IMG/VR virus record: IMGVR_UViG_3300031952_000001 | Location: 1 to 64,000 of that record | DNA: 64,000 nucleotides | Source: a virus | Direction: 5' to 3' (one strand) | Shown here: positions 1-64,000 of the stretch, piece after piece | How the letters are laid out: every line of letters begins with the position of its first letter | Numbering within the stretch: position 1 is the stretch's first letter | Made by a program: the position numbers and the translations under genes | Notes under the pieces: model-generated | Seen by the model: only the letters and a program-made list of their open reading frames with translations | Told to the model about the DNA's origin: nothing | Databases searched by the model: none

Positions 1-1
1 C

Positions 2-175
2 GACGACGTCTCCGAGAAGGATCGTCTCGCGGCGGGCCCCATGCTGGAGGAGATCAAGGACCTCGACGCCGGGCAGCCGCTCACGCGGGCGGACTTGGAG
101 TACATCCAGGGCCACGGCTTCTACAAGTCCGTGAAGAACTGGGCGCTGACGACCCACGCAGAGCGCTGGAGCTAG
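2..175 (+). CDS. C-terminal end of an unidentified protein (partial)
   Basis: The reading frame is open from the window edge to TAG at 173-175 and gives 57 residues ending in HAERWS. The piece is charged and helix-prone, with no motif I recognise. It lies directly upstream of a candidate late promoter, so it probably closes the preceding transcription unit. Without its N-terminus no function can be given. Confidence that it is coding rests on the clean frame, GC-rich third positions and the tight junction with the next unit. Confidence 0.55.
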   Translation, partial: DDVSEKDRLAAGPMLEEIKDLDAGQPLTRADLEYIQGHGFYKSVKNWALTTHAERWS

Positions 176-195
176 TTCTTCGGCCCTCTTCACAC

Positions 196-227
196 TTTAA
201 AAAATCGAAGTCGTTTCGTGGTACTCT
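196..227 (+). promoter_or_regulatory. Candidate phage late promoter, copy 1
   Basis: An 11-base element TTTAAAAAATC (196-206) is followed after 13 bases by GGTACTCT (220-227). The same two boxes at the same spacing occur at 7878-7909 in front of the tail sheath gene. The right box resembles a -10 hexamer (TACTCT), but no TTGACA lies at -35, so a non-sigma70 or phage-modified polymerase is plausible. It sits 37 bases upstream of the ATG at 265, in one of the few intergenic gaps of this half. Confidence 0.5.
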
Positions 228-264
228 GAGACAGACGGGACTCGTCTACTTTGCGAGGTGATTC

Positions 265-720
265 ATGGGTAGAATGCGGCATAGGGTGGTCGAGGTCGAG
301 CTGGCGGACGGAGAAGAAATCCGCATCACGGATGCTCCCAACAGCGACCCCTTGAGGAACCTGACCATCACGGTGGCCCCTCTGTACGACGGGCCCCTCG
401 TTCCCGCTGGCGGCGGCAACGTCGTGTGCAAGATCTTCTACGGGGGAGGCTACGCCCAGCCGGCCGCGGTGTTCGGGCCGAACTACGAGACGGGCGTCCA
501 GCAGGGCGGTGTCGTGAATCTCGCGTCCGGATCCGCCCTTCCGCGTCGGATCTACACGGACACGGGCATCTGCACTCCGGACCGGTGGAGGGACGGCACC
601 ACGGTTCGCGAGGATGCGAACCTCGCGAGGGCGCTGCACCTGTACAACAACACGGGCGGCGGTTTTACGTTCCGCTGCAAGGTCATGTTCGACTCCGAGG
701 AGCTGAACGAGGCCACCTAG
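265..720 (+). CDS. Hypothetical protein, first gene after the candidate late promoter
   Basis: This encodes 151 residues; the ATG at 265 is preceded by GAGGTG at 255-260. The sequence is rich in Gly, Val, Thr and Asn, has no membrane segment or signal peptide, and looks beta-rich, which fits a small virion or decoration protein. The C-terminal half contains a Gly run and two or three cysteines with no zinc-site spacing. It is separated by 11 bases from the next gene. I do not recognise the family. Its place as first gene of a late-type unit suggests a structural role, by inference only. Confidence 0.6.
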   Translation: MGRMRHRVVEVELADGEEIRITDAPNSDPLRNLTITVAPLYDGPLVPAGGGNVVCKIFYGGGYAQPAAVFGPNYETGVQQGGVVNLASGSALPRRIYTDTGICTPDRWRDGTTVREDANLARALHLYNNTGGGFTFRCKVMFDSEELNEAT

Positions 721-731
721 AGGAGGACCCC

Positions 732-1115
732 ATGCAAGAGTTTCTCGACATCCTGGTTCAGTACGGTCCGTACATCGGGCTCGCGGTCATCGTCGCCGGA
801 ATCGTGCAGTCCTTGAAGCTCGCCTTCAAGAAGTTCTTCACGCAGACCACCGTGGGGATGCGGCTGATGCCCTTCATTCCGTTGGTGCTCGGCATGGTCG
901 GCGGGCTCGTTCTCCCGCAGGAGACCCTCGCGTCGAAGCTGATGGTGGGTGGTGCCTTGGGGACGATGTCGTCGGTGATCTACAACGTCATCACGCGCAC
1001 GTTCGCGAGAGGGACCACCCTCCAGCAGAAGATCGATACGAAGATCGGCAACGGGGCGTCCACTTCGGTAGAGCCTATGGAGCCCCCAGCAGGCCCTGAG
1101 GGCGAAGTGAAATGA
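732..1115 (+). CDS. Small membrane protein, holin candidate
   Basis: The product is 127 residues. The ATG at 732 follows AGGAGGA (721-727), a near-perfect ribosome binding site. Three hydrophobic stretches are visible, roughly residues 12-32 (YIGLAVIVAGIV), 47-62 (LMPFIPLVLGMVGGLVL) and 70-90 (LMVGGALGTMSSVIYNVI), followed by a hydrophilic Pro/Gly-rich tail. Size and topology fit a class I holin, and the next two overlapping genes encode coiled-coil membrane proteins of the kind seen in spanin systems. There is no adjacent endolysin, so this could instead be a virion or superinfection membrane protein. The stop overlaps the next start (ATGA). Confidence 0.6.
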   Translation: MQEFLDILVQYGPYIGLAVIVAGIVQSLKLAFKKFFTQTTVGMRLMPFIPLVLGMVGGLVLPQETLASKLMVGGALGTMSSVIYNVITRTFARGTTLQQKIDTKIGNGASTSVEPMEPPAGPEGEVK

Positions 1116-1477
1116 AGACCCTGGGGAAGATCTGGGCGTGGGTGAAAGCCCACTGGAAGTGGGCCGTCGCCGGCCTGGCGGTGGTCGTCGCGCTCATCGT
1201 GGGTGCGCGCATCGCGAAGGGGCAGGTAGGCCCTCCGCCCATCCCGGAGAAGACCCAGAAGCGCAAGGAGAAGGTCGCCTTCTTGCAGGGTGAGATCAGC
1301 CAGCTCGAAGGTCAGAAGACCGGCATCAAGGCGAAGGAGACCGCGGCCGAGGGCGAGATCGAGGACCTCACCAACCAGGTCACGGAGCTGGACGGGAAGA
1401 TCGCTGTTGCCCGAGCAGAGGTCCCAACACTCTCTGCCGAGGAGAAGCTGAAGCGGTTCAAGGAGCTGGGGTACTGA
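1112..1477 (+). CDS. Membrane-anchored coiled-coil protein, inner-membrane spanin candidate
   Basis: The product is 121 residues. After a short basic, Trp-containing N-terminus there is one transmembrane segment at about residues 17-36 (WAVAGLAVVVALIVGARIA), then a Pro-rich hinge and a long heptad-like coiled coil (about 50-115) rich in Glu, Lys and Leu. This is the topology of Rz-type inner-membrane spanins: a single N-terminal anchor with a periplasmic coiled coil. It overlaps the preceding membrane gene by ATGA and the next gene by TGATG, implying translational coupling. I see no sequence signature proving spanin identity; a tail or pilus-related coiled-coil protein remains possible. Confidence 0.55.
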   Translation: MKTLGKIWAWVKAHWKWAVAGLAVVVALIVGARIAKGQVGPPPIPEKTQKRKEKVAFLQGEISQLEGQKTGIKAKETAAEGEIEDLTNQVTELDGKIAVARAEVPTLSAEEKLKRFKELGY

Positions 1478-1926
1478 TGCGGTGGTTCATTCTCACGATC
1501 TTCGTGGTCCTCCTGGCGGCGCTGCCGGCGCACGCGCAGGACAGCGGCAGCGTCGTCCTCGTGAACAAGGGTGTGACCGGCTTCTGGTTCCCTGAGCCTG
1601 TCGCGACGAAGATGCTCCAGGACCTCGCAGAGCTTCCGCTGCTCCGGACGAAGGTTGCTGCGCTGGAGCTGAAGGTCTCTCGGATGGAGGATCTGAATCT
1701 GCTGATGAAGGACGAGCGCTCTGTCACCGAGCAGATCAGCGCGAAGTGGAAGATGGCGTTCGACGAGCAGTTGAAGATCACGCAGGAGCAGCAGGCCTAC
1801 TACGAGGAGCAGCTCGCGCGTGAGAAGAAGTGGTACAAGTCGCCGGTCCTGTGGTTCAGCGTCGGGGTGATCGCAACGGCTGCGCTTGCCATCGGGCTGA
1901 ACTACGGACTCGCAAAGACACGATAG
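1477..1926 (+). CDS. Exported coiled-coil protein with C-terminal membrane anchor
   Basis: The product is 149 residues. The N-terminus is a clear signal peptide (FILTIFVVLLAALPAHA, probable cleavage after AHA). A coiled-coil-like segment spans about 45-120, and a C-terminal transmembrane helix lies at about 127-145 (VLWFSVGVIATAALAIGL). No lipobox cysteine is present. The arrangement of an exported domain held by a C-terminal helix resembles unimolecular spanins except that the outer-membrane lipid anchor is missing. It is translationally coupled to the preceding gene (TGATG). It may complete a three-gene lysis cassette; an envelope-modifying role is the alternative. Confidence 0.55.
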   Translation: MRWFILTIFVVLLAALPAHAQDSGSVVLVNKGVTGFWFPEPVATKMLQDLAELPLLRTKVAALELKVSRMEDLNLLMKDERSVTEQISAKWKMAFDEQLKITQEQQAYYEEQLAREKKWYKSPVLWFSVGVIATAALAIGLNYGLAKTR

Positions 1927-1935
1927 GAGATTCCC

Positions 1936-2316
1936 ATGGCGGTTCTCAACATTCTCGGCAAGATGACGTTCCCGGGCTCGCCCAGCGGAGCGAACAACCC
2001 AGTGATGATCGGCGCTCCGACGGTGCCGGCTACCTCGACGACGGGGTTCTCGCTGAACTACAACGAGACCGCGCAGTTCGAGTACGTGGTTCCCGCGGCG
2101 GGCACGCGCGTGGTGAACTTCGGCTCCATCGCGACGGGGAAGTTCCTGTACATCGGCACGGACCAGCCGATCACGTACACGATGAACGGCGGCGTGGAGG
2201 TCTTCTCCTTGTCAGCCGGCGGCTTCCTGCTGATCGCAATGGGGAGCCTCTCTGCGCTGACGATCATCGCAGGGGCGCAGGAGGCCCGCGTCTTCGTGCT
2301 GGTGCTGGGAGACTAG
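1936..2316 (+). CDS. Hypothetical beta-rich protein, possible virion component
   Basis: The product is 126 residues with an ATG at 1936 after GGAGATT (1926-1932). It is almost free of charge in long stretches and dominated by Ala, Gly, Thr, Val and Ile, suggesting a beta-sandwich; there is no signal peptide and no obvious transmembrane helix despite the hydrophobic C-terminus. It could be a capsid decoration or tail-associated protein. It lies between the membrane-protein cassette and a 302-residue virion-type gene, all on one strand with short gaps. Function unknown. Confidence 0.55.
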   Translation: MAVLNILGKMTFPGSPSGANNPVMIGAPTVPATSTTGFSLNYNETAQFEYVVPAAGTRVVNFGSIATGKFLYIGTDQPITYTMNGGVEVFSLSAGGFLLIAMGSLSALTIIAGAQEARVFVLVLGD

Positions 2317-2319
2317 ACC

Positions 2320-3228
2320 GTGATCATCCAGCCGGGAGTAGAGCAGCCTTCGGTTGCGAGCATGATCGAGCTTGCTCGGACGAACTCGGTTCGCCGGGTG
2401 GACATCGAGCTGCAAGACTCGACCGGGGCCCTTGTCGACATCGACGCCACCCCGGGACCCGGAGGGGAGCCGAACGGCGTTCTCGACCTGGAGATCACCG
2501 ACGTCGGCGGGATGTCGATCTACAAGGAGTCGTACTACCCCCCGACGCTAAGCGTGCTGGAGCCGAGGATCAAGAAGGCCGCTCCCGGCAGGTACTACAT
2601 CGATCTCGGCAAGGTTCCTCACGAGACGGACAACCCGCAGGCGCTGCTCTTCAACTGGCACTCTCGACAGTCCCTCCTTTCCGAGGAGGTCTACCGCACC
2701 CAGGTCGTCGAGGTGGTGTCTCCGAGGATCCTGTCCCTGCTCCCGTCTCTCCGGTTGCTGATCGACAAGACCGTCAAGCCGAACCTCCCGGAGAAATACT
2801 GCTTCATCGGATACACTGACGGGATGCTGATTCTTTTTCTCAAGATGGGTCTTTCAAAAATAAACGAGTACGAGCCGTACCCTGTCTGGGGGCACATCGA
2901 TCACTTCCCCATCGAGCTGTACTCGAACATCCTCCTGCGGGCTGCTCTGTTCCAAGGCATCACGAGCCAGACGCTCTTCTCCATCGATACGGACGTTCCG
3001 CAGTTCTCGGACTCCGGGCATAGTTTCGTCCTTCAGCACGCGACTCCGTTGGCGGCGTTCCTGGACCGACTGCGTGACGAGCTGGACAAGAGCGTGCCCA
3101 ACCTGAAGCGCAAATTCGTAAACAGCGGCACAATATCTATCGAGATGCGATGCGACCTTGCGTTCAGCATGATGCTTTCATCGGCTCCCTATGGATCTTT
3201 GTTCCGAAACCTTTGGGCTGCGATGTAA
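2320..3228 (+). CDS. Hypothetical protein, probable virion structural protein
   Basis: The product is 302 residues and starts with GTG at 2320, three bases after the previous stop; no strong ribosome binding site is visible, so expression may be coupled. The N-terminal half alternates beta-type segments (LDLEITDVGGMSIYKESYY) and the C-terminal half is helical. I recognise no family. The last 40 codons are less GC-rich and lead into the HNH endonuclease region, but the C-terminus looks complete and ends at a TAA (3226-3228). The neighbouring neck and tail genes make a virion role likely. Confidence 0.55.
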   Translation: MIIQPGVEQPSVASMIELARTNSVRRVDIELQDSTGALVDIDATPGPGGEPNGVLDLEITDVGGMSIYKESYYPPTLSVLEPRIKKAAPGRYYIDLGKVPHETDNPQALLFNWHSRQSLLSEEVYRTQVVEVVSPRILSLLPSLRLLIDKTVKPNLPEKYCFIGYTDGMLILFLKMGLSKINEYEPYPVWGHIDHFPIELYSNILLRAALFQGITSQTLFSIDTDVPQFSDSGHSFVLQHATPLAAFLDRLRDELDKSVPNLKRKFVNSGTISIEMRCDLAFSMMLSSAPYGSLFRNLWAAM

Positions 3229-3257
3229 TAGTTGTTCGATTGGTACTTATGGGTCTC

Positions 3258-3285
3258 TTGACATCGTTCTTTTGATGGTTACATT
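3258..3285 (+). promoter_or_regulatory. Sigma70-type promoter for the HNH endonuclease
   Basis: TTGACA (3258-3263), a 16-base spacer and TACATT (3280-3285). The expected transcription start is about 3292, right at the ATG at 3293, so the transcript would be leaderless or nearly so. The position in a short AT-richer gap before a mobile-type gene supports an autonomous promoter. Confidence 0.5.
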
Positions 3286-3292
3286 AGAGGTC

Positions 3293-4192
3293 ATGGAAGA
3301 CGAACAGAAAAAAGACGACCTTCGAGTGTGCCGGAAGTGCGGGGAACCCAAGGACCTCTCCCAATTCGGAGTGAATCGGCGTACTCAAGACGGTATCCAG
3401 AATTTCTGCAAAACCTGCGTACAGGCCAAGAGCAAAAGGCAATATTACAATACCAATGCGGACAGGCCTCGCCGGTCTCCGAAGCTGAGCGATGAGGAGC
3501 TTTCTCGCAGAAATGCGGCTCGTGCGAAGCGCTGGCGTGAGGAAAAGGGTGAGGTTCTCAACGAGGAGCGGAGGGCCTACTACGAGGCGCACAAAGAAGA
3601 AGTGCGAGGGTCTCAGCAGCGCTACTATCTCCGGAACAAAGAATATTTCCAGGAGCGGAATAAAGAATGGCGTGAAGCTCACAAAGAAGAGCATCGGGAG
3701 AAAAATGCGGAATGGCGGGCTGCGCACCCAGGGTATCGATCTCCGGGAACGCAAGGAAAGACCCTGGAGGGTATAGATCCTGCGTTGAAACGCAACATGC
3801 AGTGCTCTCCGACTGAAAGAAAGAGACGGTACGCAAAGGTTGCTGCGAAGAGCGATCCTGCTACGCACTTGAGGGGTGTTCTGCGGGTTCGGATTAACCA
3901 TGCTCTGCGCTCAGGAAAGAAAACCGGCTCCGCCGTTCGTGATCTCGGCTGCACCGTTGAGGAGCTGAAGACGTACCTGGAGTCCAAGTTCCGCCCACAC
4001 CCGGAGACTGGCGAACTCATGACGTGGCAGAACCACACGACGGATGGCTGGCACATCGATCACATCGTGCCGTTGTCGAGCTTCGACTTGACCGATCCTG
4101 AACAGTTCCGGAAGGCGTGCCACTACACGAATCTCCAGCCGCTCTGGTGGCATGAGAACCTTCAGAAGAGCGCGAAGGTCGAGGCCGCCTGA
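3293..4192 (+). CDS. HNH homing endonuclease with N-terminal zinc finger
   Basis: The product is 299 residues. The N-terminus has a CxxC...CxxC zinc-binding pair (RVCRKCGEP and FCKTCVQA), followed by a long Arg/Glu/Lys-rich helical linker. The C-terminus has the HNH nuclease signature WHIDHIVPLSSFD...ACHYTNLQPLWW with the catalytic His pair and the conserved Asn. Such genes are free-standing mobile endonucleases that nick or cut phage DNA lacking them. I chose ATG 3293 over upstream starts because those overlap the preceding gene and a good promoter ends just before 3293. The stop overlaps the next start (TGATG), so insertion kept that gene coupled. It shares its C-terminus with the second HNH gene at 32620-33630. 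Confidence 0.85.
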   Translation: MEDEQKKDDLRVCRKCGEPKDLSQFGVNRRTQDGIQNFCKTCVQAKSKRQYYNTNADRPRRSPKLSDEELSRRNAARAKRWREEKGEVLNEERRAYYEAHKEEVRGSQQRYYLRNKEYFQERNKEWREAHKEEHREKNAEWRAAHPGYRSPGTQGKTLEGIDPALKRNMQCSPTERKRRYAKVAAKSDPATHLRGVLRVRINHALRSGKKTGSAVRDLGCTVEELKTYLESKFRPHPETGELMTWQNHTTDGWHIDHIVPLSSFDLTDPEQFRKACHYTNLQPLWWHENLQKSAKVEAA

Positions 4193-4446
4193 TGGAAAAA
4201 GAATTGGTATGCGATTTGTTCGACGAATCCGCGCCCGAGAACGAATCCTTGGCGCGTCTCGTCGATGACGGTCTGTGGCAGGAGCTGATCTCCAAGGCCG
4301 AGAGGATCGAGCCGCCGAAGGTTCTCGAAGAGGACAGGGGCTTCGCGATGGATGGATCTCAGAGGAAGGAGCCTTCCGCCGGCCAGGAAGAGGATGCCGC
4401 AGATCCTCTCGCGGCGCTCGTCCAAGAGCTGATCGAGGGCGTGTAG
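4192..4446 (+). CDS. Small acidic hypothetical protein
   Basis: The product is 84 residues, strongly acidic (many Glu and Asp), with no cysteine cluster or membrane segment. The ATG at 4192 overlaps the HNH stop codon, with GAGG at 4181-4184 as ribosome binding site. It probably belongs to the virion operon that the endonuclease invaded rather than to the mobile gene, because its codon use matches the flanking structural genes. Function unknown; a scaffold-like or assembly-factor role would fit its charge but is not shown. Confidence 0.5.
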   Translation: MEKELVCDLFDESAPENESLARLVDDGLWQELISKAERIEPPKVLEEDRGFAMDGSQRKEPSAGQEEDAADPLAALVQELIEGV

Positions 4447-4447
4447 C

Positions 4448-5476
4448 ATGGTTGAGACCACACAGCGCGGCTGCAAGGTCCCGGGCTCCAACATGGCCGT
4501 CGGCTACTGGGGCCGGGACATCCACGCGCAAGTCTTCGCCGAGCAGCAGCTGGGCAAAGAGCGCGCGTTGCTCCAGGAGCAGATCCTCCTCGGCGGCCTC
4601 CGCATGGAGTTGTGGCAGGAGGCCCCTGCCGGGCCCGTGTGCGCCTGCTACAACACGATCAACCTGATGGCGGACCGGAAGTGCATGGCCTGCCACGGGG
4701 TCGGCAGGGTGCCCGGGTACCTGAAGTTCGGGTACAACACGCTGTGGATGTCGGCCTCGGACCCGGACAACATGCTCACGGACCTCCGCCTCACCCGGAA
4801 CTACCAGTCCTCGAAGCTGGAGTTGGTCGACGGTGCGCTCGTGGGGACCGTCGAGAGTGCTGACAAGCCCTTCTCCAGGACGGTGTTCGGGGCTACGTGG
4901 GGTACAAGTGTCCAGTGCTACCTGATGGAGTCGGACTACTCCTCCATCACGGTGGAATACTCGCTCGACGCTGGGGTGATCTGGGCGGCGCTGTCGAACC
5001 TGCCGGCGGAGGTTGCGCAGACGGGCATGATCCGCTTCCGGGCGACCCTGACCCGTACCGAGACCGCGGCGCGCTCGCCGTTGTTCGAGATGCTCAGTGC
5101 GCGGTACGCGACGATCCCTCTGGCGAATCCCGACGTGAACGGCGTGTACCGGAAGGGTCCTTGGATCCTCATCATGCGCGAGCCTCCGTCGACCGGTCAC
5201 CGCAAGCAGGACTACGGCGACCAGCCCATCGAAGAGGGCTTGGAGATGTGGACCGCGGGGTTGTCGATGTTCGACGCTGCGATCCCGGCCGGGAGCATGG
5301 GCGAGGTGATCAAGGGGCCTGAGGTCCTGATGCAGCTCCTCGACGGTGCTCGCGTGGGCAACAGGTACATGGCGACGGCTTGGAAAAACTCGGACCCGAT
5401 GGCGTACATCCTTGTGTCGCAGACGTTCAAGATGCGCATCACCGATGACGTCGATCCGATGAAGTTGGTGTGGTAG
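4448..5476 (+). CDS. Hypothetical virion protein with cysteine-rich N-terminal insertion
   Basis: The product is 342 residues; the ATG at 4448 lies two bases after the previous stop. Around residues 65-83 is a CxC...CxxC arrangement (CACYNTINLMADRKCMACHG) that could bind zinc or iron, similar to DnaJ-type cysteine pairs but isolated. The remainder looks like alternating beta segments typical of head-tail connector or neck proteins. It sits between small virion genes and the sheath unit, so a neck or tail-completion role is plausible. I do not recognise a family. Confidence 0.55.
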   Translation: MVETTQRGCKVPGSNMAVGYWGRDIHAQVFAEQQLGKERALLQEQILLGGLRMELWQEAPAGPVCACYNTINLMADRKCMACHGVGRVPGYLKFGYNTLWMSASDPDNMLTDLRLTRNYQSSKLELVDGALVGTVESADKPFSRTVFGATWGTSVQCYLMESDYSSITVEYSLDAGVIWAALSNLPAEVAQTGMIRFRATLTRTETAARSPLFEMLSARYATIPLANPDVNGVYRKGPWILIMREPPSTGHRKQDYGDQPIEEGLEMWTAGLSMFDAAIPAGSMGEVIKGPEVLMQLLDGARVGNRYMATAWKNSDPMAYILVSQTFKMRITDDVDPMKLVW

Positions 5477-5485
5477 GAGAAGGTC

Positions 5486-5980
5486 ATGAAAAAAGGCATC
5501 ACCCCAGAGGCAGCTCAGCGACTGGAGGCGTTCCTTCAGAAGAGGGCGCAGCAAGGTTACAACCCGGAGGATTGGAGCCCGGCTGACTCCGTGGAGGACA
5601 TCCTCTCTGGTCCGGCGGGTGTGGCCCTTCTTCGAGCTTTTTCCACTCCCGTGGCATCCCTGGAGAACGACGTGATCGGGATTCTCGATAGTGCTTACGA
5701 TCTTTCCAACCAAGAGATTGAAGCAAGTCTCCAGAAGGGTATCGACGGGGCGGGCGCAGCCGTTTCCGCAGAAGGTTTTTCGATTCCAGATCCTGCGGTT
5801 TGGGAGGGGCTGAAGCAGGGTTACGCTGACATGTACAGCACTGTTCTTGGGGAGCTTCGACAAAAGATCTATGACGCTTTTGATAACGCGGCAGCCAATC
5901 TTGCGTATGCGTACCAAGATGCTGCCCTTCAGGAGTTCAAGAAGGCTGCCGCGGGCACGCCTGGGGGGATGGTACCATGA
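5486..5980 (+). CDS. Hypothetical helical protein
   Basis: The product is 164 residues. ATG 5486 follows GGAGAAGG (5476-5483), a good ribosome binding site. The protein is mostly predicted helix, rich in Ala, Glu and Gln, without cysteines or membrane segments. The stop overlaps the next start (ATGA), implying coupling. Its place between two putative neck proteins suggests an assembly or virion role. No family recognised. Confidence 0.5.
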   Translation: MKKGITPEAAQRLEAFLQKRAQQGYNPEDWSPADSVEDILSGPAGVALLRAFSTPVASLENDVIGILDSAYDLSNQEIEASLQKGIDGAGAAVSAEGFSIPDPAVWEGLKQGYADMYSTVLGELRQKIYDAFDNAAANLAYAYQDAALQEFKKAAAGTPGGMVP

Positions 5981-6687
5981 GACGCAACGCTGGCGGGATC
6001 ACGGACGATGGCTTCAGCCGGCTCGCGTCTTTCGTGCAGGCCAAGGAAGAGGACAAGCCCGAGGAGGAGAAGGACTCGGACGAGGGTGGATCGGACAAGG
6101 ACATCAAGCAGGAGCTGGTCGAGTTCCTCAAGGACAATCCGAACCCCGAGGACGAGCTGGTCCACGAGTGGGCCGAGGAGAACGGCTACGAGGTGGACGA
6201 CATCGAGGCCCTCCTGTACGAGCTTGCCACGGACTACGTGGAGTCGAACGATCCGGACTCGGAGGACCTGATCCCCGGCGGCAAGGCCGACGATGTTCCC
6301 GACGAGGACCTCCCGATGGAGCAGATCCTGAAGGGGATCAAGGTCGAGATGGAGCACACGGACGACCCGGACCTCGCGAAGGAAATCGCGTCCGATCATA
6401 TTGAAGAATTTCCGGATGGGGATTACTACGACGCTCTGGCGGACATGGAAGACGAGCTGAAGAAGGAAGGCCGGCTCCCGGGCTGGCCGTCCTCGAAGCC
6501 TTCCGGCTGGGGCTGGCGCGAGGAGATCGCCCCTCCTCGGTGGACCCCCGAGATGGAGAGAGCGGAGGAACCCGACCCACGCGAAGGGTTTGGATCCTGT
6601 CCTGGATGCGGTCAGGATGTTCCTGATCTCCCGGAGGGGGAGCTGTGCGACGTGTGTGACCGTAAGACTCGGAACATGCAGGAGTAG
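5977..6687 (+). CDS. Acidic protein with C-terminal zinc ribbon
   Basis: The product is 236 residues. The first two thirds are extremely acidic (repeated Glu/Asp/Lys clusters such as KEEDKPEEEKDSDEGG), and the last 40 residues contain CPGCGQ...CDVCD, a four-cysteine ribbon that should bind one zinc. Acidic proteins of this kind can be DNA mimics, scaffolds or assembly chaperones; nothing in the sequence decides. It overlaps the preceding gene (ATGA) and ends three bases before the next GTG start. Confidence 0.55.
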   Translation: MRRNAGGITDDGFSRLASFVQAKEEDKPEEEKDSDEGGSDKDIKQELVEFLKDNPNPEDELVHEWAEENGYEVDDIEALLYELATDYVESNDPDSEDLIPGGKADDVPDEDLPMEQILKGIKVEMEHTDDPDLAKEIASDHIEEFPDGDYYDALADMEDELKKEGRLPGWPSSKPSGWGWREEIAPPRWTPEMERAEEPDPREGFGSCPGCGQDVPDLPEGELCDVCDRKTRNMQE

Positions 6688-6690
6688 CCC

Positions 6691-7854
6691 GTGCCGCAGA
6701 ACGACTTCTCAGGACCGCGCGAGTACCGTGGGACCATCCCACGGGACCCCCGCAACCCGCCGCGTTTCGGTCAGCTGATCGAGACGGTGAAGGACGCCTT
6801 CGCCGCGGAGCTGTACCGGTTCTTCGAGTCCAAGTCGGACGACATCCGGGCGAAGCTGGGCGAGTTCCCTGCCATCGAGAAGTTCGCTATCGGTGCCGGC
6901 AGCACCTCGTCGAGCATGGAAACCGTGATGAACCTCATCATGTCCTACGGGAACACCCTGGACAAGTACCCGATGATCGCCATCACCTCCGCCAACGACA
7001 AGGAGTTCGTCCTCGGGCTGGGATCGACCATCGTTTGCGACGGGCAGCAGGCTCCGCGGCTGACAGGTGGCGAGGGCCCCTTCAACCTTCAGGATGGCTG
7101 GACGCTCAGGATCCGGACGTGGCCTCTCGGCCTTGATGGCGATCCGGTGGAGTCGACCTACGAGTTCAAGGACTTCCTGTTCCCGGACATCGCCAACGCC
7201 ACGGTGCAGGACGTCATCCAAGCCATCAACGCGCAGGCGCTGTACACCCAGGCTCGGGAGTCTGGTAACGGGTTTCTCCAGATCGTTTCTGGAGGTCCTT
7301 GCGCTTCGGGGGCGAAGAACGGTCTGGAGATCATCGGAGGCACGCCTGACTGCCTCCTGGCGCTCGGCTACTCCGAGGGGCAGATCGACCTGTACACCGA
7401 CCACACGTCAGGCTCAGCGTCCCCTGTGCAGCGCTACGGCGTGGCCGGGAAGATGACGATCAACTTGGACGTGATCTCTGACGACATGAACACGAGGACT
7501 CAGCTCGCGGATCTCGTGAGAGCTTTTTTCACCTTCTACGTGGATCGCCAGTATTTTCAGTTCCAAGGGCGGTCGTACCTGGACGATTCGATAGACCCTC
7601 CTGAATGGTACCAGATCGTGCTGGACCGGAAGTTCTCGTGGGCCGGCGAGTACCAGCGGGCCCGCCAGGGCGGTGAGCAGAAGTCCTACCTGTACTCGAT
7701 CCGGGGTGCTGTTCCGGTCTTTGCGGCGGACTTCATCGACCGTCAGGTGAACCGCGGTACCGCAACATTTGTCCAGTCCCAGGGTCTCATCCACAAGGAA
7801 GATTTTCCCACGGGAGACTACTTCGGGGTCAATTACCTGAAGCTCGGCCAGTAG
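6691..7854 (+). CDS. Hypothetical virion protein upstream of the tail sheath
   Basis: The product is 387 residues starting with GTG at 6691, with GGAG at 6681-6684. It contains mixed helix and beta segments, including a long beta-rich central part (residues 95-260), no membrane segment, and ends in NYLKLGQ. Being last before the sheath promoter it is in the position often taken by tail terminator or sheath terminator genes of contractile phages, but I do not recognise T4 gp3 or gp15 features. Assigned as virion protein by context. Confidence 0.55.
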   Translation: MPQNDFSGPREYRGTIPRDPRNPPRFGQLIETVKDAFAAELYRFFESKSDDIRAKLGEFPAIEKFAIGAGSTSSSMETVMNLIMSYGNTLDKYPMIAITSANDKEFVLGLGSTIVCDGQQAPRLTGGEGPFNLQDGWTLRIRTWPLGLDGDPVESTYEFKDFLFPDIANATVQDVIQAINAQALYTQARESGNGFLQIVSGGPCASGAKNGLEIIGGTPDCLLALGYSEGQIDLYTDHTSGSASPVQRYGVAGKMTINLDVISDDMNTRTQLADLVRAFFTFYVDRQYFQFQGRSYLDDSIDPPEWYQIVLDRKFSWAGEYQRARQGGEQKSYLYSIRGAVPVFAADFIDRQVNRGTATFVQSQGLIHKEDFPTGDYFGVNYLKLGQ

Positions 7855-7877
7855 GCTCTCCAGTCCTTCGACTTCGT

Positions 7878-7909
7878 TTTAAAAAATCCGACAGCTCCCA
7901 CGGTATACT
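7878..7909 (+). promoter_or_regulatory. Candidate phage late promoter, copy 2 (tail operon)
   Basis: TTTAAAAAATC (7878-7888), 13 bases, then GGTATACT (7902-7909). Both boxes and the spacing match the motif at 196-227. TATACT would be a good -10, whereas no -35 TTGACA is present. The motif sits in the 102-base gap before the tail sheath, whose ATG lies 47 bases downstream, and probably drives the whole tail operon. Confidence 0.55.
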
Positions 7910-7956
7910 AGCCTCACGACAGAGGCCTTTCACCACCTCCAGGGAGGTTTTCTACG

Positions 7957-10461
7957 ATGGCAATCAGCATTTCGAAATATGTCGATCCAGGCGTGTACAT
8001 CGCGGAAGTGATTGTCCCTGGTGCGATTTCCGTCACTTCTGAGCGCACGCTGGGGATCATCGCCATCGCTCCGCGCACCCGTCGCAGTGTGGATGAGCCG
8101 GTCACCCGCGGGAAGATCTACGCGGAGGTGCTGACTCTGTCCGTGGGGTCTCCCCATGTGGGGACCTTGGCGAACACCTCGAACAGGTCCAGGAACAACG
8201 CGCAGCTGTACATGAACGGGAACCCCTTGGGGCTCGCGGACTGGCAGTTCCTGGCTGCGCGCCTGGTGGGCACCGAGTGGGCTGGCGCGACGGTGGACGT
8301 CTCCCTGGCGACCGGTACCCCCTACTTCACCCTGTCCCTCGACGGGAAGCGCGCCGTCACTCTGAACTTCGATGCCCTGGTGCCGCTGGTTGGCGGTGTT
8401 CAGGCGGTCGCGACTCCGACGGACATCTGCAACGCCATCAACTACGCCCTGGCGAATGCGCTCGGGCCGTTCTTCTCGATCTACGGCCTGACCTACGCCG
8501 CGGTGGCGACCCACGCGGTGGGCCTGGTGAATGAGATCATCACCCTCACGTCGCCCTCGACGGAGCCCACTTCCGATCTGAAGGTGTTCATCTCCCCGAA
8601 CGCGGCGCTCGACGGTGCGTCCACGATCTCGACCGCTGCGTGGACTCCCGCGGTGGGCGCGGGTGTTCAAGCCACCACACGTCTCCAGGTGTTCGACGCG
8701 GCGTACACATCGTCCGCGGTCTACACCTTGGACTACGTGTCGGTCGACGTGCTGGTCGATGCGCTGGACAATGCCGGCACCTCTACCCCGCTGTCGGACA
8801 TCAACTACCTCGGTTCGTACCCGGGCGGTGTGGACTACACGAAGAACACGGACTACGAAGTCGGCATCGCCAACGATGTCGACTGGGACGTGACTACCTG
8901 GGTGCAGGCGACGGCGACCACGTTGGATTTCGTCGCCTTCCCGCCGACCATCGTGGCGGCCACCAACGACAAGCTCCTGATGTCCATCAACAACCGCACC
9001 CAGGTCCTCGTGACCTTGACCCCGGGCGCTCCGACGACTCCGGCGATTGTGGCCGCGGACATCAACGCCGCGCTGGCCTCGATTGCGAGTGCGTACGGCC
9101 CGGAGTTCTCGCACATGGCGGTCGTCGTGGGCAACACGGTGCGGATCCGGTGCCCGGACGACTTCGAGAACTACCTCCCGGAGAAGGGTGTCGCCAGCTC
9201 GATTCAGTTCCGGGCGACCGCTGCGAACGCCTTCACGACGCTGTTCGGCGCGATCACGCTGCCCTACACGGCCCAGGGCACCGGGAAGCGACCGGCGTTC
9301 GGGACGAACTACTACTGCACGTACGACTACGTCCGCCCGGCCACGGACTACACGACGGGACACCGTGTGTACGATCCGGATCAGCTCTACCAGTACACGA
9401 CCAAGCTGACGATGCAGAACTACCTGGTCAACAAGCTCTGCGTGGCGGGGGAGATCGCGTTCGAGAACGGCATCTCCTCGATGTACCTCTTCCAGATCAA
9501 CGACTCGGTGGCCCCCGGCACCCCGACGCAGCTGGAGATCAACACCGCGCTCGACGCCGCGAAGGAGTATTCGACCGTCACGGACGTCGTCACCATCGAC
9601 ACGAGCCTGGACACCGCGGTGTACCAGATGCTCCACGTCGCGGATCAGTCGTCGATGCTCGAAAAGCACTACCGCCGCGGCTGGTTCAGCATGGCACGGA
9701 ACACGGACGTCGGTGATCCCGACACGCCGGACACGTTCGTCTACCGGTCGACCAAGACCTTGCAGCCGGGCAACACCTCCCCGGGCCGCGGCCGGCTGTT
9801 CCTGATCGCTCCGGGCAACGCGACCAGAACCATCAAGCTCGACACGAGCCAAGAGATCGATCTCAACGTGGACGGCACGTACATCGCCGTCGCCGTCGCG
9901 TCGGTGTTCACCGCCCTCCCGAGCCCCTCGTCGGCGCTCATCGGGCGCTTCATCACGGGCTTCAAGACCGAGGGCTTCGGGACGTACCTCCGCGGCGAGC
10001 GCCACACGCTGGCGGACAAGGGCGTTCTCGTGGTCACGCTCGACGCCGGCCGCCTGGTCATGCTCGACCCGATCTCCACCGAGGCCGGCGGTGCCAAGGT
10101 GGTGCAGTTCGAGGAGCCGGCCTCCAGCGCGCAGAAGGACGCGGTCACGAAGACCGTCGACACCCTGCTCGCGGGCAACGTCATCGGTGTGGTTCCGGAC
10201 GATCTGAGCGACTTCATTTCGGACTGCAAGAAGTGGATCTTGCTCGGCATCACGGCGAACATCACCAATGGCTCGATTGCGGCCTACCGCGACCAGTCGG
10301 GGCTGCCGCGTGACATCGACGCTACGACGGACATCGTGGTGTACCAGTCTACGACTGATCCCAGGACCTTCTACTTCAAGTATTGGTACAACCTGAAGTA
10401 CCCGGCCAAGAGGTTCTTCGGTGAATACTCGGTCGACAACCCGTTCTTCAGCCCCGCCTAG
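7957..10461 (+). CDS. Contractile tail sheath protein
   Basis: The product is 834 residues, longer than the roughly 400-660 usual for sheath proteins. The N-terminus KYVDPGVYIAEV matches the conserved PGVY start of sheath proteins, and the C-terminal third (residues about 640-830) contains the conserved domain with an IVVYQS...-type strand, which interlocks subunits by donated strands. The central 400 residues are a beta-rich, Thr/Ala-rich insertion probably exposed on the tail surface. The protein polymerises around the tail tube and contracts on infection. Two tail-tube genes follow directly, as expected. ATG 7957 is preceded by GGGAGG (7941-7946). Confidence 0.9.
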   Translation: MAISISKYVDPGVYIAEVIVPGAISVTSERTLGIIAIAPRTRRSVDEPVTRGKIYAEVLTLSVGSPHVGTLANTSNRSRNNAQLYMNGNPLGLADWQFLAARLVGTEWAGATVDVSLATGTPYFTLSLDGKRAVTLNFDALVPLVGGVQAVATPTDICNAINYALANALGPFFSIYGLTYAAVATHAVGLVNEIITLTSPSTEPTSDLKVFISPNAALDGASTISTAAWTPAVGAGVQATTRLQVFDAAYTSSAVYTLDYVSVDVLVDALDNAGTSTPLSDINYLGSYPGGVDYTKNTDYEVGIANDVDWDVTTWVQATATTLDFVAFPPTIVAATNDKLLMSINNRTQVLVTLTPGAPTTPAIVAADINAALASIASAYGPEFSHMAVVVGNTVRIRCPDDFENYLPEKGVASSIQFRATAANAFTTLFGAITLPYTAQGTGKRPAFGTNYYCTYDYVRPATDYTTGHRVYDPDQLYQYTTKLTMQNYLVNKLCVAGEIAFENGISSMYLFQINDSVAPGTPTQLEINTALDAAKEYSTVTDVVTIDTSLDTAVYQMLHVADQSSMLEKHYRRGWFSMARNTDVGDPDTPDTFVYRSTKTLQPGNTSPGRGRLFLIAPGNATRTIKLDTSQEIDLNVDGTYIAVAVASVFTALPSPSSALIGRFITGFKTEGFGTYLRGERHTLADKGVLVVTLDAGRLVMLDPISTEAGGAKVVQFEEPASSAQKDAVTKTVDTLLAGNVIGVVPDDLSDFISDCKKWILLGITANITNGSIAAYRDQSGLPRDIDATTDIVVYQSTTDPRTFYFKYWYNLKYPAKRFFGEYSVDNPFFSPA

Positions 10462-10486
10462 TAGGGGTAGGGGAGGAGGATAGCAG

Positions 10487-10933
10487 ATGCAAGTCCCGTA
10501 CACAGGAATTCGTACTAGCCATGCGATCTCCATCCGCGTGGGCAGCACGACCATCGGCCAGATCCAGACCTGGGCTCCGACCCAGTCGAGGACCATCACG
10601 CCGGCCTACGAGCTGCGCTCCGAGACTTCCGGAGAGGTGACTGAGAACATTCCCGGGAACGTCACGGGCCTGACGATCCAGGTGAGCCGCTACGACTTGT
10701 TCACCGCCAAGATGGAGCAGGTCTGGGGCACCTCGAAGGCGCTGTGGATGCTTTCGAATCAGAATATCCCCCTCACGGTCGAGGAGAAGTGGCGCAATCC
10801 GAACATGATCGTCGAGAAGTTCGTCTACGAGGGCTGCTGGTTCTCTCAGCTCGGGCGCAACATGCAGGCGCAGGGTGACAGGATCGTCCTCGTCAACGCC
10901 ACCCTCGCCTACGTCAAGTGCCGCCCGTACTAG
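10487..10933 (+). CDS. Tail tube protein, paralogue 1
   Basis: The product is 148 residues, the usual size of a phage tail-tube subunit, and its gene lies directly after the sheath with a strong ribosome binding site (GGGGAGGAGG). The sequence (IRTSHAISIRVGSTTIGQIQ at the N-terminus, AQGDRIVLVNATLAYVK at the C-terminus) aligns along its whole length with the next gene. Tube subunits stack as hexameric rings inside the sheath and carry the DNA. I infer this shorter copy forms the main tube because it lacks the insertion of its neighbour. Confidence 0.8.
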   Translation: MQVPYTGIRTSHAISIRVGSTTIGQIQTWAPTQSRTITPAYELRSETSGEVTENIPGNVTGLTIQVSRYDLFTAKMEQVWGTSKALWMLSNQNIPLTVEEKWRNPNMIVEKFVYEGCWFSQLGRNMQAQGDRIVLVNATLAYVKCRPY

Positions 10934-10939
10934 AAACCC

Positions 10940-11545
10940 ATGCCTGTACCGCGTACTGATCTCCGAACAAGTCACGCCATAACGCTTCGTGCAGCGGATA
11001 AGACGATAGGGCGGATCCAGAGCTGGGGTCCTTCGCAGGGCCGGGACGTCAAGCTCAAGTTCGAGATCAATGCGGTCGGTACCGGAGCCCCTATAGAGGC
11101 CGTCCCCGGCATTGCGACTTCCCAGGTTATTCAGGTGGCTCGCTACGATCTCTACGTTCAGAAAATGGAGGAGATCTGGGGTATGCCGAGGCCTCTGTGG
11201 GCCCTGACAGACCAGCACAACCCCATCGACATCGAAGAGAAGTGGATCAAGTTTGGAACGAAAGAAAAACCACTGATTCCGGGCATGGAGACTGTCACAA
11301 CTTCCTCCTTGCTGGATAAGGTCGGGTCGACGAAGTTCGGAAAAGCACTGGGGATCGGAACCGCGAACGAGCTGGGAGGCATAGACATCGGACCTGCCGG
11401 CGCTGGTCAGGAAATAACGGTTGAGAAGAACTGGTATTCGGGATGCTGGTTCACGAGCATGGGCCGTGTGATGCAGGCACAAGGAGACCGTTTAGTGCTC
11501 GTAAACGCCACTTTGGTGTATGTGAAGATGCGACGTTTGATGTAG
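10940..11545 (+). CDS. Tail tube protein, paralogue 2 with insertion
   Basis: The product is 201 residues. It matches the preceding tube protein at both ends (LRTSHAITLRAADKTIGRIQ; AQGDRLVLVNATLVYVK) and in the middle (QVARYDLYVQKMEEIWG), but carries about 50 extra residues near positions 110-160 (KEKPLIPGMETVTTSS... to ...GIDIGPAGAGQEI). The extra segment is Gly/Ser/Thr-rich and would form a loop or small domain on each subunit. It could be an alternative ring type, a tube tip or tube-baseplate adapter. The gene starts six bases after the first copy's stop and has only a weak ribosome binding site, suggesting lower expression. Confidence 0.75.
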   Translation: MPVPRTDLRTSHAITLRAADKTIGRIQSWGPSQGRDVKLKFEINAVGTGAPIEAVPGIATSQVIQVARYDLYVQKMEEIWGMPRPLWALTDQHNPIDIEEKWIKFGTKEKPLIPGMETVTTSSLLDKVGSTKFGKALGIGTANELGGIDIGPAGAGQEITVEKNWYSGCWFTSMGRVMQAQGDRLVLVNATLVYVKMRRLM

Positions 11546-11566
11546 AGTTCGTCATCGACAAAACAC

Positions 11567-11581
11567 CCCGGAAACCCCGGG
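11567..11581 (+). other. Small GC hairpin before the tail chaperone gene
   Basis: CCCGG (11567-11571), a five-base loop AAACC, and CCGGG (11577-11581) form a five-pair stem in the gap between the second tube gene and the chaperone. There is no T tract, so it is not an intrinsic terminator; it may act on mRNA processing or attenuate expression. Confidence 0.25.
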
Positions 11582-11600
11582 AGAAGGGAGCGAAAGCGCC

Positions 11601-12131
11601 ATGTCGAACGAAACGACCAACCCCAAGAGAATATTGGACGATCTCGCGAGGGAACTCGACGGAGACTGCCTGGAGGACACCTTCACCTGGAAGGGCCGGA
11701 AGTTCAAGATCAAGCTCTTGAACGAGGAGGAGTCGAACTGGAGGAACGGGTTCGTGAACATGGGTAGTGGGTTCTCGACCATCACGTCGTGGCGGCTGCC
11801 TACCCTCGCCATCGGAATCCGGGAGATCGACGACGTCCCTGTGTTCGAGTTCTTCCGCTCCGAGTGGGAGGCGACCGAGAAGGGCCGGGAGGTCGTGCGT
11901 CTCATGGAAGGTCGCGGCACCTTCAGCATGAAGTATTTCTCTGCTGAGCACCTCATGCAGTACCTGGGGCGGCGTCCTCCCGAGGCTCTGGAGGAGATGT
12001 GGAAATACTACAAGATGCTGGAGGACCGTCGTGAGGAGGCCCAAGACAACGTAAAAAAATCCTCAGGGGAGGGTTCGGAGAAGGCCGAGAGGCCGAGTGG
12101 GACCGAATCTTCCCCGTCTGGAGAAGAGTAG
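11601..12131 (+). CDS. Tail assembly chaperone, short form
   Basis: The product is 176 residues: a folded N-terminal domain (to about residue 150) and a low-complexity tail (KKSSGEGSEKAERPSGTESS). Position between tube and tape-measure genes, size, and a -1 slippery site near the 3' end identify it as the equivalent of lambda gpG, which coats the tape measure while the tube assembles. The ATG at 11601 follows AGAAGGGAG. The low-complexity end after codon 153 is what is read when ribosomes do not shift. Confidence 0.75.
   Translation: MSNETTNPKRILDDLARELDGDCLEDTFTWKGRKFKIKLLNEEESNWRNGFVNMGSGFSTITSWRLPTLAIGIREIDDVPVFEFFRSEWEATEKGREVVRLMEGRGTFSMKYFSAEHLMQYLGRRPPEALEEMWKYYKMLEDRREEAQDNVKKSSGEGSEKAERPSGTESSPSGEE
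12053..12059 (+). promoter_or_regulatory. -1 ribosomal frameshift slippery heptamer
   Basis: Seven A's read in the zero frame as (gt)A AAA AAA, a canonical -1 slippery sequence. After slipping, the next codon starts at 12059 and the -1 frame stays open to 12880. No stop codon interrupts between the heptamer and the downstream reading frame. Confidence 0.8.
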
Positions 12132-12880
12132 TCTCCCGGTTCAAGATCAAAGCGAAGATCTTGACTCGGCGGATGATGTGTCTTGGCGACCCCCGGCTGA
12201 AGGGGATGAACGACACCCAGTGGGTGTTCGAGCTGGAGGCCATGAATCTTCAGGACAAGGAGAAGTATGACGACCTGCGCATGCTCTCCGACATCACGAA
12301 GAAGCAGATCATCTCCATGCTGGGGCTGAATCTGCTTCCCGTGGAGGACGAGAAGACTGGCCTGCTTCGTCAGCCCGAAGAGCACGAGTGCCTGCCCCTC
12401 GCCATCATGATCGGCAGGGACGACATCCTGGCGGCCATCAAAGAGCGCCAGGAGCAGTACGGCACTCAGGAAGAGGTTCGCGCACAGCTTGAGTCTTCTG
12501 ATGCGCTCATGGGATCCGGAAAGGCGGAAGATACGGGTGTTGTGGAGATGAGTCCTGACGAGCTGGAGGAGTTCATGAAGGATGAGGGGGACGTCGAGTT
12601 CGAGAACGCCCCTGAAGATCTCCGCAAGGCCATGAAGTGGGGCGGGCGCGATACCCAGATGCTCTTGGAGAACCTCGTGCTGTCCAAAGACGATCTTGGA
12701 GATGATCCTCTGGAGGATCTACCGGCAAGGACTTTGGGGAGGGCCCGTTCGGACATCAAGGATTCCCTGAAGACACGTCCAGTAGTCAGTGGCATCGAAG
12801 TCGAGGAGGTAGAGTTAAGGTCTACGAAGGGCCTTGAGGTAAAATCAGATCGACCTGTGGTGACGTTGGACATCGAGTGA
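12059..12880 (+). CDS. Tail assembly chaperone, frameshift extension (long form)
   Basis: This frame is exactly -1 to the upstream chaperone gene and has no convincing start of its own: the first ATG pair is deep inside the open frame and only a TTG without ribosome binding site lies at 12161. Reading through the seven A's yields a fusion of about 153 + 273 = 426 residues, equivalent to lambda gpGT, which recruits tube subunits to the tape measure. The extension begins with a basic helical segment (ILRGGFGEGREAEWDRIFP) and ends in an acidic region. It stops four bases before the first tape-measure gene. Confidence 0.75.
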   Translation: MLRGGFGEGREAEWDRIFPVWRRVVSRFKIKAKILTRRMMCLGDPRLKGMNDTQWVFELEAMNLQDKEKYDDLRMLSDITKKQIISMLGLNLLPVEDEKTGLLRQPEEHECLPLAIMIGRDDILAAIKERQEQYGTQEEVRAQLESSDALMGSGKAEDTGVVEMSPDELEEFMKDEGDVEFENAPEDLRKAMKWGGRDTQMLLENLVLSKDDLGDDPLEDLPARTLGRARSDIKDSLKTRPVVSGIEVEEVELRSTKGLEVKSDRPVVTLDIE

Positions 12881-12884
12881 GGGA

Positions 12885-15218
12885 ATGGCCGAGGTTCAGA
12901 CATACCTGCTCAAGTGGGACCTGGACAAGTTCCGTGACCAGATCGCGGACTCGCAGGCCACGTACACGAAATTCGGGTCCGCCCTGCGTGACCTTGTCGG
13001 AGCGGTTTCAGGAGACCTGACCGCCCTTCAGCAGCGTGCCTCGGCGGTCTCGTCTACCCTGGTAGGCCTCACTCCCCAGATCGAGCGGTCGGTTCAGACG
13101 TTGAGGGAGGGGTCTTCTTCGGCGAACCAACTGCTGGAGTCCATCGCGAGAAGCGGCTCCAGGATCGCAGCGGACATGTCCAGGGCGACCGCTGGGGCCC
13201 CTGGAGCGGGTAAGGGTCCCCAAGGAAGCCCTCCCGGTGTCGACAAGGCAGAAGCCCAGGTAGAGGGCGTAAAAGCGTCTGCCATCATCGCCTTGGACAT
13301 GGCGAATGAAGCCTTGTCCAAGGTGAGTGAGGCGCTGAAGATCATCGAGCGCAACAAGAAGGCCTTGAAAGCGGAGATGACTGCGGCCGAGAAGCTCATG
13401 AAGGATGAGCTGAAGAACGCTGCCGCCAAGGTCAAGGAGGTGGTCAGTCACATGCCCGGAGGGGTTCTGTCGAGCGGTCTCCTCGGCGGCCTTCTGGGGG
13501 CCATGATCCTGGGGTACACCGAGACGGACCGCGTCAAGGCCCTCTCCGGAGAGGTCCTGAACGTCTTTGAGGCTACGGGGGAGTCTCTGTCGTCCAAGGC
13601 TGGGATCAAGGCTCGGGAGTTCTTTACGGGTCCGAATGGTTTCGTAGAGAAGGCGCAGTGGTTCTATGGGATCTCGAAGGAAGAGTCCATGGGAGTCCTG
13701 AAGACCATGGTGGACGCCGGCTACAAGGGCAAGCAGATCAGTGCGTCGTTCAACAAGTCCCTCGGAGAGGTCGGTTCGAACGTTGCAGTTTTGTCCATGG
13801 CGGTGGACAAGCACTTCAACCAGGACACGGGGACCTCCATGAACAACATCATCCAGATCACGACGTCTCTGGGAGATTCTCTGAAGGACGCGACAGACAA
13901 GTACACCAGGCTCGCGTTTGCCGGCCAGCGAAGCGCCATGGGGGTCAGCAAGTTTACGGACTCCGTGATCTCTGGAGCGTCGGCGATGCAGCAGTACGGT
14001 GTCGACGTGGAAGATGTCGCGAGCATGATGAGCACTGTTCAGAAGCACTACCAGGACATGGGACTGAGCCCTCAGTACGCAGGAGACCGGGCTACGCAAG
14101 CCGTCTCAGGCCTGATGACCAGCATGGCGAACATGAACCCTGCGGTGAAGGCTCTCGTCATGCAGCGGATCAACCCCGGTCTCTCCGGTCTGGACGCTCG
14201 GCAGGCGTTCGAGGACGGGTTCAAGAGGGTGATTTCCGGAGAGGACAAGAACTTTGCGTCGAAGGCCGCTATGGCGTTGTACCAGTACGCGGCTGAAGGA
14301 CGTGACCGGAGCGGTGCTATAAAAATCTTGGAGGGTGTTGCCGGCATGCAGAACCAGCCGGCCGCTACTTTGGTGGACACGAAGGGTGAGCTTGTCAAGG
14401 TGAATGCCCTCACGGAGTTGAATCAAAAGGAGACGGCCAACCTGAAGAATTCTCTCATAACCGAAGGTGAGAGGCTCTCTGCTCTCGCTAAGATGCAGCG
14501 GGAGCTGTACAAGGCGATTGCTTCTATAGGCAAGGGGCTTTTGAAGATCCTCACCGGCCTCGTTGGGGTCCTTGTGATGGGCTTTAAGTCTCTTCCTGTG
14601 CTCATCATGGCCCTTATACCAGGCTCTCAGGTTGGGTGGGCTGAGCTAAATGAGCTATCCCGAAAATTCGATGCTCTGAGCACGAGCATAAGCTCCGGTG
14701 CTCAGGACATGAAGACCGGTTTTGGAATGCTTCCTGACATTTTCGGTAAGGAATTTTCAGATGATCTGAAGCCCTTGCTCGATGTGCTCAAGTACGACGT
14801 GCCGAAGTACGCCAGTGGGGGTGTAGAAATGCCCTCCCCGTTTGAATCTATGGAGGAGAACGCTAGAAGAGTTAAGGCCATAAAAGAGGAAATGATAAGT
14901 GATATTACAGAACTTGTTGCTGACGAAGATACACGTAACATGTTGATCGGTGAAATCAAGTCCGGTGTTGTTACGTCGCGAGGTCTTGCGTCCTACATTA
15001 AGAGTCGAGAAGACGCGAAGACTCGGGAACGGTTTGAAGGGAAAAAAGAAGCAGTAACCCCCAAACTCAAAATGAAAGACGTTGGCCTCAAGTATAAACC
15101 CCTCAACACGGCAGAGATACGGGCTGCCGCTAAGAAGGGAGCAATACTTACAGCAGGGCAGCAGAGGTCTTTGACGTTGAAGGTGGACAGGGACATCCTC
15201 AAGCACATGGGGCAGTAA
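12885..15218 (+). CDS. Tape-measure-like protein 1 of 3
   Basis: The product is 777 residues, mostly helical, located directly after the chaperone pair as expected of a tape measure protein. Helical N-terminus (1-190), a hydrophobic Gly-rich turn at 193-211 (GGVLSSGLLGGLLGAMILGY) followed by TETDR, long helical body, and two further hydrophobic segments around 545-580 (LLKILTGLVGVLVMGFKSLP). The core aligns with the next two proteins at the GYTE/D-xxR box and at a YAGDRATQAVSGLM box near 400. Tape measures set tail length and exit ahead of the DNA. The last 150 codons are distinctly more AT-rich. ATG 12885 follows GAGGG. Confidence 0.75.
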   Translation: MAEVQTYLLKWDLDKFRDQIADSQATYTKFGSALRDLVGAVSGDLTALQQRASAVSSTLVGLTPQIERSVQTLREGSSSANQLLESIARSGSRIAADMSRATAGAPGAGKGPQGSPPGVDKAEAQVEGVKASAIIALDMANEALSKVSEALKIIERNKKALKAEMTAAEKLMKDELKNAAAKVKEVVSHMPGGVLSSGLLGGLLGAMILGYTETDRVKALSGEVLNVFEATGESLSSKAGIKAREFFTGPNGFVEKAQWFYGISKEESMGVLKTMVDAGYKGKQISASFNKSLGEVGSNVAVLSMAVDKHFNQDTGTSMNNIIQITTSLGDSLKDATDKYTRLAFAGQRSAMGVSKFTDSVISGASAMQQYGVDVEDVASMMSTVQKHYQDMGLSPQYAGDRATQAVSGLMTSMANMNPAVKALVMQRINPGLSGLDARQAFEDGFKRVISGEDKNFASKAAMALYQYAAEGRDRSGAIKILEGVAGMQNQPAATLVDTKGELVKVNALTELNQKETANLKNSLITEGERLSALAKMQRELYKAIASIGKGLLKILTGLVGVLVMGFKSLPVLIMALIPGSQVGWAELNELSRKFDALSTSISSGAQDMKTGFGMLPDIFGKEFSDDLKPLLDVLKYDVPKYASGGVEMPSPFESMEENARRVKAIKEEMISDITELVADEDTRNMLIGEIKSGVVTSRGLASYIKSREDAKTRERFEGKKEAVTPKLKMKDVGLKYKPLNTAEIRAAAKKGAILTAGQQRSLTLKVDRDILKHMGQ

Positions 15219-15224
15219 TTTTAG

Positions 15225-17531
15225 ATGGTGGAACAGTTCTACATAGATCTTGATTTGACCGGGCTGGAGAGCCAGCTCAGTGATGTGCAGCATTCGTACA
15301 CCGAGCTGGGAACCGCCATCCAGCAGATCACGTCCGACTACAAGAAGTCCCTTTCTGACATGGCGGGTCTTGCGACTCAGACCGTTGCCCCGATGGACAT
15401 CCCTCCTACACTGGAACCCGGCCTGAACCAGCTGATGGCTCAAATGAACGAGATGCAGAGGAACGTCCCTGCTGTGCAGGCTGCGTTGAAACAGTTGGAG
15501 GGTCTGCATGAGGCTCGTAGAGCCGCAGCAGCTTCTGCGGGCCCCCGTGTTGCGGGGAATCAGCCCCCTCCAGGTCTTCCGGATCCGGAGCGTATTCGTG
15601 CCGTCGCTGAGCAGGGGCAGGAGCTGGCTTTGAAGACCCTGGCGGCGGTGGACAAGGCGTTGGACGAGAACGAGAGCTGGAAGTCCCGCGTACAGAAGCT
15701 CATCGAGTCGGAGATGAAGAAGGTTCGTGCGAAGATCAGTGAAGTTTTGAGTAACCTTCCAGGACAGGTTTCTACAGGATTTTTTGGGGCCCTCATGGGC
15801 TCTATGGTGCTGGGGTACACGGAAAAAAATCGCCGTCGAAAAGAGATGGGGGAGATGGCGAACATGTTCGAGGGTGGTGTCAACGCCCTGTTTTCGAAAG
15901 GCTCCCGGGATGTTGTTCGAAAGTTCTCGCAGTGGGGGGAGAACGCGCAGTGGCAGTGGGGTGTTGGCCGAAAAGAACTTCAAGGTGGGATAAAGCTGAT
16001 GGTGGACAACGGTCTCACCCAGGCGCAGATGTCCAAGAGTTTTGGTAGGGGTCTGGGCGATGTCGGTGAGAACGTGGTCACACTGACTATAGGTCTTGCA
16101 AAGCATTACAACTTCTCTACTTCTGATGCTATGGAAGACGTTGTGAGCCTGGTTCGGGATTACGGGATGGGGCTCTCGAACGCGGCAGACCTCATGGTGA
16201 AGATGGCTGCCGCGGGTCAGGGAAGTTCTATAGGTGTGAAGAACTTTTCTCGAATCGTATTGGCTTCTGCGGACCCACTGTCGCGCATGGGCGTCAAAGC
16301 TGAAGATGTCGGTGTTTTCGTGGATCGGTTGTTGAAGGGCTACAAGTCTGCGGGGTTGGACGCTCGGTATTCTGGACGACAAGTCGAGGGTGTGGCGGTC
16401 GACATGATGACAGCGTTCAGTAACATGGACAATGCGATGAAGCTCGCCATCGCCCGGGACATGTATAAGGACCCGGAAGGGGACGCGATGGGGCTCTTGA
16501 TTCGTTTTGAAGATGGCGTTACTCGATTGGCGCGGAAGGAAAGCTCTGACTTTTTGGACAAGCTGATTACTTCGTTCTTCCACGTCGTGGTCGACCGGTC
16601 GACCAACGAGAGGTCCCCTGCCATCCAGGTGATCATGTCCTCTCTGAATGTGGAGAACACCACGGCTTCCAGGATGTTCGACTTCAGGGCTATTCTGGAG
16701 AAAGGTGGTGAGCTGAACTCGATGGACAAGAAGTCCAAGAGGGAATTCCGTAATGCGTTTGTTTACGAGTCTGAACAAGTTTCCGATCTGTTCAAGACGA
16801 AGAGGGAGATGATCCTTGGCGTCGGTAAGATGGGCGAGGGCATTCTTGCCCTCATTGTCGACATGGTCGGTATGGCAATGATCGGAATGCAGGGTATGGC
16901 AGCTTCTGCAAGCGCTCCAAAGGGTCAGCAGGCTGCTGTGAACATGCTCATCTACTTTAAGCAGTTGGAGATCTATCGCAACATGGGTCGCGATTTGGCG
17001 CTCATCAAGGAGGGCGCAGGTCTGGCGGTGGGCGCTCTTCCAAAAGAGTTTGCGGACACCTTTGCTCCTGTAGTGGAAGCCTTTAAATCGGATGTTTTTG
17101 AAGGATCCGGACTTTACAACCAGGCATACAATCAAGTATTGGCGCACCCTATAGATAATTTGAAGAGTGTTATGGGGTTTGCTGAGAGTATGCAGCCTTG
17201 GAATCTTATTAAGAGTAAAGAGTCTTCCACTCCTGGTACGCCGAGTGCTCTGGATATAGTAACTGGGGATTTTCTAGGAAATGGTCCCGGTAGCTCTGAG
17301 CTGGTGGCGGCGTACCTAAGGAGGCAGGCTGCTGCAAAACTCCAGGTAAAGACGCCCCCGGAGGTGAAGAAGGTGAAAGACAAGCCGCGGGTAGACCAGG
17401 CGGATGAATCCGGAACACCGAAAAAGAATCCTCAGGAACCTGAAGTTTCCGGGTTGGGCCTGGCGGAGAGACTCATGCAAGCGCGCCAAGCTATCGCGGC
17501 TGAGGACTCAAACAGGATGAGCACCCAGTGA
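15225..17531 (+). CDS. Tape-measure-like protein 2 of 3
   Basis: The product is 768 residues, close to the length of copy 1. It has the same plan: helical N-terminus, a hydrophobic turn with LGYTEKNR at about 196-203, a matching box YSGRQVEGVAVDMM near 385, and a hydrophobic pair around 540-560 (GEGILALIVDMVGMAMIGMQ). The tail (660-768) is Lys/Pro/Glu-rich and differs from the other copies. The gene starts six bases after copy 1 stops; its own stop overlaps the GTG start of copy 3. Sequence similarity to copies 1 and 3 is moderate and restricted to the core, so the duplication is old. Confidence 0.75.
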   Translation: MVEQFYIDLDLTGLESQLSDVQHSYTELGTAIQQITSDYKKSLSDMAGLATQTVAPMDIPPTLEPGLNQLMAQMNEMQRNVPAVQAALKQLEGLHEARRAAAASAGPRVAGNQPPPGLPDPERIRAVAEQGQELALKTLAAVDKALDENESWKSRVQKLIESEMKKVRAKISEVLSNLPGQVSTGFFGALMGSMVLGYTEKNRRRKEMGEMANMFEGGVNALFSKGSRDVVRKFSQWGENAQWQWGVGRKELQGGIKLMVDNGLTQAQMSKSFGRGLGDVGENVVTLTIGLAKHYNFSTSDAMEDVVSLVRDYGMGLSNAADLMVKMAAAGQGSSIGVKNFSRIVLASADPLSRMGVKAEDVGVFVDRLLKGYKSAGLDARYSGRQVEGVAVDMMTAFSNMDNAMKLAIARDMYKDPEGDAMGLLIRFEDGVTRLARKESSDFLDKLITSFFHVVVDRSTNERSPAIQVIMSSLNVENTTASRMFDFRAILEKGGELNSMDKKSKREFRNAFVYESEQVSDLFKTKREMILGVGKMGEGILALIVDMVGMAMIGMQGMAASASAPKGQQAAVNMLIYFKQLEIYRNMGRDLALIKEGAGLAVGALPKEFADTFAPVVEAFKSDVFEGSGLYNQAYNQVLAHPIDNLKSVMGFAESMQPWNLIKSKESSTPGTPSALDIVTGDFLGNGPGSSELVAAYLRRQAAAKLQVKTPPEVKKVKDKPRVDQADESGTPKKNPQEPEVSGLGLAERLMQARQAIAAEDSNRMSTQ

Positions 17532-20365
17532 CAGGCATTATCGACATCAAGCAGCTGGACGAAGCGCGCTTCAGGTTCACTGAGCTGGGTGACGCCATCA
17601 GCGGTATGTCCCAGGCGAACGTCGAGTCGATGGACTCGTTGATAGCGAGCCTTAAAGAGGGCTTCAAGTCCGTTATTGAGGAGGTGTCTCACGATCCGCG
17701 ACTGATCGGAGGGGGTAGAGTGGCCGGCGTCAGCGAGCAGTACGTTTCCTCCATCGCAGGGAAGTTCAGCGGCATGTCGCAAGGGGTGACGCACTCCTTT
17801 GAGAGCTTGGAGCGCACCTTGACGGGTGTTGAGAAGAGCTTTGGTACGATGGCGGATGACGCTCGTGCCAAGATCTCGGGGGTCGGTGGCGAGGCGGATC
17901 ATGATGGCGAGGGTGCTGACACCGAAGGTGAGGCGAAGGATCCGAAGCAAAAAGGCACGGACAAGAAGAAGAAGGGCATCGCCGGCATCGTTCAAGCTGA
18001 GGGTCGGAATCTCAAGGGCCGTGTTCAAGGCATGCTGTCGCGCATGAAAATACCAAACAAGGTCGGCGCTGTCATGGCCGGTGGGCTCGGCATCCTCACC
18101 TACGGGTACATGGACCGGAATCGCGTCCGTGCCGAGGCGGGAGAGGTCAAGAACATCCTCATCGCGGCGTACGACGATGGTGTGAAGGGTTCCCTGGCTG
18201 CGGGTACTGCGAGCCTTTCGAGAATGCAGGAGGCCTTTCAGAAGTACAAGGGGATCCAGCGCGAGGAGATCCAGAACACCGCGCAGGCTCTTGTGGATGG
18301 TGGCTTCAGTGTGGACCAGATGCTTCGGGAGGTGAGTGGGAACATTCGCGATGTGCAGTCCAGTGCGTTGTCGACGACCCTCGCCTTGGACAAGATGTTT
18401 GAGCTGCCGGGCGGCGAGAGCGCGAAGCGCATGGTCTCCATGATGGCGCTCTACGGCAAGAACTCGAACGATGCTCGGGAGTCCCTCACGAGGATGTACC
18501 TGGTAGGTCGGGACTCCGGAATCGGAGCGATGCAGTTCGTGAAGAACGTCGAGGACGCCAGCTCTGAGCTGTCGGTGATGGGCTTCAACATCGACCATGT
18601 CGTCGACATCTACGCCTCAGTCACGGAGTCGTTCGAGAAGATGGGCGTCCCCAAGCAGTTTGCCGGTCGTCAGGCGGCGCTGGGCATGCAGCAGATCTCC
18701 AGTGGGATCGCCAAGATGTCTGACAACTGGATGGTTGTTCTCGGTGAGCGGATGGGTCACGGCCGCGGATTGGAAGCCCGCCAGGGGATGATGGATGCCT
18801 TCACTCGGGTCTTGAAAGATCGCGACGTCAACGAGCTTCAGAAGATCATCTCTACGGTTTGGGACATGGCCTTGAAGGCAACCGGTGGGAACGAGGAGGC
18901 TGCTCGGTACTACGTTGAGAAGCAGGTGGGTTGGGGCTACGAAGGTGCTCGTGTGGTTCAGAACATTGGACGCATGGCTAAGGAAGGCCGTATGGTCGAG
19001 TCGGCGAAGGCCACCGCGGACAGCTTTGCGATCTTGAAGGAGTCCTTCGAAACGGAGAAGGAGAAGGCCAGCCAATTTGAACTCATGATGAACACCTGGA
19101 TGAAGGGCTTGGCTTTTATGGGGCAGGCGATTCTTGGCATGGTTGTGCAGTTCATTGCATGGATGATTGCCTACTTCAAGGCCCTTCCTCAGTTTTTTTC
19201 GAATTTGAAGAACTTGGATTTTGAGGCCAACACTCGTCTTGCGGCGGATTTAAATCACACTTTCTGGAACATGGGTGCACATCAGGATCAACTCAAATCT
19301 GCTGCATCACAGATGGCTAACACAGCAGGGGCGATGTTTACGGATGTTTTGGGTAATTCTATGCGCTCCCTGGACACCGCTTGGAACTTCGATCCTACGG
19401 GGAAGAGACCCCCAGCCCCTGCTTCGGCTCCTGGAGGGGGTGGTGCAGGAGGTGGGGGTGGGGGTGGTGCCCCCCGCATCATCACGATTCCAGTGCCCGT
19501 GGCGGGGGCGGGAGGCAGCCAATCCATCCCAGCTACACCACCTCCGGCGTCCGTTGTGGGGGGTGTTCCTACGGACCAGTGGGCGGGGGGTGGAGTTACC
19601 TTGAGTGTCGAGGGTCCTGACCCCTTAGGGAACCTCACGGTCATGCTCGGAGGAAATTGTCCCCGGTGCGGTTACAGCTTTGCAGAAGGGGGAGCAGCAG
19701 CTCCAGAAACCGAATCTCCCGGTGGGGATCCATGGGGTCACTACGAGAGTGGCGCTGCGGGTGCTACTGCCGGTCCCGCCACTGCCGCTGCTGCTAGTGT
19801 CGGCCCTGGCTCGGCCCCAGGCCCTGGAGCCAGTGCTGGTGGTGGAGCGGGTGCTCCTGCGGCCATGTCAGGCTACCAGGGCGCTCCAGGGACATTCTCT
19901 AGCATGGGTTTGGCCCCTGAAGGAAAGTTCTCAGGTGACGACGTAGAGGCTCTGGCGAGGATGATGCAATCTGAAACCGGCGGCCTGCGCGCAGACAGGA
20001 AGAATGAGCAGCTCGGTACTGCGTGGACGGCGTTGAATAGGCGGGGTGCACGGGAGGGTGGGGGGAGTCTTCAGAAAACCATAACTAAGGACAAGGGTTG
20101 GGGCAAGAGTGATGCTGGCGTGCTTCCCGGGGGGCGGCGGCAGTTTGCTTCCGGGGCTAAACCTGGTCAGCCTATGATAGACTTTGCACGATCCATTTTG
20201 AGAGGTGACGAAGGAACTGCGGACCCAACCGGAGGTGCCACGTCATTCGTACATCGTCCAATTGGAGCGAAGTATGGTCATAAAAATGCTCCAGGGGAGA
20301 AGGAATTAGTTTCGTTTGCAATTCCAAAGGATCCTAAGCACCGGGAAGTCACATTCTTCAAATAG
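17528..20365 (+). CDS. Tape-measure-like protein 3 of 3 with C-terminal cell-wall hydrolase-like domain
   Basis: The product is 945 residues starting with GTG at 17528, overlapping the stop of copy 2 (GTGA). It contains the same core: hydrophobic turn with YGYMDRNR at 192-199, and FAGRQAALGMQQI near 380. An acidic/Lys insertion (125-150) and a Gly/Pro-rich linker (about 625-790, with a CPRCG pair) lead to a final domain from about residue 797: ALARMMQSETGG, GTAWTALNRR, QFASG and GATSFVHR resemble the spacing of SleB/CwlJ-type cell-wall hydrolases, with the Glu of the first box as candidate catalytic residue. Such domains in tape measures open the peptidoglycan during DNA entry. DNA after about 20160 becomes AT-richer. 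Confidence 0.75.
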   Translation: MTGIIDIKQLDEARFRFTELGDAISGMSQANVESMDSLIASLKEGFKSVIEEVSHDPRLIGGGRVAGVSEQYVSSIAGKFSGMSQGVTHSFESLERTLTGVEKSFGTMADDARAKISGVGGEADHDGEGADTEGEAKDPKQKGTDKKKKGIAGIVQAEGRNLKGRVQGMLSRMKIPNKVGAVMAGGLGILTYGYMDRNRVRAEAGEVKNILIAAYDDGVKGSLAAGTASLSRMQEAFQKYKGIQREEIQNTAQALVDGGFSVDQMLREVSGNIRDVQSSALSTTLALDKMFELPGGESAKRMVSMMALYGKNSNDARESLTRMYLVGRDSGIGAMQFVKNVEDASSELSVMGFNIDHVVDIYASVTESFEKMGVPKQFAGRQAALGMQQISSGIAKMSDNWMVVLGERMGHGRGLEARQGMMDAFTRVLKDRDVNELQKIISTVWDMALKATGGNEEAARYYVEKQVGWGYEGARVVQNIGRMAKEGRMVESAKATADSFAILKESFETEKEKASQFELMMNTWMKGLAFMGQAILGMVVQFIAWMIAYFKALPQFFSNLKNLDFEANTRLAADLNHTFWNMGAHQDQLKSAASQMANTAGAMFTDVLGNSMRSLDTAWNFDPTGKRPPAPASAPGGGGAGGGGGGGAPRIITIPVPVAGAGGSQSIPATPPPASVVGGVPTDQWAGGGVTLSVEGPDPLGNLTVMLGGNCPRCGYSFAEGGAAAPETESPGGDPWGHYESGAAGATAGPATAAAASVGPGSAPGPGASAGGGAGAPAAMSGYQGAPGTFSSMGLAPEGKFSGDDVEALARMMQSETGGLRADRKNEQLGTAWTALNRRGAREGGGSLQKTITKDKGWGKSDAGVLPGGRRQFASGAKPGQPMIDFARSILRGDEGTADPTGGATSFVHRPIGAKYGHKNAPGEKELVSFAIPKDPKHREVTFFK

Positions 20366-20431
20366 AATTGTTTAGGGGATATTGGATCTATTGTAGTGCA
20401 AAAAAAGTTCTAGAAGAAAAAGGTTTGAAAC

Positions 20432-21187
20432 ATGCCTACATTTTTGGAAAATATGAAGCAGGCTTTCGGTCCCAGCAACGGGATGCCGGTGCCTACAGTA
20501 GAGCGGATTCTCGACCGCATTCTGAACCCGTACGAAGATGTTGCGTACCGAGTGCCGTTCATCTTCACTTCGGATCAGAGGATCAAGGACGCGATCCCTC
20601 CAGTGCGGATGAAGATGAATCCGGAGACCGTGACGTTCTCGCAGAACAAGAGGATCACGCGGCGTGATACGCAGTCCGGTGCGGTCTTCTTCCACTGGAC
20701 GAACGCCAAGGGGCAGAACAACGATGTCATCAACATCAGCTTCGCCGGCTCCACGGGGAACATCAACCTGAGGACCGGGGCCCAGCGCAACAGCAAGATT
20801 GCGTCCGACCAGATAAAGAGGTTCCGAGACTGGATGAAGTCCGCTACGAAGCAGGAAGGTCTCGACGTGGAGACGCTGGCGGGTGCGTCTAAGCTCGTGA
20901 ATTTCTGGAATCTCTACAACCTGACCGTGGAGCCGGTGATCGATCCATTCAAAGGCTACCAGAACAAGTTCTACTTCATGTACTCCAGCCCGATCCTTGG
21001 AAACGCCTTGATTCAGTTCATCGGCCATTTCGACAAGGTCTTGGAGTTCACGGACGACGCGGCCAACCCGTTCAACAAGAACTACTCCTTCAGCTTCGTG
21101 GCGACGGAGACGATTCCGTCCATGGATGCCATCTTCAGGTACATCTCTCAGGCCTTGGGTACTCAGTTCTTCAATGAGTTGGAGTAG
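20432..21187 (+). CDS. Probable baseplate hub or tube-initiator protein
   Basis: The product is 251 residues. A 66-base AT-rich gap precedes it, with AAAAAGG eight bases before ATG 20432. The sequence has beta-type segments and phrases such as FYFMYSSPILGNALIQFIGH; no membrane segment. In contractile phages the gene between tape measure and hub usually encodes the tube-initiator or a LysM-type hub protein, and the position and size match, though no LysM motif is evident. Function is by gene order. Confidence 0.6.
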   Translation: MPTFLENMKQAFGPSNGMPVPTVERILDRILNPYEDVAYRVPFIFTSDQRIKDAIPPVRMKMNPETVTFSQNKRITRRDTQSGAVFFHWTNAKGQNNDVINISFAGSTGNINLRTGAQRNSKIASDQIKRFRDWMKSATKQEGLDVETLAGASKLVNFWNLYNLTVEPVIDPFKGYQNKFYFMYSSPILGNALIQFIGHFDKVLEFTDDAANPFNKNYSFSFVATETIPSMDAIFRYISQALGTQFFNELE

Positions 21188-21189
21188 CT

Positions 21190-23661
21190 ATGGAACTCGG
21201 AAGCACACTGGAGAGGCAGAAGTACGGCATCACGTCGCAGAACGGGATCTACCGTGCAGCGTTTCCCGCTTTCAGGGTCTTCATCTACGGTGAAGAGGTT
21301 TCGGGTGACGTCGTCGAGGTGCGTGTGAATCAGTCCGGTGGGAGCATGGATCGCTCCCCAGGCACGTTCTCTGTCTCTCTGGCGAACATAGGGGACAAGT
21401 ACATTCTCGACCACAACGATATGGTGGCCCTGTCGGAGTCTCGGGACAAGCTCATTAACACACTCGGAGAGAACGCGGACGCCTATGAATACTTGATGAG
21501 TTCCCTCAGGGACTCCGCAGGCGAGGATGAAAACGTCATTTCTGAGATGGGTCGCATGCTGTCCAGCTCGGGTCGTTTCAGTGATCTGGCGGAATACTAT
21601 TCGTCTTATTACTCAGAGCTTTTGAAGACGGGATATTATCAAGGTGCCTGGGACGAGAATAGGGTTCCGGATCACCTCAAGTGGAGTGTCGTTCAGAAGA
21701 AGGCACCTCTCGTGGTGCCTGGCTGGCAGGCGTTCTACGAGGAGTTCAAGAAGGACGGAACCTACTTGACCAAGTTCTTCCTGAACAAGGAGGGGTTCAT
21801 TTACCCCTTCGCAGAGGGTGATTGCATCTTCCACCCCAACGATCCCGTTCGGATCGCCTTCAGGGATCCTTTCGATCCCTCGATCTGGTACTGGTCTTTC
21901 ACTGGGTTCGTAGATGGTTTCGTAGAAGACCGTGGAGCGAACCAGGAGTCCATAGTAACAATCACGGGTACGGACGTCACGAAGATGGCCCGGTACTCTA
22001 TGTTCCAGACTTCCACGGACGCAGTGCGGGATGCAGCCATCACGAAGTTGTTCCCCATCTTCGAGTCGACCACCACGGAGGTAAAGTGGACTGCGTATTC
22101 TGAGCTGTTTGCACACTTCACTATCTTCGAGATGCTGGAGCTGCTGTTCTTTGGACTTGAGTCCTACAAGGAGTCTGTCACAGAGTTCGTGCAGAGAGCC
22201 TGCACCCAGATGGACCCCTCTGAGGTGGACCAGTTCCTCATCCACTCTGCGACCAAGCAGAGCAGCGAGGAGCTGAAGAGCATGGCCTATAACGAGAAGG
22301 TCGCTCTCATGAAGACCTATATGGGCGGGGACAAGACTACGCGGTTCGAGGGTGCGCGCTTCCCGCCATTACAGACGCCGCAAGGTACGAAGTTCCAACG
22401 GAAGGACGAGAAGTACGGAACCTATGCGTTCTTCATTGGGAAGGCGGATAACTACGACAAGTCCATGGGTGTGGAAGTTCCTATCACGGAGTTGAGAAGT
22501 CTTAACGATTTCTTGAACCATCGAGTTACTGAAAATGATCCTCTGAGCATGGGTGCCAACTCCAAGGCGAAGACCTATTGGGTTCCATCCATAACCCTGA
22601 ACGACGTCATTACCCATATAGGCAGAAATATAGAAGACTACCCCGTCGGTTCTGGGCGCGTGGTGTACGTTGCACCATCCGGGCTGGGCCTTGGCGTCTC
22701 TTCCGGTGTCATGGACGAGGTCATGAACGCCGCGGGTGGTGGTCTGCATTCGGAGTTTAAGGACCGGTTGACCTACCTGTACGATCTGGCAGAGCAGATT
22801 CAGTTTTGTTTCTATGCGACCCCTCGTGGGGACGTTGTGTTCGAGATGCCGTTCTATGATTTCGATCCGTGGGTTTGGGATAGCGCGGGTACCTTCTTGT
22901 CGAACGACACCCTGGACACCGCCGCTTCCGCTAGGAGGAAGACCCTTGAAGATCTGCGCCTGAACGTAGAGGCGTGGTCCAAGGGCAGTATCAAGTATTC
23001 CGAGGCCGACATCTACAAGATGATGCAGCTTTCCTCCGACTTGCAGTTGGTCCAGGAAGGATTTTCGCTGACGGAGTCCGAGACCTCCGCGACGAACTAT
23101 TCCGACTACTATACGATCAACAAGCACGAGACCTATGGTTACAGCAATGCTCTAAATGATAGTGGTTTGAAAACATTCGCTCGCTGCGCCCCCTACGTCA
23201 TGGAGCGTATGGGTGAAGGTTTTAACCCCATAGACATGAGGGAGTATCAGTTTGTGTACGTTCCGTCTCTTGCGCCCCTTCTTGGGTTCAGGGCAGCTTC
23301 AGACAAGAGTCCTTGGACACAGGTAACTTCCGCTGAGGGTGCCCAGATTTTCGCTTCCCTGGATCTCAGGAAGTGCAATGCAGAAGCCCGGACTTTGAAC
23401 ATTCAGGTTCTTCCGCATTTCGGCTTCATGGTGAACAGGACTTTGTACTGGCGTCAGCGCAACTACGTTGCCAATATCGTCAGCTGCTCTCATAGTATCG
23501 CCGTGAACAGCTCCTGTGAAACTCAAGTCAACGTGAACTACGCGCGTGCGTGGATGGGTGATTACGCTGAGGGTAGCAAGAGCCCCAAGATGGAAGTTTT
23601 TCGCCATTTCGGTGGAGATCTTCCGTTCAGCTATGCAGCATTGTTGGACGCGAACAAGTAA
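21190..23661 (+). CDS. Large baseplate hub protein candidate
   Basis: The product is 823 residues, starting two bases after the previous stop. The N-terminal part (FPAFRVFIYGEEVSGDVVEV...) and the segment around 190-280 with alternating strands (PVRIAFRDPFDPSIWYWSF TGFV) resemble phage hub proteins of the gp27/gpD group, which form the trimeric ring joining spike and tube. The size is about twice that of gp27, so extra domains (about 330-560) are inserted. The following gene is the spike, supporting hub identity. Assignment is from order and strand pattern, not from a firm motif. Confidence 0.6.
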   Translation: MELGSTLERQKYGITSQNGIYRAAFPAFRVFIYGEEVSGDVVEVRVNQSGGSMDRSPGTFSVSLANIGDKYILDHNDMVALSESRDKLINTLGENADAYEYLMSSLRDSAGEDENVISEMGRMLSSSGRFSDLAEYYSSYYSELLKTGYYQGAWDENRVPDHLKWSVVQKKAPLVVPGWQAFYEEFKKDGTYLTKFFLNKEGFIYPFAEGDCIFHPNDPVRIAFRDPFDPSIWYWSFTGFVDGFVEDRGANQESIVTITGTDVTKMARYSMFQTSTDAVRDAAITKLFPIFESTTTEVKWTAYSELFAHFTIFEMLELLFFGLESYKESVTEFVQRACTQMDPSEVDQFLIHSATKQSSEELKSMAYNEKVALMKTYMGGDKTTRFEGARFPPLQTPQGTKFQRKDEKYGTYAFFIGKADNYDKSMGVEVPITELRSLNDFLNHRVTENDPLSMGANSKAKTYWVPSITLNDVITHIGRNIEDYPVGSGRVVYVAPSGLGLGVSSGVMDEVMNAAGGGLHSEFKDRLTYLYDLAEQIQFCFYATPRGDVVFEMPFYDFDPWVWDSAGTFLSNDTLDTAASARRKTLEDLRLNVEAWSKGSIKYSEADIYKMMQLSSDLQLVQEGFSLTESETSATNYSDYYTINKHETYGYSNALNDSGLKTFARCAPYVMERMGEGFNPIDMREYQFVYVPSLAPLLGFRAASDKSPWTQVTSAEGAQIFASLDLRKCNAEARTLNIQVLPHFGFMVNRTLYWRQRNYVANIVSCSHSIAVNSSCETQVNVNYARAWMGDYAEGSKSPKMEVFRHFGGDLPFSYAALLDANK

Positions 23662-23670
23662 GGTGCTTCA

Positions 23671-25140
23671 ATGGGTGGTAGCGGTCGACAAAACATGAAT
23701 CCGAGTACGTCCTCCATCTTGGAGGATCGTAGGCTACATCGTGAGTTCTACTCGTCCATACATCGAGTTGTGGTTACAGACCTTCATCTGAGTAAGGGAA
23801 CTGTCGGTGTTAAGTTCCTTAACGGTGGGGACCCTCGTGAGGTCTCTATCCCGTTGGTCGGGTTTTCTATGCCTGCGAAGGCAAATGATTCTGATAAGAA
23901 TTACTTGAGGGCATCCTGGGGTGTGTATTTTCCGCAAGTGGGTGATGTTCTCAAGGTTGGATTTAGCGTCTCGGGGCAGGCCTACACCCTGGGGTATGAC
24001 ACCATCGATTTCAGCGTTTTTGAGCGCTTTGACACCGCTACGGAGCCTACCGGCGGTATCGGCTGGGGCGATGCGTCGGGGAAGCGTCTCCGACCGGGTG
24101 ACTGGAGTTTCAAGAGCGCGCGGGGCTGCGCATTCTACATGGGCGACCGCATTTCGTTGACGGCTGGTCCGCACTCGATCACATTGGATAAGCCCCAGAA
24201 CGAGGTGAGGATCCAGTCGGATCTCATCCACCAGCGCTACGGCGGGGCTTCGGAGTCGCGGTCGGGCTCCGTGAAGCGCCTTTTGACACCTGTCGACACC
24301 TCGGAGATGCCGGTCTACGACGTGGTCTTCGGAAGCGTTGCGCAAGAGCACACGCACTACGTTAAGCGGGCGACGATCCCCTTCCCTGCGGGCCAGGTCA
24401 TGGTCCGGACCTCCGAAGGTGAGGTGGTCGACGACCTGACGGCACAGATCGTGCCTCCAGCGACCTTCTCTCCGGACCTCGCGGTAGCGCTCACGGGGAC
24501 GGGGGTGCGGATCCTGCGGGAGGTCATGGATGACGCCAAGGGCGTGGTTCCGATGTGGATGGAGCTGGTCGACAACCTGGGGAACTGGGGCATGTCGGCC
24601 AAGACCGCCATCGGACTCCAGTGGTTCACGCCGGCCTCAACCTGGACAGTGTTGAACAACATGGTCTCCTGGACGACCGCGGCGAAGTATGATCTGATCG
24701 TCGGGGCCGACTACAGCGTGACCGTGGGTGGGAAGATGTCGTTCACGGTGGGGGGCCTGGCCGAGATGACGGCCGGCGGTGTCCTCAACCTGACTGCCGC
24801 GGCGGCGATGACCTTGAAGGCGGCATCCATCGCTCTGGCGGCCCCCTCGATCTCCCTGGGGGCGAGTCCTTGCGTGATGTCGTGCGCAGGCGGCCCTTTG
24901 ACGCTCGATTCTCCGCTGATGCTCCTGGGCATCGCGGCGTCGGAGCCCCTGATCAAAGGCACGATGTTCAAAGCAGCATTGGATGGCTACTTGACGGCGT
25001 GTAGCCTGGCTTTCACGGCTCTTGCGGGGCTACCACTGCTTGCCCCCGCGACAGCTCAGTTCACGGCCTTGGCGACCGCGGCAGGGGTGCTCTCTGCCGC
25101 TTTGAGTGGTACGTTGTCGACGAAGTCGATGACGCTGTAG
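23671..25140 (+). CDS. Baseplate central spike protein (gp5/gpV-like)
   Basis: The product is 489 residues. The first 120 residues look like the OB-fold of spike proteins (VVTDLHLSKGTVGVKFLNGG..., GVYFPQVGDVLKVGF). From about 330 to 440 there is a chain of short hydrophobic strands (TVGGKMSFTVGGLAEMTAGG, LNLTAAAAMTLKAASIALAA) typical of the triple-stranded beta-helix that makes the membrane-piercing needle. The trimer sits below the hub and punctures the outer membrane. No lysozyme domain is seen, unlike T4 gp5. ATG 23671 follows AAGGTG. Confidence 0.8.
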   Translation: MGGSGRQNMNPSTSSILEDRRLHREFYSSIHRVVVTDLHLSKGTVGVKFLNGGDPREVSIPLVGFSMPAKANDSDKNYLRASWGVYFPQVGDVLKVGFSVSGQAYTLGYDTIDFSVFERFDTATEPTGGIGWGDASGKRLRPGDWSFKSARGCAFYMGDRISLTAGPHSITLDKPQNEVRIQSDLIHQRYGGASESRSGSVKRLLTPVDTSEMPVYDVVFGSVAQEHTHYVKRATIPFPAGQVMVRTSEGEVVDDLTAQIVPPATFSPDLAVALTGTGVRILREVMDDAKGVVPMWMELVDNLGNWGMSAKTAIGLQWFTPASTWTVLNNMVSWTTAAKYDLIVGADYSVTVGGKMSFTVGGLAEMTAGGVLNLTAAAAMTLKAASIALAAPSISLGASPCVMSCAGGPLTLDSPLMLLGIAASEPLIKGTMFKAALDGYLTACSLAFTALAGLPLLAPATAQFTALATAAGVLSAALSGTLSTKSMTL

Positions 25141-25147
25141 GTGGAAC

Positions 25148-25648
25148 ATGGCTCTGACCCCTGGTGGAACCGTTGTGAAGTGCATCCTGGAGTGGCTGTA
25201 CGCCCAGGTTGCACCTCTCTTGGAGGCGCTGAAGGCGATCCTTCTCGCGATCATCCAGTTCATCGACCTCCAGGTTCAGTTCCTGAAAGCCCTGCTGTCC
25301 CAGCTCGACATCCTGAAGGTCATCGAGGAGGCTGCCTGGGCCATCGTTCAGGCCGTGATCGATAAGGTCCGGGACACCCTGACAGCGATACCTGAGGGGC
25401 CCCTCAAAGAGCTGTGCCCTGAGTTCTACCAGATGTTTACGGACCCTGCGTTGCAGATTTTCGATACCTTGGTCTCAGGGCTATCCATCTACAGGGAACG
25501 CTACAAAAATGTGTTATCCTTCATGGACGAAGTTGAGGTCCTCTTTCAGTATTGGGAGGGGATCAAGAGCGAGTTGGTCGCACTGGTAGAGTCCATCGAC
25601 GACGCGATATATTGGGCCAAGATGGAAGCAGCATCGGCGGTGCCGTAA
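25148..25648 (+). CDS. Hypothetical baseplate-region helical protein
   Basis: The product is 166 residues, nearly all helix with two amphipathic or hydrophobic stretches (AILLAIIQFIDLQVQFLKAL). The gene lies seven bases after the spike and two bases before the gp25-like gene, so it is almost certainly part of the baseplate operon. No PAAR tip motif is present. Function unknown; an assembly factor or wedge component is possible. Confidence 0.55.
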   Translation: MALTPGGTVVKCILEWLYAQVAPLLEALKAILLAIIQFIDLQVQFLKALLSQLDILKVIEEAAWAIVQAVIDKVRDTLTAIPEGPLKELCPEFYQMFTDPALQIFDTLVSGLSIYRERYKNVLSFMDEVEVLFQYWEGIKSELVALVESIDDAIYWAKMEAASAVP

Positions 25649-25649
25649 G

Positions 25650-26084
25650 ATGAGCTGGACTTTCAAAGTGATGAACGGGGACATTGTTCGGAAGCCTGCG
25701 AACAACGGGTACGACTCGGTTACGGGTCTGGACAAGCTGCGTCAGGAGTGCCGCATGGTGCTCACGTCGGGCGTGCGCCGCAGCGGAATTGGTACCGGTC
25801 TGGAGCGCATCCTGGGCCGCGCGACGGACAACGAGCCTGATCTCGGGTGGTCATCCCCACCCATGCTTCAGTTCCAGCAGTGGGTCCGGGACGGTCTCAG
25901 CAGGTATCGGTACGTGCAGAGGAGCTTCCAGTTCAGTCGTCGAACCCCGGCGGAGCTTCTCGACGACTTCTCTCCGGTCCAGATCTGGATGGACGAGACC
26001 GATCCTCGGGTCTTCAGGTGGCGTGTCGATTTCTACACGTTAGGGAAGCTGCCGAACTTCGCCTTGGGCGGCACGACGAGGTAG
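25650..26084 (+). CDS. Baseplate wedge protein, gp25-like
   Basis: The product is 144 residues, the normal size for T4 gp25/GpW-type wedge proteins. The central phrase GLDKLRQECRMVLTSGVRRS followed by GIGTGLERILG matches the family pattern of a Leu-rich helix ending in a T/S-x-G turn. The protein joins the wedge to the sheath start. It lies between the spike region and the gp6/J-like gene, which is the standard order. ATG 25650 directly follows the previous stop. Confidence 0.75.
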   Translation: MSWTFKVMNGDIVRKPANNGYDSVTGLDKLRQECRMVLTSGVRRSGIGTGLERILGRATDNEPDLGWSSPPMLQFQQWVRDGLSRYRYVQRSFQFSRRTPAELLDDFSPVQIWMDETDPRVFRWRVDFYTLGKLPNFALGGTTR

Positions 26085-26087
26085 CGC

Positions 26088-27518
26088 ATGGTTATCCAGA
26101 GAAAAACAGTAGCTCAGTTCGAGGATCAGCTTTCCAACGGGGTCGCGTCTCGTGACGAGACCATCGATACCTACATCGGCTCGATCCGAGATCTTTTCAT
26201 CACACCGCCCGCTGAGGTCATGAAGAGCGTCCACGACAACATCGTGTATCTCAGCCAGCTGACCAGCATGATCAACGCGGAGCGGTTCAATCCCGAGGAT
26301 CTCGACGCCATCGTCTACAACGAGAACGTCATCCGGTGGACCGGATCAGGGTCGTATTCGATTGTGACCTTCTCGCGCCTGCTGCCTCCGACGACAGACA
26401 TCCCGATCCCGGTAAACTTCCCTCTGTCGACCTCTCAGGATCCTCGGACGGGAACCGTTGTGAACTTCAGGACCATCGAGTCACAGGTCATGTATGGGCC
26501 ACTGACGGTTCCGTCTTCGTCGTACTACAACGCGACGACGGAGCGCTACGAGATCGATGTCGCGGTGGCGAGCGTCGTCGTAGGCACGGAGGCTTCCGTC
26601 GGGGCCTACACCATCACGCAGTTCCGAAGAGCGTTTCCGGACTTCGAGTACGTCACGAACAAGTCGGCGACGACGAGTGGCCGTGGGGTCGAGACGAACA
26701 CCGACTTGGCGATCAGGTACCAGACCCGGATCACCGGCAACCAAGAGGCGACTCCGTCGGGGCTCAAGCTGTTCTCTCTGGACAACTTCAGCAACATCTC
26801 GGATGCCTACGTCGTCTACGGAACCGACGTCAACTTGGAGCGCCACACCTCCGATGCCGGCGCGGTGGACGAGTGGGTCAAGACATCTGCACCACTGACG
26901 CACTCCTACGACACGTACTACAGAGCCTTGCGTGAGCTGATCCCCTTGCCCAAGCAGCCGCTCGTTTCGATCATCTCGGTTTCCAGCGGGGCCACCTACT
27001 ACACCGAGGGTACGGACTTCGAGAAGTCCACGGGTGACGGGATCTACGCCTACAGCGACCGGGGGCACGACGGCATTCGATTCCTCATCGGAGGGGCGGC
27101 CCCCGCGCCCAACGCTCCGTTGAAGATCGTGTACTCCTACAACTCGATGATCAACATCCTCACGGCGTACTACAAGCAGCAGGAGTATTACGTCATGGGC
27201 TCGGACATGCTCTTCCGCTGGGCTCAGCAGAAGAACATTGTCATCGAGGCGGAGCTGAAGGTTGGCTCCGGCAACCCGGACACCGTACTGTCGTTGGTCA
27301 GAGCCAAGATTCTGAGCTACATCAACAACTTGAAGTTGGGTGCTGACGTCGAGGAGTTCGACATTGACTCCCAGGTAGCTCTCGTCGGAGGTGTAGACAA
27401 CTGGGTGTATGTCACTCTGGCTGTGAAGGGCTCTTCTGGCGTGGGTGACATTCCGATAGGTCCGATGGAGTACGCCTACTTGGATGAGGCGGATCTCATC
27501 ATCAGCCTCGTTTCGTAG
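26088..27518 (+). CDS. Baseplate wedge protein J / gp6-like
   Basis: The product is 476 residues. Helical N-terminus (FITPPAEVMKSVHDNIVYLS), central beta region with the family-like segment VGTEASVGAYTI, then NTDLAIRYQTRITG and a C-terminal part with LVRAKILSYINNLKLGADV and ISLV end. These features and the position after gp25 fit baseplate J / T4 gp6 proteins, which form the iris ring of the baseplate. The gene is separated by three bases from its upstream neighbour and eleven from the downstream one. Confidence 0.8.
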   Translation: MVIQRKTVAQFEDQLSNGVASRDETIDTYIGSIRDLFITPPAEVMKSVHDNIVYLSQLTSMINAERFNPEDLDAIVYNENVIRWTGSGSYSIVTFSRLLPPTTDIPIPVNFPLSTSQDPRTGTVVNFRTIESQVMYGPLTVPSSSYYNATTERYEIDVAVASVVVGTEASVGAYTITQFRRAFPDFEYVTNKSATTSGRGVETNTDLAIRYQTRITGNQEATPSGLKLFSLDNFSNISDAYVVYGTDVNLERHTSDAGAVDEWVKTSAPLTHSYDTYYRALRELIPLPKQPLVSIISVSSGATYYTEGTDFEKSTGDGIYAYSDRGHDGIRFLIGGAAPAPNAPLKIVYSYNSMINILTAYYKQQEYYVMGSDMLFRWAQQKNIVIEAELKVGSGNPDTVLSLVRAKILSYINNLKLGADVEEFDIDSQVALVGGVDNWVYVTLAVKGSSGVGDIPIGPMEYAYLDEADLIISLVS

Positions 27519-27529
27519 AGGGCGGTGTT

Positions 27530-28528
27530 ATGGGTTACTACTCACTGTTCAAGTACGGCACGGGCGTTCTCTACGGGCCCGATACTACGATCAGCGCGGT
27601 GTCCCCCATCGAGGGCCCTGCTCCAGGAGGAAATGCCTTCGTCATCACGGGGACCGGGTTCGATCCTCGCCAGTGGGACGACTACTTTACCGGCCTGGTC
27701 TTGGACCCTGTGAAGTGGACGGACGTGTCGGTTGGTGGTTCAGTCTCGACAGGGTCCTACCACCTGGAGCTGTTCACCGGAGCGGTTCCAGGCTCTACCG
27801 CGGGGATCGAGTCTGTGATGTTGTGGGGCTCCACGCAAGGAGAAGCTCGGGTGGTTATCTCCAACCCGGCGTCCTTGCCGTTGTCTGATGTCGACGTCTT
27901 CGCTTTGACTCTATGGATCAACGCCACGAACTACGCGGAGATGTACGTGCGTCTGGACAAGTTCGGCGTCTTGAAGCTCTACTGCGAGGCCTGGGTGGGC
28001 GGGGTGAAGTCGGATGAGCTGAAGAGCCCGTTGTCGTGGACGACGGGGCTCTCTGTTTTCAAGATCTTGAGGTACAACTCGGATCTCTACTTCATCGCGA
28101 ATGGCTCGGTCGTCTGCCGTCTGCCCGGGTTCCTGTCGACCCCGGCGTACTTCCGGATGTCCTCTCGAAACCTGGCAGCTGCGTACGATGCCAGTGTCAC
28201 CCGGGTCGAGTGGTTCTACTACCGCCCCTTCGCTGTTTTTCAGAACCAGCCCGTGCACGACACTGTGGTCGTGGGTGATCGTCGGATGCGGGGGCTTGTG
28301 AGTGCGAGCCGGGACGTGACGTGGCAGTTCGCCGCGTACGATGGTCCTGTCGATGTCTCTGTGGTCGCGAACAGCGTGGTCACGAGCCCGAGCGCATACA
28401 AATACTACTACGTGTATGGCATGAAATCCATTGCCAGCACCCAGGCGGGCTTGGAGTTGTCCATTATCAATGATGCACAGCTCGTGACTCCTGACGGTGA
28501 GGTCAAAGGCCTCGGGGGAGGATACTGA
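27530..28528 (+). CDS. Baseplate-associated protein with N-terminal IPT/TIG-like domain
   Basis: The product is 332 residues. Residues about 20-50 (ISAVSPIEGPAPGGNAFVI, then TGTGF) match the opening of IPT/TIG immunoglobulin-like folds. The rest is beta-rich (about 60-240) and looks like a jelly-roll or concanavalin-type carbohydrate-binding fold. It follows the J-like gene, where gpI or gp7-like proteins usually lie. A surface-binding or fibre-attachment role fits. Ends 1 base before the next ATG. Confidence 0.6.
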   Translation: MGYYSLFKYGTGVLYGPDTTISAVSPIEGPAPGGNAFVITGTGFDPRQWDDYFTGLVLDPVKWTDVSVGGSVSTGSYHLELFTGAVPGSTAGIESVMLWGSTQGEARVVISNPASLPLSDVDVFALTLWINATNYAEMYVRLDKFGVLKLYCEAWVGGVKSDELKSPLSWTTGLSVFKILRYNSDLYFIANGSVVCRLPGFLSTPAYFRMSSRNLAAAYDASVTRVEWFYYRPFAVFQNQPVHDTVVVGDRRMRGLVSASRDVTWQFAAYDGPVDVSVVANSVVTSPSAYKYYYVYGMKSIASTQAGLELSIINDAQLVTPDGEVKGLGGGY

Positions 28529-28529
28529 A

Positions 28530-31500
28530 ATGGCCCTGGTGGGTGTCAACCGCTACGCGGACATGATCAAGTCGATCATCAGTGGGCCTTTCTACGAGTC
28601 CCGCGGGACCGTGGTCCCCTATCGTCACGGCAATACGGACATTCGCTTGATGGCGGACTACCCGAACACCGTGTACAGCCTCTCGATTAACGAGGTGTAT
28701 GAGGGAACGGTCACTTCCGACAGCGAAGGGAATGTGGTCTTCAGTCGGCACCTGGCTCTCGGTGACAACGAGATCACCCTGACTAACCTGACTCTGGGGA
28801 CCAAGCTGAGCAGTTGGCTCACGACCCGTGAGTATGCGATCTGGCTGATCTCTTATGCAGAGGCGTTCGAGAGTATCGATGATGACTGGAAAGAGTCGAA
28901 GGATGACCTCTTCATAGCGAGTGCCACTATCAACGGTATCGAGGATCACTTCGGCCGGGACCTTGGTATCTACAATCTCTTTGGGCAGGACCTGGACTCC
29001 TACAGGTGGATGCTTCACGAGATGCGGAATGCTTTCCGCGATCATGGCGGGAAATTCCGTGGTGTCGAGTCCGCCGTGGTAGCTCTTACGCAGGTTCCCC
29101 CGTTCGGATATACGCGCCGGTTCTGGGGTCCGAACTGGGTGCTCGACCAGTCCATGCTCGCGAACCACCGCTTCTTGAAGAGGTCTTGTGATCTGGCGTT
29201 CTTCGGAGGGGGTATCTCGGGGGTGACGCTCAAGAGTGTGGAGTCCGATGTTCTCGAAGGTCCCTTCTCGGGAGTGGTCCAGTATAATCCCGCTACGAAG
29301 TTGATTCGCTGGGGTAGCTTCGGACCAGGTCCGTGGGTTCCGGCGACTGAGGGTGATCTCTTCATCCCCGGGCCACCGTCCCTTGTGGACCCCTTCATCT
29401 TGGGTCTTGCGGGGCCATTCTTGCTCAGCTTGACGAAGCGCATGCTGTACTTGAACATTGGAGCGGGTACGGTGGCTATCGATCTGAGCCTGTGTCCGGG
29501 GTTCCCCGCACCGACAGTGGCGCAGCTCGTTGCGTTCATCAACCTCGCCATGGGCGTTGTAGTGGCCTCTTCCTACAACCTGAAGCTCATGCTCTCCTAT
29601 GCAGCGGACTGGATTCGGATCGAGCCAGGACCTCGTAACGCCGCATTGGAGTTGTTCGGGAATGATCCCGGTGACTTGGTGTTCGCAGAGTCCGGTGTCC
29701 TCGATGGGGTGACGTTTCGGAAGATCACGGGGCCCATCGACATCGCGACGGACTCTGTCTTGGAGTACGAGTACAGCGGCTTGGTTTCTCCGGCAACGCA
29801 ACGTCTTCGGTGGGCCTCTCCCGGGGGTTCTTGGCCCCCGCTGCTCGGGTGGGTCACGCTTACTGACGACGGGGTGTACATCCTCACGGACGCTCTCGGG
29901 AACACCTTGGAGATCCACTGCATCATCGAGGACATCCCGACCTACGGTGCGGTCCTGATCACGCAGACGCTTTCGTTCTCGGTGAACTACAGCCGCACTG
30001 CGAAGCGCGTCATGGAGACGGAAGGGCTGTACGTGTACATCACGGAGTCCTTGCTCCCGGCGGCCCCCATCTGGGACGTTGTTGCCGTCACCGGAGATGC
30101 CTCTCCGGCGAATCCTGAGGCTCCGGACTGGTGGTGGGTGGGGGCGTGGAACGCGGGCGCTACAGGGGTCTTCCAGCCCTCTATGGTGGATACGGACCGG
30201 GAGGACGACTACAAGCCTTGCACGGCGTTCCGCTACCTGTACTCCGACGCTGCGGCCTCCGACGTCGAGCTGTTCGGTCACGTTCTCCAGTACCCCAACC
30301 CCCAACCCGACAAGGGCGGGCTGTATCCACAGAAGAACCCAGGCCTTCTGTACGACTACGAAGGCTTCGAGGTGAAGTTCTCGGCGTGGTTCCTGAGCCA
30401 CACGGCGAGCCTGGTTTCCGTGGACCTCAGCTTCACCTTCGATGCAGGGGCTACGTGGGTTGCCGGTGTTCCTGTCATCGTAGCTGCGGATGCGGCCGGC
30501 GCTGGACTGGAGGATCCGACCTACCTTGAGTTCTCGGCCATCATCCCGGCGGAGGTGACCGCGGACAACGTCTGGGTTCGCATCCGAGCTGCGCAAGGGG
30601 TCCCGGGGATCTCATTCTCTGTGGACGCTCCGCATGTCGACGTCAAGTACATCACGTCTCGTGCTCTGGGAGACACGACGGTGGCGCGTAGTCGACACCG
30701 GCAGTTCTTCGGTGAGCTGGTCTACTTGTGGTCTCCAGAACCGTTGACTACGGTAGAGCAGAAGTTTTTGGGGTTGCAGCACAAGGAGGCGGATCGGAAC
30801 AGCCCACTCGCGGGGGTGGTGCTCACGAGCGTCTCGACGAGTACGCCCACAGGGGCCAGCACCTTCGAGTACGAGTACAACAGCGCGGGCCCGAGTCAGA
30901 AGCTCCGATGGAGTTCGTCCGCAGGCTTGTGGGGCGCAGGTCTTGGGTGGGTGGTCGTTTTGAGCGACGGTTCCTACACACTGGATTCCCCGGACGGATC
31001 TTCCATCGGTGTGACGGTCGTATTGTCGGCACTCCCGTTACTTGCGGGGACTCCGCCGGCTGCGGTGTACTCGAAGTCGATGACGATTTCGGACATCAGC
31101 GTCAACCAGGGCATCACGAGAAGGATCTCTCCGGCGCACGAGTCCATCGACATCTTCGATGCGACCGAGTACGACACCAGTGGGGTACCCATCAACTTGA
31201 AAGGGATCATTTCCGAGGTCGATTTCTCGTTGGCTACGTTGGTCAACCTCGAAATCTTCCCGGCCACGCCGTTCCGGTACTCGTTTCTCACTCCCACGAT
31301 CTTGCCGGTGGTGGATGAGCAGTTGGTGTTCGCGGGGATACCACCTCACACGGCGTCTCTACTCTACGACTCGGATCAGGATCAGGACGAAGCCATCCTC
31401 TTTGAGAACGGCGTCCCATTCCCAAATAATCTTTGGCAGTTCAACAGCTCGAACCAGGTGCTGATCATCAATCCCGCGGACTACAACCCCGCAGCGGTGT

Positions 31501-32123
31501 ACTCGATCAACTACAACCCTCTGTTCCAGATCACTACGCCGCTGATCGACCTCGGGTCGCTGTTCCAGGACTACATGTGGCTCGCGGATTTCGCTTTGTG
31601 GGATCGGATGGAGCACGACCCCTTGTCCCATGAGGCCATCGTTCCGGTGTACTTCACCAAGGAGACCGGGCAGGCGAAGCTGCACCGCCGCTCCGACATG
31701 GTGAAGACGAACTCGACCTTGTACTACGAGGACCCCAACGGGCGCGTCGAGATTTACCCTTCGAGCTGGAGGTTCATCGATCCCTTCACGGTAGCTATCG
31801 ACACCTCGCAGTTCGTTGAGGGGGCTCAATACTACCTCGAACACGGAGAGCAGAGGATCTACCCGACGAGCAGCTTGACGGTGAAGTTCGAGCACCGCTC
31901 CGGTGTAGACTCCCCGGCGTGCCTGGCGGCGGCTTGGTCGGAGATCTCTCGAAACCAGAACGTCACGGTGCACCAACCTGCCGGCGGGCATGTCATCCAC
32001 CAGCTCCGGTTGTCCGTGAGCAGCATCCGGGATCTGAGGGACTTCAGAATACGGTCTGTGGTGCTCAAGGGGCTCCATATTCATGGTGCGACACCGTACC
32101 TTCAAGGGCTCACGAATGTCTAA
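28530..32123 (+). CDS. Giant baseplate or fibre-network protein with repeated beta modules
   Basis: The product is 1197 residues. I chose ATG 28530 because CGGGGGAG lies eleven bases before it and the upstream GTG overlaps the previous gene. The first 230 residues are mixed helix and strand (YADMIKSIISGPFYESRGTV...) and may dock to the baseplate. After that come at least three versions of an approx. 80-residue beta module, at about 29215-29390, 29709-29985 and 30811-31100, each with an LRW core, a DG-x-Y turn and a closing V/I-rich strand; the same module appears in the fibre gene at 33641. Gene order suggests a wedge/fibre connector comparable to T4 gp7-gp10. No protease or enzyme motif seen. 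Confidence 0.65.
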   Translation: MALVGVNRYADMIKSIISGPFYESRGTVVPYRHGNTDIRLMADYPNTVYSLSINEVYEGTVTSDSEGNVVFSRHLALGDNEITLTNLTLGTKLSSWLTTREYAIWLISYAEAFESIDDDWKESKDDLFIASATINGIEDHFGRDLGIYNLFGQDLDSYRWMLHEMRNAFRDHGGKFRGVESAVVALTQVPPFGYTRRFWGPNWVLDQSMLANHRFLKRSCDLAFFGGGISGVTLKSVESDVLEGPFSGVVQYNPATKLIRWGSFGPGPWVPATEGDLFIPGPPSLVDPFILGLAGPFLLSLTKRMLYLNIGAGTVAIDLSLCPGFPAPTVAQLVAFINLAMGVVVASSYNLKLMLSYAADWIRIEPGPRNAALELFGNDPGDLVFAESGVLDGVTFRKITGPIDIATDSVLEYEYSGLVSPATQRLRWASPGGSWPPLLGWVTLTDDGVYILTDALGNTLEIHCIIEDIPTYGAVLITQTLSFSVNYSRTAKRVMETEGLYVYITESLLPAAPIWDVVAVTGDASPANPEAPDWWWVGAWNAGATGVFQPSMVDTDREDDYKPCTAFRYLYSDAAASDVELFGHVLQYPNPQPDKGGLYPQKNPGLLYDYEGFEVKFSAWFLSHTASLVSVDLSFTFDAGATWVAGVPVIVAADAAGAGLEDPTYLEFSAIIPAEVTADNVWVRIRAAQGVPGISFSVDAPHVDVKYITSRALGDTTVARSRHRQFFGELVYLWSPEPLTTVEQKFLGLQHKEADRNSPLAGVVLTSVSTSTPTGASTFEYEYNSAGPSQKLRWSSSAGLWGAGLGWVVVLSDGSYTLDSPDGSSIGVTVVLSALPLLAGTPPAAVYSKSMTISDISVNQGITRRISPAHESIDIFDATEYDTSGVPINLKGIISEVDFSLATLVNLEIFPATPFRYSFLTPTILPVVDEQLVFAGIPPHTASLLYDSDQDQDEAILFENGVPFPNNLWQFNSSNQVLIINPADYNPAAVYSINYNPLFQITTPLIDLGSLFQDYMWLADFALWDRMEHDPLSHEAIVPVYFTKETGQAKLHRRSDMVKTNSTLYYEDPNGRVEIYPSSWRFIDPFTVAIDTSQFVEGAQYYLEHGEQRIYPTSSLTVKFEHRSGVDSPACLAAAWSEISRNQNVTVHQPAGGHVIHQLRLSVSSIRDLRDFRIRSVVLKGLHIHGATPYLQGLTNV

Positions 32124-32598
32124 AGTGAAGTGCATTCTCGGGTTCTTCTGGGCGATCCCGATGTCCATCTTCGGATGGCTGCTCGGGCTGTTCCTGCTTT
32201 TTACCTGGCAGGTGGAGTCCATCGAAGTTCGAGAGGACTGGACATTTGTCTGGGATCTGAAGAACTGGGGCTGGTTCCAGAAGAAGGCGATGGAGATCCG
32301 CGGTTGGGCGGGGTTCTCCATCGGGAATAACGTCTTCATCAAGGACGTGGTGGGCAAGCGCTGGCCGAGGACCTTGGCTCACGAGGTTGCGCATTGCCAC
32401 CAGTGGTACCTTTTAGGAATCCTATTCCCGTTGGTGTACATTCTTGAATGCGTGCGCTTGTACATTTTCAAGAAAGAACTCCATTCGTATTACGACAATC
32501 GTTTCGAAGTGGAGGCTCGTAAGTGTGCAGGACAACCGGTAAAAATACCGAGGACCTCGTGGAAAGACGGCCCGAACGACCGATGGGCCTGGTGGTAG
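32116..32598 (+). CDS. Membrane-anchored HEXXH metallopeptidase-like protein
   Basis: The product is 160 residues. The start ATG 32116 overlaps the preceding gene by eight bases. One transmembrane helix lies at about residues 8-31 (LGFFWAIPMSIFGWLLGLFL) and a second hydrophobic segment at 98-115. Residues 89-93 are HEVAH, a zinc-binding HEXXH motif, and RFEVEARKC at 129-137 offers Glu131 or Glu133 as third ligand, a layout of small zincin proteases. It may cleave an envelope or virion protein. A catalytically inactive fold is possible. It is the only enzyme-like gene in the tail block and sits next to a mobile HNH gene, so it may be cargo or host-derived. Confidence 0.55.
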   Translation: MSKVKCILGFFWAIPMSIFGWLLGLFLLFTWQVESIEVREDWTFVWDLKNWGWFQKKAMEIRGWAGFSIGNNVFIKDVVGKRWPRTLAHEVAHCHQWYLLGILFPLVYILECVRLYIFKKELHSYYDNRFEVEARKCAGQPVKIPRTSWKDGPNDRWAWW

Positions 32599-32619
32599 CA
32601 CGAGGCTAATGAGGCTGTA

Positions 32620-33630
32620 GTGGATCCTTTGATCACATCCAAAAGATGTTCCTCCTGCAAAATGGAGAAGCCTCTTTCTGATTTTGGTTTTAGAAAGAGG
32701 TCCAAGGACGCACATCATTACAAGTGCAAGGTGTGTACGAACCTGTACACGCGGAAAACACGAAGTCCTGATTTTGTATCCACCCGCAGGAAGGTGGAGG
32801 TGGTTGATGGTCTCCTGAAGTGTACTAGGTGTAATGAGATAAAGCCTTTAACTGCGTTTTCGAAGAACCGTAGCAGTCATACAGGTCTTGATTACTGCTG
32901 CAAGGACTGTACCAGGAGGATTTCTAAAACCAGATTGGATAATCTCAGGGTTATTGGAGTTGTGCAGAAAGTTGGTAGGAAAGTTTGTTCACACTGTGGC
33001 GTTGAGAAGGACATTACCCTCTTTAGGATTCTTATTGGCGGGTCTGGAGGAAGATCCAGAGTGTGCAAAGATTGCATTAACTCTTCGGAGCGGGAGCGCC
33101 AAAGCTCACAAAATCACGTCCCGGATCTTCAAGGTACCAAGGTTTGTAGTTCTTGTGGTTTATTGAAAAAGAACACTGAGTTTTATAAGTTCAAACACCA
33201 CAAGGACGGGTTGGATTCTGCATGTAAAGACTGTGTTCAACTACGCAAGAGTAGCTATTTTAGGAAGAACGTGGTAGCCCAGCTTAGATTTAAGATCAGA
33301 CGACGTTTGGGGTACTACGCAAAGCGTAATAAGTGCTTGAATAAAGACTATGCAATTTTGTTTCTTGGGTGTTCTCTTCATGAGTTGCTGTCATACTTAG
33401 AAATTAGGTTTTATTCCGACCCTAGAACCGGGGAGGCTATGACTTGGGATAATTATGGACAGCGGGGTTGGCACATCGATCATATCTACCCCTTGTCCAA
33501 GGTGAATCTTCTTGATGATTTGGAATTTAAGAGGGCTTGTCACTATACGAATTTGCAGCCACTTTGGTGGTGGGAAAATCTTGAAAAAAGTTCTAAAATC
33601 ACTTCGGACTTGAAGTCTGAGGTTGTTTGA
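32620..33630 (+). CDS. HNH homing endonuclease with four zinc-finger repeats
   Basis: The product is 336 residues, starting with GTG at 32620. Four CxxC...CxxC units occur in tandem (RCSSCKMEK/YKCKVCTN; KCTRCNEIK/CCKDCTRR; VCSHCGVEK/VCKDCINS; VCSSCGLLK/ACKDCVQL), each about 35-45 residues, followed by a basic segment and the C-terminal HNH core WHIDHIYPLSKVN...ACHYTNLQPLWWWENL. The core closely resembles that of the HNH at 3293-4192. The DNA is visibly AT-richer than the flanks, a sign of recent arrival. It separates the membrane metallopeptidase gene from the fibre gene. Alternative start: TTG 32629. Confidence 0.85.
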   Translation: MDPLITSKRCSSCKMEKPLSDFGFRKRSKDAHHYKCKVCTNLYTRKTRSPDFVSTRRKVEVVDGLLKCTRCNEIKPLTAFSKNRSSHTGLDYCCKDCTRRISKTRLDNLRVIGVVQKVGRKVCSHCGVEKDITLFRILIGGSGGRSRVCKDCINSSERERQSSQNHVPDLQGTKVCSSCGLLKKNTEFYKFKHHKDGLDSACKDCVQLRKSSYFRKNVVAQLRFKIRRRLGYYAKRNKCLNKDYAILFLGCSLHELLSYLEIRFYSDPRTGEAMTWDNYGQRGWHIDHIYPLSKVNLLDDLEFKRACHYTNLQPLWWWENLEKSSKITSDLKSEVV

Positions 33631-33640
33631 GGAGGATTCT

Positions 33641-36600
33641 ATGAGAGGTAGCCTCTACCCTAACGGGGTCACTGTTGATCAAGTCGCTCTTCGTCGGACG
33701 GAGCTGAGCAAAGCTCAAGAGATCCTTCGAAACCGCGTTGACTGGACCTGCCGCGGTGTCTTCAGCGGCGGGTTGGTCACGGTGAACCTGCTCGACGACA
33801 CCCGCATCGACATCATGCAGGCGTCTGGATTCGCCCCGAACGGCGAGTACGTCGAGACGGACAGCCCGTACTACAGCATCGCTCTCGCGGACTACGCCGT
33901 GGGGGTCGTGAACTACGTGTGCCTCGTGTACACGGAGGTGGATTCCTACCGTCAGCCCCACGAGAGTGATGGTCAGCGATACTACACCCGGGCGGCGATG
34001 GCTTGGAGGGTCCGTGTCTACAGCGCGGCGCAGTACGCTCTGCTGCCGGCCTCGGACGAGAACCTGGCGAACGACTCGCAGGACCGGATCATCTTCTTCT
34101 CGAAGGTCACCGCGAATGGTGTGGGCATCTCCTTGACGCCGAGCAGCATCACGAGCCCGCGCTCTTTCAACAACATCATGTACACGGTCCCGAGGAAGTG
34201 CGTGACAATCCTCGGCATCGACATCTTGTCAGCGTCCTCGGGGAGCCCCCTCGGAGCCGGCACACTCACGTACGACTTCACCCCCGGGACCCCTCCGACG
34301 TACCAGCTCACCTGGTCGACGTCGAATGGGGCCGGTGCTCCAGTAGCGGTCGCTGCGGACGGCAACTACACCCTGCTCGATGGAGCCGGCGAGTTCATCA
34401 CGGTCAAGGTCGCGCTGACGGTACTTCCGACGTTCGTGGTTGCTACGACCGTCACCGAGACCATCACGATCTTCAATCTGTACTACCAGGAGATGCCGCG
34501 GCTGAGCGCGGAGGACCACCTCCACAGGAACTACATCGGCACAGGCACGATCTCTCCGCAGAACCCCCACGGGAACTCCCTGGACGACTTCTCCGGTGAG
34601 ACACTCTCCATGCTCGACGAGCACCAGGACGTCCTTCACTGCAACGGCATCTGGAGGGGCTCCGCGTCGTCGATCTTCCAGATCACGGTGCTCACCGCCC
34701 CCGTGGCGGACACCTTCAACCTGGTGGCCCCCGCGGGAGGGGACCTGTACTACGTCAACGGCATCAAGCTGGACAGCATCGACATCTCGGTGGGTGTCTC
34801 GATCCTTCCGCCGGTCGTGCAGGGTGCCTACTTCTACGAGATCTGTGTCTCGGACGAGGCGACCGTCGAGTGCAACAAGAAGGCGGCTTATCCTGCGGTG
34901 CGCGCGGTGACCGGTACCTGGATCGTCGACATGAGCAGGGACTACCCCTTCGGGAGCTTTGCGTTGACCTGCACGACGACTCCAGGCCCTTTTACTCCGA
35001 GGGTGTTTACTTGGGATGGTGGAAAACCCGTTACCTTCACTCCACTGTCGGATCCGTCGCAAGCGATACGCCTGTACTCTGCGGACGGCGAGCACTGGAT
35101 CGATCTCTGGGTGAACACCAACCCCAGCGTCGTTCCCGATGAGGCCTTGCCAACGGCTCCTGGCACGGTCACGGACACCATCACGGTCTTCTCATCACTG
35201 ACGGACGGTTCGAACCAGTTCATGCAGATCGGGGCTCTCTCGTACTGGTACGACGCGACATCTGTGAAGTGGGTCCTCGGGTACCATCCTCTGGCTGCCA
35301 ACCGGAACGCGGTCGACAAGCGCATCTGGGGTAACACCGGCACCGAGAACATGGCGACCTGGGCTCTGGAGGACTTGGCGTACCTGCCGAACAACGAGCT
35401 GGGTCGGTCCGGAGCGCTTCTTCGCAGGAATGGTGCGTACAACGAGTTCCAGTACACCTACGGGGGTGCCGGTTTCAACATCTCCGTGAACGGCGGATCT
35501 TTCTACTGCCGGGGTCAGAGAATCTCGGTGAAGTCTACGCAGAGCCTCATTGCGGTGCCGAGTGCGGTGCAGCTGATCTGGGCGGACATGGCCGGAGTGT
35601 ACCACATCCTCAACGTCACGGGGACCTTCGGTGGAGACCTCCAGGCGGCGATGAGGTACGTCCTGGGGTCCACCCAGAACATCCCCTCGGTTTCTGATTT
35701 CTACCACTATTCGGACGCTGGAGATGCTCCTGAGAGGGGCATTTTGCTCTACTGCTTGGTGACCGATGCGACCGACATCGATCCTCTGGGGATCGTCGAC
35801 TTCACGCAGAACGTGAACCGAGTGGACGATCCCTGGTCTGTGGGTTCTCGAATCTCCACGACGGTGAATGCAGTGCACGCGCAGGCGGCTTACGACAACT
35901 TCTTCACGGCCTTTGAGTACGCGAAGTATTCGATGTACGGGACGGAGAACAAGGGGTCGGTCACACTCACAGTGATCGGCACCGTCGAGGTCGGCTTCAA
36001 GGTCACGCAGCCCGAGTATGTGAACGTCCGCGGCACCCGCGGGGTTTCGATCCCCTACAAGAGCATCGTTCGCGTCACCGGTACCGACGCCTGGGGATCT
36101 TGGCTACTGAGCTTCGGTTGCAAGGTTTCAAATCTCAGTGTGTACAATACTTCAACCACACTGCCGGCGATAGGTCTCAACCACTATGCGACCGTGGAGG
36201 AGTGCTTCTTCGTCTCCTCCGGCGGAGAGCCCTTCAGAGCCTCTGCCTCAGGTGCTCTTTCGTGCAACGGTGTAGTTCTTCGGAACAACATTTCTTCGGG
36301 GTCTGCGTTGATTTCCTCGGTCAGTCTTGCGAACGGGTACACCGGGTGGATCATCACGGGGAACGAGGTCCTCGCAGTTCCTTCTGACTCCCGTGCAGCG
36401 ATACAGCTGCTGGGCGCGGAGAAGCTCCTCATTTCGGGAAACATCATTGATGTTCCTAACTCCAATGACCAGCTCGTCAATGCCTCCGGTGGCATCCGTG
36501 TGGGATCCAGCGGGTTCCAGTGTCAGGACGTCACCATCCGCGACAACTACATCTCGGTGGGGAACAACGCGGCCGGTCAGCTGAACTCCGTTGCCGGCAT

Positions 36601-38389
36601 CCATTTGCAAGACGTGTGGTTCGCGACCGTCAGCGGGAACACCGTTCGTAGGTCTTCCGGGTCGGTTACCCAGATCGGTGTTGGGCTTTACCTGGAGGGT
36701 CTCTTGCAGTCTTCCGTTGTGGACAACAAGATCGCCTTCATGGGCGGCGGCATCTATATCGTGGGGTATCTCTATGAGACTGAGATCTCTAGGAACAAGA
36801 TGCAGGGTTTGTTCCATTCGGGGATCAGCGCTTTTGTGAACGACTTCCCGGTGCTGAACATGGCTTACGGCGTCCGCGTGGATGGTAATGATGTTTACAT
36901 GATGCCTCTTAAGGGGTTGACAGGGGGTCTTTTCACCAGTGCAGATCTTTTTGGCGTTGCGGTGTATTTTGATCTCACTCCCGCAAACTCCTCGTTGAGT
37001 GGAGTATCGGTATCGAAGAACTGCGTCTCCGGGATTGGATCTATACTTTCTGGGGCCAGCGTTTACGGCATTATGTTGGGTGTTAATGGGGGTACGGGGT
37101 TTTGCAGATCTCTCAGTATAGATGACAACGTCGTGAACACCCTGGATTCCTCCATTGGAGATTTGGTCGGTATCAATGTTTACGTGTCGGGAATGGCGCA
37201 GGCAGCAGAGCAGGTTTCTTTGAGCAGAAACCATGTGACATTCGCACCCAAAACTACGTCCCCTACAGTGATGGGCATCTACACCGCTGCTCACCTGATC
37301 GGCTCATCCATTAACAACAATACCTCCATTTTGGAGTCTAGTGATGACACTGCTGAAGGTATTGCATTGTACTCTGGGGTCTGGCAGCCCTCCAATACTA
37401 CAGTGTCTGGAAACATTCTTCTGGGACTGTCGGCGGGCGCATACATTATCGCCTCATCATCTCTGAAGATTTCTGATAACATCATCTACGGAAAGGGCGG
37501 AGGTCTCCATGTAGGTGGTGCCCCTACGAAGGGCACTCTCGTTCAAGGAAACAGGATCCAAGTCGATGCGTACATTGAGAGTCCTTATGCTCCCGATGCA
37601 GGCTGGGTGGGGGCGCACTGTCTCAGCGTAGATCTCGGTGCTTCAGGAATAACCTTGAGGGACAACTTCTTGTATCTTAACGGGGTAGATCGCCCCGGTG
37701 CTGGCGTCAACGATGTACCCGACGGAAGCACTTGTGTCACTCTTGTGGACCTGAGTAATGTGTGCATCGATGGATGCAGCATGTATTCCGACACTGCTAC
37801 GGTGGATAACACTGATGGTACGGGGGCCGTAAGAGGGTACCTTTGCCTTTGCAGAGCGGGCCATTCGGGTGCGGGGAAGAAAACTACGATCACGGTTACC
37901 GACTGCATTTTTGATGACAGGGTCGAGGCAGCGGGCACCTCCAGAACGCCACTGTACGGTCTATACATTATACCCGACTTTAATTTTAAACATGATGATG
38001 GGGACGTTCTCTGTGCTTCGATAAAGGGCAACACATTCTTCACTTCCAACACGGATAGGTCCTCTACTTATCATTTTAATGAGGAAGGTCGTCCAGCAAC
38101 AGCTACCCCAGCTCCAGCATTTAGGCCCTATGTAATATATGTTCCATCTACTTATGGTCTCATTTTTGCGGATACGAGATCTCATGTCTACTTTGTTGGG
38201 AATTCCATACACGGGCTACCCTTAACAGAGGATTCCCGCCCCTACGTTTATATGTGTCTCCATGAGGCAGCATTTGGTGGTGGCATTCTTGGGCATTGTA
38301 TCTACGAGCCTGAATCTCGGGTAAACTTCGTGAACCAAAATGGAGAGCCTTTCCCTACCCCGGATTACGCTTGGGCGGTGTTTCCATAA
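33641..38389 (+). CDS. Tail fibre / tailspike with parallel beta-helix
   Basis: The product is 1582 residues, the largest in the window. ATG 33641 follows GAGGAGG. The N-terminus (MRGSLYPNGVTVDQVALRRT) is typical of baseplate-attached fibre proteins. Two copies of the LRW/DG-x-Y beta module seen in the preceding giant protein lie at about 34200-34480 and 34960-35210. From roughly residue 800 to 1400 there are repeated short phrases such as ISGNIID, IRDNYIS, VSGNTVR and ISRNKMQ, the Asn-ladder pattern of a right-handed parallel beta-helix as in polysaccharide-binding or degrading tailspikes. It probably recognises host surface glycans. The 3' third is more AT-rich, pointing to domain exchange. 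No chaperone gene follows. Confidence 0.8.
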   Translation: MRGSLYPNGVTVDQVALRRTELSKAQEILRNRVDWTCRGVFSGGLVTVNLLDDTRIDIMQASGFAPNGEYVETDSPYYSIALADYAVGVVNYVCLVYTEVDSYRQPHESDGQRYYTRAAMAWRVRVYSAAQYALLPASDENLANDSQDRIIFFSKVTANGVGISLTPSSITSPRSFNNIMYTVPRKCVTILGIDILSASSGSPLGAGTLTYDFTPGTPPTYQLTWSTSNGAGAPVAVAADGNYTLLDGAGEFITVKVALTVLPTFVVATTVTETITIFNLYYQEMPRLSAEDHLHRNYIGTGTISPQNPHGNSLDDFSGETLSMLDEHQDVLHCNGIWRGSASSIFQITVLTAPVADTFNLVAPAGGDLYYVNGIKLDSIDISVGVSILPPVVQGAYFYEICVSDEATVECNKKAAYPAVRAVTGTWIVDMSRDYPFGSFALTCTTTPGPFTPRVFTWDGGKPVTFTPLSDPSQAIRLYSADGEHWIDLWVNTNPSVVPDEALPTAPGTVTDTITVFSSLTDGSNQFMQIGALSYWYDATSVKWVLGYHPLAANRNAVDKRIWGNTGTENMATWALEDLAYLPNNELGRSGALLRRNGAYNEFQYTYGGAGFNISVNGGSFYCRGQRISVKSTQSLIAVPSAVQLIWADMAGVYHILNVTGTFGGDLQAAMRYVLGSTQNIPSVSDFYHYSDAGDAPERGILLYCLVTDATDIDPLGIVDFTQNVNRVDDPWSVGSRISTTVNAVHAQAAYDNFFTAFEYAKYSMYGTENKGSVTLTVIGTVEVGFKVTQPEYVNVRGTRGVSIPYKSIVRVTGTDAWGSWLLSFGCKVSNLSVYNTSTTLPAIGLNHYATVEECFFVSSGGEPFRASASGALSCNGVVLRNNISSGSALISSVSLANGYTGWIITGNEVLAVPSDSRAAIQLLGAEKLLISGNIIDVPNSNDQLVNASGGIRVGSSGFQCQDVTIRDNYISVGNNAAGQLNSVAGIHLQDVWFATVSGNTVRRSSGSVTQIGVGLYLEGLLQSSVVDNKIAFMGGGIYIVGYLYETEISRNKMQGLFHSGISAFVNDFPVLNMAYGVRVDGNDVYMMPLKGLTGGLFTSADLFGVAVYFDLTPANSSLSGVSVSKNCVSGIGSILSGASVYGIMLGVNGGTGFCRSLSIDDNVVNTLDSSIGDLVGINVYVSGMAQAAEQVSLSRNHVTFAPKTTSPTVMGIYTAAHLIGSSINNNTSILESSDDTAEGIALYSGVWQPSNTTVSGNILLGLSAGAYIIASSSLKISDNIIYGKGGGLHVGGAPTKGTLVQGNRIQVDAYIESPYAPDAGWVGAHCLSVDLGASGITLRDNFLYLNGVDRPGAGVNDVPDGSTCVTLVDLSNVCIDGCSMYSDTATVDNTDGTGAVRGYLCLCRAGHSGAGKKTTITVTDCIFDDRVEAAGTSRTPLYGLYIIPDFNFKHDDGDVLCASIKGNTFFTSNTDRSSTYHFNEEGRPATATPAPAFRPYVIYVPSTYGLIFADTRSHVYFVGNSIHGLPLTEDSRPYVYMCLHEAAFGGGILGHCIYEPESRVNFVNQNGEPFPTPDYAWAVFP

Positions 38390-38399
38390 TCCTATCTTG

Positions 38400-38428
38400 T
38401 TGACATCCCGATCCTCCTTTGCTATATA
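38400..38428 (+). promoter_or_regulatory. Strong sigma70-type promoter of the regulator gene
   Basis: TTGACA (38400-38405), a 17-base spacer and TATATA (38423-38428). The -35 box is perfect and the -10 nearly so. The transcription start should be about 38435, giving a 33-base leader that contains a palindrome (38439-38456) and the AGGAGGA binding site of the regulator gene. Confidence 0.75.
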
Positions 38429-38438
38429 GTACATGTTG

Positions 38439-38456
38439 GATCTCCATAGTGAGATC
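38439..38456. promoter_or_regulatory. Palindromic operator candidate (GATCTC-N6-GAGATC)
   Basis: A perfect 6+6 base inverted repeat with a six-base spacer lies directly after the expected transcription start of the regulator gene. Its place just downstream of -10 and upstream of a DNA-binding protein gene suggests autorepression. In RNA it could also form a six-pair hairpin near the ribosome binding site. Confidence 0.45.
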
Positions 38457-38467
38457 AGGAGGACCCG

Positions 38468-38926
38468 ATGGTTTCTGCGGCTACGACGACGGAGATTCGT
38501 GACCTGCTGCGCGAGCGGATTCTCGCCGCCCTGGAGGCACTCCGTGTGGAACACGACTGGGTGTCCACCGAGATGGTCCAGAAGGTCATCATGATGCAGC
38601 ACGGCATCAACTACTCCCTGTCGAAGGTGGGGAACAACCTGCGGTGCCTCCGAGAGCACGGGGTTGTGGAGGACCAGACGAAGCACGGAACGCGACACTG
38701 GAGCCTTACGGGCCGGGCATACACCCCCGACACCCCTAAGAAGCTCCTCATCAGCTTCCCAGGACCCCTTCACAACATGATCGTGGACTTCTCCCGCCGT
38801 GGAGGCCTCTCGAAGAACGCTTTTGTGGTCAACATGGTAGCCTCCGGGATCCAGCAGCTCGCCGCAGCCCAGTTGGGCTCTAAAAGACGAGAGTCCAAGG
38901 CTGAAGAAGCCTCTCCGGCCTCGTGA
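38468..38926 (+). CDS. Transcriptional regulator: winged helix plus ribbon-helix-helix-like C-terminus
   Basis: The product is 152 residues. Residues about 8-80 look like a winged helix-turn-helix (VQKVIMMQHGINYSLSKVGN, then LRCLREHGVVED and a wing ending HWSLTG). Residues about 90-135 have the strand-helix-helix pattern of Arc/CopG proteins (KKLLISFPGPLHNMIVDFSR followed by GLSKNAFVVNMVASGIQQL). Two DNA-binding modules in one small protein is unusual. It has its own sigma70-type promoter and palindrome, so it is probably expressed early and autoregulated. It may control the neighbouring accessory genes or the switch to late transcription. Confidence 0.65.
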   Translation: MVSAATTTEIRDLLRERILAALEALRVEHDWVSTEMVQKVIMMQHGINYSLSKVGNNLRCLREHGVVEDQTKHGTRHWSLTGRAYTPDTPKKLLISFPGPLHNMIVDFSRRGGLSKNAFVVNMVASGIQQLAAAQLGSKRRESKAEEASPAS

Positions 38927-38936
38927 TTTTTCCCTC

Positions 38937-38964
38937 TTGACAGCCCCCAGGCCATGGTTATGTT
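38937..38964 (+). promoter_or_regulatory. Sigma70-type promoter of the Ser-Asp lipoprotein
   Basis: TTGACA (38937-38942), a 16-base spacer and TATGTT (38959-38964). It begins 10 bases after the regulator's stop codon and would start transcription about 38 bases before ATG 39009. A private promoter for a single host-type gene is the classic layout of a phage moron. Confidence 0.6.
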
Positions 38965-39008
38965 ACTGGTTGCCAGGAGGGATCTGGCTGAACAAAGGGA
39001 GGTTCGAG

Positions 39009-39494
39009 ATGAAGACGGTTCTGTTGGTCATGGCTCTGGTTCTGTTCGCCGGCTGTGCGGAAGACGGTTCTCTTCTCTTTGATGAGGACGCGGGAGCTGA
39101 CGGCGGGGGTTCCGATTCGGACTCCGATTCCGACTCGGACTCGGACTCGGACTCGGACTCGGACTCGGACTCGGACTCGGACTCGGACTCGGACTCGGAC
39201 AACGACTGCTCGGACGGTTGCGACAACCTGCCGCTGTCCATTTGCGATGAGTACGGGAACTTGGTTCAGTACAACTCGGGAACCTGTGTCGAGGGGGGGT
39301 GCATCTACGCCTTTGAACTTATCAAGTGCGACTATGGGTGCACGGACGCCGGGTCCGAGGAAGACGACTATTGCACAGAGAACTCGGACACGGATGACTG
39401 CAACCCCGACAGCTGTATGGTGGGGTGCACAGATAATGCTTGTGAGGCGGGGGTGTGCATCGACGGCGAATGCGAGTGTTTTGGCTGTCCCTGA
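39009..39494 (+). CDS. Ser-Asp repeat, Cys-rich lipoprotein (host-derived moron)
   Basis: The product is 161 residues. ATG 39009 gives a short signal peptide ending in the lipobox LFAGC (Cys16), so the mature protein would be a lipid-anchored envelope protein. Residues 35-64 are fifteen Ser-Asp pairs, a flexible spacer. The C-terminus has 16 cysteines in two clusters (for example CSDGCDN, CDYGCTDA, CMVGCTDNACEAGVC), probably disulphide-bonded. This layout of lipobox, SD/TD linker and short Cys-rich domain is common in predicted lipoproteins of Myxococcota and related deltaproteobacteria and is foreign to phage. Possible roles: superinfection exclusion or altered host surface. I favour expression in the infected cell because of the private promoter. 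Confidence 0.7.
   Translation: MKTVLLVMALVLFAGCAEDGSLLFDEDAGADGGGSDSDSDSDSDSDSDSDSDSDSDSDSDSDSDNDCSDGCDNLPLSICDEYGNLVQYNSGTCVEGGCIYAFELIKCDYGCTDAGSEEDDYCTENSDTDDCNPDSCMVGCTDNACEAGVCIDGECECFGCP
39111..39200 (+). repeat. Hexanucleotide repeat encoding (Ser-Asp)15
   Basis: Ninety bases of near-perfect repeats, mainly GACTCG, encode residues 35-64 of the lipoprotein. The first few units vary (TCCGAT, TCGGAC), the rest are almost identical, so length change by slippage is likely and would keep the frame. Confidence 0.9.
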
Positions 39495-39531
39495 GTTCCG
39501 CTTCCAACCTCTCGATTCCGATCCTTTCCTG

Positions 39532-39561
39532 TTGACACCACCCCTTCTCTGATCGTAAGGT
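39532..39561 (+). promoter_or_regulatory. Weak sigma70-type promoter candidate before the zinc-finger gene
   Basis: TTGACA (39532-39537), 18 bases, TAAGGT (39556-39561). The -35 box is perfect but the -10 is poor. It lies in the 176-base gap between the lipoprotein and the C2H2 protein gene; the rest of the gap shows no terminator or reading frame that I can support. Confidence 0.3.
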
Positions 39562-39670
39562 TGGTCGTTCGCTTTGTACGTGCTTTTTAAGGCGGTGCAG
39601 AACAACTACACCAAAACTCGTGCCGGATAATTCTGGTGCGTTTTCGGCTATTTGGCCGCTGGAGGATTCG

Positions 39671-40864
39671 ATGTCGGACGAAGCCAACACTGGTGATCTC
39701 GTGGGGTGCCCGGATCCAGAAATCTTCAAGTGCAGCATCTGTGGAAAGGATAATTTCACAAGTGCAAGGTACCTGAAGACGCACATGACGGCGAAGCACT
39801 CGGGGAAGAAAAAGCCCACGGATGGTCCCGTGGAAGCTCCCGGACCCGAGACTGCCACCCCGCCGCCAGCTGATCCACCTCCGGAGGCCCCTGAGGCCAC
39901 CCCGCCGCCGTCTCGGGCGGAGAAACGGAAGGCTTCCGCTTCGGAAACGGCCGCTCAGGTGTCGGAAGTGGCTGCGGTGCCACCGGCCACCCCTCCAGGG
40001 GTCCCTCCTGCGACCCATCTGGATCTCCCGGTGGGCTCTGTCTTGCAGCTCGATGGCCCGACATGGCGGCAGGATGCCGTCACAGGTGCGTGGACCAGCG
40101 CAGCGGTCTCGAAGTTGACCGTACAGGTGTTCAGTAAGGCTGAATCCGCGGGGGACGTGATGCTCCTCTGCCGGGCCGAAGGGGATCCCTCGACTTGGTC
40201 CGTTCAGCAGGCCTACGCGCTCTCCGGTGCCGTGAACATCCTGAAGGTCGCCCCTTCGGTGTTTCCGGTGCCACCGGCCGGTCCTCCGCCGATCCCGGGC
40301 ACCGCTGCGCAGTCCGAGCCCGTCGAGGATCCGGAGAAGGTGCGTGCCGAGCAGGAAGAGCAGGAGCGCCAGCGGCTCGCAGCCGAAGAGGCGAAGCGAC
40401 TCGCGATGGAGGAGAGCAAGAGGGCCGCGGAAGCCGAGCACCAGAAGAGGAACGACCTGGCCGAGTTCCGGCTCATGGCCTCTACCTATCTTGAGAAGCA
40501 AGAGGCTTTCAGTCTTGCCCAAAGAGATTTCGAGTCCTACAGCTCCGCCTACACGAAGCACTTCGCGGACTGCATCCAGAAGTACGGTTCCGAGGGCTGC
40601 CTGGAAGCCGAGGGCTTCGTGGTCCAGATCTCGGATGACCCCGAGGGCTCCCCGTTCCAAGACGAGGCTGCACTCATCGAGTGGTGCCAGGAGTCTGGGA
40701 ACGACGACCTCCTGACCCTGAAGATCGACAAGGTGAAGTGGGCACGCTTCAAGGAGCAGGTCGAGAAGGGTTCTTCTCCGGAAGCAGGAAGGCTGGACGT
40801 TCGAGTGGTTCTTGCGCAGATGGAAGGCGAGCCCCAGAAGAAGCTGTCGATCCGGAAGTTGTAG
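39671..40864 (+). CDS. C2H2 zinc-finger protein with Pro-rich linker and coiled coil
   Basis: The product is 397 residues. ATG 39671 follows GGAGGA and an upstream in-frame start is rejected. Residues 21-43 form a classical C2H2 finger, CxxC-x13-HxxxxH (Cys21, Cys24, His38, His43). Then comes a Pro/Ala/Thr-rich linker (about 50-130), a beta region, and a charged coiled coil (about 235-300, EEQERQRLAAEEAKRLAMEE). C2H2 fingers are rare in phages; a second one occurs in the gene at 57086. It may bind nucleic acid or act as a protein adaptor. The next gene on this strand is the exonuclease-UDG, separated by the TnpB insertion. Confidence 0.6.
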   Translation: MSDEANTGDLVGCPDPEIFKCSICGKDNFTSARYLKTHMTAKHSGKKKPTDGPVEAPGPETATPPPADPPPEAPEATPPPSRAEKRKASASETAAQVSEVAAVPPATPPGVPPATHLDLPVGSVLQLDGPTWRQDAVTGAWTSAAVSKLTVQVFSKAESAGDVMLLCRAEGDPSTWSVQQAYALSGAVNILKVAPSVFPVPPAGPPPIPGTAAQSEPVEDPEKVRAEQEEQERQRLAAEEAKRLAMEESKRAAEAEHQKRNDLAEFRLMASTYLEKQEAFSLAQRDFESYSSAYTKHFADCIQKYGSEGCLEAEGFVVQISDDPEGSPFQDEAALIEWCQESGNDDLLTLKIDKVKWARFKEQVEKGSSPEAGRLDVRVVLAQMEGEPQKKLSIRKL

Positions 40865-40865
40865 G

Positions 40866-41080
40866 AGGCGTGGGAACCCGTTTCTGTCATGCGCTATCAG
40901 CTACAACTGACGGCTTGTCCGTCTCCTCCCCGGTTTTCCAGACCGGATCGTTGGAGCGAACTTAGGGGGCGCATGACTCGCCCCATCCTCGCTCAGAGCT
41001 TGCCGAGCGAGGATACCGCGCAACCGGATGTTGTGCGCGGCGTTGAGATCAGCATGAAGGCTGTGCCCGCAGGCCTTGCA
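40866..41080 (-). ncRNA. Candidate omega-RNA region at the tnpB 3' end
   Basis: TnpB nucleases use a guide RNA transcribed from the 3' end of their own gene and the right end of the element. By that rule the scaffold would cover the last 150-200 bases of tnpB and run out past the stop at 40901 on the minus strand, with the guide taken from the flank beyond. A five-pair stem (GACGG/CCGTC, 40909-40923) lies just inside the stop. Placement is by family knowledge only. Confidence 0.3.
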
Positions 41081-42103
41081 GAGGAAGAGGTTGCCTTGGC
41101 GGTTGGAGGCTTCAGTGTGACCGCATCGAGAGCACCCCTGGCTGGTGTACCGGGGGTCGATCCCCACTACTACCATTCCGAGCCCTTCAGCTTTGTAGGT
41201 GATGAACTTTCGGAGCTGACCGTAGGCCCAACGTCCAATTTCTCGGCGTTGAACTTTGCGGAGCCGGCGATTCCGGATACCTTCGAGGTCTTCGATGGCG
41301 ATCACAGGGCATCCTGTCCTCTCGGCGAAGGTGACCACTGCCTTGCCGACCTCGTGATTGACTGCTCGCATGAATCGCGCCTCTCGGCCAGACAGCCGTT
41401 TGAGGACCTTAGCGACGGAGCGCGTCGGGTGCTCTGCCTTTCTCTTTTGGAGAGACGCGCGAACATTCGAGTATCGATCACGAAGATGCTTGGTGTGCCC
41501 ACCCTTGCGCATCCAGTGGCGTTTGCCATCTGTGGCGCAGGCGAGGACGTTGATGCCGCGGTCTACGCCGATGACGGCGTCGTTCGGGGCTGTTCTTTGT
41601 TCAACCTCCTTCTTGAAGCTGAGGGTCAGGAAAACGTGCTTCCTGGACACCGAGAGGCGACCATCCCCAAGATTCCAGTTGTTCAACTTGTCTTCGAGGT
41701 CTGGAGGTCCCTGGAAGGGAACTGCCTTGAAACGTCCGTCGACCGTCCAGATAGAGAGTCCGGATGCGCGCAGGGAGACGTCGCGCCCGCGTGTCCCTCC
41801 TTGCAGTATGACGGCTTGTTTTCGGAATTGGCAAGGGGCTTTGGGGCTGCGCTTGTTAGAACGGATGGCCGCATACTCACTGGCGACATGTCGTATGCAG
41901 GAGCCAGCAAGTTGGGCAGACAAACCGACTTCCTTAGCGGGTCTGTAAGCCAATTTTTGAAGTCGAATGGCATTCGACAAACAGCCGTTTTCAAAAGCGA
42001 TCCTGCTCACGAGGTTGCAGGCTTCGGTCCAAGTATTAAGTGTTCGAACAGCAGCTTCTCGGGGCAGGTTGATTTTGATTTTGACTGTTCTCGCTATTTC
42101 CAT
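40901..42103 (-). CDS. tnpB: TnpB RNA-guided nuclease
   Basis: The product is 400 residues from ATG at 42103; a longer reading frame exists but the family starts with a short strand like MEIARTVKIKINLP, as here. The three RuvC pieces are visible: VIGVDRGINVLA (Asp), VIAIEDLEGI (Glu) and HADLNAAHNI (Asp), and between the last two the four-cysteine zinc finger CSRCGH...CKACGH. All three catalytic acids are present, so the enzyme should be active. TnpB cuts DNA under omega-RNA guidance and helps its element persist. The minus-strand promoter at 42142-42114 would give a nearly leaderless mRNA. Transcription would oppose the dominant direction of the phage and could form antisense RNA to the exonuclease leader. 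Confidence 0.85.
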   Translation of the reverse strand: MEIARTVKIKINLPREAAVRTLNTWTEACNLVSRIAFENGCLSNAIRLQKLAYRPAKEVGLSAQLAGSCIRHVASEYAAIRSNKRSPKAPCQFRKQAVILQGGTRGRDVSLRASGLSIWTVDGRFKAVPFQGPPDLEDKLNNWNLGDGRLSVSRKHVFLTLSFKKEVEQRTAPNDAVIGVDRGINVLACATDGKRHWMRKGGHTKHLRDRYSNVRASLQKRKAEHPTRSVAKVLKRLSGREARFMRAVNHEVGKAVVTFAERTGCPVIAIEDLEGIRNRRLRKVQRREIGRWAYGQLRKFITYKAEGLGMVVVGIDPRYTSQGCSRCGHTEASNRQGNLFLCKACGHSLHADLNAAHNIRLRGILARQALSEDGASHAPPKFAPTIRSGKPGRRRTSRQL

Positions 42104-42113
42104 CACATCCCCA

Positions 42114-42142
42114 AGTCTAATCATTCTGTCGGAATTTGTCAA
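42114..42142 (-). promoter_or_regulatory. Sigma70-type promoter of tnpB
   Basis: On the minus strand TTGACA (42142-42137), a 17-base spacer and TAGACT (42119-42114). The expected start is near 42107, four bases before the tnpB ATG, so the message has almost no leader. Confidence 0.6.
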
Positions 42143-42163
42143 GTGGGCTTTTTTCCGGTTGAC
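42138..42163. repeat. Imperfect palindrome at the upstream end of the TnpB element
   Basis: GTCAA (42138-42142) pairs with TTGAC (42159-42163); a further GTGG/CCGG part extends the stem with one mismatch and one G-T pair around an eight-base loop GCTTTTTT. It overlaps the -35 box of tnpB and ends eleven bases before the exonuclease ATG. It may be the left-end hairpin of the element; the T-run could also help terminate + strand transcripts. Confidence 0.4.
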
Positions 42164-42173
42164 AGGATTCAGC

Positions 42174-43721
42174 ATGCCTAGAGTTTTACTTATAGATGGA
42201 AATCCTTTCCTCTGGCGTGCTGCGCACTCCAGTCCGATGGAGATGGTCGCGAACAAGATCCTGACCTACATCTTCGAGGTCTTGGGCCAGTTCACCCCCG
42301 ACGATATGATCATCTGCTGGGACCGCGGAAAGTCGCGGTGGCGCAGCGAGCTGTACGAGGACTACAAGGCCCACCGCCTCCAGCAGAAGAGGGACAGCGA
42401 CCTGGACCTCGAAGCTCTCAACGAGCAGGGGATCCTCGTACAGCGCTACTTGACCTCGGTCGGGGTTCGCCAGGTGTTGGTCTCCGGCGTCGAGGCGGAC
42501 GACACCCTCGCCTGGCTGTCGGACCACTTCAAGAGCCTCCCCGGGGACTGGCACATCGTGCTCGTGACCGGGGACCGGGACTTGTGGCAGCTCGTCGACT
42601 TCAAGCTCAACGTCTGGGACCACCAGCGCCAGCTCCTCGTCACCCCGGGGGTCGTCGAGGAGGACCTCGGGGTGCCTCCGGACAGGATCGCCGACTTCAA
42701 GGCTCTCGTCGGGGACCCCTCCGACAACCTTCCCGGGGTGAAGCAGGTCGGAGAGAAGACCGCGGCCAAGCTGCTGAAGAAGTTCGGCAGTCTCGGGGAG
42801 ATCCTGAGTCTTGAGAACGTGGAGTTCTTGGAGAAGCGGAAGACGACCGCCCGGGTCCTCCCTGAGGGTGAATTCGTCGCGGAAATGTACCGCCTCGTGA
42901 AGCTGCCGACCTTGCGGGAGGCCGCCGAGTGCCTTTCGAAGGAGGAGCATGATCTTCTCGTCGAAAACCTCACGGTTCCGCTGTCGAGGGACGCCTTCCG
43001 GTCGCAGGTGTTGTCGGAGCGGATCGGCCCTACGTTCCTCACGAGCGTAGGGCGGCTCCCAGCCTACTCTTCGGACCTGACGGGCATGGTGGCGTGCATG
43101 GATCAGAACAGCGGTCAGAATCGGTCCTGGGCCTCCCTGGGGGAGGTCGACTTGGCGATCTCGCAGTGCAACCGGTGCGCCTTGCGGAAGGACTGCGATC
43201 CGGAGGGCCCAACCTACCCCGAGGGCTCGTCCGACCGGCAGATCATGATCCTCGGGAGGAACCCCGGGCTCCAGGAGCGGCGATACGGTCAGCCGTTCTT
43301 CCCTGAGGCTCCTGCCGGCGGTCGGCTGGATCGGTTCTTGGAGGAGGCCGGCATCGACCGGCGGGAGTGCTGGATCACGAACACCTGCAAGTGCTACTCC
43401 CAGGACGACCGCCCGCCGACCTACCCCGAGATCCTGCTCTGCCTGCCGTACCTGAGGGCCGAAATCGACCTCTTGAAGCCCAAGCTGATCATCGCTTTCG
43501 GAAACGAGGCGATGATGGCTGTAACTCCGTACAGGAGCAGGGTCACGAAGCACTGCGGGGAGATCCTGGAAAACCCTGAGGGCCTCATAGGGCCCATCGA
43601 GGCCTACGTCGCCATCAGCCTGCACCCGTCAGCCGCGTGTCGGTCGCCGCAGAACGACAGAGACGTGGAGTACGCTGCCACGGTGGTCCATGACTTTTTA
43701 GCGAAAAGGACGACAAAGTGA
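42174..43721 (+). CDS. 5'-3' exonuclease fused to family-4 uracil-DNA glycosylase
   Basis: The product is 515 residues. ATG 42174 gives the PIN/FEN start MPRVLLIDGNPFLW; AGGA at 42164-42167 is the binding site. Residues 1-290 are a flap exonuclease: VEADDTLAWL (106-115), VTGDRDLWQL (131-140) and the helix-hairpin-helix part GDPSDNLPGVKQVGEKTAAK (180-199). Residues about 325-510 are a family-4 uracil-DNA glycosylase: iron-sulphur cysteines Cys332, Cys335, Cys407 and Cys423, GRNPGLQERRYGQPFF (361-376) as uracil-pocket loop, and SLHPSA (482-487). The fusion would couple primer or flap removal with uracil excision. It opens the replication block. Both domains look complete, although the first pocket motif is GRNPG rather than GEAPG. 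Confidence 0.85.
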   Translation: MPRVLLIDGNPFLWRAAHSSPMEMVANKILTYIFEVLGQFTPDDMIICWDRGKSRWRSELYEDYKAHRLQQKRDSDLDLEALNEQGILVQRYLTSVGVRQVLVSGVEADDTLAWLSDHFKSLPGDWHIVLVTGDRDLWQLVDFKLNVWDHQRQLLVTPGVVEEDLGVPPDRIADFKALVGDPSDNLPGVKQVGEKTAAKLLKKFGSLGEILSLENVEFLEKRKTTARVLPEGEFVAEMYRLVKLPTLREAAECLSKEEHDLLVENLTVPLSRDAFRSQVLSERIGPTFLTSVGRLPAYSSDLTGMVACMDQNSGQNRSWASLGEVDLAISQCNRCALRKDCDPEGPTYPEGSSDRQIMILGRNPGLQERRYGQPFFPEAPAGGRLDRFLEEAGIDRRECWITNTCKCYSQDDRPPTYPEILLCLPYLRAEIDLLKPKLIIAFGNEAMMAVTPYRSRVTKHCGEILENPEGLIGPIEAYVAISLHPSAACRSPQNDRDVEYAATVVHDFLAKRTTK

Positions 43722-44428
43722 CAGAACATTCAGAATCTCCCAAAGGTACCAACATCTGGAATAACGGTTCCATGATGCTCAAAGAGGAACCTGCCAACCG
43801 TGACGATGTCGTACTTTGGCCCCCTCCAGAGAAGAAGGAGGGGGTGGAGCCCGCCGCGGAGCTTGCTATCGCGGTGGTGGTAGATTCTGCCATGAAAGTG
43901 GAAGAGCCTCTACCTGAGGCGGTTCCTGTAGACTCCAGCCCGCCTCCCTACGGAATGTCCCCCCGGGGGAAACCTGATCCTGTGCGCTACCACCTGGCGG
44001 ACGAGCGCAAGAGTCGTACCTGCAAGTTCCGCTTGGCGAGCCAGTCTGATGAAGGAGATCTCATCACGGTGGAGGGCTACTTCACCGTGAGTGTGTACGA
44101 TGACGGCACCCCCGGCGAGGTGTTCATCGAGATGGGCAAGTCCGGTCACGAGATGAACGGCTTTGCGAACTGCTGGGCCATCGCGATCTCGATGTTGCTT
44201 CAGTACGGGGTACATCCGAAGAAGCTCTACGACAAGTTCAAGCTCCGGGAGTTCTCCCCCAAAGGGATAACCACCCTCACAGGGGTGCCCATCGCCAAGT
44301 CGGTTCCGGACCTCGTGATGCGGTGGATGGAGTACAACCTGCCGCCAACCAAGCAGGAGAAGCTCTCGGAGCACGCCGAGGACACGGACTGGATGAAGCT
44401 CGTGCAAGAGGTAGATGCGAAACGATGA
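43718..44428 (+). CDS. Stand-alone TSCPD / NrdJ-type C-terminal domain protein
   Basis: The product is 236 residues. The first 90 are a low-complexity Pro/Glu linker. Residues about 95-210 match the C-terminal domain of B12-dependent ribonucleotide reductases: EGYFTVSVYDDGTPGEVFIE, GKSGHEMNGF, AISMLLQYGVHPKKLYDKF and a closing KSVPDLVMRWM. No catalytic RNR core is nearby, so the domain acts alone or partners a separately encoded or host enzyme. It overlaps the exonuclease-UDG stop and the next start (ATGA), so it is coupled to DNA metabolism genes. Possible roles: regulatory subunit of RNR or a nucleotide-binding adaptor. Confidence 0.7.
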   Translation: MTEHSESPKGTNIWNNGSMMLKEEPANRDDVVLWPPPEKKEGVEPAAELAIAVVVDSAMKVEEPLPEAVPVDSSPPPYGMSPRGKPDPVRYHLADERKSRTCKFRLASQSDEGDLITVEGYFTVSVYDDGTPGEVFIEMGKSGHEMNGFANCWAIAISMLLQYGVHPKKLYDKFKLREFSPKGITTLTGVPIAKSVPDLVMRWMEYNLPPTKQEKLSEHAEDTDWMKLVQEVDAKR

Positions 44429-44859
44429 AAATCATCGCCCAGATAGGCTACCGCAAGATCTCGAACCGCAGCCGGGACGGACAGCTCGTCCAGGTGTGGG
44501 TGAACGACATCGAGTGCTCTTGGGCGACCCTCAAGGAGGGCGGCAGATACATCACCCCTAAAACGGAGTCTGCGAAGGGCGTGTTGTGGTACCTCTGGCA
44601 GGGTCAAGTCGGAAATGAGGATACCATCCGACTTTCCGTCAAGACCTCCATCGCGAAGGTCGGTACTGACGAGAAGCGCACCTTCGACGTTCTGTACGCG
44701 GTGCGGGAGAACGTTGCTGTTCGGGAGATCGTAGTGCCTGGTGTCGGGCACCGCGGGTACCCGTTGCTGAAGGGCCGGCTGGTGGAGATCGCGTCCGTAT
44801 CGGAGCAGGACAAGCGGGCCGCGGATCTCGAAGAGTTTATGGAGCAGGAGGACTTTTGA
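44425..44859 (+). CDS. Hypothetical protein upstream of the SNF2 helicase
   Basis: The product is 144 residues. ATG 44425 overlaps the previous stop. The sequence is basic to neutral with alternating strands (VWVNDIECSWATLKEGGRYI, FDVLYAVRENVAVREIVVPG), no cysteine cluster and an acidic C-terminal tail. It may be a small nucleic-acid or partner-binding protein for the helicase that follows, with which it is translationally coupled. Family not recognised. Confidence 0.5.
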   Translation: MKIIAQIGYRKISNRSRDGQLVQVWVNDIECSWATLKEGGRYITPKTESAKGVLWYLWQGQVGNEDTIRLSVKTSIAKVGTDEKRTFDVLYAVRENVAVREIVVPGVGHRGYPLLKGRLVEIASVSEQDKRAADLEEFMEQEDF

Positions 44860-46667
44860 TTACGATCCTTCTCAAGGACCGTAAGATCTGCGCGCAGCTC
44901 GACATGCGCCATCCGGCGTACACGAACCTGTGTCTGATCATCCAGTCCCTGCTGTCCGCCAGGGCCATCGACGACTGCACCTGGTCGATCTCCTACAACG
45001 ACCTCCAGAGGCTCCGACGCGCTCTGGACTACAGCGGGCTGGTCGAGGGCAGGAACGTCACCGAGGATGCCTTCCAGTTCGTCTCGTGGATTCACTCTCA
45101 GAGGGAGAGGAACGACCAGATCAAGAAGGGGGTCAACAACGAGCACATTCGGGCGATTCTCAACCCGCGCTTGAAGGTCACCCCTTACGAAGACCAGTAC
45201 ACCGGGGTGGCATACGCGGTGAACAACCGCAGGGTGGGCATTTTCGACGACATGGGCTGCGGCAAGAGCTTAGAAGCATTGTCGTCTGTTGTATTTCTGG
45301 GTTCTGCGATTCGTAAGACGCTTCTCGTCAGCCCTTACACTGTTCAGATCGGCTTCGCCCGGGAGATCGCGGAACATACGAACCTGAAAGGGCTCCCGGT
45401 ACCAAGCGGCCGGCAGCAGGCGCTGGAGTTCATCAAGTCGAACATGCACACGTCCTGGGACATCATGATGACCCACCCTGAGAACATCATCGGGACGAAG
45501 AATTCTAGCGTCGGTGGTGAGATCCTGAACCTCATCATGAGCATGACGTGGGACATGATCATCATCGATGAGTTCCACATGTACAAGAACCTGGACGCCA
45601 AGCGGACCCAGTGCATCTTGTCCCTGTTGAACGACACCCGGGACCGTGCGGGAAAGCGGCCCCGGGCCATCGTCATGACTGGAACTCCGATCAGTGAGAG
45701 CCCGATGAATGCCTACGTGGTGCTGAAGGTGCTCTCGTACGACTACATTCCGCACATCACACGCTTCGAGGACCACTTCGTCGTGAAGCAGGAGGTCTCG
45801 TACGGCGAGAAGGGTAAGCACCTCAAGGTCACCGGCTACAAGAATCTCGACGAGCTGAAGGAGCTTCTGGAGGCGGTCTCCATCAGGCGCTCCAAGGAGG
45901 ACATGGTCGGCTTCCCGGATCGGGTTTTCATGATTCGCGACGTCGTGCTTGAAGGCCGGCAGCTCAAGCTCTACCAGGCGCTCTGTGGAGAGGTCATTCG
46001 GGATCTCCCCCAGGACAGCCAGATCAACATGGAACAGCTGTTCAGCTCCAACCGGATGCTCCGTCTCCGTCAGCTCATGAACCATCCTTCGATTCTGGAC
46101 GAGAAGGGGGACTCGGCGAAGTACCAGGGCTGTGATGCCCTCTTGGAGGAGATCTTGGCCGACCCCGAGGCCAAGGTCGTGCTCTGGACGGAGTTCCGTC
46201 CCGCGGTCGACCTGCTGTACGAACGCTACAATGACCTCTATGGGGCTGTGAAAATATACGGAGGTGTGGATAATGTTGCGCTTTTGCGCATCAAGCAGGA
46301 GTTCGAGGAGTCTGAGCGCCCACGGGTAGCCGTCTGCATTCCGGCGAAGGCAGGCACCGGGGTCGACTTCCTGGCGAGGGCCCGTACCGCCATTTATTTG
46401 GACAGACCTCACTCTTTCACGCACTTGAAGCAGTCGTTGGACCGGATTCATCGTCGAGTTGCCGCTGAAAAGAAGACTCGGCTGGATTTTATTCGTTCTA
46501 AGCCTGCTACGGTCATTTTCTTGGATGTGGTCAACTCGATAGACGTGCTGATCCGAGAGAATTCCATTAGAAAACAGAACCTTGTCGATGCCGTGACCGT
46601 GTCAGACGAAAAGTTGATCCGGCTCGGCAGATCGGATATATTGCGGTACCTCGGAAAGGCGGCCTGA
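44856..46667 (+). CDS. SNF2-family (superfamily 2) helicase/translocase
   Basis: The product is 603 residues, starting with TTG at 44856 behind GGAGCAGGAG. Walker A is FDDMGCGKS (130-138), motif II is DEFH (238-241), motif III is VMTGTPISE, and the C-terminal motifs include KAGTGVDFLARA and QSLDRIHR (motif VI). These are SNF2/SWI2 features. Such enzymes translocate on duplex DNA and remodel protein-DNA complexes; phage versions take part in replication-fork handling or recombination. The N-terminal 110 residues are unlike the core and may bind DNA. It lies in a coupled chain with the TSCPD gene before and an unknown gene after. Confidence 0.85.
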   Translation: MITILLKDRKICAQLDMRHPAYTNLCLIIQSLLSARAIDDCTWSISYNDLQRLRRALDYSGLVEGRNVTEDAFQFVSWIHSQRERNDQIKKGVNNEHIRAILNPRLKVTPYEDQYTGVAYAVNNRRVGIFDDMGCGKSLEALSSVVFLGSAIRKTLLVSPYTVQIGFAREIAEHTNLKGLPVPSGRQQALEFIKSNMHTSWDIMMTHPENIIGTKNSSVGGEILNLIMSMTWDMIIIDEFHMYKNLDAKRTQCILSLLNDTRDRAGKRPRAIVMTGTPISESPMNAYVVLKVLSYDYIPHITRFEDHFVVKQEVSYGEKGKHLKVTGYKNLDELKELLEAVSIRRSKEDMVGFPDRVFMIRDVVLEGRQLKLYQALCGEVIRDLPQDSQINMEQLFSSNRMLRLRQLMNHPSILDEKGDSAKYQGCDALLEEILADPEAKVVLWTEFRPAVDLLYERYNDLYGAVKIYGGVDNVALLRIKQEFEESERPRVAVCIPAKAGTGVDFLARARTAIYLDRPHSFTHLKQSLDRIHRRVAAEKKTRLDFIRSKPATVIFLDVVNSIDVLIRENSIRKQNLVDAVTVSDEKLIRLGRSDILRYLGKAA

Positions 46668-47824
46668 TGGACTTTCTGGAGCAGATGGTCAAGGCGGAGC
46701 TGACGGGAGGATCCGTACCCCCGCCGGAAGACCAACACCTAAAGCCGATTTATTTCAATAGTGAAAACCAGCTGAATCCGGAGCCGTTCTACGGTGAGAT
46801 CATCGACCTCTCTCGGCAGATCTGGACGTACCGCGGGTACACGGGTTTTGCGAAGCCTTGGCATGACCAGGACCCTTACAAGTTTTTGAGGATCCGCAAG
46901 GAGGGCTTTCGGGGCTTCTTCCGCTCGATGGAAGAGGAGGACATCAACTGGAAGAGCTACCTCTTTCTGTTGTTCTTGATGACACCTTACGAGATGTGGG
47001 AGCGTCCAACTCTCCTGGTCTTGCAGAACAGTCGATTGAGCTGGTTTCGGAAGCTCCGGGCTGCTGCCGGCTCCAAGGAGGCTTTCGACAAGGTCGCCTC
47101 CTTCATGACGGAGTTCGTCAGCCTCCAGGTCCAGAGGGGCAAGGACCTTGGGATGCCTTTGGGCATTTTCGTAGCGCCTGATCTGACTTTTAAAGGACCC
47201 AAGAGCAGGAAGGGCGCTCCTCCAAAACACCTCGTGCTCTACCATCATGTACTGGACAGAATTTCAGTCCTGACGAACCTCGGCGTAGATCCCCTAGAGT
47301 GGCTCCAGGTGAAGTACGCGCGCTGCGTGGAATTCAAAAAGGACCAGGGCTCCATTGTTCCGATTGCCATGATCTTGAACATCAACTCCCTGGATCCGGA
47401 CCCGGAGGACATCAAGACCATGCAGCGGGACCCTTGGAGGGGGGTTCGCAAGTTCCTGGGTCTCTCTGCACAGTGCCAGCTCAAGGACAACTGCCTCCCG
47501 AAGGGCTGGAGACCTTCCTCGGAGGATGCTGACGACGCTTCCAGGATTTACTGCATCACCGCGGACGGGTACTACTACCGCGAAGATGGCACCCAGCGCC
47601 GGGGACGCCGGCACTACGCCCAGAACAAGTACCTGAACATCTGCTGCGTCCCCTCGAACTTCCAGCTCTTCCAGAAGCAGTGGGACGATCCCCGGCTGCT
47701 GTCCGCGGAGCCCACCTGGGAGGAGTATTCGAAGTGGGGTCTCTACTTGGGACTCTGGAACGAGAGTGGGACCAACATCTCGAAGTACACCGGTCTGAAA
47801 GACGTGAAGTGGAGGAAGCCATGA
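46667..47824 (+). CDS. Hypothetical protein between SNF2 helicase and Nudix gene
   Basis: The product is 385 residues, start and stop both overlapping the neighbours. Aromatic and charged residues dominate, with a helical middle part (KEAFDKVASFMTEFVSLQV) and a Tyr/Cys-rich end (IYCITADGYYYREDG, NKYLNICC). No nuclease, polymerase or zinc motif with standard spacing is visible. Strong coupling to the helicase suggests a shared pathway. Function unknown. Confidence 0.55.
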   Translation: MDFLEQMVKAELTGGSVPPPEDQHLKPIYFNSENQLNPEPFYGEIIDLSRQIWTYRGYTGFAKPWHDQDPYKFLRIRKEGFRGFFRSMEEEDINWKSYLFLLFLMTPYEMWERPTLLVLQNSRLSWFRKLRAAAGSKEAFDKVASFMTEFVSLQVQRGKDLGMPLGIFVAPDLTFKGPKSRKGAPPKHLVLYHHVLDRISVLTNLGVDPLEWLQVKYARCVEFKKDQGSIVPIAMILNINSLDPDPEDIKTMQRDPWRGVRKFLGLSAQCQLKDNCLPKGWRPSSEDADDASRIYCITADGYYYREDGTQRRGRRHYAQNKYLNICCVPSNFQLFQKQWDDPRLLSAEPTWEEYSKWGLYLGLWNESGTNISKYTGLKDVKWRKP

Positions 47825-48516
47825 GCGAAGAGGTCTGGGTCGTTCCCGAAGTGGCTTTGGCCTTTGTTCAAGGGTTGCAGTTCCCCCCGAAGCCCGAGTT
47901 CGCAGGGTTCGCGCAGTGCGATAACAGCATCCGCTGCTTCTGGACCACTCTGAAGAAGGCCTGCTTCACACCGCGCTCCTTGGCGGAGACTGACACGACG
48001 CACAAGCAGGTCATCCCCTATACGGTGGTCACCTCTGAAGGGCGCTATCTGTCCTACGAGCGGTCCGGTGGGAACGAGGCGCGGCTGGACAAGAAGTTTT
48101 CGATAGGCGTCGGTGGGCACATCAACCCAGAGGATGAGCTGACCAATTGGAAGAGGGTCGTGTTCTTCTCGGCTATGCGGGAGATCGATGAGGAGCTGTG
48201 CACTCTGGAGAACAACCGACGCTTTCCGGCCAGCTGGGCTGTGTACGACCAGCTGATGATCAAGGGGATCCTCTACGACGACTCTGACGAGGTCGGGCGC
48301 GTGCACGTCGGGGTGGTCCTACATGCTGACGTCAAGCCGGAGGTGGCGAAGCTCTTTCAGATGATCTCCGAGGGCAAGAACCTGACGTGGATGACGCCCG
48401 AGGAACTGCGGGCCTTGGGGGAGCGCCTGGAGGGGTGGTCGAGGAAATCGTTGAGGGCGCTCGAAGCCGGCGCGGTGGGGTGCTCGACCTCGCTGAGAGA
48501 TCTTTCTGAAGGATGA
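47821..48516 (+). CDS. Nudix hydrolase-like protein
   Basis: The product is 231 residues. ATG 47821 overlaps the previous stop. The Nudix box is seen at about residues 100-128: GVGGHINPEDEL, then SAMREIDEEL, which matches G-x5-E-x7-REUxEE with a longer gap. Nudix enzymes hydrolyse nucleoside diphosphate derivatives; roles in phages include dNTP pool cleaning and ADP-ribose or RNA cap turnover. The N-terminal region with two cysteines is unusual. It overlaps the loader gene that follows. Confidence 0.7.
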   Translation: MSEEVWVVPEVALAFVQGLQFPPKPEFAGFAQCDNSIRCFWTTLKKACFTPRSLAETDTTHKQVIPYTVVTSEGRYLSYERSGGNEARLDKKFSIGVGGHINPEDELTNWKRVVFFSAMREIDEELCTLENNRRFPASWAVYDQLMIKGILYDDSDEVGRVHVGVVLHADVKPEVAKLFQMISEGKNLTWMTPEELRALGERLEGWSRKSLRALEAGAVGCSTSLRDLSEG

Positions 48517-49259
48517 GTGACTGGTCTCCATTGAAGGCGCGGATCCAGGGCAGCTGTCCTGTGTGCTCCGGTACGGGTTTCGTCGGTGACGAGCTGTGCA
48601 CCTGCGCCATTAAGTTCCGAGTGTATAACCGGATGACGAAGGGGGGCTTCCACGAGGCGACTCTGGACCTTGTGAGTTCTCCGGAGTATCGGTGGCCTCT
48701 CATCGAGCAGGGTGCTGCTGAGCTGACCTACTTCGTGGGCAACCCCTTCGAGGTCCTGTCTCACGGTCTGGGTCTGTACCTGTTCTCGAAGGAGAACGGC
48801 CGCGGGAAGACGACGTTGGCGCACTACCTCGTGTACATGCTCTTGTGGGAGTTGTCGAAGACCGAGAACTATAGCCCGGATCGGACCTACTCTTTCGAGA
48901 ACATGCACGAGATGTGTGAGAAGGAGCGCCGGGGCTGGGATGACGAGACCTGGAAGTCGACGATCTTGGTGATCGACGACATCGGGACCGAGTCGCGGAG
49001 TGTGCAGTGGAAGAAGGACATCGCGCTCACGATGATGCACCGGATACTGCACTTCCGGCAGGACTACAGGCTCCCAACGATCTTCACCTCGAACTACGCG
49101 CCGAGCAGCGTCTCATCCTTCTACGAGGGGGTGCTTGATTCCGTGCTGGAGATCCGACCTGACGGCGTGATCGGGGGTCGCTCCCTGCGCCAGGTCGAGG
49201 TCGGCGGTGGTGAAGACTATCGGTTACAGCAAGGCGATCAAGGCGGGTGGCCGGTTTGA
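48513..49259 (+). CDS. DnaC/IstB-like helicase loader ATPase
   Basis: The product is 248 residues. The N-terminus has a CPVCSGTGF...CTC zinc-like site (15-32). Walker A is ENGRGKTT (94-101), and Walker B is ILVIDDIG (about 151-158), followed by sensor-type phrases LPTIFTSNYAP and a trailing GGRSLRQVEV. This is the AAA+ core of DnaC/DnaI-type loaders that place the replicative helicase on DNA. The next gene encodes a DnaB-like helicase, which fits exactly. Overlaps both neighbours. Confidence 0.85.
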   Translation: MSDWSPLKARIQGSCPVCSGTGFVGDELCTCAIKFRVYNRMTKGGFHEATLDLVSSPEYRWPLIEQGAAELTYFVGNPFEVLSHGLGLYLFSKENGRGKTTLAHYLVYMLLWELSKTENYSPDRTYSFENMHEMCEKERRGWDDETWKSTILVIDDIGTESRSVQWKKDIALTMMHRILHFRQDYRLPTIFTSNYAPSSVSSFYEGVLDSVLEIRPDGVIGGRSLRQVEVGGGEDYRLQQGDQGGWPV

Positions 49260-50623
49260 AGATCGATGTCAAAATCGAGGCCGAGTTCCTCGCCGCCGCG
49301 GTCCAGAAGCCGGGCATGATCGATCCTGACGTTCTGGCGGTAGTGGAGCCCGAGCACTTCCAGATCCCATCCTACAAGTGGCTGGTGAAGCTCCTGAAGG
49401 ACCGGAAGTGGAAGCCTCCTGTGTGGGACTTTCTCGATCAGGAGCTGCTCTCGGTCAAGGACCCTGAGGAGCTGAACAAGTACCGTGCCCAGCTGTGGTA
49501 TCTGTACACACTCCCACTCACGTTCCTGGAGGACGCTACTGAAAAGTTCCGGGCGTACGTTTCGTTCTGCATCATCAATTCGACGGCGCACGCGGCCTTC
49601 GAGGGGTTCTCGCAGACCCCTCGTGTGGACTACCTTTTGGAGGCCCTCGGGAAGGGGGTCCTGGAGGCCCGGAACGTTGTTCAAGGGCGAAAGCTGCGGG
49701 TCGTCGACTACGCCGACAACTACTCCGAGCGCATGTCCCGTCGGAGGGTGGCGCGCGACAACCCCAACCTGAACCCGCGGTTGATGACGGGGATCCGTGG
49801 GCTCGATGTGCAGTTTGTCATCAAGGCCCCCATGGTGTGCGACTTCATTGCCCCCTTCAAGCGGTACAAATCGATCTTCCTGAACGCCATGGGCTACGCG
49901 CTCCTGCTCCAGGGCTTCAACGTGCTCCACGTCACCTATGAGAACTCCGAGGAGATGACGATGGGCAGGTACGACGCGATGTTCAGTGAGCTGAACTACC
50001 AGCGCATCTCGAACCTGCTGCTCACTCAGGAGGAGAAGGACAACCTTGATCGGACCTTCGCGTGGATGAAGACCTGGGGTAACCGGCTGAAGATCGTGAA
50101 GGCGACCGCGGAGGAGACCACCGTGGCAGAGGTTGAGGTAGAGGTCGAGCGCTTCCGAGATCAAGAGGGGTGGTCTCCGGATGTCGAGATCTGGGACTAC
50201 TTGAACATCATCGCTCCCAGCGTCCGGTTCAAAGGCGAGGAGCGGCGCGAGCAGAAGCAGATCGTTTGGGACCTGAAGAGGCACGCAGAGAAGTTCAACA
50301 TTGCGATCTTCGAAGCGAGCCAGGCGAACATGGCCGGCGTGAAGGCTGACCGCCTCTCCCTGGAGCACCGCGGCCTGAGCATCGACATCTCCAGGGCACT
50401 GGACCTTTGTATAGCTATCGATCAGACGGACGACGAGCGTGATGAGGGGATCATCATCTTGAGCCCGCAGTTCGCGCGAGACGGATCGATCACGATCCCC
50501 GAGATCGTTCTCGATGCCGATCTGGCGCGGATGTCCATCTCCCGGGAACTGCACCGGTTGTGGGAACACGCTGCCAAGATCAATCCTTTCGTCGTTGACA
50601 AACCAGAGGTGCCTATAGTATAG
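49247..50623 (+). CDS. DnaB-like replicative helicase with eroded Walker A
   Basis: The product is 458 residues from GTG 49247 (TTG 49256 is an alternative that overlaps the loader's stop). The N-terminal domain (1-110, EAEFLAAAVQKPGMIDPDVL...) and the RecA-type C-terminal core (185-430) follow the DnaB plan. The P-loop position reads APFKRYKS (202-209): Lys and Ser remain, but the glycines of GxxxxGKS are replaced. VTYENSEEM (229-237), EIWDYLNII and SRALDLCIAID follow as Walker B and later motifs. It unwinds DNA at the fork after loading by the preceding protein. The altered P-loop leaves ATP use open. Confidence 0.75.
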   Translation: MAGLKIDVKIEAEFLAAAVQKPGMIDPDVLAVVEPEHFQIPSYKWLVKLLKDRKWKPPVWDFLDQELLSVKDPEELNKYRAQLWYLYTLPLTFLEDATEKFRAYVSFCIINSTAHAAFEGFSQTPRVDYLLEALGKGVLEARNVVQGRKLRVVDYADNYSERMSRRRVARDNPNLNPRLMTGIRGLDVQFVIKAPMVCDFIAPFKRYKSIFLNAMGYALLLQGFNVLHVTYENSEEMTMGRYDAMFSELNYQRISNLLLTQEEKDNLDRTFAWMKTWGNRLKIVKATAEETTVAEVEVEVERFRDQEGWSPDVEIWDYLNIIAPSVRFKGEERREQKQIVWDLKRHAEKFNIAIFEASQANMAGVKADRLSLEHRGLSIDISRALDLCIAIDQTDDERDEGIIILSPQFARDGSITIPEIVLDADLARMSISRELHRLWEHAAKINPFVVDKPEVPIV

Positions 50624-50624
50624 A
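50595..50624 (+). promoter_or_regulatory. Sigma70-type promoter upstream of the primase
   Basis: TTGACA (50595-50600), 18 bases, TATAGA (50619-50624), inside the end of the helicase gene. The expected start is near 50631, 38 bases before ATG 50669. It gives the primase, sigma-like and clamp genes an internal promoter. Confidence 0.45.
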
Positions 50625-50668
50625 ACAAGGCTCTGATACGTGCCTTTTACGTGACTTTGTAGGTGAGA

Positions 50669-51607
50669 ATGGATCCGAGAGACTACATCCTTTCCCGACT
50701 GCCTGGTATGGCGTTCAATTCCTCGGGGCAGATCCATACTAGGTGCCCGTTCCACAACGACAATTCCCCGTCTTTCTCGATCCGAGAGGACGGCGTTTTC
50801 GTGTGCGGGTCCCCGAAGTGCGGTATCCGCGGCTCGTTCGCCTACTTCTACAAGCTGATGGAGCACATCGAGTCGTGGGCGCAGGTCTACAAGGACCTCC
50901 GCCTCACGAACGTGACTCCTGACCTCGAAGAGTTGTTCGCCGAGAAGAAGGGCGAGACGAAGAAATACTGGATTTCCGACTTCCCGCAGCCACCGATGAT
51001 CGAGCCGATCAGGTCCATCAAGTACCTCGCTGACCGCGGTTTAGGACCTGATATTGTGTCCAGGTATGGTCTTTGGTATGGGGTCGGTGGGGCAAGCGCC
51101 GGTATCGCCATCTCGGACTCCATCGTCGCACCTGTCTACGATCTCAACGGGGCCTATGTCACCTTCCAGGTTCGGTACCTCGCGCCCTCGGCTCCGCAGC
51201 GGTGGAAGATGCCGAGCGGTTCTGCGGCTCAGACTATTCTCTACGGCGGGTGGCTGGTAGGTTCGGTGGTCAGCAAGCACCTCTGGATCGTGGAGGGCGC
51301 GAGTGACGTTTGGAAGCTGGCGAGCTTCGGAGCCCAGGCCGTGGGACTCTTCACGAGCAAGGCCTCTGCATCCCAGCTCAACCGAATCCGAGATCTCTGT
51401 GTCTGCCACTCCTTGCAGCCTGTTGTGTGCCTGGACGGGGACGCGCGGTTCGTGAAGGGGGGCAAGGAGATCGATCTCGGTCTGAAGATAGCGAACGAGC
51501 TGGCGGCTTTCGGGCTCGATGCGCTGTTGGTCCATCTGGACAAGGTGGAGGATCCCGGGTCTTTGACATACGACCGGCTCCGAGAGCTGAATGGGGCGCT
51601 GTCTTGA
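50669..51607 (+). CDS. DnaG-like primase
   Basis: The product is 312 residues from ATG 50669 (GTG 50663 possible). Zinc-binding residues Cys26, His29, Cys46 and Cys51 form the CHC2 finger, with SPSFSIREDGVFVCG between. From about residue 190 the TOPRIM fold appears: LWIVEGASDVWKLASFG with the catalytic Glu, VGLFTSKAS, and VVCLDGDA with the Asp. It makes RNA primers for the phage fork. It is about half the length of E. coli DnaG because the C-terminal helicase-interaction domain is absent. The stop overlaps the next TTG start. Confidence 0.85.
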   Translation: MDPRDYILSRLPGMAFNSSGQIHTRCPFHNDNSPSFSIREDGVFVCGSPKCGIRGSFAYFYKLMEHIESWAQVYKDLRLTNVTPDLEELFAEKKGETKKYWISDFPQPPMIEPIRSIKYLADRGLGPDIVSRYGLWYGVGGASAGIAISDSIVAPVYDLNGAYVTFQVRYLAPSAPQRWKMPSGSAAQTILYGGWLVGSVVSKHLWIVEGASDVWKLASFGAQAVGLFTSKASASQLNRIRDLCVCHSLQPVVCLDGDARFVKGGKEIDLGLKIANELAAFGLDALLVHLDKVEDPGSLTYDRLRELNGALS

Positions 51608-52365
51608 AGAGTGCTCTGCAAAAACAGATTTTGACTATCACGGAGGCTCTGAAGCGCGACGATTCTGAGCAGGCGCAGGTTTTCTGCAAGATGGCTCCTT
51701 TCGTTTTCAAGTCGGTGGTCCGGATCGCTCAGATGACCAATACTTCCGAGGAAGACATCCTCGGAGAAGTCCTCTGCGTGTTCTCTGCTGCTTGTGATCT
51801 CTACAAGGCCCCTGTCTACAAGTACCGTGAGTCCTTGTACCAGTGTCGTGGGGAGGAGGGGGGACTACTTCTTCTGGAGACCCCGAAAGGGAACAAGATT
51901 CGAAGGTCTCTGAGAGTGGAGAAGTCGAAGGTCACCGAAGTACGCCGAGCAGAGTTCTTCAACTTCCTTTACAAAAAGATCCAGCAGCAGTGTGTTGATA
52001 TTTTGCGGGGATCTTTCATGTGTAAGAGGGCTGTTTCTACCGAGGTGATCTCTTTGGAGGGTTGCGATGACGGCATGCTCGGTGCGCGGGTTGATTTTTC
52101 CAGCGATCCAGAGAGCCTCTTCTCGGCGGCGCAGATGTACTATGAAATCGTTCCGCAGCTTTCTGATCAGGCACGAAAAGTCTTTGATCTCTTTATAGAG
52201 GGTGCGTTTAAGTCGAACAAGGGTTTGTCGAACAGTCTGCGGATGAGCATGCGCAGCGTCTCGGCGGCGAAGCAGGAAATACTTCGTGCCTACTACCGCA
52301 CGGAGCGCTCTTTCGTTCAGGATTCGGAGTTGCAACCCATCTACCTAACGGCGGGTGACTTTTGA
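51604..52365 (+). CDS. Sigma-70-like RNA polymerase factor
   Basis: The product is 253 residues, starting at TTG 51604 by overlap with the primase stop. Region 2-like helices appear around 45-70 (TSEEDILGEVLCVFSAACDL) and 100-130 (RAEFFNFLYKKIQQQCVDIL), and a region 4-like helix-turn-helix near the C-terminus (LSDQARKVFDLFIEGAFKSN, then NSLRMSMRSVSAAKQEILRA). Similarity to ECF-type sigma factors is by pattern, not strict. A phage sigma would redirect host polymerase to the TTTAAAAAATC/GGTAYNCT promoters before the virion genes. Alternative: a related replication-control protein. Confidence 0.6.
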   Translation: MKSALQKQILTITEALKRDDSEQAQVFCKMAPFVFKSVVRIAQMTNTSEEDILGEVLCVFSAACDLYKAPVYKYRESLYQCRGEEGGLLLLETPKGNKIRRSLRVEKSKVTEVRRAEFFNFLYKKIQQQCVDILRGSFMCKRAVSTEVISLEGCDDGMLGARVDFSSDPESLFSAAQMYYEIVPQLSDQARKVFDLFIEGAFKSNKGLSNSLRMSMRSVSAAKQEILRAYYRTERSFVQDSELQPIYLTAGDF

Positions 52366-53516
52366 TAACGATTCAGGACAACGGCTTCATCGTCGACTAC
52401 CACTTGATGACCGACTTCTGTCGAGCCCTGGAGAAGTGCAACCCCAAGAACGACTACGTCTACCTGTCCTACGATGGCGCGGTTTTCAGCATGTTCTCGC
52501 AGACCGTTACTGCTTCCGTCATCGTGTCTCTCAACGCGACAGGAGGCAAGACCTTTGGTTTCGGTGTCGAGTCGGGGAAGTTTTTGTCCTTGTGGAAGAA
52601 GCTGTATGTGGGCAGCACCATTAAGTTCAAACCTTCCCGGGAGCAGCTCATCATCTCGGAGGACAACATCTCGGTGAAGTTCCCGACGGTACAGCACATC
52701 AAGCACTACAAGTTTCCCGAGATGATCACGGTATTTGGTCCACATGTCGAGGAGCTGACGAAGGCCTTGTCGATTTGTGAGGTCTCCGTTGGCGCGAACA
52801 AGCAGGCTCCGGGGATCCTGATCGACAACACCGCTCCGGGGATGTGCCGGGTGGTTAAGATCGGGAATTACTCCTACCGGATGTGCTCTTGCAGCAAGCA
52901 ATCGTTCGGGGATGTCCGTATCGTCGTTTCGGACGAGTTCTGTTCCGCGGTTTCCGCGCTTTCGAAATGGTCTAAGTCTTCGTCCTTGTTCGGGTCCATC
53001 ACGGCGCTTATGGTGTCTCCGGCCAAGGTCGGAGCTGTGCTGAGCAGCGGCGTCCAGTTCTACATGCCCACCTTGCACGACGCGATCCCGTCGTCCTATG
53101 TGTACGACTTCCGGTTGCTGCCGAACAGCCTGGAGCAGGTCGCTCGTGAGGGGCGTGTCTACACGTTCAGCCAGAAGCGGCTCTCCGAGGTGCTCGATCT
53201 GGTGGCTGCGGTGATCGGGACCGAGGAGTCAATGCTCCTGATGGAGATCGATGGTCTGGCAGCGGCGTCCGGCAATCCAGTGTTCAAGATCAGCGCGAAG
53301 ACCCACGACGGCTGCGAGGTCTCGGAGTTGGTAGAGGCCCTTTCGAAGGGCCCGACGGATCTGGAACCCTTTAGGGTAAACAAGAGTCAGGCGCTCTTGG
53401 CACTCAAGAGCTACGAAGGAAATCTGGTTCTTATCGACCGGCTCAACAACCCCCTGCTCGTCCTGCAAGACGAGTCCGGGAGGGACGTGACGTTCCTCCT
53501 CAAAGCTCCGGCGTGA
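52362..53516 (+). CDS. DNA polymerase sliding clamp (beta-like)
   Basis: The product is 384 residues, close to the 366 of DnaN, starting with TTG 52362 overlapping the sigma-like gene stop. Three domains of similar length can be traced; the last strand pair (FRVNKSQALLALKSYEGNLV, then DRLNNPLLVLQDESG, ending TFLLKAP) resembles the C-terminus of beta clamps, including the conserved NPLLV and terminal hydrophobic-Pro strand. The ring holds the phage polymerase on DNA; a clamp-loader subunit is encoded at 59061. Assignment rests on length, pattern and context. Confidence 0.75.
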   Translation: MITIQDNGFIVDYHLMTDFCRALEKCNPKNDYVYLSYDGAVFSMFSQTVTASVIVSLNATGGKTFGFGVESGKFLSLWKKLYVGSTIKFKPSREQLIISEDNISVKFPTVQHIKHYKFPEMITVFGPHVEELTKALSICEVSVGANKQAPGILIDNTAPGMCRVVKIGNYSYRMCSCSKQSFGDVRIVVSDEFCSAVSALSKWSKSSSLFGSITALMVSPAKVGAVLSSGVQFYMPTLHDAIPSSYVYDFRLLPNSLEQVAREGRVYTFSQKRLSEVLDLVAAVIGTEESMLLMEIDGLAAASGNPVFKISAKTHDGCEVSELVEALSKGPTDLEPFRVNKSQALLALKSYEGNLVLIDRLNNPLLVLQDESGRDVTFLLKAPA

Positions 53517-53527
53517 AAGGTGGTCCC

Positions 53528-54274
53528 ATGGCGAAGGCTAAGGCTAAGGCGAAAGAGAAAGTGAAGACGAAGAAGGAGCAACCGACGGAACCCGTGGTCC
53601 TTGGGCAGAAAGTTGTTCTGGACTCGGAGATCCTCGGGGAGATCAATCGCCACTACTCCGCGCGCCTCGGTGACGAAGTTCTCGGCCGTGAGTGCTTCTC
53701 CGATCCCAAGCTGGACAGCCACATTTGCAGCGTCCGGTCGAAGGTTCCCGGAGGGGATACCTGCAAGTCCTGCGGTGGCATCGAGGGGCGGCCTTGCACT
53801 GTCACCTGCCATGTGCATCATTTCTGCCTGGCGACCTACGCTACCCGGCTGGGCATCGGGGTGACGAAGAAGACCCTGCTCGTGAAGTGGATCAAGCACA
53901 ACATCAGTGAGCTGACCTACGCGGAGCTGTACGATCTCGTGGTGTCCCGCAAGGCTCTTTTGGAGGAGGCGAAACCCGAAGAGGTCCTTGAGCAGCCGAT
54001 CAAGGACCGTGCTCAGACGGATCTGAACCTTCCGGATCCTCCACCGGCCGAGAAGAGGCCTGTGCGCCCCGAAGCACTCATCGACAAGGATGCTCTGGAG
54101 GTGGAGGGCTTGATAACGATGAAGACCGCGGCAGAGATCTTCGGTTGCTCGTACATGAATATGATGGGGCATGTGCGCCGCGGGAACCTCAACACGGTAC
54201 AGAAGTCGGGAGCCACTTTCTTGAAGAAAGAGGAAGTCCTTCAGCTGAAAGAGCGTGTAGGGAAAACCCAGTGA
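53528..54274 (+). CDS. Cys-rich protein with C-terminal excisionase/MerR-like helix-turn-helix
   Basis: The product is 248 residues; ATG 53528 has AAGGTGG before it, and GTG 53513 is rejected. The N-terminus is Lys/Ala-rich. A Cys/His cluster (CSVRSKVPGGDTCKSCGG, CTVTCHVHHFC) may bind zinc at about 66-101. The C-terminus (about 196-245) reads ITMKTAAEIFGCSYMNMMGH and later FLKKEEVLQLKERVG, the helix-turn-helix and wing of excisionase/MerR-type DNA-binding proteins. It could be a replication-origin or regulatory factor. Overlaps the next gene. Confidence 0.6.
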   Translation: MAKAKAKAKEKVKTKKEQPTEPVVLGQKVVLDSEILGEINRHYSARLGDEVLGRECFSDPKLDSHICSVRSKVPGGDTCKSCGGIEGRPCTVTCHVHHFCLATYATRLGIGVTKKTLLVKWIKHNISELTYAELYDLVVSRKALLEEAKPEEVLEQPIKDRAQTDLNLPDPPPAEKRPVRPEALIDKDALEVEGLITMKTAAEIFGCSYMNMMGHVRRGNLNTVQKSGATFLKKEEVLQLKERVGKTQ

Positions 54275-54846
54275 TGAAACCTCTCAGAGTCTCTGAATTC
54301 GGGGACACGAGCGCCCTGGTTGAGGTCTACCAAAAGACGGTGGAGCCCTCCCAGAAGACGTTCTTCGATGTGGTGTGCGCATCGGAGTGCGTTGAGGGGA
54401 CGACTCGCTACCTTTCACCCCTGGTGAGGATCCCCAGCATCCCACATTTGGTCGTTGCGGTCATGGAAGCCATGACCTACATTTCGGATCGGCATAAGGA
54501 GATCCGGGACGCAGACTGCGGACCTCCTGTGCTCCTGGAACAGCCGCAGCGTGTCATTCGGTTCCTCGAAGAGGGACCCTCGGAGGCGTTCCAGCTGAAG
54601 TACAGTGGGATCAAGGAGTTCAAGAGTGGCTCCGTCATTGGGGAGCTTCTGGTCTCCGAGGAAAACGGGACTCAGGTATTCTACGTTTGCTGCTGGAGGG
54701 AGTTCACGAACAACGGTGCTCGGGTGCGGGATTTCTTCATCCAGCAGCGGGATCTCCGAAGCCTCGTCACTGTCCTGATGCGCGCGTGGATCTACTTCCA
54801 GGAACACTGGGGAAGCCACTCTCCAGTGGAAAGCCGCAGGTGGTAG
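54274..54846 (+). CDS. Hypothetical protein upstream of DNA polymerase
   Basis: The product is 190 residues. ATG 54274 overlaps the preceding stop; GTG 54271 is an alternative. It has several hydrophobic strands (FYVCCWREFTNNGARVRDFF) and a helical end (LRSLVTVLMRAWIYFQEHWG). It ends immediately before the polymerase ATG, so translation is coupled. No known family; a polymerase partner is possible by position. Confidence 0.5.
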   Translation: MKPLRVSEFGDTSALVEVYQKTVEPSQKTFFDVVCASECVEGTTRYLSPLVRIPSIPHLVVAVMEAMTYISDRHKEIRDADCGPPVLLEQPQRVIRFLEEGPSEAFQLKYSGIKEFKSGSVIGELLVSEENGTQVFYVCCWREFTNNGARVRDFFIQQRDLRSLVTVLMRAWIYFQEHWGSHSPVESRRW

Positions 54847-57063
54847 ATGTTTTTCTCTAACATCGAGGTCCCGAAGACCTATCACCTGATCGACAGCCCC
54901 AAGAAGTTCTCGTGGCTGGCTTCGGTGTTGCTCGACTCGAAGGAGTTCTCCTTCGACATCGAGACCAACTACCCCACCTCCAAGTCGATGAAGGACAAGA
55001 TCCCGAGGAACTACCCTCACAAGGTGTGTGGCATCTCCTTCTCTTGGGGGCGGACGGAGATCGTTCGCCCTTGGACTCCCGGGAACGCGGCCTACATCCC
55101 GTTGAGCCGTTCTGACGATTCGCCTTTTTGGGGATCCCGTCAGGTCCATATCGAGGGTCTCCTCAAGGAGATCCTTGAGAGCCCCATTCCGAAGGTGGCT
55201 CAGAACGGCAAGTTCGATGTTCGGCAGCTCGCGAACCTCATGCAGATCTACACAAGGGACTTGAAGTTCGATACGATGCTCGCACACACGCTTCTGGACG
55301 AAGACTGCGTGACCTCTTCGCACGCCTTGAAGTCCAACTTCAATGTCGAGGGGAAGGTGACCAAGCTGGGCATCTCGGATGCGTACTTGGACACCGCGGC
55401 GAGCCAGTTCAAGGGTGATCTCGATCAGGCTTTGAGGTTCTACGATCCCCAGATGCTGCGCTACTCCAAGGTCCCGCTGAACGTCCTCTACCCCTACGGT
55501 TGCGCCGACGCCGATCTGACCCTGTCGTTGAAGTACGTGTTCATGCCGCTTCTGGAGGCTGAGGAACTCATTGCGTTGAACGACAACCTGATCATTCCGT
55601 TGCAGCACACCTTGATGCTCATGGAGCTGCACGGGGTTCCTTTGGACCTGCATCGGGCTCAGCAGGTGAAGGCTGAGCAGGAGCAGATCATCGAGGTCAA
55701 CACTCAGCGCATCCAGGCGATCTGCAACGCGAAGTTCAACGTCAGCTCCACGGATCAACTCGGGAAGCAGCTTTTCGAGGTCATGGGGATACCCGGAAAG
55801 CACACTGCTGACGGCTCCTGGAGCACGGACATGGACTTTATCAGGGGTTTGGACCACCCCATTCGTGAGCCCCTCCTGGAGTTCCGTCGCGCGCAGCAGA
55901 TCCACAACCTCTATGCCGAGCCGGCGCTGAACAAGGTTGTCGAGATCACGAACCAGGGCTACATTGGCTGGGTCCACCCGGAATACTGGATGGACTCGAA
56001 GACCGGACGCCTGAAGCTGAGGGACCCCAACTTGACGACGTTGCCGCGCCCCGAGAACGGCGGCCTCGTCGTGAAGTCGATGTGGTGCACGGACGACGCG
56101 CACCGGATGGTCTTCAAGGACTTCTCTCAGATCGAGCTGAAGGTCATCGCGCACATCTCGGGAGAGCCGGTCTGGGTGGACGGCTTCAACAACGGCTACG
56201 ATATGCACGCCGCGATGGCGAAGAAGATCTGGAACCTTCCTTGTGAGGTTCATCAGGTGAAGGACCTGTACTCCAAGGAGCGCTCTCATGCCAAGACCAT
56301 CAACTTCGGCATCGCGTACGGGCAGAGTGAGAAAGCTCTTGCTGAGAGCCTCGGGATCTCACAGGAGGAGGCTCACAAGCTGATCTGGGAGGACTACTTC
56401 GGAGCGGCTCCGGTGCTGAAGCAGTGGATCGACGATACCCATGAGTTCGTCAAAAACTACGGTTACGTTCGGAACATCTTCGGTCGCAGGCGGCACCTCC
56501 CTGAGGCTAGTACAGTGGTCCCCAAGGGTGTTCCCGGGCCCACCTGGGAGAAGCGCCCCACTTGCTACAAGAAGGACGGTCCGTATCCGAAGTGGTTGGG
56601 CATCCCTCTGGAAGAACTCTACCCGATGCCCATAGACGTGTTGCAGGACCACCTCAAGTCGAAGAAGGGGAACACGTTTAGCTCTTGTAGAAGCTGTCAC
56701 TACGTTCGGTCCTGTGTCATCAACCACGAGGTACTCCGGGCTCAGAGCATCGTCAACAGGGCGCTCCGTCAGTCCGTGAACAGCCCCATCCAGGGCTCCG
56801 CGGTCGACATGGCGTCTCTGTCTTTGGTTTGGATCAGTAGGGAGATCATCAAGCACGGCTTGAAGGCTGCTCCGATCCTCCACATCCACGACGAACTGGT
56901 GGTCCACTCGCACGTCGAGTGCGTTGAGCAGGTGAGCCGCCTCATGGACGACTGCATGACGACCCGGCTGCGAGAGGTCACGCAGTTCAGGGTGCCATTG
57001 ACGGTCGACACGGAGGTTTGCCAAAGGTGGAGCGACCGTTATCGACACAAAGAAGAGGCGTGA
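54847..57063 (+). CDS. polA: Family A DNA polymerase with 3'-5' exonuclease and cysteine insertion
   Basis: The product is 738 residues. The exonuclease domain begins with FSFDIET (motif I, Asp and Glu). Polymerase motif A is DFSQIELK (425-432), motif B RSHAKTINFGIAYG (479-492, with Phe487 in the position that disfavours dideoxynucleotides), and motif C HIHDELV (679-685). Between GRRRHLP and the conserved SPIQGSAVDM lie about 90 residues instead of about 20; the insertion has Cys573, Cys614, Cys617 and Cys623, suggesting a zinc-binding module near the fingers-palm junction. No 5' exonuclease domain; that activity is encoded separately at 42174. It should be the phage replicative polymerase. 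Confidence 0.9.
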   Translation: MFFSNIEVPKTYHLIDSPKKFSWLASVLLDSKEFSFDIETNYPTSKSMKDKIPRNYPHKVCGISFSWGRTEIVRPWTPGNAAYIPLSRSDDSPFWGSRQVHIEGLLKEILESPIPKVAQNGKFDVRQLANLMQIYTRDLKFDTMLAHTLLDEDCVTSSHALKSNFNVEGKVTKLGISDAYLDTAASQFKGDLDQALRFYDPQMLRYSKVPLNVLYPYGCADADLTLSLKYVFMPLLEAEELIALNDNLIIPLQHTLMLMELHGVPLDLHRAQQVKAEQEQIIEVNTQRIQAICNAKFNVSSTDQLGKQLFEVMGIPGKHTADGSWSTDMDFIRGLDHPIREPLLEFRRAQQIHNLYAEPALNKVVEITNQGYIGWVHPEYWMDSKTGRLKLRDPNLTTLPRPENGGLVVKSMWCTDDAHRMVFKDFSQIELKVIAHISGEPVWVDGFNNGYDMHAAMAKKIWNLPCEVHQVKDLYSKERSHAKTINFGIAYGQSEKALAESLGISQEEAHKLIWEDYFGAAPVLKQWIDDTHEFVKNYGYVRNIFGRRRHLPEASTVVPKGVPGPTWEKRPTCYKKDGPYPKWLGIPLEELYPMPIDVLQDHLKSKKGNTFSSCRSCHYVRSCVINHEVLRAQSIVNRALRQSVNSPIQGSAVDMASLSLVWISREIIKHGLKAAPILHIHDELVVHSHVECVEQVSRLMDDCMTTRLREVTQFRVPLTVDTEVCQRWSDRYRHKEEA

Positions 57064-57085
57064 GGACGCCCGAGGGAGGATCGAG

Positions 57086-58183
57086 ATGCAGAAGCAAAGA
57101 TTGACGGCGCGGGAGGTGGACAAGTTCTTCTCCAAGGAGCGCCCGGTGTTCGTTCGGAACGTTTTCAAGGGCCAGATCAGCATGATGCTGGAGCGGGAAG
57201 GAAGGCCCTTGAGCTTTTTGATACCTCGGGGGGACAACTGGTTGCGGCTGGATTTCCCCTTCGAGGTCCTCAAGAACTCGGTCGACCTCAAGAGGTTCCT
57301 CCTCAAGCCGAACCCCCCGATGCAGCTGTGGCTCGGAAAGAAGGCTCCGAAGGGGTACAAGCTCCAGCAAGCAACCCACTCTTTCGATGTGGTACCAATC
57401 CCCGAGCTTGAAGAGATCACGATGCCCCCGGTGGACCCCAACGTCGTCCACCCTTCACCGGGTAGGGACGCCTTCGGGATCATGACTTTCAACAAGGTCG
57501 TGGAGGCCTTCGCGGAGGAGCACGAGGCGCTCCTCACGCAGATCGACTTCCACCACAGGAGCCTGGAGGTCGCCGAGGCTCGTTTCAACGAGGTGGACCC
57601 CGTCTATGGCGTTCTCGTGTGGTTGAAGGAGAACGTGTTCGACGAAGAGCCGAAGAAGCAGCTCATCCGGAACGCTCTGTTCGGGAAGGACGAGCCTGGC
57701 GTGGGCGAGAAGGCGGACTACACACTGCCGAGGACCTACAGCGCTCTCAAGGAGTGGGTGAAGGTGATCTCGTCGAACGGCAAGTACGCCAACCTCCAGG
57801 AGAGGTTCAAGGCATACAAGGCGGGCGCTCGGAACGGATACAACCCCAAGGAGGAGTCGGTCGAGTCCCTCGGTCTCCATGCCAAGGAGGCTGAGGCCGC
57901 CCCGAAGGCGGCGCACACGCTTCGGTCCGTACCTGAGATGAAGGCTCAGGCTCTTCAGGATCAAGAAGGGGCTCATTTGAAGCGCGCTTTCGACCTGATG
58001 AACGGGGAATCCGATCCGGCTGTCGAGCAGGCAGAAGACGACATCCAGAAGTCCCGTGACATCTCGAAGAAGCTCGTTTGCGACGTTTGCGGATTCGTGG
58101 CGAAGAGTTCGAAGGGCCTCGGGCCCCACAAGGCCAAGGCGCACGGCAAGAAGGCTTCTCGGTCGAAGAGGAAGGGAAGGTAG
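57086..58183 (+). CDS. Replication-region protein with C-terminal C2H2 zinc finger
   Basis: The product is 365 residues, ATG 57086 after GGGAGGA. The N-terminal 80 residues have strands of a possible beta fold (PLSFLIPRGDNWLRLDFPFE), followed by a mainly helical, charged part. Residues about 336-360 are a C2H2 finger (VCDVCG...HKAKAH, CxxC-x12-HxxxxH), then a Lys/Arg-rich tail. This resembles the finger at 39671 but sits at the other end of the chain. It may bind DNA next to the polymerase. Family unknown. Confidence 0.6.
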   Translation: MQKQRLTAREVDKFFSKERPVFVRNVFKGQISMMLEREGRPLSFLIPRGDNWLRLDFPFEVLKNSVDLKRFLLKPNPPMQLWLGKKAPKGYKLQQATHSFDVVPIPELEEITMPPVDPNVVHPSPGRDAFGIMTFNKVVEAFAEEHEALLTQIDFHHRSLEVAEARFNEVDPVYGVLVWLKENVFDEEPKKQLIRNALFGKDEPGVGEKADYTLPRTYSALKEWVKVISSNGKYANLQERFKAYKAGARNGYNPKEESVESLGLHAKEAEAAPKAAHTLRSVPEMKAQALQDQEGAHLKRAFDLMNGESDPAVEQAEDDIQKSRDISKKLVCDVCGFVAKSSKGLGPHKAKAHGKKASRSKRKGR

Positions 58184-58185
58184 CC

Positions 58186-59061
58186 ATGGCGAAGGCACAA
58201 TGGGTTCGTTGGAAGGACGGCGGGGGCCCTCGGGTCATCGGATCCGTCGGGTTCAACCCCGCGCAGCCCTGGGGGCCCTGGACGAAGGTCCTCGGCGTGG
58301 TCGCGCGTTGCGAGGGCAACCACGACACCGTCGTCATGTACGACGGCACGGGGGTGACCTGGGGGTTCCTACAGTGGACTTTCACCAGCGGCCGGCTCCA
58401 GAAGCTCCTGGAGAGCTTCAAGTCGATCCCGCTGGAGAACGGACACCACACCTTGTTCGATCAGGTGTGCTTGGAGGCTATCGGGGGTCCTCAGGTCTTC
58501 TCCCGGTTCGGCTTCCAGATCAGAGATGGGAAGTTCTGGGTTGGTGGAGTGGCCCTTGACCCCAGCAATTCTGCCAGCAAGAAGTGGATCGTCGACATCT
58601 GCATGGGTGTCGAGTTGGCTAACCCGAACAAGACGGCGCTCGCGCTCGCGCAGCTGTTCGCGGACATGGGTGCGAAGCCCGGTGTCCCCGAGGCCCAGCT
58701 CGCGTACGCCAAGGCCGAGTTCGCCCGGCAGCTCGACTACCCGAGGCCTCCGCTGGGAGGGAGGACCATCAGGGACCTGCTCAAGGCGGACAACCCGGCG
58801 TCGTGGGACTCCGCTCTGGTCGCGTTGTTCTTCAACCTGTGGCAGAACAACCCGGGGGCGGCCTACAAGCTGTTCTTGAAGGCCACGTCCAGCTCCAGTG
58901 ATCTCGTCGAGGACTACTTCCGGAAAGCCTGGAAGATGACGAACCTCTCGACGTTCGGGCAGTGGGGCTGGAAGAACGACCCGAAGAGCCCGAGGTGTTT
59001 GCGCATCGCCAAGGCGATCAAGGAGTTCTACGGCATCGCTTTGCCGTTCTATAAACCTTGA
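58186..59061 (+). CDS. Lysozyme-like peptidoglycan hydrolase, endolysin candidate
   Basis: The product is 291 residues from ATG 58186 after GGGAAGG. Residues about 40-75 read VVARCEGNHDTVVMYDGTGV, then TWGFLQWTFTSGRLQKLL: an early Glu followed by a YD-G and a WGFLQ element, the pattern seen in some lysozyme-fold muramidases. The remainder is helical with no signal peptide or membrane anchor, as expected of an endolysin that needs a holin. It lies within the replication block, not near the holin-like gene at 732. Identification is by pattern; a catalytic Glu at about residue 47 is a guess. The stop overlaps the clamp-loader ATG. Confidence 0.5.
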   Translation: MAKAQWVRWKDGGGPRVIGSVGFNPAQPWGPWTKVLGVVARCEGNHDTVVMYDGTGVTWGFLQWTFTSGRLQKLLESFKSIPLENGHHTLFDQVCLEAIGGPQVFSRFGFQIRDGKFWVGGVALDPSNSASKKWIVDICMGVELANPNKTALALAQLFADMGAKPGVPEAQLAYAKAEFARQLDYPRPPLGGRTIRDLLKADNPASWDSALVALFFNLWQNNPGAAYKLFLKATSSSSDLVEDYFRKAWKMTNLSTFGQWGWKNDPKSPRCLRIAKAIKEFYGIALPFYKP

Positions 59062-60143
59062 TGCAGTACGCGGTAAAATACCGACCTGCGACGTTCGCAC
59101 AGGTCGTCGGCCAGCCGGTGACGTGCCGGATCTTGAGGAACTCGATTCTGATGGACCGGGTACCGGCGGCGATCCTCTTCGCCGGTACTCGGGGCACCGG
59201 GAAGACCACCCTGGCACGGTTGTACGCTCGCGCGCTGAACTGCGAGAACTTCAAGACCGTGGGCGACCTGTGCGGAACGTGTCCTTCCTGTCGAGAGGCG
59301 GCTGACTCCCACCTCTCGATCCTTGAGCGTGACGCGGCCTCTTACAACGGGGTCGACGACGTGCGAGACCTGGAAGGGATCCTGCACCAGACGGTGATCC
59401 ACAAGTACCGCGTCCTGATCCTCGACGAGTGCCACATGCTCTCGAAGCAGGCCCAGGCCGCGCTGCTCAAGCAGGTCGAGGACCCTCCGCCGCGGACCGT
59501 GTTCCTGCTGGCGTCCACGGATCCTCAGAAGGTCGAGGATACCCTGCGGTCGAGGTGTCTCTCAGCCCCTCTGAGGGTGCTCAACTCGAAGGAAGTCGCG
59601 GACAACGCGAGGATGATCCTCACCGCTGAGGGCCGGCAGTACACCGAGGACTTCGTGGACCGCTTAGGGCTTCTTGGCGGAGGCTCTCTCCGGGACGCCC
59701 AGCAGATCCTCGAAAGCATGGTCTTGGCCGCGGGAGACGGCGTAGTTGACATCAACCTCCTCCGGGATTCCGTTGGTGTCATCTCTCGGGAGGAGTACGG
59801 ACAGCTCGCGGAGATGCTCGACAGGAAGGATTTGAGACTTTTTTTAGAAAAAATTCGATGCTGGTACTACGAGGGTTTGGACCTTCAGAACCTCTTTATG
59901 GAAGGAATTCCTGTCTTGTTACGCGACTTTTCAATGTTTCTTGCAGGTATTCCTTCAGAAAATGTCGAGTGCTTAAGTGGCCTGGGATTCGAATCCTTTT
60001 CTCGTAACTTAAGATTAGGGCTCCCTGACGTTGAACGCCTGGTTCGGGAGTGGGAGGTGACCGTCGAGTTCATGAGGATGACTTCGAACCCGATGGTCAT
60101 CTGGAGCATGTTCGCAGTGAAGGCGTGTGAGTGTGGGCGGTGA
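59061..60143 (+). CDS. dnaX: DNA polymerase III gamma/tau-like clamp-loader ATPase
   Basis: The product is 360 residues from ATG 59061. KYRPATFAQVVGQ is the standard start of gamma/tau. Walker A GTRGTGKTT (42-50), the zinc ligands Cys61, Cys71, Cys74 and Cys77, Walker B LILDECHM (119-126), sensor-like LASTDPQKVEDTLRSRC follow. The length equals the gamma part without tau extensions. It opens the sliding clamp encoded at 52362. Other loader subunits (delta, delta') were not seen, so this protein may form a homo-oligomer or use host subunits. The last 90 codons are AT-richer. Confidence 0.88.
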   Translation: MQYAVKYRPATFAQVVGQPVTCRILRNSILMDRVPAAILFAGTRGTGKTTLARLYARALNCENFKTVGDLCGTCPSCREAADSHLSILERDAASYNGVDDVRDLEGILHQTVIHKYRVLILDECHMLSKQAQAALLKQVEDPPPRTVFLLASTDPQKVEDTLRSRCLSAPLRVLNSKEVADNARMILTAEGRQYTEDFVDRLGLLGGGSLRDAQQILESMVLAAGDGVVDINLLRDSVGVISREEYGQLAEMLDRKDLRLFLEKIRCWYYEGLDLQNLFMEGIPVLLRDFSMFLAGIPSENVECLSGLGFESFSRNLRLGLPDVERLVREWEVTVEFMRMTSNPMVIWSMFAVKACECGR

Positions 60144-60495
60144 GGAGTACAAGCCCCCTTGGTTCGTGAACATTCAGTGCCCGGAGTGCCGGAGGTGGAT
60201 GCGGAGAAGGGGTACGTTCGAGACCGAAAAGTACGTCGACTTGACGGTCTACTGTGGGAACTGTGGGATCGAGGACAGTGTCCGGCTGACTCCGGAAGAG
60301 TACAGGAGATTGGTTCATGACGACACAATCGGAAGCCTTCCAGAGCATAGCGGAGTTCGTGGGCCCGAAGGGCGACCGCTGGGTGCTCGACGAGTCTCTG
60401 AAAAAGATGGCGGAGGAGCTGGTCGAGCGGTATTCGGAGGATCTCGGACACGTCAAATTGGGGCACGTCGTATTCGTTCGCGCGATAGGGGTTAG
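60127..60495 (+). CDS. Small zinc-ribbon protein with long out-of-frame 3' overlap
   Basis: The frame starts with GTG 60127, overlapping the clamp-loader gene, and gives 122 residues. The first 65 contain CPECRRW...CGNCGI, a zinc ribbon, and end in TPEEYRRLV just where the next gene starts (60317). The remaining 57 residues, rich in Arg and Gly, overlap the metallopeptidase gene in another frame and look like shadow translation. Either the original stop was lost or the true protein is just the ribbon. Small ribbon proteins in phage replication blocks often regulate or bind nucleic acid. Confidence 0.45.
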   Translation: MSVGGEEYKPPWFVNIQCPECRRWMRRRGTFETEKYVDLTVYCGNCGIEDSVRLTPEEYRRLVHDDTIGSLPEHSGVRGPEGRPLGARRVSEKDGGGAGRAVFGGSRTRQIGARRIRSRDRG

Positions 60496-61009
60496 CAGTA
60501 CGACGTGGCTCGGCAAGATCAAGTACCTCGGGAACGCTCCGGACCCGCTCATCGCGCGCTACGTCCTCGCGACCCTCGGGTCCATGGGTATGCTCGATCT
60601 CACGCAGCTGCGTGGTCTCGAAGCCGACCTGATGGACATCAGGTACGTCGTCATGATCAACGACACCGCCATGCGCGCCAAGTCCGGTGCGAGCGCGAAC
60701 GCGGAGATGCTCCGGGCGACCTTGGAGAGGATCACGCTGTACCATGAGCTGACTCACATCAAGCCGGCTATGGACGGGCTCGTTCCTCACGACACCCAGG
60801 ACTTCAAGAGGGTGCTGTACCGGTTCGGCGTGTACTGGTCCTCGGGGATCATCAACCAGACCGATCCCGTCGATTTGGCGGCTGCCGAAGACGCGGCCTC
60901 CAGATTCGCGGAGCAGCTGAACAAGGGTGGCGCGACCTTCGAGGTAGCCGTGCACCACGGGATTCCGTCGGGTGTGCCCTCTGGGGTTCCCGAAGGCCCC
61001 AAGGAGTAG
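60317..61009 (+). CDS. Putative phage metallopeptidase (HEXXH)
   Basis: The product is 230 residues. Residues 143-147 are HELTH within LYHELTHIKPAMDG, and VPHDTQDF (157-164) gives His158/Asp159 eleven residues later, the layout of the putative phage metallopeptidase family, where HEXXH is followed by a GxxxHD element. The N-terminus (FVGPKGDRWVLDESLKKMAE) is helical. Substrate unknown; such genes are common in phage replication modules next to ssDNA-binding proteins, as here. ATG 60317 lies inside the preceding ribbon frame. Confidence 0.7.
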   Translation: MTTQSEAFQSIAEFVGPKGDRWVLDESLKKMAEELVERYSEDLGHVKLGHVVFVRAIGVSSTTWLGKIKYLGNAPDPLIARYVLATLGSMGMLDLTQLRGLEADLMDIRYVVMINDTAMRAKSGASANAEMLRATLERITLYHELTHIKPAMDGLVPHDTQDFKRVLYRFGVYWSSGIINQTDPVDLAAAEDAASRFAEQLNKGGATFEVAVHHGIPSGVPSGVPEGPKE

Positions 61010-61012
61010 AAC

Positions 61013-61675
61013 TTGTCGGGAAGGTACTCCATAGCCATCAAGGGCAGCCAGGTGAACGTCGCGCTGGACGAGAGTCTTCTCCAGCAGGACGTCGAGGACA
61101 TGCTGACCTTCAACCCGGAGGACGTGGAGCACCTTTTGAGGACCCATTCCGGCAACCAGTCGTACTGGGAGGCACTGTCGATCCGCCTGTCTTCCAGGCA
61201 CGAGAACTTCGTGGACGTCTGGGCGAAGAAGTGGTGGGCGCACAGCAACACCTATGCTCGGGCGGTTCTGGCTGCGTACGGGGACACCAAGCCTACAGGT
61301 CCCGCGGTTCAGGACATGGCGGTGCAGATCTACGCCGCGGACACGTCCGAGGTCGAGCGCAAGAAATACGCGGCGCAGGCTCACGACCTCGCGGCCAAGA
61401 AGCTCTCCGTGGGCACCTTCGACGAATACTACAAGGACATGTACAAGTACCAGATGCTGACACCTCCATGGTACTTCGAGACCGTCAGCGAGACGGCGTC
61501 GAAGCTCAAGGAGGATGCGGATCTGGTGAAGAGCATCGCGTCCAAGCTGCATGACAAGTCCTTCCACTTGGGGGCCTACGCCAGGGCCTTCATGGCGAAG
61601 TACGGGAACGTGGGACCTATGAATGTGAACGAGGCCGCCATCATGGAGGCGGCTGGTGGATACAGGAAAAGCTAA
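61013..61675 (+). CDS. Helical hypothetical protein, recombination-mediator candidate
   Basis: The product is 220 residues starting with TTG 61013 after AAGGAG (61001-61006). Almost all helix, with many Tyr, Trp and Lys residues, and two sections that resemble each other (YARAVLAAYGDTKPTGPAV and YARAFMAKYGNVGPMNVNE), indicating an internal duplication. It lies between the metallopeptidase and the ssDNA-binding-like gene and recA, where UvsY-like mediators are sometimes found; no direct signature. Function remains unproven. Confidence 0.5.
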   Translation: MSGRYSIAIKGSQVNVALDESLLQQDVEDMLTFNPEDVEHLLRTHSGNQSYWEALSIRLSSRHENFVDVWAKKWWAHSNTYARAVLAAYGDTKPTGPAVQDMAVQIYAADTSEVERKKYAAQAHDLAAKKLSVGTFDEYYKDMYKYQMLTPPWYFETVSETASKLKEDADLVKSIASKLHDKSFHLGAYARAFMAKYGNVGPMNVNEAAIMEAAGGYRKS

Positions 61676-61707
61676 CTGCCGCCAGTGAGGCGGTGAGGAG
61701 GAAGCCT

Positions 61708-63462
61708 ATGGGCGAGTTTTCGATGCCGTATCAGAGAGAGCGTGACAACGAGGACCGAAAGGGGCCGCTCGTGAAGGAGCTGTGGCGTCCGCTTCCGAAC
61801 AAGGAGGGGATGATGCACTTCAACAACGTGCTCCTCCCGCTGTTCACCCCGCACGCCTGGAAGATGTTCAATCCGACGGAAGAGATGCGCCGGAAGTACC
61901 ACATGTGCGCCCCCACCCCAGGGTCCACTCTGGTGGGTCTCGATCCGTCGAACCCGATCTTCACGTTCTACTTCAAGCTCCCGATCCACCAGGTCGACAA
62001 GTTCAACCGGCCGGACGGCAGCACGGGTTTCGCTTCGGTACTCTGCCCCCTCGGCACCAACAAGTACCTTCAGGAGTCCTTGGGACGCGGTCCGTTGTTC
62101 GAGCAGCCCGTGCGTTGCGCCCACTGCGAGGAGTCGCAGCGTCAGTGGGATCTCTTCAACGCCCGGTGGGAGGCTCTCGGGATCGACAAGAAGGCTCTCT
62201 CGTCGGACGGCTACCGGGACATGTGCACGCGGGATCCTGTCTTGGCGGTGACGAAGAGGGCTGCGAAAGACATCGGAGCTTGGGACAAGTATTTCTTGGC
62301 GATTTTCGACCACGACAAGTTCGTGGGGGCGCGTCCCTTGGGTGAGGGCGACGATCCGGCCACGCTGCACCAGGCGTGGTTCGCTCCGAAGTCGGTGCAC
62401 TCGAAGCTGCTCCGGCTGTTCGATGGCGGGGCTCAGTCTGGTGGGGCTCCGCAAGGACTTCGGTTCTTCGAGAACACTCAGGGCGGATTCCCGATCATCT
62501 CCATCGTGAAGGACACGAGCAAGTGCAAGAAGAACAACCTGCGGGACACGGAGTACGATGCCGTGTTCAACAATCGGTTCTTCCAGTACCCGCCCGAGTG
62601 GCTCGCGTACATCCAGAACTACGCCGCGTTGGTCGATCCGACGGAGACCCTGGTTCACCTTGTCACCTACGAGGAAGGGCTCCACTACGTCAGCCAGACG
62701 AAGTCCTCGGGGAACGACTACCAGCAGGCGCAGCAGCAGATGACCGGCGGGGCAGCCCCTGGTGGGATGCCTCCGGGGATGGTCGGGGCCCCACAGGGAC
62801 AGCCCCCGTATGGCGCTCCTCCGGGCAGCCCTCCGGCAGCCGGTTGGGCGGGCGCGACGGGGTACCCTCCGGTCGGGAACGCCGGCCAGATGCCCATGAT
62901 GCCTCCTCCGGGAATGCCCGCTGGTCTGCCCCCCGGTGCGAACCCTCTGGGGGCTCCTCCGGGACAGCCTCCGATGGGACAGCCTCAGTACGGCCAGGCC
63001 CAGCCCCCGGCGCAGCAGATGCCCTACCAGGCCCCTCCGGGCCAGGCTCCTGGGCCGGCTCCGTACCCGGGCATGGCTCCGGTTCAGCAGGCTCCGGCTC
63101 CGCAGTATCCGGCGCAGCAGCAGTACAACCCAGCTCCTGGGCAGATGCCCCAGGGAATGCCTCCAGGAGCGCCCCCAGCGGCTCAGCAGCCTCCGCAGCA
63201 GTACGGGCAGCCCCAAGGTCAGATGCCCCCGGGGACGCCCCCCATGGTCGGTGGAGCCCCTCCGCAGGGGATGCCTCCGATGGCTCCGCCGCCCCAGCAG
63301 TCGTACGGTGGGGCTCCGGTGCCGAATCAGCCGCCGGCCGTTCCCCCTCCGGGCACGGTTCCGCCGATTGGGGTGGTGCCCGGCTTCGCTCCGCCGCCGC
63401 CCGACAGGGCTCCGACGCCACCCGCTGAGGGTGCTGGTGGTCCGCCGATGCGGCAATGGTAG
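61708..63462 (+). CDS. Putative ssDNA-binding protein with long Pro/Gly/Gln-rich tail
   Basis: The product is 584 residues, ATG 61708 after GAGGAGG. The folded part (1-350) has a Cys cluster (MCAPTP, VLCPLG, CAHCEES), [11 protein letters not shown] strands and [18 protein letters not shown], with gp32-like flavour. Residues about 350-584 are low-complexity repeats of Gly, Pro, Gln, Met and Ala ([21 protein letters not shown]), ending in PPMRQW. ssDNA-binding proteins usually have a disordered tail ending in a short conserved tip; this one is far longer and lacks an acidic tip. The gene stands before recA. A different recombination protein cannot be excluded. Confidence 0.55.
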
Positions 63463-63476
63463 GAAGGGGGCCTCTC

Positions 63477-64000
63477 GTGGTGAAGGACAAAGAGAAGAAG
63501 GCCGCGGAATCTGTGGTCGAGCCGGCAGTGGACATTCTCCGCAAGATCCAGGCGGAGAAGGAAAGCCAGGTGTACGGGATCCAGATGCTGGAGGGCACGA
63601 AGATCGAAAACGTGCCACGGTCTTCTTCCGGCATCTTGAGCGTCGACATCGCTCTGGGGGGTGGGTATCCCTTGGGTCGTGTCGTTGAGATCTACGGATC
63701 TGAGGCCTCCGGGAAAACGACCCTCACCCTTCATGCCATCGCAGAGGTGAATCGCAAGGGTGGGACCGCGGCGATCATCGATCTGGAGAACGCCTTGGTC
63801 CCTGCGTACGGGAAGGTGCTGGGTGTCGACTGGTCGAAGACCTTGATCTCGCAACCCGATAACGCAGAGGTCGCGCTGAACCTGGTCGAGCACCTTTGCG
63901 GCCACATGAAGTCGGGCGACATGATCGTCGTGGATTCGGTGGCTGCGCTCACCCCCGAGGCTGAGATGAGCGGGGAGATGGGGGACTCGCACATGGGTCT
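63477..64000 (+). CDS. recA: RecA recombinase, N-terminal part (cut by window end)
   Basis: The first 174 residues are present, starting at GTG 63477 after AGGGGG; GTG 63480 is an alternative. [20 protein letters not shown], Walker [29 protein letters not shown] with the catalytic Glu, ISQPDN and [13 protein letters not shown] lead to EMGDSHMG, all diagnostic of RecA. This is bacterial-type RecA rather than T4 UvsX. The N-terminal 30 residues form a charged extension. It supports recombination-dependent replication with the preceding putative ssDNA-binding protein. Confidence 0.95.

Follow-up and report, generated by a model that had tools for sequence, protein, structure and literature searches.

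In phage T4, middle promoters carry an upstream box, bound by MotA at a fixed distance, together with a sigma-70-like -10 element; T4 late promoters, to our knowledge, lack an upstream box. Salmonella phage 7-11, as described in the available text of its report, leaves its early promoters to host sigma-70 and encodes a sigma factor, SaPh711_gp47, for late promoters of the form GTAAtg-16-aCTA, eight of which stand before late genes; in that same text the late consensus is not common to the sigma factors of related phages (PMC8948821). For Kayvirus vB_SauM-515A1, 58 sigma-70 early promoters and 12 late ones, the latter mostly in the virion region, are described in the portion of the paper drawn on here, along with an inferred phage sigma factor (PMC7698491). 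The available part of a study on T4 gp55/gp45/gp33 presents a divergent phage sigma factor and a C-terminus that acts as a clamp-binding epitope (PMC2988020), and that on the jumbo phage PaBG, near which Virus Rctr197k has been placed, a divergent sigma factor encoded by gene 118; the sections consulted report no promoter class for the latter (PMC7412058).

Here we analyse a window of 64,000 nucleotides (bases 1-64000 of a 211,982-bp viral record), for which an initial annotation had proposed an identical bipartite promoter motif in front of two virion units. Both copies are found exactly where they had been placed, each between two genes, in gaps that measure 89 and 102 bp (Table 1), and with up to three mismatches allowed they are the only matches in the window, none being expected from 100 shuffles; the claimed lack of TTGACA at the two sites is confirmed by a permissive promoter scan. 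Behind the first copy, the product of the leading gene has no match in PHROG or Pfam; behind the second, the tail sheath gene finds Virus Rctr197k (36.7%) and the Bacillus phage G tail sheath gp178 (27.1%) by tblastn. The possible weaker copy within a gene recurs in the near relative G003 and was counted as not independent.

Table 1. Coordinates of the motif sites, promoter-like sites and genes discussed in the text (window numbering)
Feature	Position	Strand	Details
Putative late-type promoter 1	196..227	+	box 196-207; -10-like hexamer TACTCT 222-227; ATG at 265; sequence TTTAAAAAATCGAAGTCGTTTCGTGGTACTCT
Putative late-type promoter 2	7878..7909	+	box 7878-7889; 14-nt spacer; TATACT 7904-7909; ATG at 7957; sequence TTTAAAAAATCCGACAGCTCCCACGGTATACT
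First gene behind promoter 1	265..720	+	151 aa; conserved in relatives
Tail sheath gene behind promoter 2	7957..10461	+	834 aa; tblastn
Possible weaker motif copy	32411..32442	+	inside gene 32116-32598; 22.0 bits; unconfirmed
TTGACA-N19-TATAGT promoter-like site	38400..38430	+	before gene 38468 (replication side)
TTGACA-N16-TATGTT promoter-like site	38937..38964	+	before gene 39009
TTGACA-N18-TAAGGT promoter-like site	39532..39561	+	before gene 39671
DNA primase	50669..51607	+	phrog_47, E 6e-34 (ORF 50663-51604)
Sigma-like protein, candidate promoter reader	51604..52365	+	253 aa; AlphaFold model, PDB comparison, syntenic homologs
Sliding-clamp-like DNA polymerase processivity factor	52362..53516	+	directly 3' of sigma-like gene; phrog_947

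That there is no third copy holds for the window but fails for the record, where the same pattern search returns seven forward matches, none in reverse and none in a reversed control. A weight matrix extends the family to 15 matches of at least 20 bits, against none in the reversed sequence and none in 10 Markov simulations, 12 of the 15 being the chosen sites from which the matrix was built; 13 are intergenic and 12 lie no more than 120 nt upstream of a sense gene, as judged with a simple in-house gene caller. The match at 210810 is not independent, because the two ends of the contig (1-1321 and 210615-211930) share 88% identity and three relatives hold a single copy of the gene behind it. 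This leaves 12 independent strong copies, nearly all intergenic, every one oriented with its downstream gene and 20-72 nt upstream of the start. Rather than being confined to two virion units, then, the motif marks a predicted regulon with 12 sites or more, which also includes genes at 74, 96 and 98 kb; it is a putative phage-specific promoter class, recurring on the sense strand in front of genes.

The sites share the consensus YTTTWRRAWYCC-N-A-N12(+-1)-TATANT, so that what had been described as a conserved A-tract is a more specific box, YTTTWRRAWYCC-N-A, paired with a -10-like hexamer. Among 32 sites hand-picked from earlier matches, the box measures 12-14 nt and the hexamer varies between TATACT, TATAGT and TATAAT with T, A and T invariant; the distance between the two is 14 nt in 22 sites, 15 nt in eight and 13 nt in two. 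Box position 11 is C in 32/32 and position 12 in 28/32, in a collection chosen with matrices that contain these two columns; the second base 3' of the box, a column outside every matrix used, is A in 28/32. By analogy with sigma-70 promoters, the box would occupy approximately -38 to -25 and the hexamer -12 to -7. The flanking CGAAGTCG of the initial annotation does occur at 206 and 7869 (itself or as its complement), but as a component of the promoter element we reject it: it accompanies two of the 12 independent motif sites, and we regard it as incidental since it is absent from the other ten while 34 copies are spread across the record.

Taken together, this is a putative bipartite late-type promoter accompanied by a candidate phage sigma factor, as in phage 7-11, although the box and hexamer are different, the upstream box is 12-14 nt long, the phage is much larger and the sigma-like gene adjoins that of a clamp (compared with the available text of PMC8948821). 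Kayvirus late promoters, in the part of the report used here, are marked by a long -10 box, TGTTATATTA, and lack a -35 box, whereas here it is the upstream box that is strongly conserved (PMC7698491). The T4 middle promoters are alike in their upstream box at a fixed distance from a sigma-70-like -10, yet differ in the sequence of that box, and the sites described here precede virion genes.

The motif recurs in related phages. Orthologous promoter-1 sites are present in G001 (58794-58826), G003 and G006, and in the held-out genome G001 all 11 matches of at least 16 bits are intergenic, in sense and 23-81 nt upstream of a gene, against two in the reversed control. Across 127 ortholog pairs of G000 and G001, nine carry the motif in both genomes, two in G000 only, one in G001 only and 115 in neither (P=3e-11), the corresponding figures for G011 being 5/5/0/98 (P=2e-6); sheath-gene promoters keep a constant 26-nt register in seven lineages, at sheath identities of 60-95%. 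In these comparisons the motif is retained in front of orthologs while the surrounding DNA diverges. With a broader matrix, enrichment over the reversed sequence is weaker (13 vs 1 in G000, 13 vs 4 in G001, 8 vs 2 in G011) and by count absent from G009 (4 vs 3). Scanning viral contigs with the consensus gave six places, two of which are new relatives with the motif before a sheath gene; the other four, AT-rich stretches encoding no relative of this phage's proteins, were discarded. Exact-pattern copies in the AT-rich G004 (34.7% G+C) and G005 (30.0%) were likewise set aside, as chance occurrences, because their best matches lie inside genes. Rctr197k, a single partial genome that shares virion genes with this phage, has no motif match of 14 bits or more and no sigma-like homolog.

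A second promoter class is distributed differently. As the initial annotation had it, TTGACA promoters are found before replication and accessory genes (Table 1 gives three), and its two-stage programme is borne out to the extent that two classes occupy different parts of the genome: with block borders at 38.4 and 163 kb, set from gene content after the sites were seen, nine of 12 motif sites fall in virion blocks compared with three of 46 TTGAC promoters (P=4e-6), the 46 being kept from 54 rows after removal of seven that overlap motif or motif-like sites and of 20425 (TTGAAA, in a virion block), the inclusion of which gives 4/47. The motif class precedes virion rather than early or replication genes, with three exceptions outside the virion blocks, one of them before a transposase-like gene. 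This two-class layout, with many sigma-70-type and few late-type promoters mostly in the virion region, resembles that of vB_SauM-515A1 as far as the latter is described in the available text.

The candidate reader is the protein encoded from 51604, described at the outset as sigma-like; its predicted fold does resemble sigma regions 2 and 4, but no sigma match is seen at the sequence level. The AlphaFold model (mean pLDDT 68) has sigma-2-like helices with a beta insertion (residues ~69-114) and a sigma-4-like helix-turn-helix (HTH; ~168-240). In a PDB fold comparison sigma chains make up 45 of the 50 best rows, at Z 7.0-8.4, values described by the tool as common among helical folds, and residues 69-114 match 3c4s (Z 7.5, rmsd 1.5 over 45 residues); Foldseek gave no match reaching E 0.001. 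Sequence searches of Pfam, PHROG and the PDB matched neither sigma region 2 nor region 4, tblastn in phages and a related-locus search with the single protein returned nothing, and a direct sigma profile search found none for PF04542 and one weak PF04545 match, at 158892, in an HTH-repeat protein. PaBG gp118 also fails to match by hhalign (probability 0.2%). The present phage compares with PaBG in having a divergent, here candidate, sigma factor in a large genome, and it shares virion genes with Rctr197k, placed near PaBG.

The gene order primase, sigma-like protein, clamp is found in G000, G003 (for which the primase and sigma-like gene were examined), G001, G008/G011, G009 and G016, that is, in five further phages; G016 was found by the motif alone and still has a sigma-like gene in the primase-clamp slot, detected by an unfiltered HMM search and missed by the sigma alignment search. 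The clamp-like assignment comes from phrog_947 (E 3e-5, with 2e-10 and 5e-7 for two homologs), neither Pfam nor a PDB sequence search giving a match. A PIY-type C-terminal tail is conserved in four of five aligned homologs of the sigma-like protein. The neighbouring clamp gene and conserved tail recall T4 late transcription, and by that analogy coupling to the clamp may be envisaged; gp55, however, resembles sigma domain 2 only in the available part of its description, whereas regions 2 and 4 are predicted here (PMC2988020).

We consider it probable that the motif sites are phage late promoters in a sigma cascade, host sigma acting early and phage sigma late; specifically, we infer that the motif starts transcription, late, and is read by the 51604 protein. 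Early and replication genes, that for the sigma-like protein included, would lie behind TTGACA-type promoters readable by host sigma-A holoenzyme. The sigma-like protein would then join the host core RNA polymerase; no multisubunit phage polymerase was found (no match to PF00562 or PF04997 for RpoB/RpoC domains, with controls positive in 14/14, although very divergent phage enzymes could escape; the T7-type PF00940 also gave none in the phage, its control matching nowhere either). Its region-2-like part would contact the hexamer and its region-4-like HTH the box, and head, tail and associated genes would be switched on.

The hexamer drifts among sigma-70-like forms, and since TATANT is close to the sigma-70 -10, a host sigma-A holoenzyme reading it, aided by a phage activator that occupies the box at constant spacing in the manner of MotA at T4 middle promoters, fits as well; the long box, its nearly constant distance to the hexamer and the presence of other DNA-binding proteins in the phage (e.g. 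158853-159395) all suit such an arrangement. We nonetheless think it rather unlikely: the 158853 protein has no reciprocal-best ortholog in G001, where both motif and sigma-like gene persist, a conserved candidate for the activator was not found, and the conserved sigma-like protein itself offers a predicted sigma-4-like HTH. That a host sigma factor, primary or alternative, reads the sites alone, the A/T-rich box serving it as a UP-like element or a weak -35, is very unlikely; a TTAAAA 18-19 nt from TATACT could pass for a weak -35 in the permissive scan, but the conserved C at box positions 11 and 12 is explained by neither TTGACA nor an A/T element, and a consensus scan of 84,980 bacterial and archaeal genomes yielded 17 scattered single matches, many of them from Bacteroidota and each the one listed for its contig; nothing in them resembles a regulon, and we reject a host regulon. 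That the motif is an A-tract, terminator or replication/packaging element is extremely improbable: its between-gene position would be expected of terminators, but the 12 strong sites share the orientation of, and close distance to, the downstream gene, no terminator-like stem was found at the two window sites, and the hexamer is -10-like with its invariant bases.

Returning to the sigma cascade, the model raises a further, quite doubtful suggestion, namely that the protein of this phage clade may represent a sigma-70 superfamily branch not seen before, in which a small SH3-like barrel (the part that matches 3c4s) is inserted into region 2 and an unusually long upstream box is read. Its conserved C-terminal tail and the neighbouring clamp might then couple late transcription to replication, so that the clade would have arrived independently at a logic like that of T4.

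For phages of ~200 kb that are represented here solely by metagenomic sequences and a single partial genome, the analysis thus offers a transcription programme that can be put to the test, its promoters located exactly and a candidate for their reader named. These sites can also serve as a search handle, the DNA consensus alone having recovered further members of the clade. If the sigma-like protein is active, it would be a sigma factor missed by sequence profiles, and would form with its sites an orthogonal promoter-sigma pair.

With the additional length of the complete record, we see that the bipartite late-type promoter motif (an upstream box, a spacer and the -10-like hexamer TATANT) forms a family. 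Both sites reported in the initial annotation (196–227 and 7878–7909) are present as written; its statement that there is no third copy holds within the window with as many as three mismatches allowed (a shuffled window being expected to contain zero) but fails for the 211,982-bp record, of which the window makes up the first 64 kb and where the same tolerance gives seven forward copies, none in reverse and none for the reversed control. The copy at 210810 is the same locus as that at 196, since the two ends of the contig, 1–1321 and 210615–211930, match each other at 88% identity and three related phage contigs, G001, G003 and G006, have a single such gene; the map is probably circular, with this locus represented twice, by two strains. 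Variants with a gap shorter by one base lie at 74241 and 183760.

A matrix derived from 12 sites gives 15 matches of at least 20 bits across the record; 13 are intergenic, with 12 lying within 120 nt upstream of a gene in the same sense, and neither the reversed record nor ten Markov simulations produced any at 20 bits. The 12 training sites are themselves among these 15, so independent tests weigh more. The match at 32411 is intragenic, that at 114913 overlaps a gene start and that at 74241, 46 nt upstream of 74317, runs into the 3' end of the gene before it. Beyond the window, the record was read as stretches (L009–L014) and genes were called by a simple coding-potential script; a transposase-like gene there (phrog_506; L009:12509–13693, record 96409–97593) has a good copy upstream.

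In G001, a 192-kb relative held out of training (sheath 68% identical), all 11 matches of at least 16 bits are intergenic, on the coding strand and 23–81 nt upstream of a gene; the reversed control gave 2. When our genes are paired with those of G001 as reciprocal best matches (127 pairs, median identity 51%), the motif, at the strict threshold, precedes both members in 9, ours only in 2, that of G001 only in 1 and neither in 115 (P=3e-11); the corresponding figures for the relative G011 are 5, 5, 0 and 98 (108 pairs, median 47%; P=2e-6). Upstream of the sheath gene the register—12-nt box, 14 nt, TATAMT—is constant across seven lineages, and 28 of the 32 sites collected have A as the second base 3' of the box, a column scored by no matrix (binomial P=4e-16 on the assumption of independence, which does not hold between orthologous sites). 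Scanning viral contigs with the consensus, without protein information, matched six stretches, two of them in relatives (104 and 163 kb, 41–42% G+C) that are identical around the site and hence counted as one lineage; the match lies 75 nt upstream of a sheath gene (53% identical), and in the 163-kb contig (G016) the protease ortholog and the gene containing the 190606 ortholog likewise have one of the best sites upstream. A broader matrix gave, forward against reversed control, 13 versus 1 in our record, 13 versus 4 in G001, 8 versus 2 in G011 and 4 versus 3 in G009, so that in the last, support for a genome-wide regulon extends no further than the sheath site.

The motif is also set apart by location: 9 of 12 sites fall in virion blocks, against 3 of 46 TTGAC sites (P=4e-6), so that its placement 'before the two virion units' needs amending for the three outside. 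Virion blocks were assigned by sheath, adjoining virion structural protein, protease, portal and terminase; the replication side by primase, DnaB, PolA, SNF2 helicase, clamp and clamp loader. Across the record, 54 places up to 150 nt upstream of genes resemble promoters under a permissive sigma-70 matrix, some being the motif sites themselves; 21 lie at 120–140 kb amid small genes and three ahead of the replication block, where TTGACA-type promoters had been proposed. At 118–131 kb (L010, L011), near-identical TTGACA-GCC...GGTGGT-TACATT promoters, spacer included, occur about once per small gene. Further along, 1.9 kb (record 132862–134767, L011) has no called genes and no Rfam match. tRNA-Met and tRNA-Pro adjoin the tmRNA, all within 1.9 kb that likewise has no called genes, and the insertion within the portal protein is probably an intein.

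Further features of the record beyond the window
Feature	Stretch coordinates	Record coordinates	Evidence
tmRNA, tag ADADVIPFPKMAVPSLQREAA	L009:17445-17813	101345-101713	Rfam RF00023, 82 bits
Portal protein, 1429 aa	L014:15345-19634	198745-203034	internal endonuclease- and other enzyme-type PHROG matches

The candidate reader, the product of 51604–52365, has no sigma match in Pfam or PHROG, but its predicted fold may resemble that of a sigma factor: with an AlphaFold model built on five homologs (mean pLDDT 68), 45 of the best 50 PDB rows appear to be sigma chains (Z 7.0–8.4, possibly unspecific for helical folds), counted by title or, where the title gave only a holoenzyme, by our own assignment of chain letter. 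Two of the other five are UPF0122 or similar HTH proteins; three cover only residues 69–116, an SH3-like beta insertion in the model. Homologs from G003 (71%) and, at about 24%, from G001, G008/G011 and G009 are encoded 3' of primase and 5' of a clamp-like gene wherever order was inspected, and this slot in G016 holds a 271-aa protein matching the sigma-like profile (E 2.6e-7, in an unfiltered search; a filtered one missed it). In Virus Rctr197k, a single case and a partial genome, BLAST matches 39 of our 295 called proteins, many of them virion proteins, with primase and clamp not among them; the profile finds no homolog there and the motif no match of at least 14 bits. Six phages thus have both motif and gene and one lacks both, and to that extent the two are present or absent together.

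A domain search found neither RpoB nor RpoC, making host core RNA polymerase the likely enzyme. Because the hexamer resembles the sigma-70 type, a scheme of host sigma plus activator remains the main rival to a phage sigma, with the co-occurrence of motif and sigma-like gene on the other side. The record encodes an HTH-repeat protein (L012:15253–15795, record 158853–159395) matching PHROG 'late transcriptional activator' families; it has no reciprocal-best ortholog in G001. The sigma-like gene itself has no strong copy of the motif; it is part of the replication block, which TTGACA-type promoters precede. Such a position would fit a protein made early or midway in infection that redirects the polymerase afterwards.

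In the literature searched, this promoter class did not come up, and the papers retrieved with the string TTTAGAATCCC were unrelated. Salmonella phage 7-11 is an established case of a phage sigma that reads bipartite late promoters (PMC8948821), and the promoters of one Kayvirus divide into 58 early and 12 late (PMC7698491); the present phage probably belongs with systems of this kind, with a consensus of its own.

Follow-up and report, generated by a model that had tools for sequence, protein, structure and literature searches.

Three tandem paralogous tape-measure genes in a large uncultured phage suggest a heteromeric tape measure with one wall-hydrolase arm

The lumen of the tail tube in tailed phages holds a bundle of tape-measure protein (TMP) chains, usually three identical ones, which stand next to one another and whose C-termini sit at the hub. 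As a rule, the TMP is regarded as the product of a single gene that forms a homomer; T5 and 80alpha also possess a homotrimeric TMP. In mycobacteriophage TM4 and in phiCbK (CHAP domain), the TMP carries a wall hydrolase. Heteromerisation of paralogs is known from other assemblies, for example the fungal V-ATPase ring, in which duplication and the loss of complementary interfaces produced an obligate heteromer. TMP trimers have been reported for JBD30 (PMC11445458), Pa193 (PMC11042391), diffocin (PMC10996793), and phage 812 (PMC12886913); in Anabaena phage A-1(L), the TMP forms a mostly six-fold bundle with three C-termini resolved (PMC10966104). The open-access literature searched yielded no earlier description of a phage with two or three paralogous TMPs.

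The window analysed here, which covers the initial 64 kb of a virus record 212 kb long, carries three consecutive TMP genes. In tail-operon position, in helical fold as judged by structure comparison, and in hydrophobic helices, as well as in their presumed lumenal bundle and ejection, the encoded proteins resemble the homotrimeric TMPs of JBD30 (gp46), T5, 80alpha, Pa193 (gp41), phage 812, and diffocin; those systems, however, rely on one TMP gene and identical chains, whereas two or three diverged genes are present here. As in TM4 and phiCbK, there is a TMP fused to a domain that acts, here by prediction, on peptidoglycan. There, the hydrolase belongs to the only TMP, so every chain would carry it, whereas here it is found on the last paralog alone and its enzyme family varies by lineage. 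The single published phage found to carry this tail module, virus Rctr197k (KX853510), shares the tail synteny and a detectable TMP homology, but it has one TMP only, 669 aa long, whose annotation states no more than a similarity to a hypothetical protein and in which no hydrolase was detected. We consider it fairly probable that the three gene products assemble, side by side, into one heteromeric tape measure with one hydrolase arm. As proposed here, a homomer would have become a heteromer by duplication, as in the fungal V-ATPase ring, although the latter is not a tape measure.

The three tape-measure genes

The first-pass annotation of the window had listed three consecutive open reading frames of 777, 768, and 945 aa, which were borne out on the plus strand at 12885..15218 (copy 1, A1), 15225..17531 (copy 2, A2), and 17528..20365 (copy 3, A3). 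They are adjacent, tightly coupled tandem genes: copy 2 starts 6 bases past the stop of copy 1, and in the sequence GTGA, the GTG start of copy 3 and the stop of copy 2 overlap. BLASTP confirmed that they are true paralogs, with 28% identity over 647 columns between copies 1 and 2 (E 4e-73), 25% over 468 columns between copies 1 and 3 (E 3e-33), and 22% over 404 columns between copies 2 and 3 (E 2e-21). The pairwise homology, which the annotation had proposed, extends far past the low-complexity helices; chance or low-complexity similarity is ruled out by these E values together with the tree described below. The paralogy spans a core of ~430 residues and lies mostly in a compact all-helical domain. 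The helical cores are located, all on the plus strand, at 13458..14792 in copy 1 (residues 192-636, including a hydrophobic helix), 15759..17087 in copy 2 (~residues 179-621), and 18050..19387 in copy 3 (~residues 175-620). Both sequence boxes noted earlier were recovered in each copy. The GY(T/M)(E/D)xxR box reads GYTETDR at residue 210 of copy 1 (13512-13532), GYTEKNR at residue 197 of copy 2 (15813-15833), and GYMDRNR at residue 193 of copy 3 (18104-18124), and no further GY[TM][ED]xxR occurs in the six frames of the 64 kb. The (Y/F)(A/S)G(D/R) box follows at a distance of 185-188 residues, as YAGD at residue 398 (14076-14087), YSGR at 382 (16368-16379), and FAGR at 378 (18659-18670), respectively. 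An AlphaFold2 model of copy 1, built from an alignment of 31 sequences, consists of long N-terminal helices at residues 13-188 (low confidence), a hydrophobic helix at 199-229, a compact helical domain at 238-528 with a pLDDT of ~91, and long helices up to residue 636, followed by a mostly disordered C-terminus.

The three paralogs are TMPs, as had been suggested at first reading; this identification is based on synteny, weak PHROG and Pfam TMP matches of family members, and the fold. In all relatives examined, the TMP genes follow the tail tube and chaperone genes and precede the initiator and hub genes, with a variant order in one clade (clade B, below). Among 32 family members, TMP_3 was matched by six (best 9e-4), PhageMin_Tail by three (best 4.9e-4), and the tape-measure families phrog_167 and phrog_1272 by three each, PHROG TMP matches reaching down to 4.2e-6. 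For the window's own three copies, no match to the curated Pfam and PHROG TMP families reached the cut-off. The copy 1 fold gave 92 matches at E <= 0.001 in BFVD (Foldseek), and the best-ranked named matches are annotated as tape measure or as minor tail proteins; global TM-scores of the fold matches to known TMPs are low (0.16-0.35). A direct profile match of the family to P2 gpT or the TP901-1 TMP was discarded, the hhalign results being too weak. A sequence-only search of the PDB returned generic helical proteins alone, and a PDB fold search of the core returned nothing useful. The phage is assigned to the contractile-tailed phages (myoviruses) by a predicted sheath gene (7957..10461, plus strand, 834 aa), a homolog (1e-144) of an ORF in the relative L028; the L028 ORF scores 1.4e-5 against PF04984 (Phage_sheath_1), which does not reach the curated cut-off.

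Each copy further carries an N-terminal motif with the consensus (Y/F)T(D/E)(L/F)GxA(I/V), namely YTKFGSAL in copy 1 (12963..12986), YTELGTAI in copy 2 (15297..15320), and FTELGDAI in copy 3 (17576..17599), all on the plus strand. In proteins of three-copy phages, the T is kept in 22/24 and the G in 23/24; in single-copy TMPs, the motif was looked for and is absent. Since it is common to the copies, the chains probably terminate at a common position. The N-terminal part and core together measure 626 +/- 9 aa in three-copy proteins. At 0.15 nm per residue, the three proteins would predict a tail of 117-142 nm if lying side by side or ~370 nm if end to end, in line with the arithmetic of the first-pass annotation. 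Stacked end to end, the three proteins would act as one long ruler, with summed lengths yielding a long tail of ~370 nm. The shared N-terminal motif, however, looks as if each copy held the same end, and no stacked TMPs were found in the literature searched; we regard such stacking as very unlikely. The side-by-side arrangement is favoured over it by the lengths up to the core end (602-642 aa across copies), the common N-terminal motif, the halt at three copies, and the existence of a two-copy stage. Two observations on length count against the heteromeric bundle. Lengths up to the core end do not covary within phages, as co-assembly might predict (mean range 19.1 aa versus 18.3 aa in shuffled sets, P = 0.78; the near-constant lengths give this comparison low power), and the first (x) and second (y) proteins of two-copy phages differ by 30-55 residues up to the core end.

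Copy number and duplication history

Relatives were found among viral contigs with two proteins of the window as bait: the tail tube initiator-like protein (20432..21187, plus strand, 251 aa; PF23980 0.028, phrog_1011 0.0058), whose gene neighbours the TMP genes in every relative and served as the marker gene, and the Baseplate J-like protein (26088..27518, plus strand; PF04865 3.2e-5, above cut-off). A search of the viral contigs with copy 1 alone gave no match. The relatives are metagenomic and represent very large uncultured phages. Within one syntenic tail module, the TMP is encoded by a single gene in 10 lineages (Rctr197k, L023, L024, L028-L032, L128, and a contig binned with an actinomycete MAG), by two genes in 6 (clade C: G011-G016, with G017 and G019 as near-duplicates), and by three genes in 9. 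The last comprise clade A (the window, L014, L015, L016, L019, and L020) and clade B (G001/L010, L022, and G018). Low counts are lower bounds, given that L030 and L031 were counted at the locus only and that some of the records are no more than short fragments. The two-copy clade C rules out that only one or three copies occur, and no record with four TMPs was found among the lineages counted. The contig binned with the actinomycete MAG (L152, JANXME010000184.1) is probably a phage contig and gives a weak hint at the host.

The halt at three agrees with the reported TMP trimers (JBD30, Pa193, diffocin, and phage 812). Three separate chains are not a requirement, however, since the two-copy state is stable, and the mostly six-fold bundle of A-1(L) means that three is not the sole possible chain number. 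The bundle could accordingly be a hexamer built, for instance, from two of each chain, as A-1(L) illustrates with its largely six-fold TMP of which three C-termini alone are resolved (PMC10966104). Trimers are nevertheless commoner in the literature (PMC11445458, PMC11042391, PMC10996793, PMC12886913) and the copies stop at three, which makes a hexamer improbable in our judgement.

We compared a tree of 48 TMP cores with a separate tree of five other tail genes, in which A, C, A+C, B, and the single-copy group are each recovered at 100. In the TMP tree, the second gene of clade C groups with copy 3 of clade A (Cy+A3; support 100/99), and the first gene of clade C with copies 1 and 2 (Cx+A1+A2; 100/100), A1 and A2 being sisters (92/84). 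The copies of clade B (B1-B3) cluster together (96/90), with B2 and B3 as sisters (99/95). One triplication with positional orthologs was rejected by the AU test, both for a clade of all first copies (p-AU 4e-4) and for a clade of all second copies (p-AU 3e-5); since these positional clades are rejected, A and B gained their third gene separately. The trees indicate stepwise, partly parallel duplication. A first duplication common to A+C and B is possible (p-AU 0.169 in the test of this point), and C may have lost a copy (p 0.32 with A1 and Cx constrained together). Gene order agrees with the tree: sister copies lie next to each other, and clade B (L010, L022, and G018) has the initiator gene between TMP copies 1 and 2. 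The pairing of copies 1 and 2 in clade A was recovered in 4/4 separate alignment parts. Gene conversion could mimic parts of the TMP tree. The comparison thus reaches beyond the first-pass annotation: the arrangement is common to many phages, two-copy intermediates exist, and the third gene arose by separate duplications in clades A and B.

The last copy and its predicted wall hydrolase

In 15/15 multi-copy lineages, the last copy is lengthened, by 203-372 residues past the core. The ends in which an enzyme was detected belong to four unrelated wall-hydrolase families: Hydrolase_2 in G015 and G011 (above the Pfam cut-off, 1.7e-7 and 2.2e-6), Peptidase_M15 in G012 and G016 (1.3e-7 and 3.2e-7), glucosaminidase in G001 and G018 (3.8e-9 and 4.3e-10), and an SLT-like end in L022 (0.0097, below cut-off). 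The ends of G013 and G014 are SleB-like by eye only, and those of the clade A relatives are assigned to Hydrolase_2 by homology. In a scan of the 32 members, hydrolase families were confined to last copies among the 25 families listed. The window's copy 3 ends in a predicted peptidoglycan-cleaving hydrolase, a SleB-like (Hydrolase_2) domain at 19931..20362 (plus strand). This part of copy 3 gave no direct match to Pfam or NCBIfam; it shows 37% identity across 142 aa (5e-16) with the C-terminal end of the last copy of G015 (G015_y), a protein that matches PF07486 at 1.7e-7, above the Pfam cut-off. The top two PDB fold matches of the copy 3 end are both SleB (probability 0.80, E 0.58, and 0.60). 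The earlier observation of a hydrolase-like end on copy 3 only is borne out by this identity to the Hydrolase_2 end of G015_y. The division of labour then surmised, in which the last copy alone bears the hydrolase, is strongly supported, because all 15 last copies are extended and four unrelated enzyme families occur on them.

Ahead of the hydrolase, copy 3 contains the motif NCPRCG (19655..19672, plus strand), corresponding to the CPxC found in the last copy of 12/12 clade A and C lineages; no CxxC is present in the other TMP copies. With two cysteines only, it is a possible disulfide or metal site. Tandem duplication is a frequent accident, and the copies might be redundant, serving as interchangeable spares in assorted homotrimers. 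Spares would not, however, retain a hydrolase and a CPxC on the last copy, and each copy group forms its own clade across all members; such redundancy is hardly credible.

In multi-copy phages, C-terminal tails range widely, from 107 to 372 aa, and the three copies of the window have diverged to 22-28% identity. Both features would suit a different division of roles, in which one copy is the ruler and the others are TMP-derived ejection or pore proteins, carried in the tail or head and acting in the envelope. Such duplicates would keep the TMP fold, cease measuring, and need not be present in equal amounts; TMPs are indeed thought to form pores after ejection (PMC11445458). We think this unlikely in view of the common N-terminal motif, the similar core-end lengths, the tight tandem coupling, and the copy number that ends at three.

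A proposed heteromeric bundle and its setting

Our best reading is that the usual TMP trimer has turned heteromeric, passing from X3 through X2Y to XX'Y, where the stoichiometries are inferred. Duplication of a single TMP gene would have produced a simple chain, X, and a second chain, Y, which gained a long C-terminus with a peptidoglycan hydrolase, and the two-copy bundle would be X2Y. In the window's clade, X would then have duplicated again into copies 1 and 2, giving each chain its own gene and a bundle of X-X'-Y at 1:1:1. The chains would run parallel, with approximately equal lengths up to the core end, and jointly set a tail of ~95-120 nm. During infection, the bundle would be ejected through the hub, and the single Y chain would bring one wall-cutting domain. 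We infer that all three proteins are present in the virion, packed side by side in equal numbers, and ejected. A trimer with separately encoded chains, one of them bearing an enzyme, explains the copy limit, the N-terminal motif, the narrow length range, and the tight coupling. More tentatively, and short of calling it probable, we postulate an obligate heterotrimer that arose by repeated duplication, in parallel in two clades, stopped at three due to the three-chain lumenal bundle, and has a single exchangeable wall-cutting arm per tail. If this is true, gene copy number would be a genetic read-out of TMP stoichiometry.

In this family, a single length-setting protein has become two or three different proteins, which suggests that a bundle of identical chains became one of three different chains. 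Occurring naturally with one, two, or three TMP genes, the syntenic module would allow direct testing of chain number, work sharing, and the origin of tail-tip asymmetry. A dedicated hydrolase chain, whose enzyme family differs by lineage, offers a natural example of modular wall-piercing. That the window's three TMPs reach no curated cut-off may be part of the reason why such proteins escape annotation in some large phages.

Upstream of the TMP genes, two tandem tail-tube-like proteins of 148 and 201 aa are encoded at 10487..11545 (plus strand), designated as tube by position and matching phrog_985 (virion structural protein) at 2.8e-6 and 0.021. Relatives possess one to three such paralogs, apparently independent of TMP copy number; three occur in the single-TMP phages L024, L028, L029, and L128. 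Two candidate tail assembly chaperones follow on the plus strand, gpG-like at 11601..12131, for which relatives have homologs in syntenic position ahead of the TMP, and gpT-like at 12161..12880. Both are proposed by position and neither matched a family; they are two separate ORFs, with the stop of the first at 12131 and the start of the next at 12161. Downstream, a candidate baseplate hub protein of 823 aa (21190..23661, plus strand) is proposed by position and conserved in relatives. It measures 812-919 aa in every multi-copy phage versus 686-782 aa in single-copy phages; a larger hub has perhaps co-evolved with the mixed TMP, and phylogenetically this may be one event. A helical protein of 166 aa (25148-25648) shows weak matches to tape-measure PHROGs (phrog_4200 at 3.8e-4), possibly by helix composition only. 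Further downstream, an ORF of 336 aa (32620-33630) matches PF12898 (Stc1 domain) at 9.9e-7, which is unexpected beside phage tail genes.

What the first reader, a model, noticed from the sequence alone, without database searches (positions are those of the whole stretch)
40866..42173. Antisense TnpB with complete catalytic site and no transposase
The only minus-strand gene is a TnpB with all RuvC acids and an intact zinc finger, own promoter and palindromes at both ends, lodged directly before the exonuclease-UDG start. Lacking TnpA, it may survive as an RNA-guided homing nuclease, or have been adopted by the phage for use against rival phages or for control of the neighbouring genes.
Basis: partly seen in the sequence, partly recalled or inferred. 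Interest (0 to 1): 0.7.

Follow-up and report, generated by a model that had tools for sequence, protein, structure and literature searches.

The report
Lone TnpB nuclease in phage
A large, undescribed phage carries, between two of its own genes, a complete RNA-guided DNA-cutting gene (TnpB) with no transposase; comparison with a relative shows it is kept intact and was recently shared at the same site, as a selfish homing gene would be, although this kind of gene is itself well known in phages.

Summary
An intact minus-strand tnpB (40901-42103, 400 aa) sits between a gene of unknown function and the exonuclease-UDG gene of a 212-kb virus record. All RuvC acids and the zinc ribbon are present, with a good promoter-like site and a TnpB-type right end (hairpin, ...TGAC at 40886); the left palindrome is no better than chance. 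No TnpA exists in the whole record, but two unrelated TnpBs do. One relative carries the same element at the same place; seven contigs of three other lineages have the two genes adjacent and empty. Between the two carriers, tnpB synonymous divergence is 0.04 against 0.28-0.58 in neighbours, 12 of 15 changes are silent, and the high-identity tract begins and ends close to the element. Best reading: a transposase-less TnpB that survives by RNA-guided homing (cutting empty alleles of co-infecting phages), like T4's free-standing homing endonucleases. Omega-RNA, TAM and cleavage are inferred. Mosaic recombination is common between these phages (about 30% of aligned sequence is near-identical), so plain recombination remains possible. 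Harm to rival phages would be a by-product; nothing supports gene regulation. New member of a known kind.

The parts
40901..42103 (-). tnpB, 400 aa, RuvC D181/E271/D352 and four-cysteine zinc ribbon intact
42114..42142 (-). promoter-like site TTGACA-N17-TAGACT for tnpB
   Evidence: consensus match only
40886..41100 (-). structured 3' end of tnpB, expected omega-RNA scaffold (5' limit not known)
   Evidence: fold z -3.2 on 40870-41100; no change between the two carriers in 40885-41338
40886..40917 (-). right-end hairpin CAAGCCGTCAGTTGTAGCTGATAGCGCATGAC, presumed right boundary
   Evidence: resembles CAAGC-hairpin-...TGAC at the 3' ends of relatives L016, L017, L019, L020
40866..40885 (-). expected guide, first 20 nt: AGAAACGGGTTCCCACGCCT (inferred from the right boundary)
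   Evidence: matches only its own locus in the phage and in four relatives; the 18-nt core AACGGGTTCCCACGCCTC, which runs one base past this end, occurs in viral contigs only in the second carrier
42104..42173 (.). left end plus original upstream region of exonuclease-UDG; exact left boundary and TAM not resolved
   Evidence: sequence; palindrome TGTCAA..TTGACA not better than shuffles
39620..40864 (+). upstream gene, 414 aa, unknown function, intact; tail to tail with tnpB
   Evidence: homologues lie next to exonuclease-UDG in empty relatives
42174..43721 (+). 5'-3' exonuclease fused to uracil-DNA glycosylase, intact; divergent from tnpB
40835..42284 (.). tract of 98.7% identity with IMGVR_UViG_3300032156_000007 inside sequence of about 89%

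Best explanation
It is a transposase-less IS200/IS605-type (IS1341-like) element whose TnpB is an active RNA-guided nuclease. Inferred mechanism: the 3' end of the tnpB transcript becomes the omega-RNA; its guide is the flank just past the right end (40885 downwards), that is, the short intergenic stretch and the end of the upstream gene. The nuclease therefore recognises the uninterrupted site in related phages in the same cell and cuts it; repair from the element-bearing genome copies the element across with a little flank. The carrier is spared because the element separates TAM from target. Shown: intact protein, purifying selection, right-end anatomy, occupied and empty alleles, recent sharing between two phage lineages at the same site. 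Inferred: omega-RNA, TAM, cleavage, homing.
For: No TnpA in the whole 212-kb record or in six related records. Same insertion in a second phage lineage; the same two genes adjacent without it in seven contigs. dS 0.042 and dN 0.003 in tnpB against dS 0.28-0.58 in the neighbours tested; 3 replacement of 15 changes, p about 1e-5 against a neutral 3:1 expectation. High-identity tract 40835-42284 starts 51 bp outside the right end and stops within about 150 bp of the left. No other copy of the right-end sequence in viral contigs. Intergenic placement in a replication/repair gene region (exonuclease-UDG, SNF2 helicase, DnaB-like helicase, DNA polymerase A downstream), as for T4's free-standing endonucleases (PMC2988022). 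TnpB as a gene drive against element-free plasmids has been shown by experiment (PMC11870625).
Against: Near-identical blocks are common between these two phages: 13.9 of 46.9 kb aligned, up to 2.9 kb long, so the shared tract could be ordinary recombination; the fit of tract ends to element ends is the main discriminating point and is modest. Only two occupied alleles are known and no close empty allele (nearest empty relative is 62% identical in the neighbour protein). The two carriers differ at 40883-40884, at positions 2-3 of the expected guide. No RNA or cleavage data.
Confidence: 0.58

Rival explanations
1. An inert or weakly active lone TnpB passenger: it arrived by transposition with a TnpA supplied in trans, and the copy in the second phage was carried by ordinary homologous recombination between related phages, without any drive.
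For: Mosaic exchange is frequent between the two phages; TnpBs without TnpA are common (general knowledge).
Against: Protein kept under purifying selection; tract ends lie close to element ends.
Confidence: 0.25
2. Adopted by the phage as a weapon: the same cleavage of empty-site relatives is maintained because it excludes rival phages (marker exclusion), not because the element copies itself.
For: The target would lie in a gene neighbourhood that relatives share; one relative carries its own RNA-guided system, a Cas12m with a CRISPR array.
Against: No sign of a guide pointing anywhere but its own site, and that site's sequence is not conserved in the known empty relatives.
Confidence: 0.1
3. 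An ordinary IS200/IS605 element still moved by a host TnpA.
For: Right end of the usual type; relatives such as the Streptomyces one have TnpA beside TnpB.
Against: One site only, in two phages; no convincing left-end hairpin.
Confidence: 0.04
4. An RNA-guided transcriptional regulator of neighbouring genes (TldR-like exaptation).
For: Lies in the 70-bp divergent region upstream of exonuclease-UDG; its transcript would run antisense into the end of the upstream gene.
Against: All three RuvC acids intact, whereas TldRs have lost the nuclease; the expected guide is an ordinary right-flank guide.
Confidence: 0.03

Closest known systems
IS1341-type / lone TnpB elements of the IS200/IS605 superfamily
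   Same: TnpB with TNB zinc ribbon and intact RuvC, right-end hairpin ending TGAC, no TnpA
   Different: in a phage; best full-length relatives only about 36-40% identical; left end not recognisable
TnpB gene drive in plasmids (PMC11870625)
   Same: mechanism proposed here: guide taken from own insertion site, cutting of element-free replicons
   Different: there a complete IS on plasmids, tested by experiment; here no TnpA, a phage, untested
Free-standing homing endonucleases of T4-like phages (seg, mob; PMC2988022)
   Same: intergenic placement between phage genes, occupied and empty alleles in relatives
   Different: those are GIY-YIG or HNH proteins that read their targets by protein, often far from the insertion site; here the target would be read by RNA at the insertion site itself
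Cas12f effectors (PDB 9nzq, 8j12, 7wju)
   Same: nearest solved structures by sequence
   Different: no CRISPR array in the phage record

Membership tests
TnpB (RNA-guided endonuclease family) | match to curated TnpB model above cut-off | tested here: met
   NF040570 165.2 bits, cut-off 100
TnpB (RNA-guided endonuclease family) | RuvC D/E/D and four-cysteine zinc ribbon | tested here: met
   invariant columns D181, E271, D352, C324, C327, C342, C345
TnpB (RNA-guided endonuclease family) | omega-RNA from the 3' end, guide from right flank | tested here: inconclusive
   structured 3' end, z -3.2, right-end motif; no RNA data
TnpB (RNA-guided endonuclease family) | RNA-guided DNA cleavage next to a TAM | not testable with these tools
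   needs a cleavage assay
Complete IS200/IS605 insertion sequence | TnpA (Y1 transposase) in the element | tested here: not met
   no PF01797 match in the 212-kb record
Complete IS200/IS605 insertion sequence | subterminal hairpins at both ends | tested here: inconclusive
   right end yes; left end not above shuffles
Homing element | occupied and empty alleles at one site in related genomes | tested here: met
   occupied in two records, empty in seven contigs
Homing element | recent horizontal spread at that site with short flanking co-conversion | tested here: inconclusive
   dS contrast and tract ends fit, but mosaic blocks are common
Homing element | biased inheritance after cleavage of the empty allele | not testable with these tools
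   needs coinfection
TldR regulator | loss of RuvC catalytic residues | tested here: not met
   all present
Type V CRISPR effector | CRISPR array | tested here: not met
   no array by exact 20-mer repeat scan in the record

The most novel reading that the evidence does not exclude
A transposase-free TnpB that lives in a phage lineage purely by RNA-guided homing between co-infecting phages, its guide always read from its own flank: an RNA-guided counterpart of T4's free-standing homing endonucleases.
Probability: 0.4. Interest if true: 0.65.

Novelty: new member of a known kind. Interest (0 to 1): 0.4.

Why it matters
Many TnpBs have no transposase beside them and how they persist is open. A phage pair with occupied and empty alleles, low synonymous divergence confined to the element, and mostly silent change offers a direct test of persistence by homing in phages, where the well-studied homing endonucleases read their targets by protein.

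Tried and rejected
Hit at 32617 in the TNB search: zinc ribbon of an endonuclease VII / Lar-like gene, not TnpB. L003 as a relative: a 20-residue match only. Rfam: nothing credible. Guide elsewhere in the phage or relatives: best off-site matches 15-16 of 20, scattered. Exact guide core in viral contigs: only the second carrier. Idea that the insertion displaced a promoter motif seen before exonuclease-UDG in relatives: the motif is not enriched in this phage, dropped. Close relatives in GTDB genomes: one at 36%; phage and plasmid records: nothing at or above 60% identity. DNA similarity of the locus to known phages: none. No structure was predicted; sequence evidence was enough for the family.

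Full report
What is there. The minus-strand frame 40901-42256 encodes a TnpB. Alignment with relatives and the position of a promoter-like site (TTGACA-N17-TAGACT, 42142-42114) put the start at 42103, giving 400 aa. It scores 165 bits against the curated TnpB model (cut-off 100) and carries PF07282 and PF01385. The three RuvC acids and the four zinc cysteines are invariant across eight TnpBs. The nearest solved structures by sequence are Cas12f-type proteins; ISDra2 TnpB is more distant. Phage and plasmid relatives are all under 60% identical, and the GTDB genome scan gave one at 36%.

Ends. The 3' end of the gene and the bases after it fold better than all shuffles (z -3.2), as expected for an omega-RNA. 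Relatives end in CAAGC-hairpin-...TGAC; the window has CAAGCCGTCAGTTGTAGCTGATAGCGCATGAC ending at 40886. I take 40886 as the right boundary and the minus strand from 40885 as the guide; this is inference. The left boundary is not resolved: the palindrome there folds no better than chance, and both carriers share the same left flank.

No transposase. The record is 212 kb. It has no Y1 TnpA. Its single serine recombinase hit lies at 94 kb. It has two other TnpBs, 20% identical to this one, at 96.4 kb and 187.7 kb, also between genes, so this phage lineage has acquired TnpBs more than once.

Alleles. One IMG/VR contig, IMGVR_UViG_3300032156_000007, has the same element between the same genes. Relatives with 39-62% identical exonuclease-UDG have the two genes adjacent and no TnpB between them (L060-L064, L067, L068; in L067 the upstream gene was judged by eye from its C-terminal sequence, the search gave no hit). 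Neither neighbour is damaged by the insertion.

Divergence. Between the two carriers tnpB has dS 0.042 and dN 0.003; the neighbours tested have dS 0.28-0.58. Of 15 changes 12 are silent (p about 1e-5 against a neutral 3:1 expectation), though seven of the changes fall in 34 bp and are not independent. The best 1.3-kb window in the 19.3-kb alignment around the locus is this element (98.8%; best elsewhere there 95.0%, mean 87.9%). The near-identical tract is 40835-42284, starting 51 bp beyond the right end and ending 111-150 bp beyond the possible left ends. Caution: across all 46.9 kb aligned, 13.9 kb lie in near-identical blocks, and one 5.4-kb stretch is 97.3% identical. Exchange between these phages is therefore general, and only the match between tract and element favours homing. 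I put the chance of that match at the order of one in a hundred for random blocks of the right length; this is a rough figure of mine, not a tool result.

Guide. The expected guide has no other good match in this phage or in four relatives, and its 18-nt core occurs in viral contigs only in the second carrier. The right-end sequence too occurs only there. The two carriers differ at 40883-40884, next to the boundary; each guide still equals its own flank by construction.

Mechanism. TnpB takes its guide from its own insertion site and cuts copies that lack the element; this acts as a gene drive in plasmids (PMC11870625). T4-like phages carry free-standing homing endonucleases between conserved genes, with co-conversion of flanks (PMC2988022). 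The simplest reading of the present case joins the two. TldR regulators, which are phage-encoded (PMC13418256), have lost the nuclease residues, and this protein has not. Phage-borne TnpB and Cas12-like genes are widely reported (for example PMC12607003), so the kind is known; what is less usual is the allele evidence.

Limits. No RNA, cleavage or inheritance data; two carriers only; left end and TAM unknown; host unknown; the empty relatives are too distant for the exact pre-insertion site to be read.

Noticed in passing
G002 (IMGVR_UViG_3300017963_000003) about 125400-128685, minus strand; L023, L025, L033: A relative phage carries a Cas12m-like gene (642 aa; PDB Cas12m match 8e-61) directly before a 17-repeat CRISPR array (repeat core ACCTGCGAGACGGTTTAGAAGTCTCGAC). 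Spacer 3 matches the phage's own genome at 162475 over its first 30 bases with one mismatch, then diverges.
   Followed up: partly
record positions 96409-97593 (+, L014) and 187709-188863 (+, L015), outside the window: Two more intact TnpBs without Y1 TnpA; the second starts three bases after the stop of a gene 70% identical to one in G002 that looks like a large terminase.
   Followed up: partly
window 32620-33630 +: One gene joins Lar-like zinc ribbons with an endonuclease VII domain (PHROG matches).
   Followed up: no
record ends, about 1-1321 and 210615-211930: The two ends of the 212-kb record are 88% alike over 1.3 kb in direct orientation; a diverged terminal repeat or an assembly effect.
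   Followed up: no
window 41702-41735 and 41339-41360: Seven differences between the two carriers fall in 34 bp of tnpB and four more in 22 bp, hinting at exchange with a third tnpB variant.
   Followed up: no

Follow-up and report, generated by a model that had tools for sequence, protein, structure and literature searches.

A viral gene joining a FEN-type 5' nuclease to an iron-sulphur uracil-DNA glycosylase-like domain with a GRNPG motif

Introduction

Can a single phage protein unite a 5' nuclease with a uracil-DNA glycosylase (UDG) domain, and if so, what is the task of the glycosylase half? UDG domains are known as parts of replication enzymes. Phage PaBG carries one on its polymerase gp205, with a separate 5'-3' exonuclease, gp137 (PMC7412058), and some enterobacteria have a UDG-DnaE protein (PMC3919608). 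The stretch of DNA analysed here (the window) comprises 64,000 nucleotides of a 211,982-base (212-kb) IMG/VR virus record. From the sequence alone, a first-pass annotation had read one of its genes as a 5'-3' exonuclease fused to a family-4 UDG, an architecture that it regarded as not standard.

Results

The gene spans positions 42174 to 43721 on the plus strand and encodes 515 amino acids in one uninterrupted frame, from an ATG at 42174 to a stop codon ending at 43721. We rejected a longer version starting at 41967 (584 aa), as its long N-terminal extension recurs in just one of the relatives read, the 95% identical L001, whereas relatives start at a Met aligned with 42174, and an AGGA element (42164–42167) lies 6 nt upstream of this codon. 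Pfam places 5_3_exonuc_N at residues 4–164 (E 1e-24), 5_3_exonuc at 167–244 (1e-18) and UDG at 350–497 (5e-25). In an AlphaFold model (mean pLDDT 87.5, pTM 0.64) residues 1–298 align to flap endonucleases with Z scores of about 26–28, and residues 320–513 to the Thermus family-4 UDG with a Z score of 23.6. Three parts can thus be delimited on the plus strand: a FEN-type 5' nuclease domain (aa 1–295; 42174–43058; PF02739/PF01367, invariant columns and fold), a poorly conserved interdomain linker (aa 296–319; 43059–43130) in a region of partly lower model confidence (pLDDT 57–61 at aa 311–330), and an Fe-S UDG-superfamily domain (aa 320–510; 43131–43703; PF03167, Z 23.6 to 1ui1). One protein with both activities' folds, as first annotated, is therefore confirmed to the exact coordinates by Pfam and by fold. 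The frame is intact and full-length homologues occur in independent contigs, so that neither a frameshift nor an assembly error accounts for it; the nuclease-UDG fusion is real.

The fusion recurs, full length or nearly so, in about nine other IMG/VR contig lineages, plus one distant case. Identity to the window protein falls from 95% (L001) through 62% (L002–L004), 55% (L016, L017, L019), 52% (L005), 51% (L020) and 42% (L006) to 39% (L018). Further fusions emerged from the motif scan described below, namely L110, L121, which ends at the locus edge, and the distant L133. The UDG tree makes L133 the sister of the window clade (84/89), but the nuclease tree leaves it unplaced, so that the fusion may have arisen once or twice. 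In the window/L001 pair the two halves are under equal purifying selection (dN/dS 0.098 for the nuclease, 0.093 for the UDG part) and are thus maintained to the same degree. Decay of the UDG part, which we considered as well, is ruled out for this pair by these values of about 0.09. It is seen in L018 (5992–7443), a full fusion in which the entire motif A loop is gone and HPS has become HPN, although the Fe-S cysteines and the FGNEAM..TPY..HCGEIL region are kept. In L045 (contig G002) a UDG domain stands alone at the same syntenic place, and no 5' nuclease was found in that 170-kb record. L045 nests within the fusion clade (100/94), and a loss of its nuclease part is therefore the best reading.

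Outside these metagenomic contigs the architecture appears to be rare. When 50,697 phages and 72,556 plasmids were searched by tblastn, each domain found matches, but no record covered both (80% of the query); a search of the phage records with L133 likewise gave none covering both domains. Among the 50 BFVD models listed, none was seen to span the two, and no description of an exonuclease-UDG fusion was found in the literature searched, mostly non-subscription papers. The view that the fusion is not standard is thus borne out across the phage and plasmid records. As for a host origin, a single, pattern-limited scan of genome contigs with the fusion profile returned only Pol I and nuclease matches.

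The nuclease half is complete with regard to its catalytic residues. Across eight fusions the carboxylates D8, D50, E107, D109, D110, D134, D136, D181 and D184 never vary, and the features of a FEN, a resolvase-like domain followed by a C-terminal SAM-fold (helix-hairpin) domain, are both present as Pfam domains above cut-off. The fold (Z 26–28) and the metal-binding carboxylates are common to phage and bacterial FENs such as T5 D15, M. smegmatis FenA and E. coli ExoIX, which, however, have no glycosylase domain, whereas the window protein bears one at its C-terminus. The phage also encodes a separate PolA (54847–57063, plus strand), the likely partner of the fusion protein. It consists of 3'-5' exonuclease and polymerase domains only and carries no UDG domain, in agreement with the earlier statement that the phage polymerase is devoid of a 5' exonuclease. 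Since PolA is without such a domain and no PF02739 match other than the fusion was found in the 212-kb record, nor in eight related records, gene content lends good support to the proposal that the fusion makes up for the missing 5' nuclease.

The glycosylase half is less conventional. Motif A reads GE(A/G)PG in family 4, GEQPG in UdgX, GINPG in MUG and GMNPG in SMUG1, and the Fe-S families of the UDG superfamily are families 4 and 5 (PMC10359453). The fusion contains the cluster cysteines of the family-4 [4Fe-4S] pattern (C332, C335, C407 and C423, invariant in eight fusions), and the family-4 pocket residues E47, F54, N80 and H155 (PMC5387724) correspond to its E368, F375, N403 and H484. N403, the equivalent of the uracil-binding Asn, shares the stretch TNTCKC (aa 402–407; 43377–43394) with the cluster ligand C407, and H484, the equivalent of the catalytic His, opens motif B, HPS (aa 484–486; 43623–43631). 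The family-4 motif A, on the other hand, is absent. In its place the window protein and its viral relatives have GRNPG (aa 361–365; 43254–43268; all three motifs on the plus strand), with R362 and N363 instead of E41 and G42 of Thermus UDGa (reference residues, PMC5387724). The water-placing Asn of motif 3 (N89) is replaced by D412 in the window protein and L001, and is Asn in most other fusions. Apart from motif A and this Asp, the catalytic set of the UDG half is complete. Its score against the NCBIfam family-4 profile TIGR00758 is 99.5 bits, below the cut-off of 125.3, which L140 alone passes among eight other GRNPG proteins. The family-4 label is therefore only approximate: it holds for the Fe-S UDG fold and the pocket residues, but not for motif A or the profile score, and because of the latter two, excision of uracil cannot be taken for granted.

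In both sequence and fold, the UDG half matches family 4 and UdgX best. Thermus thermophilus UDGa (1ui0/1ui1) has in common with it the fold, the four Fe-S cysteines, the base-binding Asn, the motif-1 Glu and Phe and the motif-2 His; differences lie in GRNPG, the Asp at the motif-3 Asn, an acidic residue at position 445, the attached nuclease and the bit score. Mycobacterium smegmatis UdgX (6ail) resembles the fusion in fold (Z about 21), Fe-S ligands and the HPS(S/A)xxR motif B. Its GEQPG and its KRRIH loop with the cross-linking His109 are, however, missing from the fusion, which has CYSQDDRPP in place of the R-loop and hence no cross-linking histidine. In comparison with families 2 and 3, i.e. 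MUG/TDG (GINPG) and SMUG1 (GMNPG), the fusion likewise has Asn after a variable second motif-A residue, with Arg instead of Ile or Met; the window domain has the cluster cysteines and a family-4-like overall sequence.

To see how widespread this motif is, we searched 2.9 million viral contigs with a degenerate DNA pattern encoding G[R/S]NPGxxE(x5)PF. It matched 46 contigs, in 44 of which the second residue is Arg and the protein UDG-like; the two matches with Ser, which the pattern also allowed, are unrelated. We compared 37 distinct GRNPG domains with 11 GE(A/G)PG phage references. Among residues that the pattern does not prescribe, N403 is present in 37/37 GRNPG domains, H484 in all 36 that are readable at this position, and the individual Fe-S cysteines in 35–36 of 37. 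Position 445 is E, D or Q in 36 of the 37 domains and in none of the 11 references. The motif-3 Asn occurs in 19/37 GRNPG domains versus 10/11 references (Fisher p 0.03, uncorrected for relatedness). In cellular genomes the GRNPG pattern found no match among 396 Actinomycetota and 398 Bacillota (794 in two phyla), whereas a control pattern of the same shape, GE-x-PG, matched 32 of 41 Actinomycetota genomes. A cultured candidate, a Moorella phage reached by the GRNPG query, turned out to have GEGPG, and GRNPG in the present sense was not found in the literature text searched, again largely outside subscription journals. Judged from these comparisons, GRNPG marks a virus-enriched set of UDG-like proteins with a predicted non-canonical active site.

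GRNPG domains are mostly standalone proteins of about 190–240 aa. Fusions to PolA are N-terminal in L119 and L146 and C-terminal in L127, and C-terminal fusions to a 5' nuclease are found in the window family and in L133. In the tree GRNPG domains are set apart from the GE(A/G)P references (96/99), except for L119 and L103, an SPO1-type polymerase UDG domain with a degenerate motif A loop. L119 (183–2396, minus strand) is a UDG-PolA protein that has GRNPG, yet groups with the GE(A/G)P polymerase-fused domains. Its placement suggests convergence or recombination at motif A. As L119 also carries E445, it fits a coupled change at positions 362, 363 and 445, and from the known order of the core strands R362 may contact E445.

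Discussion

SPO1-type and PaBG UDG-polymerase fusions and UDG-DnaE have in common with the window protein that a UDG domain sits in a replication enzyme, and that the same modules recur (UDG, 3'-5' exonuclease/PolA and 5' nuclease). The PaBG-type arrangement is the reverse of the one described here, with the UDG on the polymerase and the 5' exonuclease separate, and the polymerase-fused domains examined have GE(A/G)P or a degenerate loop rather than GRNPG. The known kind is thus a UDG joined to a replication enzyme; what is new is the joining to a 5' nuclease and the GRNPG active site.

On balance, we lean slightly towards a replication and repair enzyme in which flap removal is coupled to base excision by a modified glycosylase acting near PolA. 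The N-terminal FEN-type nuclease would supply the removal of 5' flaps and primers that the separate PolA is without, and the Fe-S domain would be a diverged, family-4-like DNA glycosylase of the viral GRNPG group, which would flip out uracil, or a related pyrimidine that is deaminated or modified, and excise it close to lagging-strand or repair sites. N403 would read the base and H484 stabilise the leaving base, while N363, at the position of the catalytic Asn of MUG and SMUG, may help to orient the attacking water. Through the tether, excision would take place beside the nuclease that clears the strand in long-patch repair by PolA. Glycosylase activity, substrate, the roles of R362 and N363 and the coupling to PolA are all putative here. 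This reading is supported by the retention of N403, H484 and the Fe-S cysteines in GRNPG domains and by the repeated fusion to PolA; moreover, the motif-3 Asn is relaxed in the GRNPG group, as would follow if the task of placing the water had passed to N363. We know of no tested precedent for Arg at the UDGa E41 position.

What speaks against a glycosylase is, besides the Asp at motif 3 of the window protein, the loss of motif A in L018 with its HPN for HPS, the degeneracy of L103 and the crippling effect of single changes in Thermus UDGa, where E41Q lowers k2/Km about 900-fold and G42D about 90-fold (PMC5387724). Yet the double mutant E41Q-G42D loses just 5-fold (PMC5387724), so these two motif-A positions can tolerate being changed together; MUG and SMUG1, moreover, have Asn as the second of them. 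The first-pass annotation had gone further and placed base excision, flap removal and gap filling in one pathway. As stated, this is not supported. The 99 ORFs scanned showed neither an AP endonuclease nor a dUTPase, so a full phage-encoded base-excision pathway is only putative, as is the protection against deamination that the annotation also suggested.

A broader proposal, which we advance tentatively and would rate somewhat below an even chance, is that GRNPG proteins form a distinct viral UDG class. Arg-Asn, together with an acidic residue where another core strand ends (position 445), would replace Glu-Gly/Ala and open another catalytic route or substrate, and the repeated joining to both halves of Pol I, polymerase and 5' nuclease, would mean that base excision has been built into phage replication.

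The UDG domain could also be non-cutting. As an Fe-S module that binds DNA or senses damage, it would keep the nuclease, and perhaps PolA, attached to DNA. The poxvirus D4 UDG, for instance, is part of a polymerase processivity factor. We regard such a role as rather unlikely, but it is a serious rival because L018 has lost motif A while keeping the cysteines and the FGNEAM..TPY..HCGEIL region, and because the SPO1-type polymerase domain L103 is degenerate. The Glu-to-Arg change in motif A and the repeated fusion of the same domain to replication enzymes point in the same direction. A pure binding module, however, would need neither H484 nor N403, which both persist in 37 distant and often standalone GRNPG domains; the dN/dS of the UDG part, equal to that of the nuclease, also argues against it.

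Less probable still, the Arg-Asn doublet may have altered the domain so that it acts as a glycosylase, but on another base than uracil (hydroxymethyluracil, a different modified pyrimidine or hypoxanthine), in which case it would rid the phage of host-type or misplaced bases. In families 2 and 3 (MUG/TDG and SMUG1), which have a wider substrate range, motif A reads GxNPG (PMC10359453); SMUG1 removes hydroxymethyluracil (PMC13230825); and GRNPG is conserved as a set. Nevertheless, N403 points to a uracil-like pocket, as does E368, the counterpart of the UDGa residue E47 that keeps thymine out, and the phage encodes ThyX and thymidylate kinase, with no base-modification gene recognised among the families listed for the scanned ORFs. 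Finally, a sequencing or assembly artefact or a frameshift that joined two genes is practically out of the question: only the rarity of the architecture and the lone UDG of L045, itself best read as nuclease loss inside the fusion clade, could be cited for it, whereas the same fusion is found at 95 to 39% identity across several metagenomes, in a single open frame each time.

If flap removal is indeed coupled to base excision in the fusion, a phage lineage has equipped its Okazaki-flap nuclease with a base-excision enzyme, as a counterpart of the UDG-polymerase fusions, and the protein would allow one to ask directly whether glycosylase and flap removal act as a single unit. The Glu-to-Arg change at motif A, paired with Gly-to-Asn and an acidic partner, poses a clean enzymology question, given that single changes cripple the Thermus enzyme.

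Genomic context

Downstream of the fusion gene lies a replication module (44856–60143) with an SNF2-like helicase, a DnaB-like helicase, a CHC2 primase, a clamp-like protein (52362–53516), PolA and a clamp-loader ATPase (59058–60143). Within the PolA gene a Cys-rich insert of ~70 aa (about 56509–56715) separates two DNA_pol_A stretches at about model position 281; related phages show a gap there as well. The start of the fusion gene adjoins a TnpB/IS605 OrfB-like gene on the minus strand (40901–42256) with a Cas12f1-like TNB domain, and a second TnpB-like ORF is located at L009:12409–13593. Further upstream, positions 38937–39494 encode a putative lipoprotein with a long Ser-Asp repeat, and L045 and L047 have similar repeat lipoproteins at about this location. 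At the end of the window, a RecA gene (63476–64000, continuing to G000 position 65795; L008:1–1795) is interrupted after FINQIR by an intein-like insert, which begins with CLPLDSLILRNGALSRLKDLRMGDVV and ends with FLTHN before SKIGVVFGNPEV.
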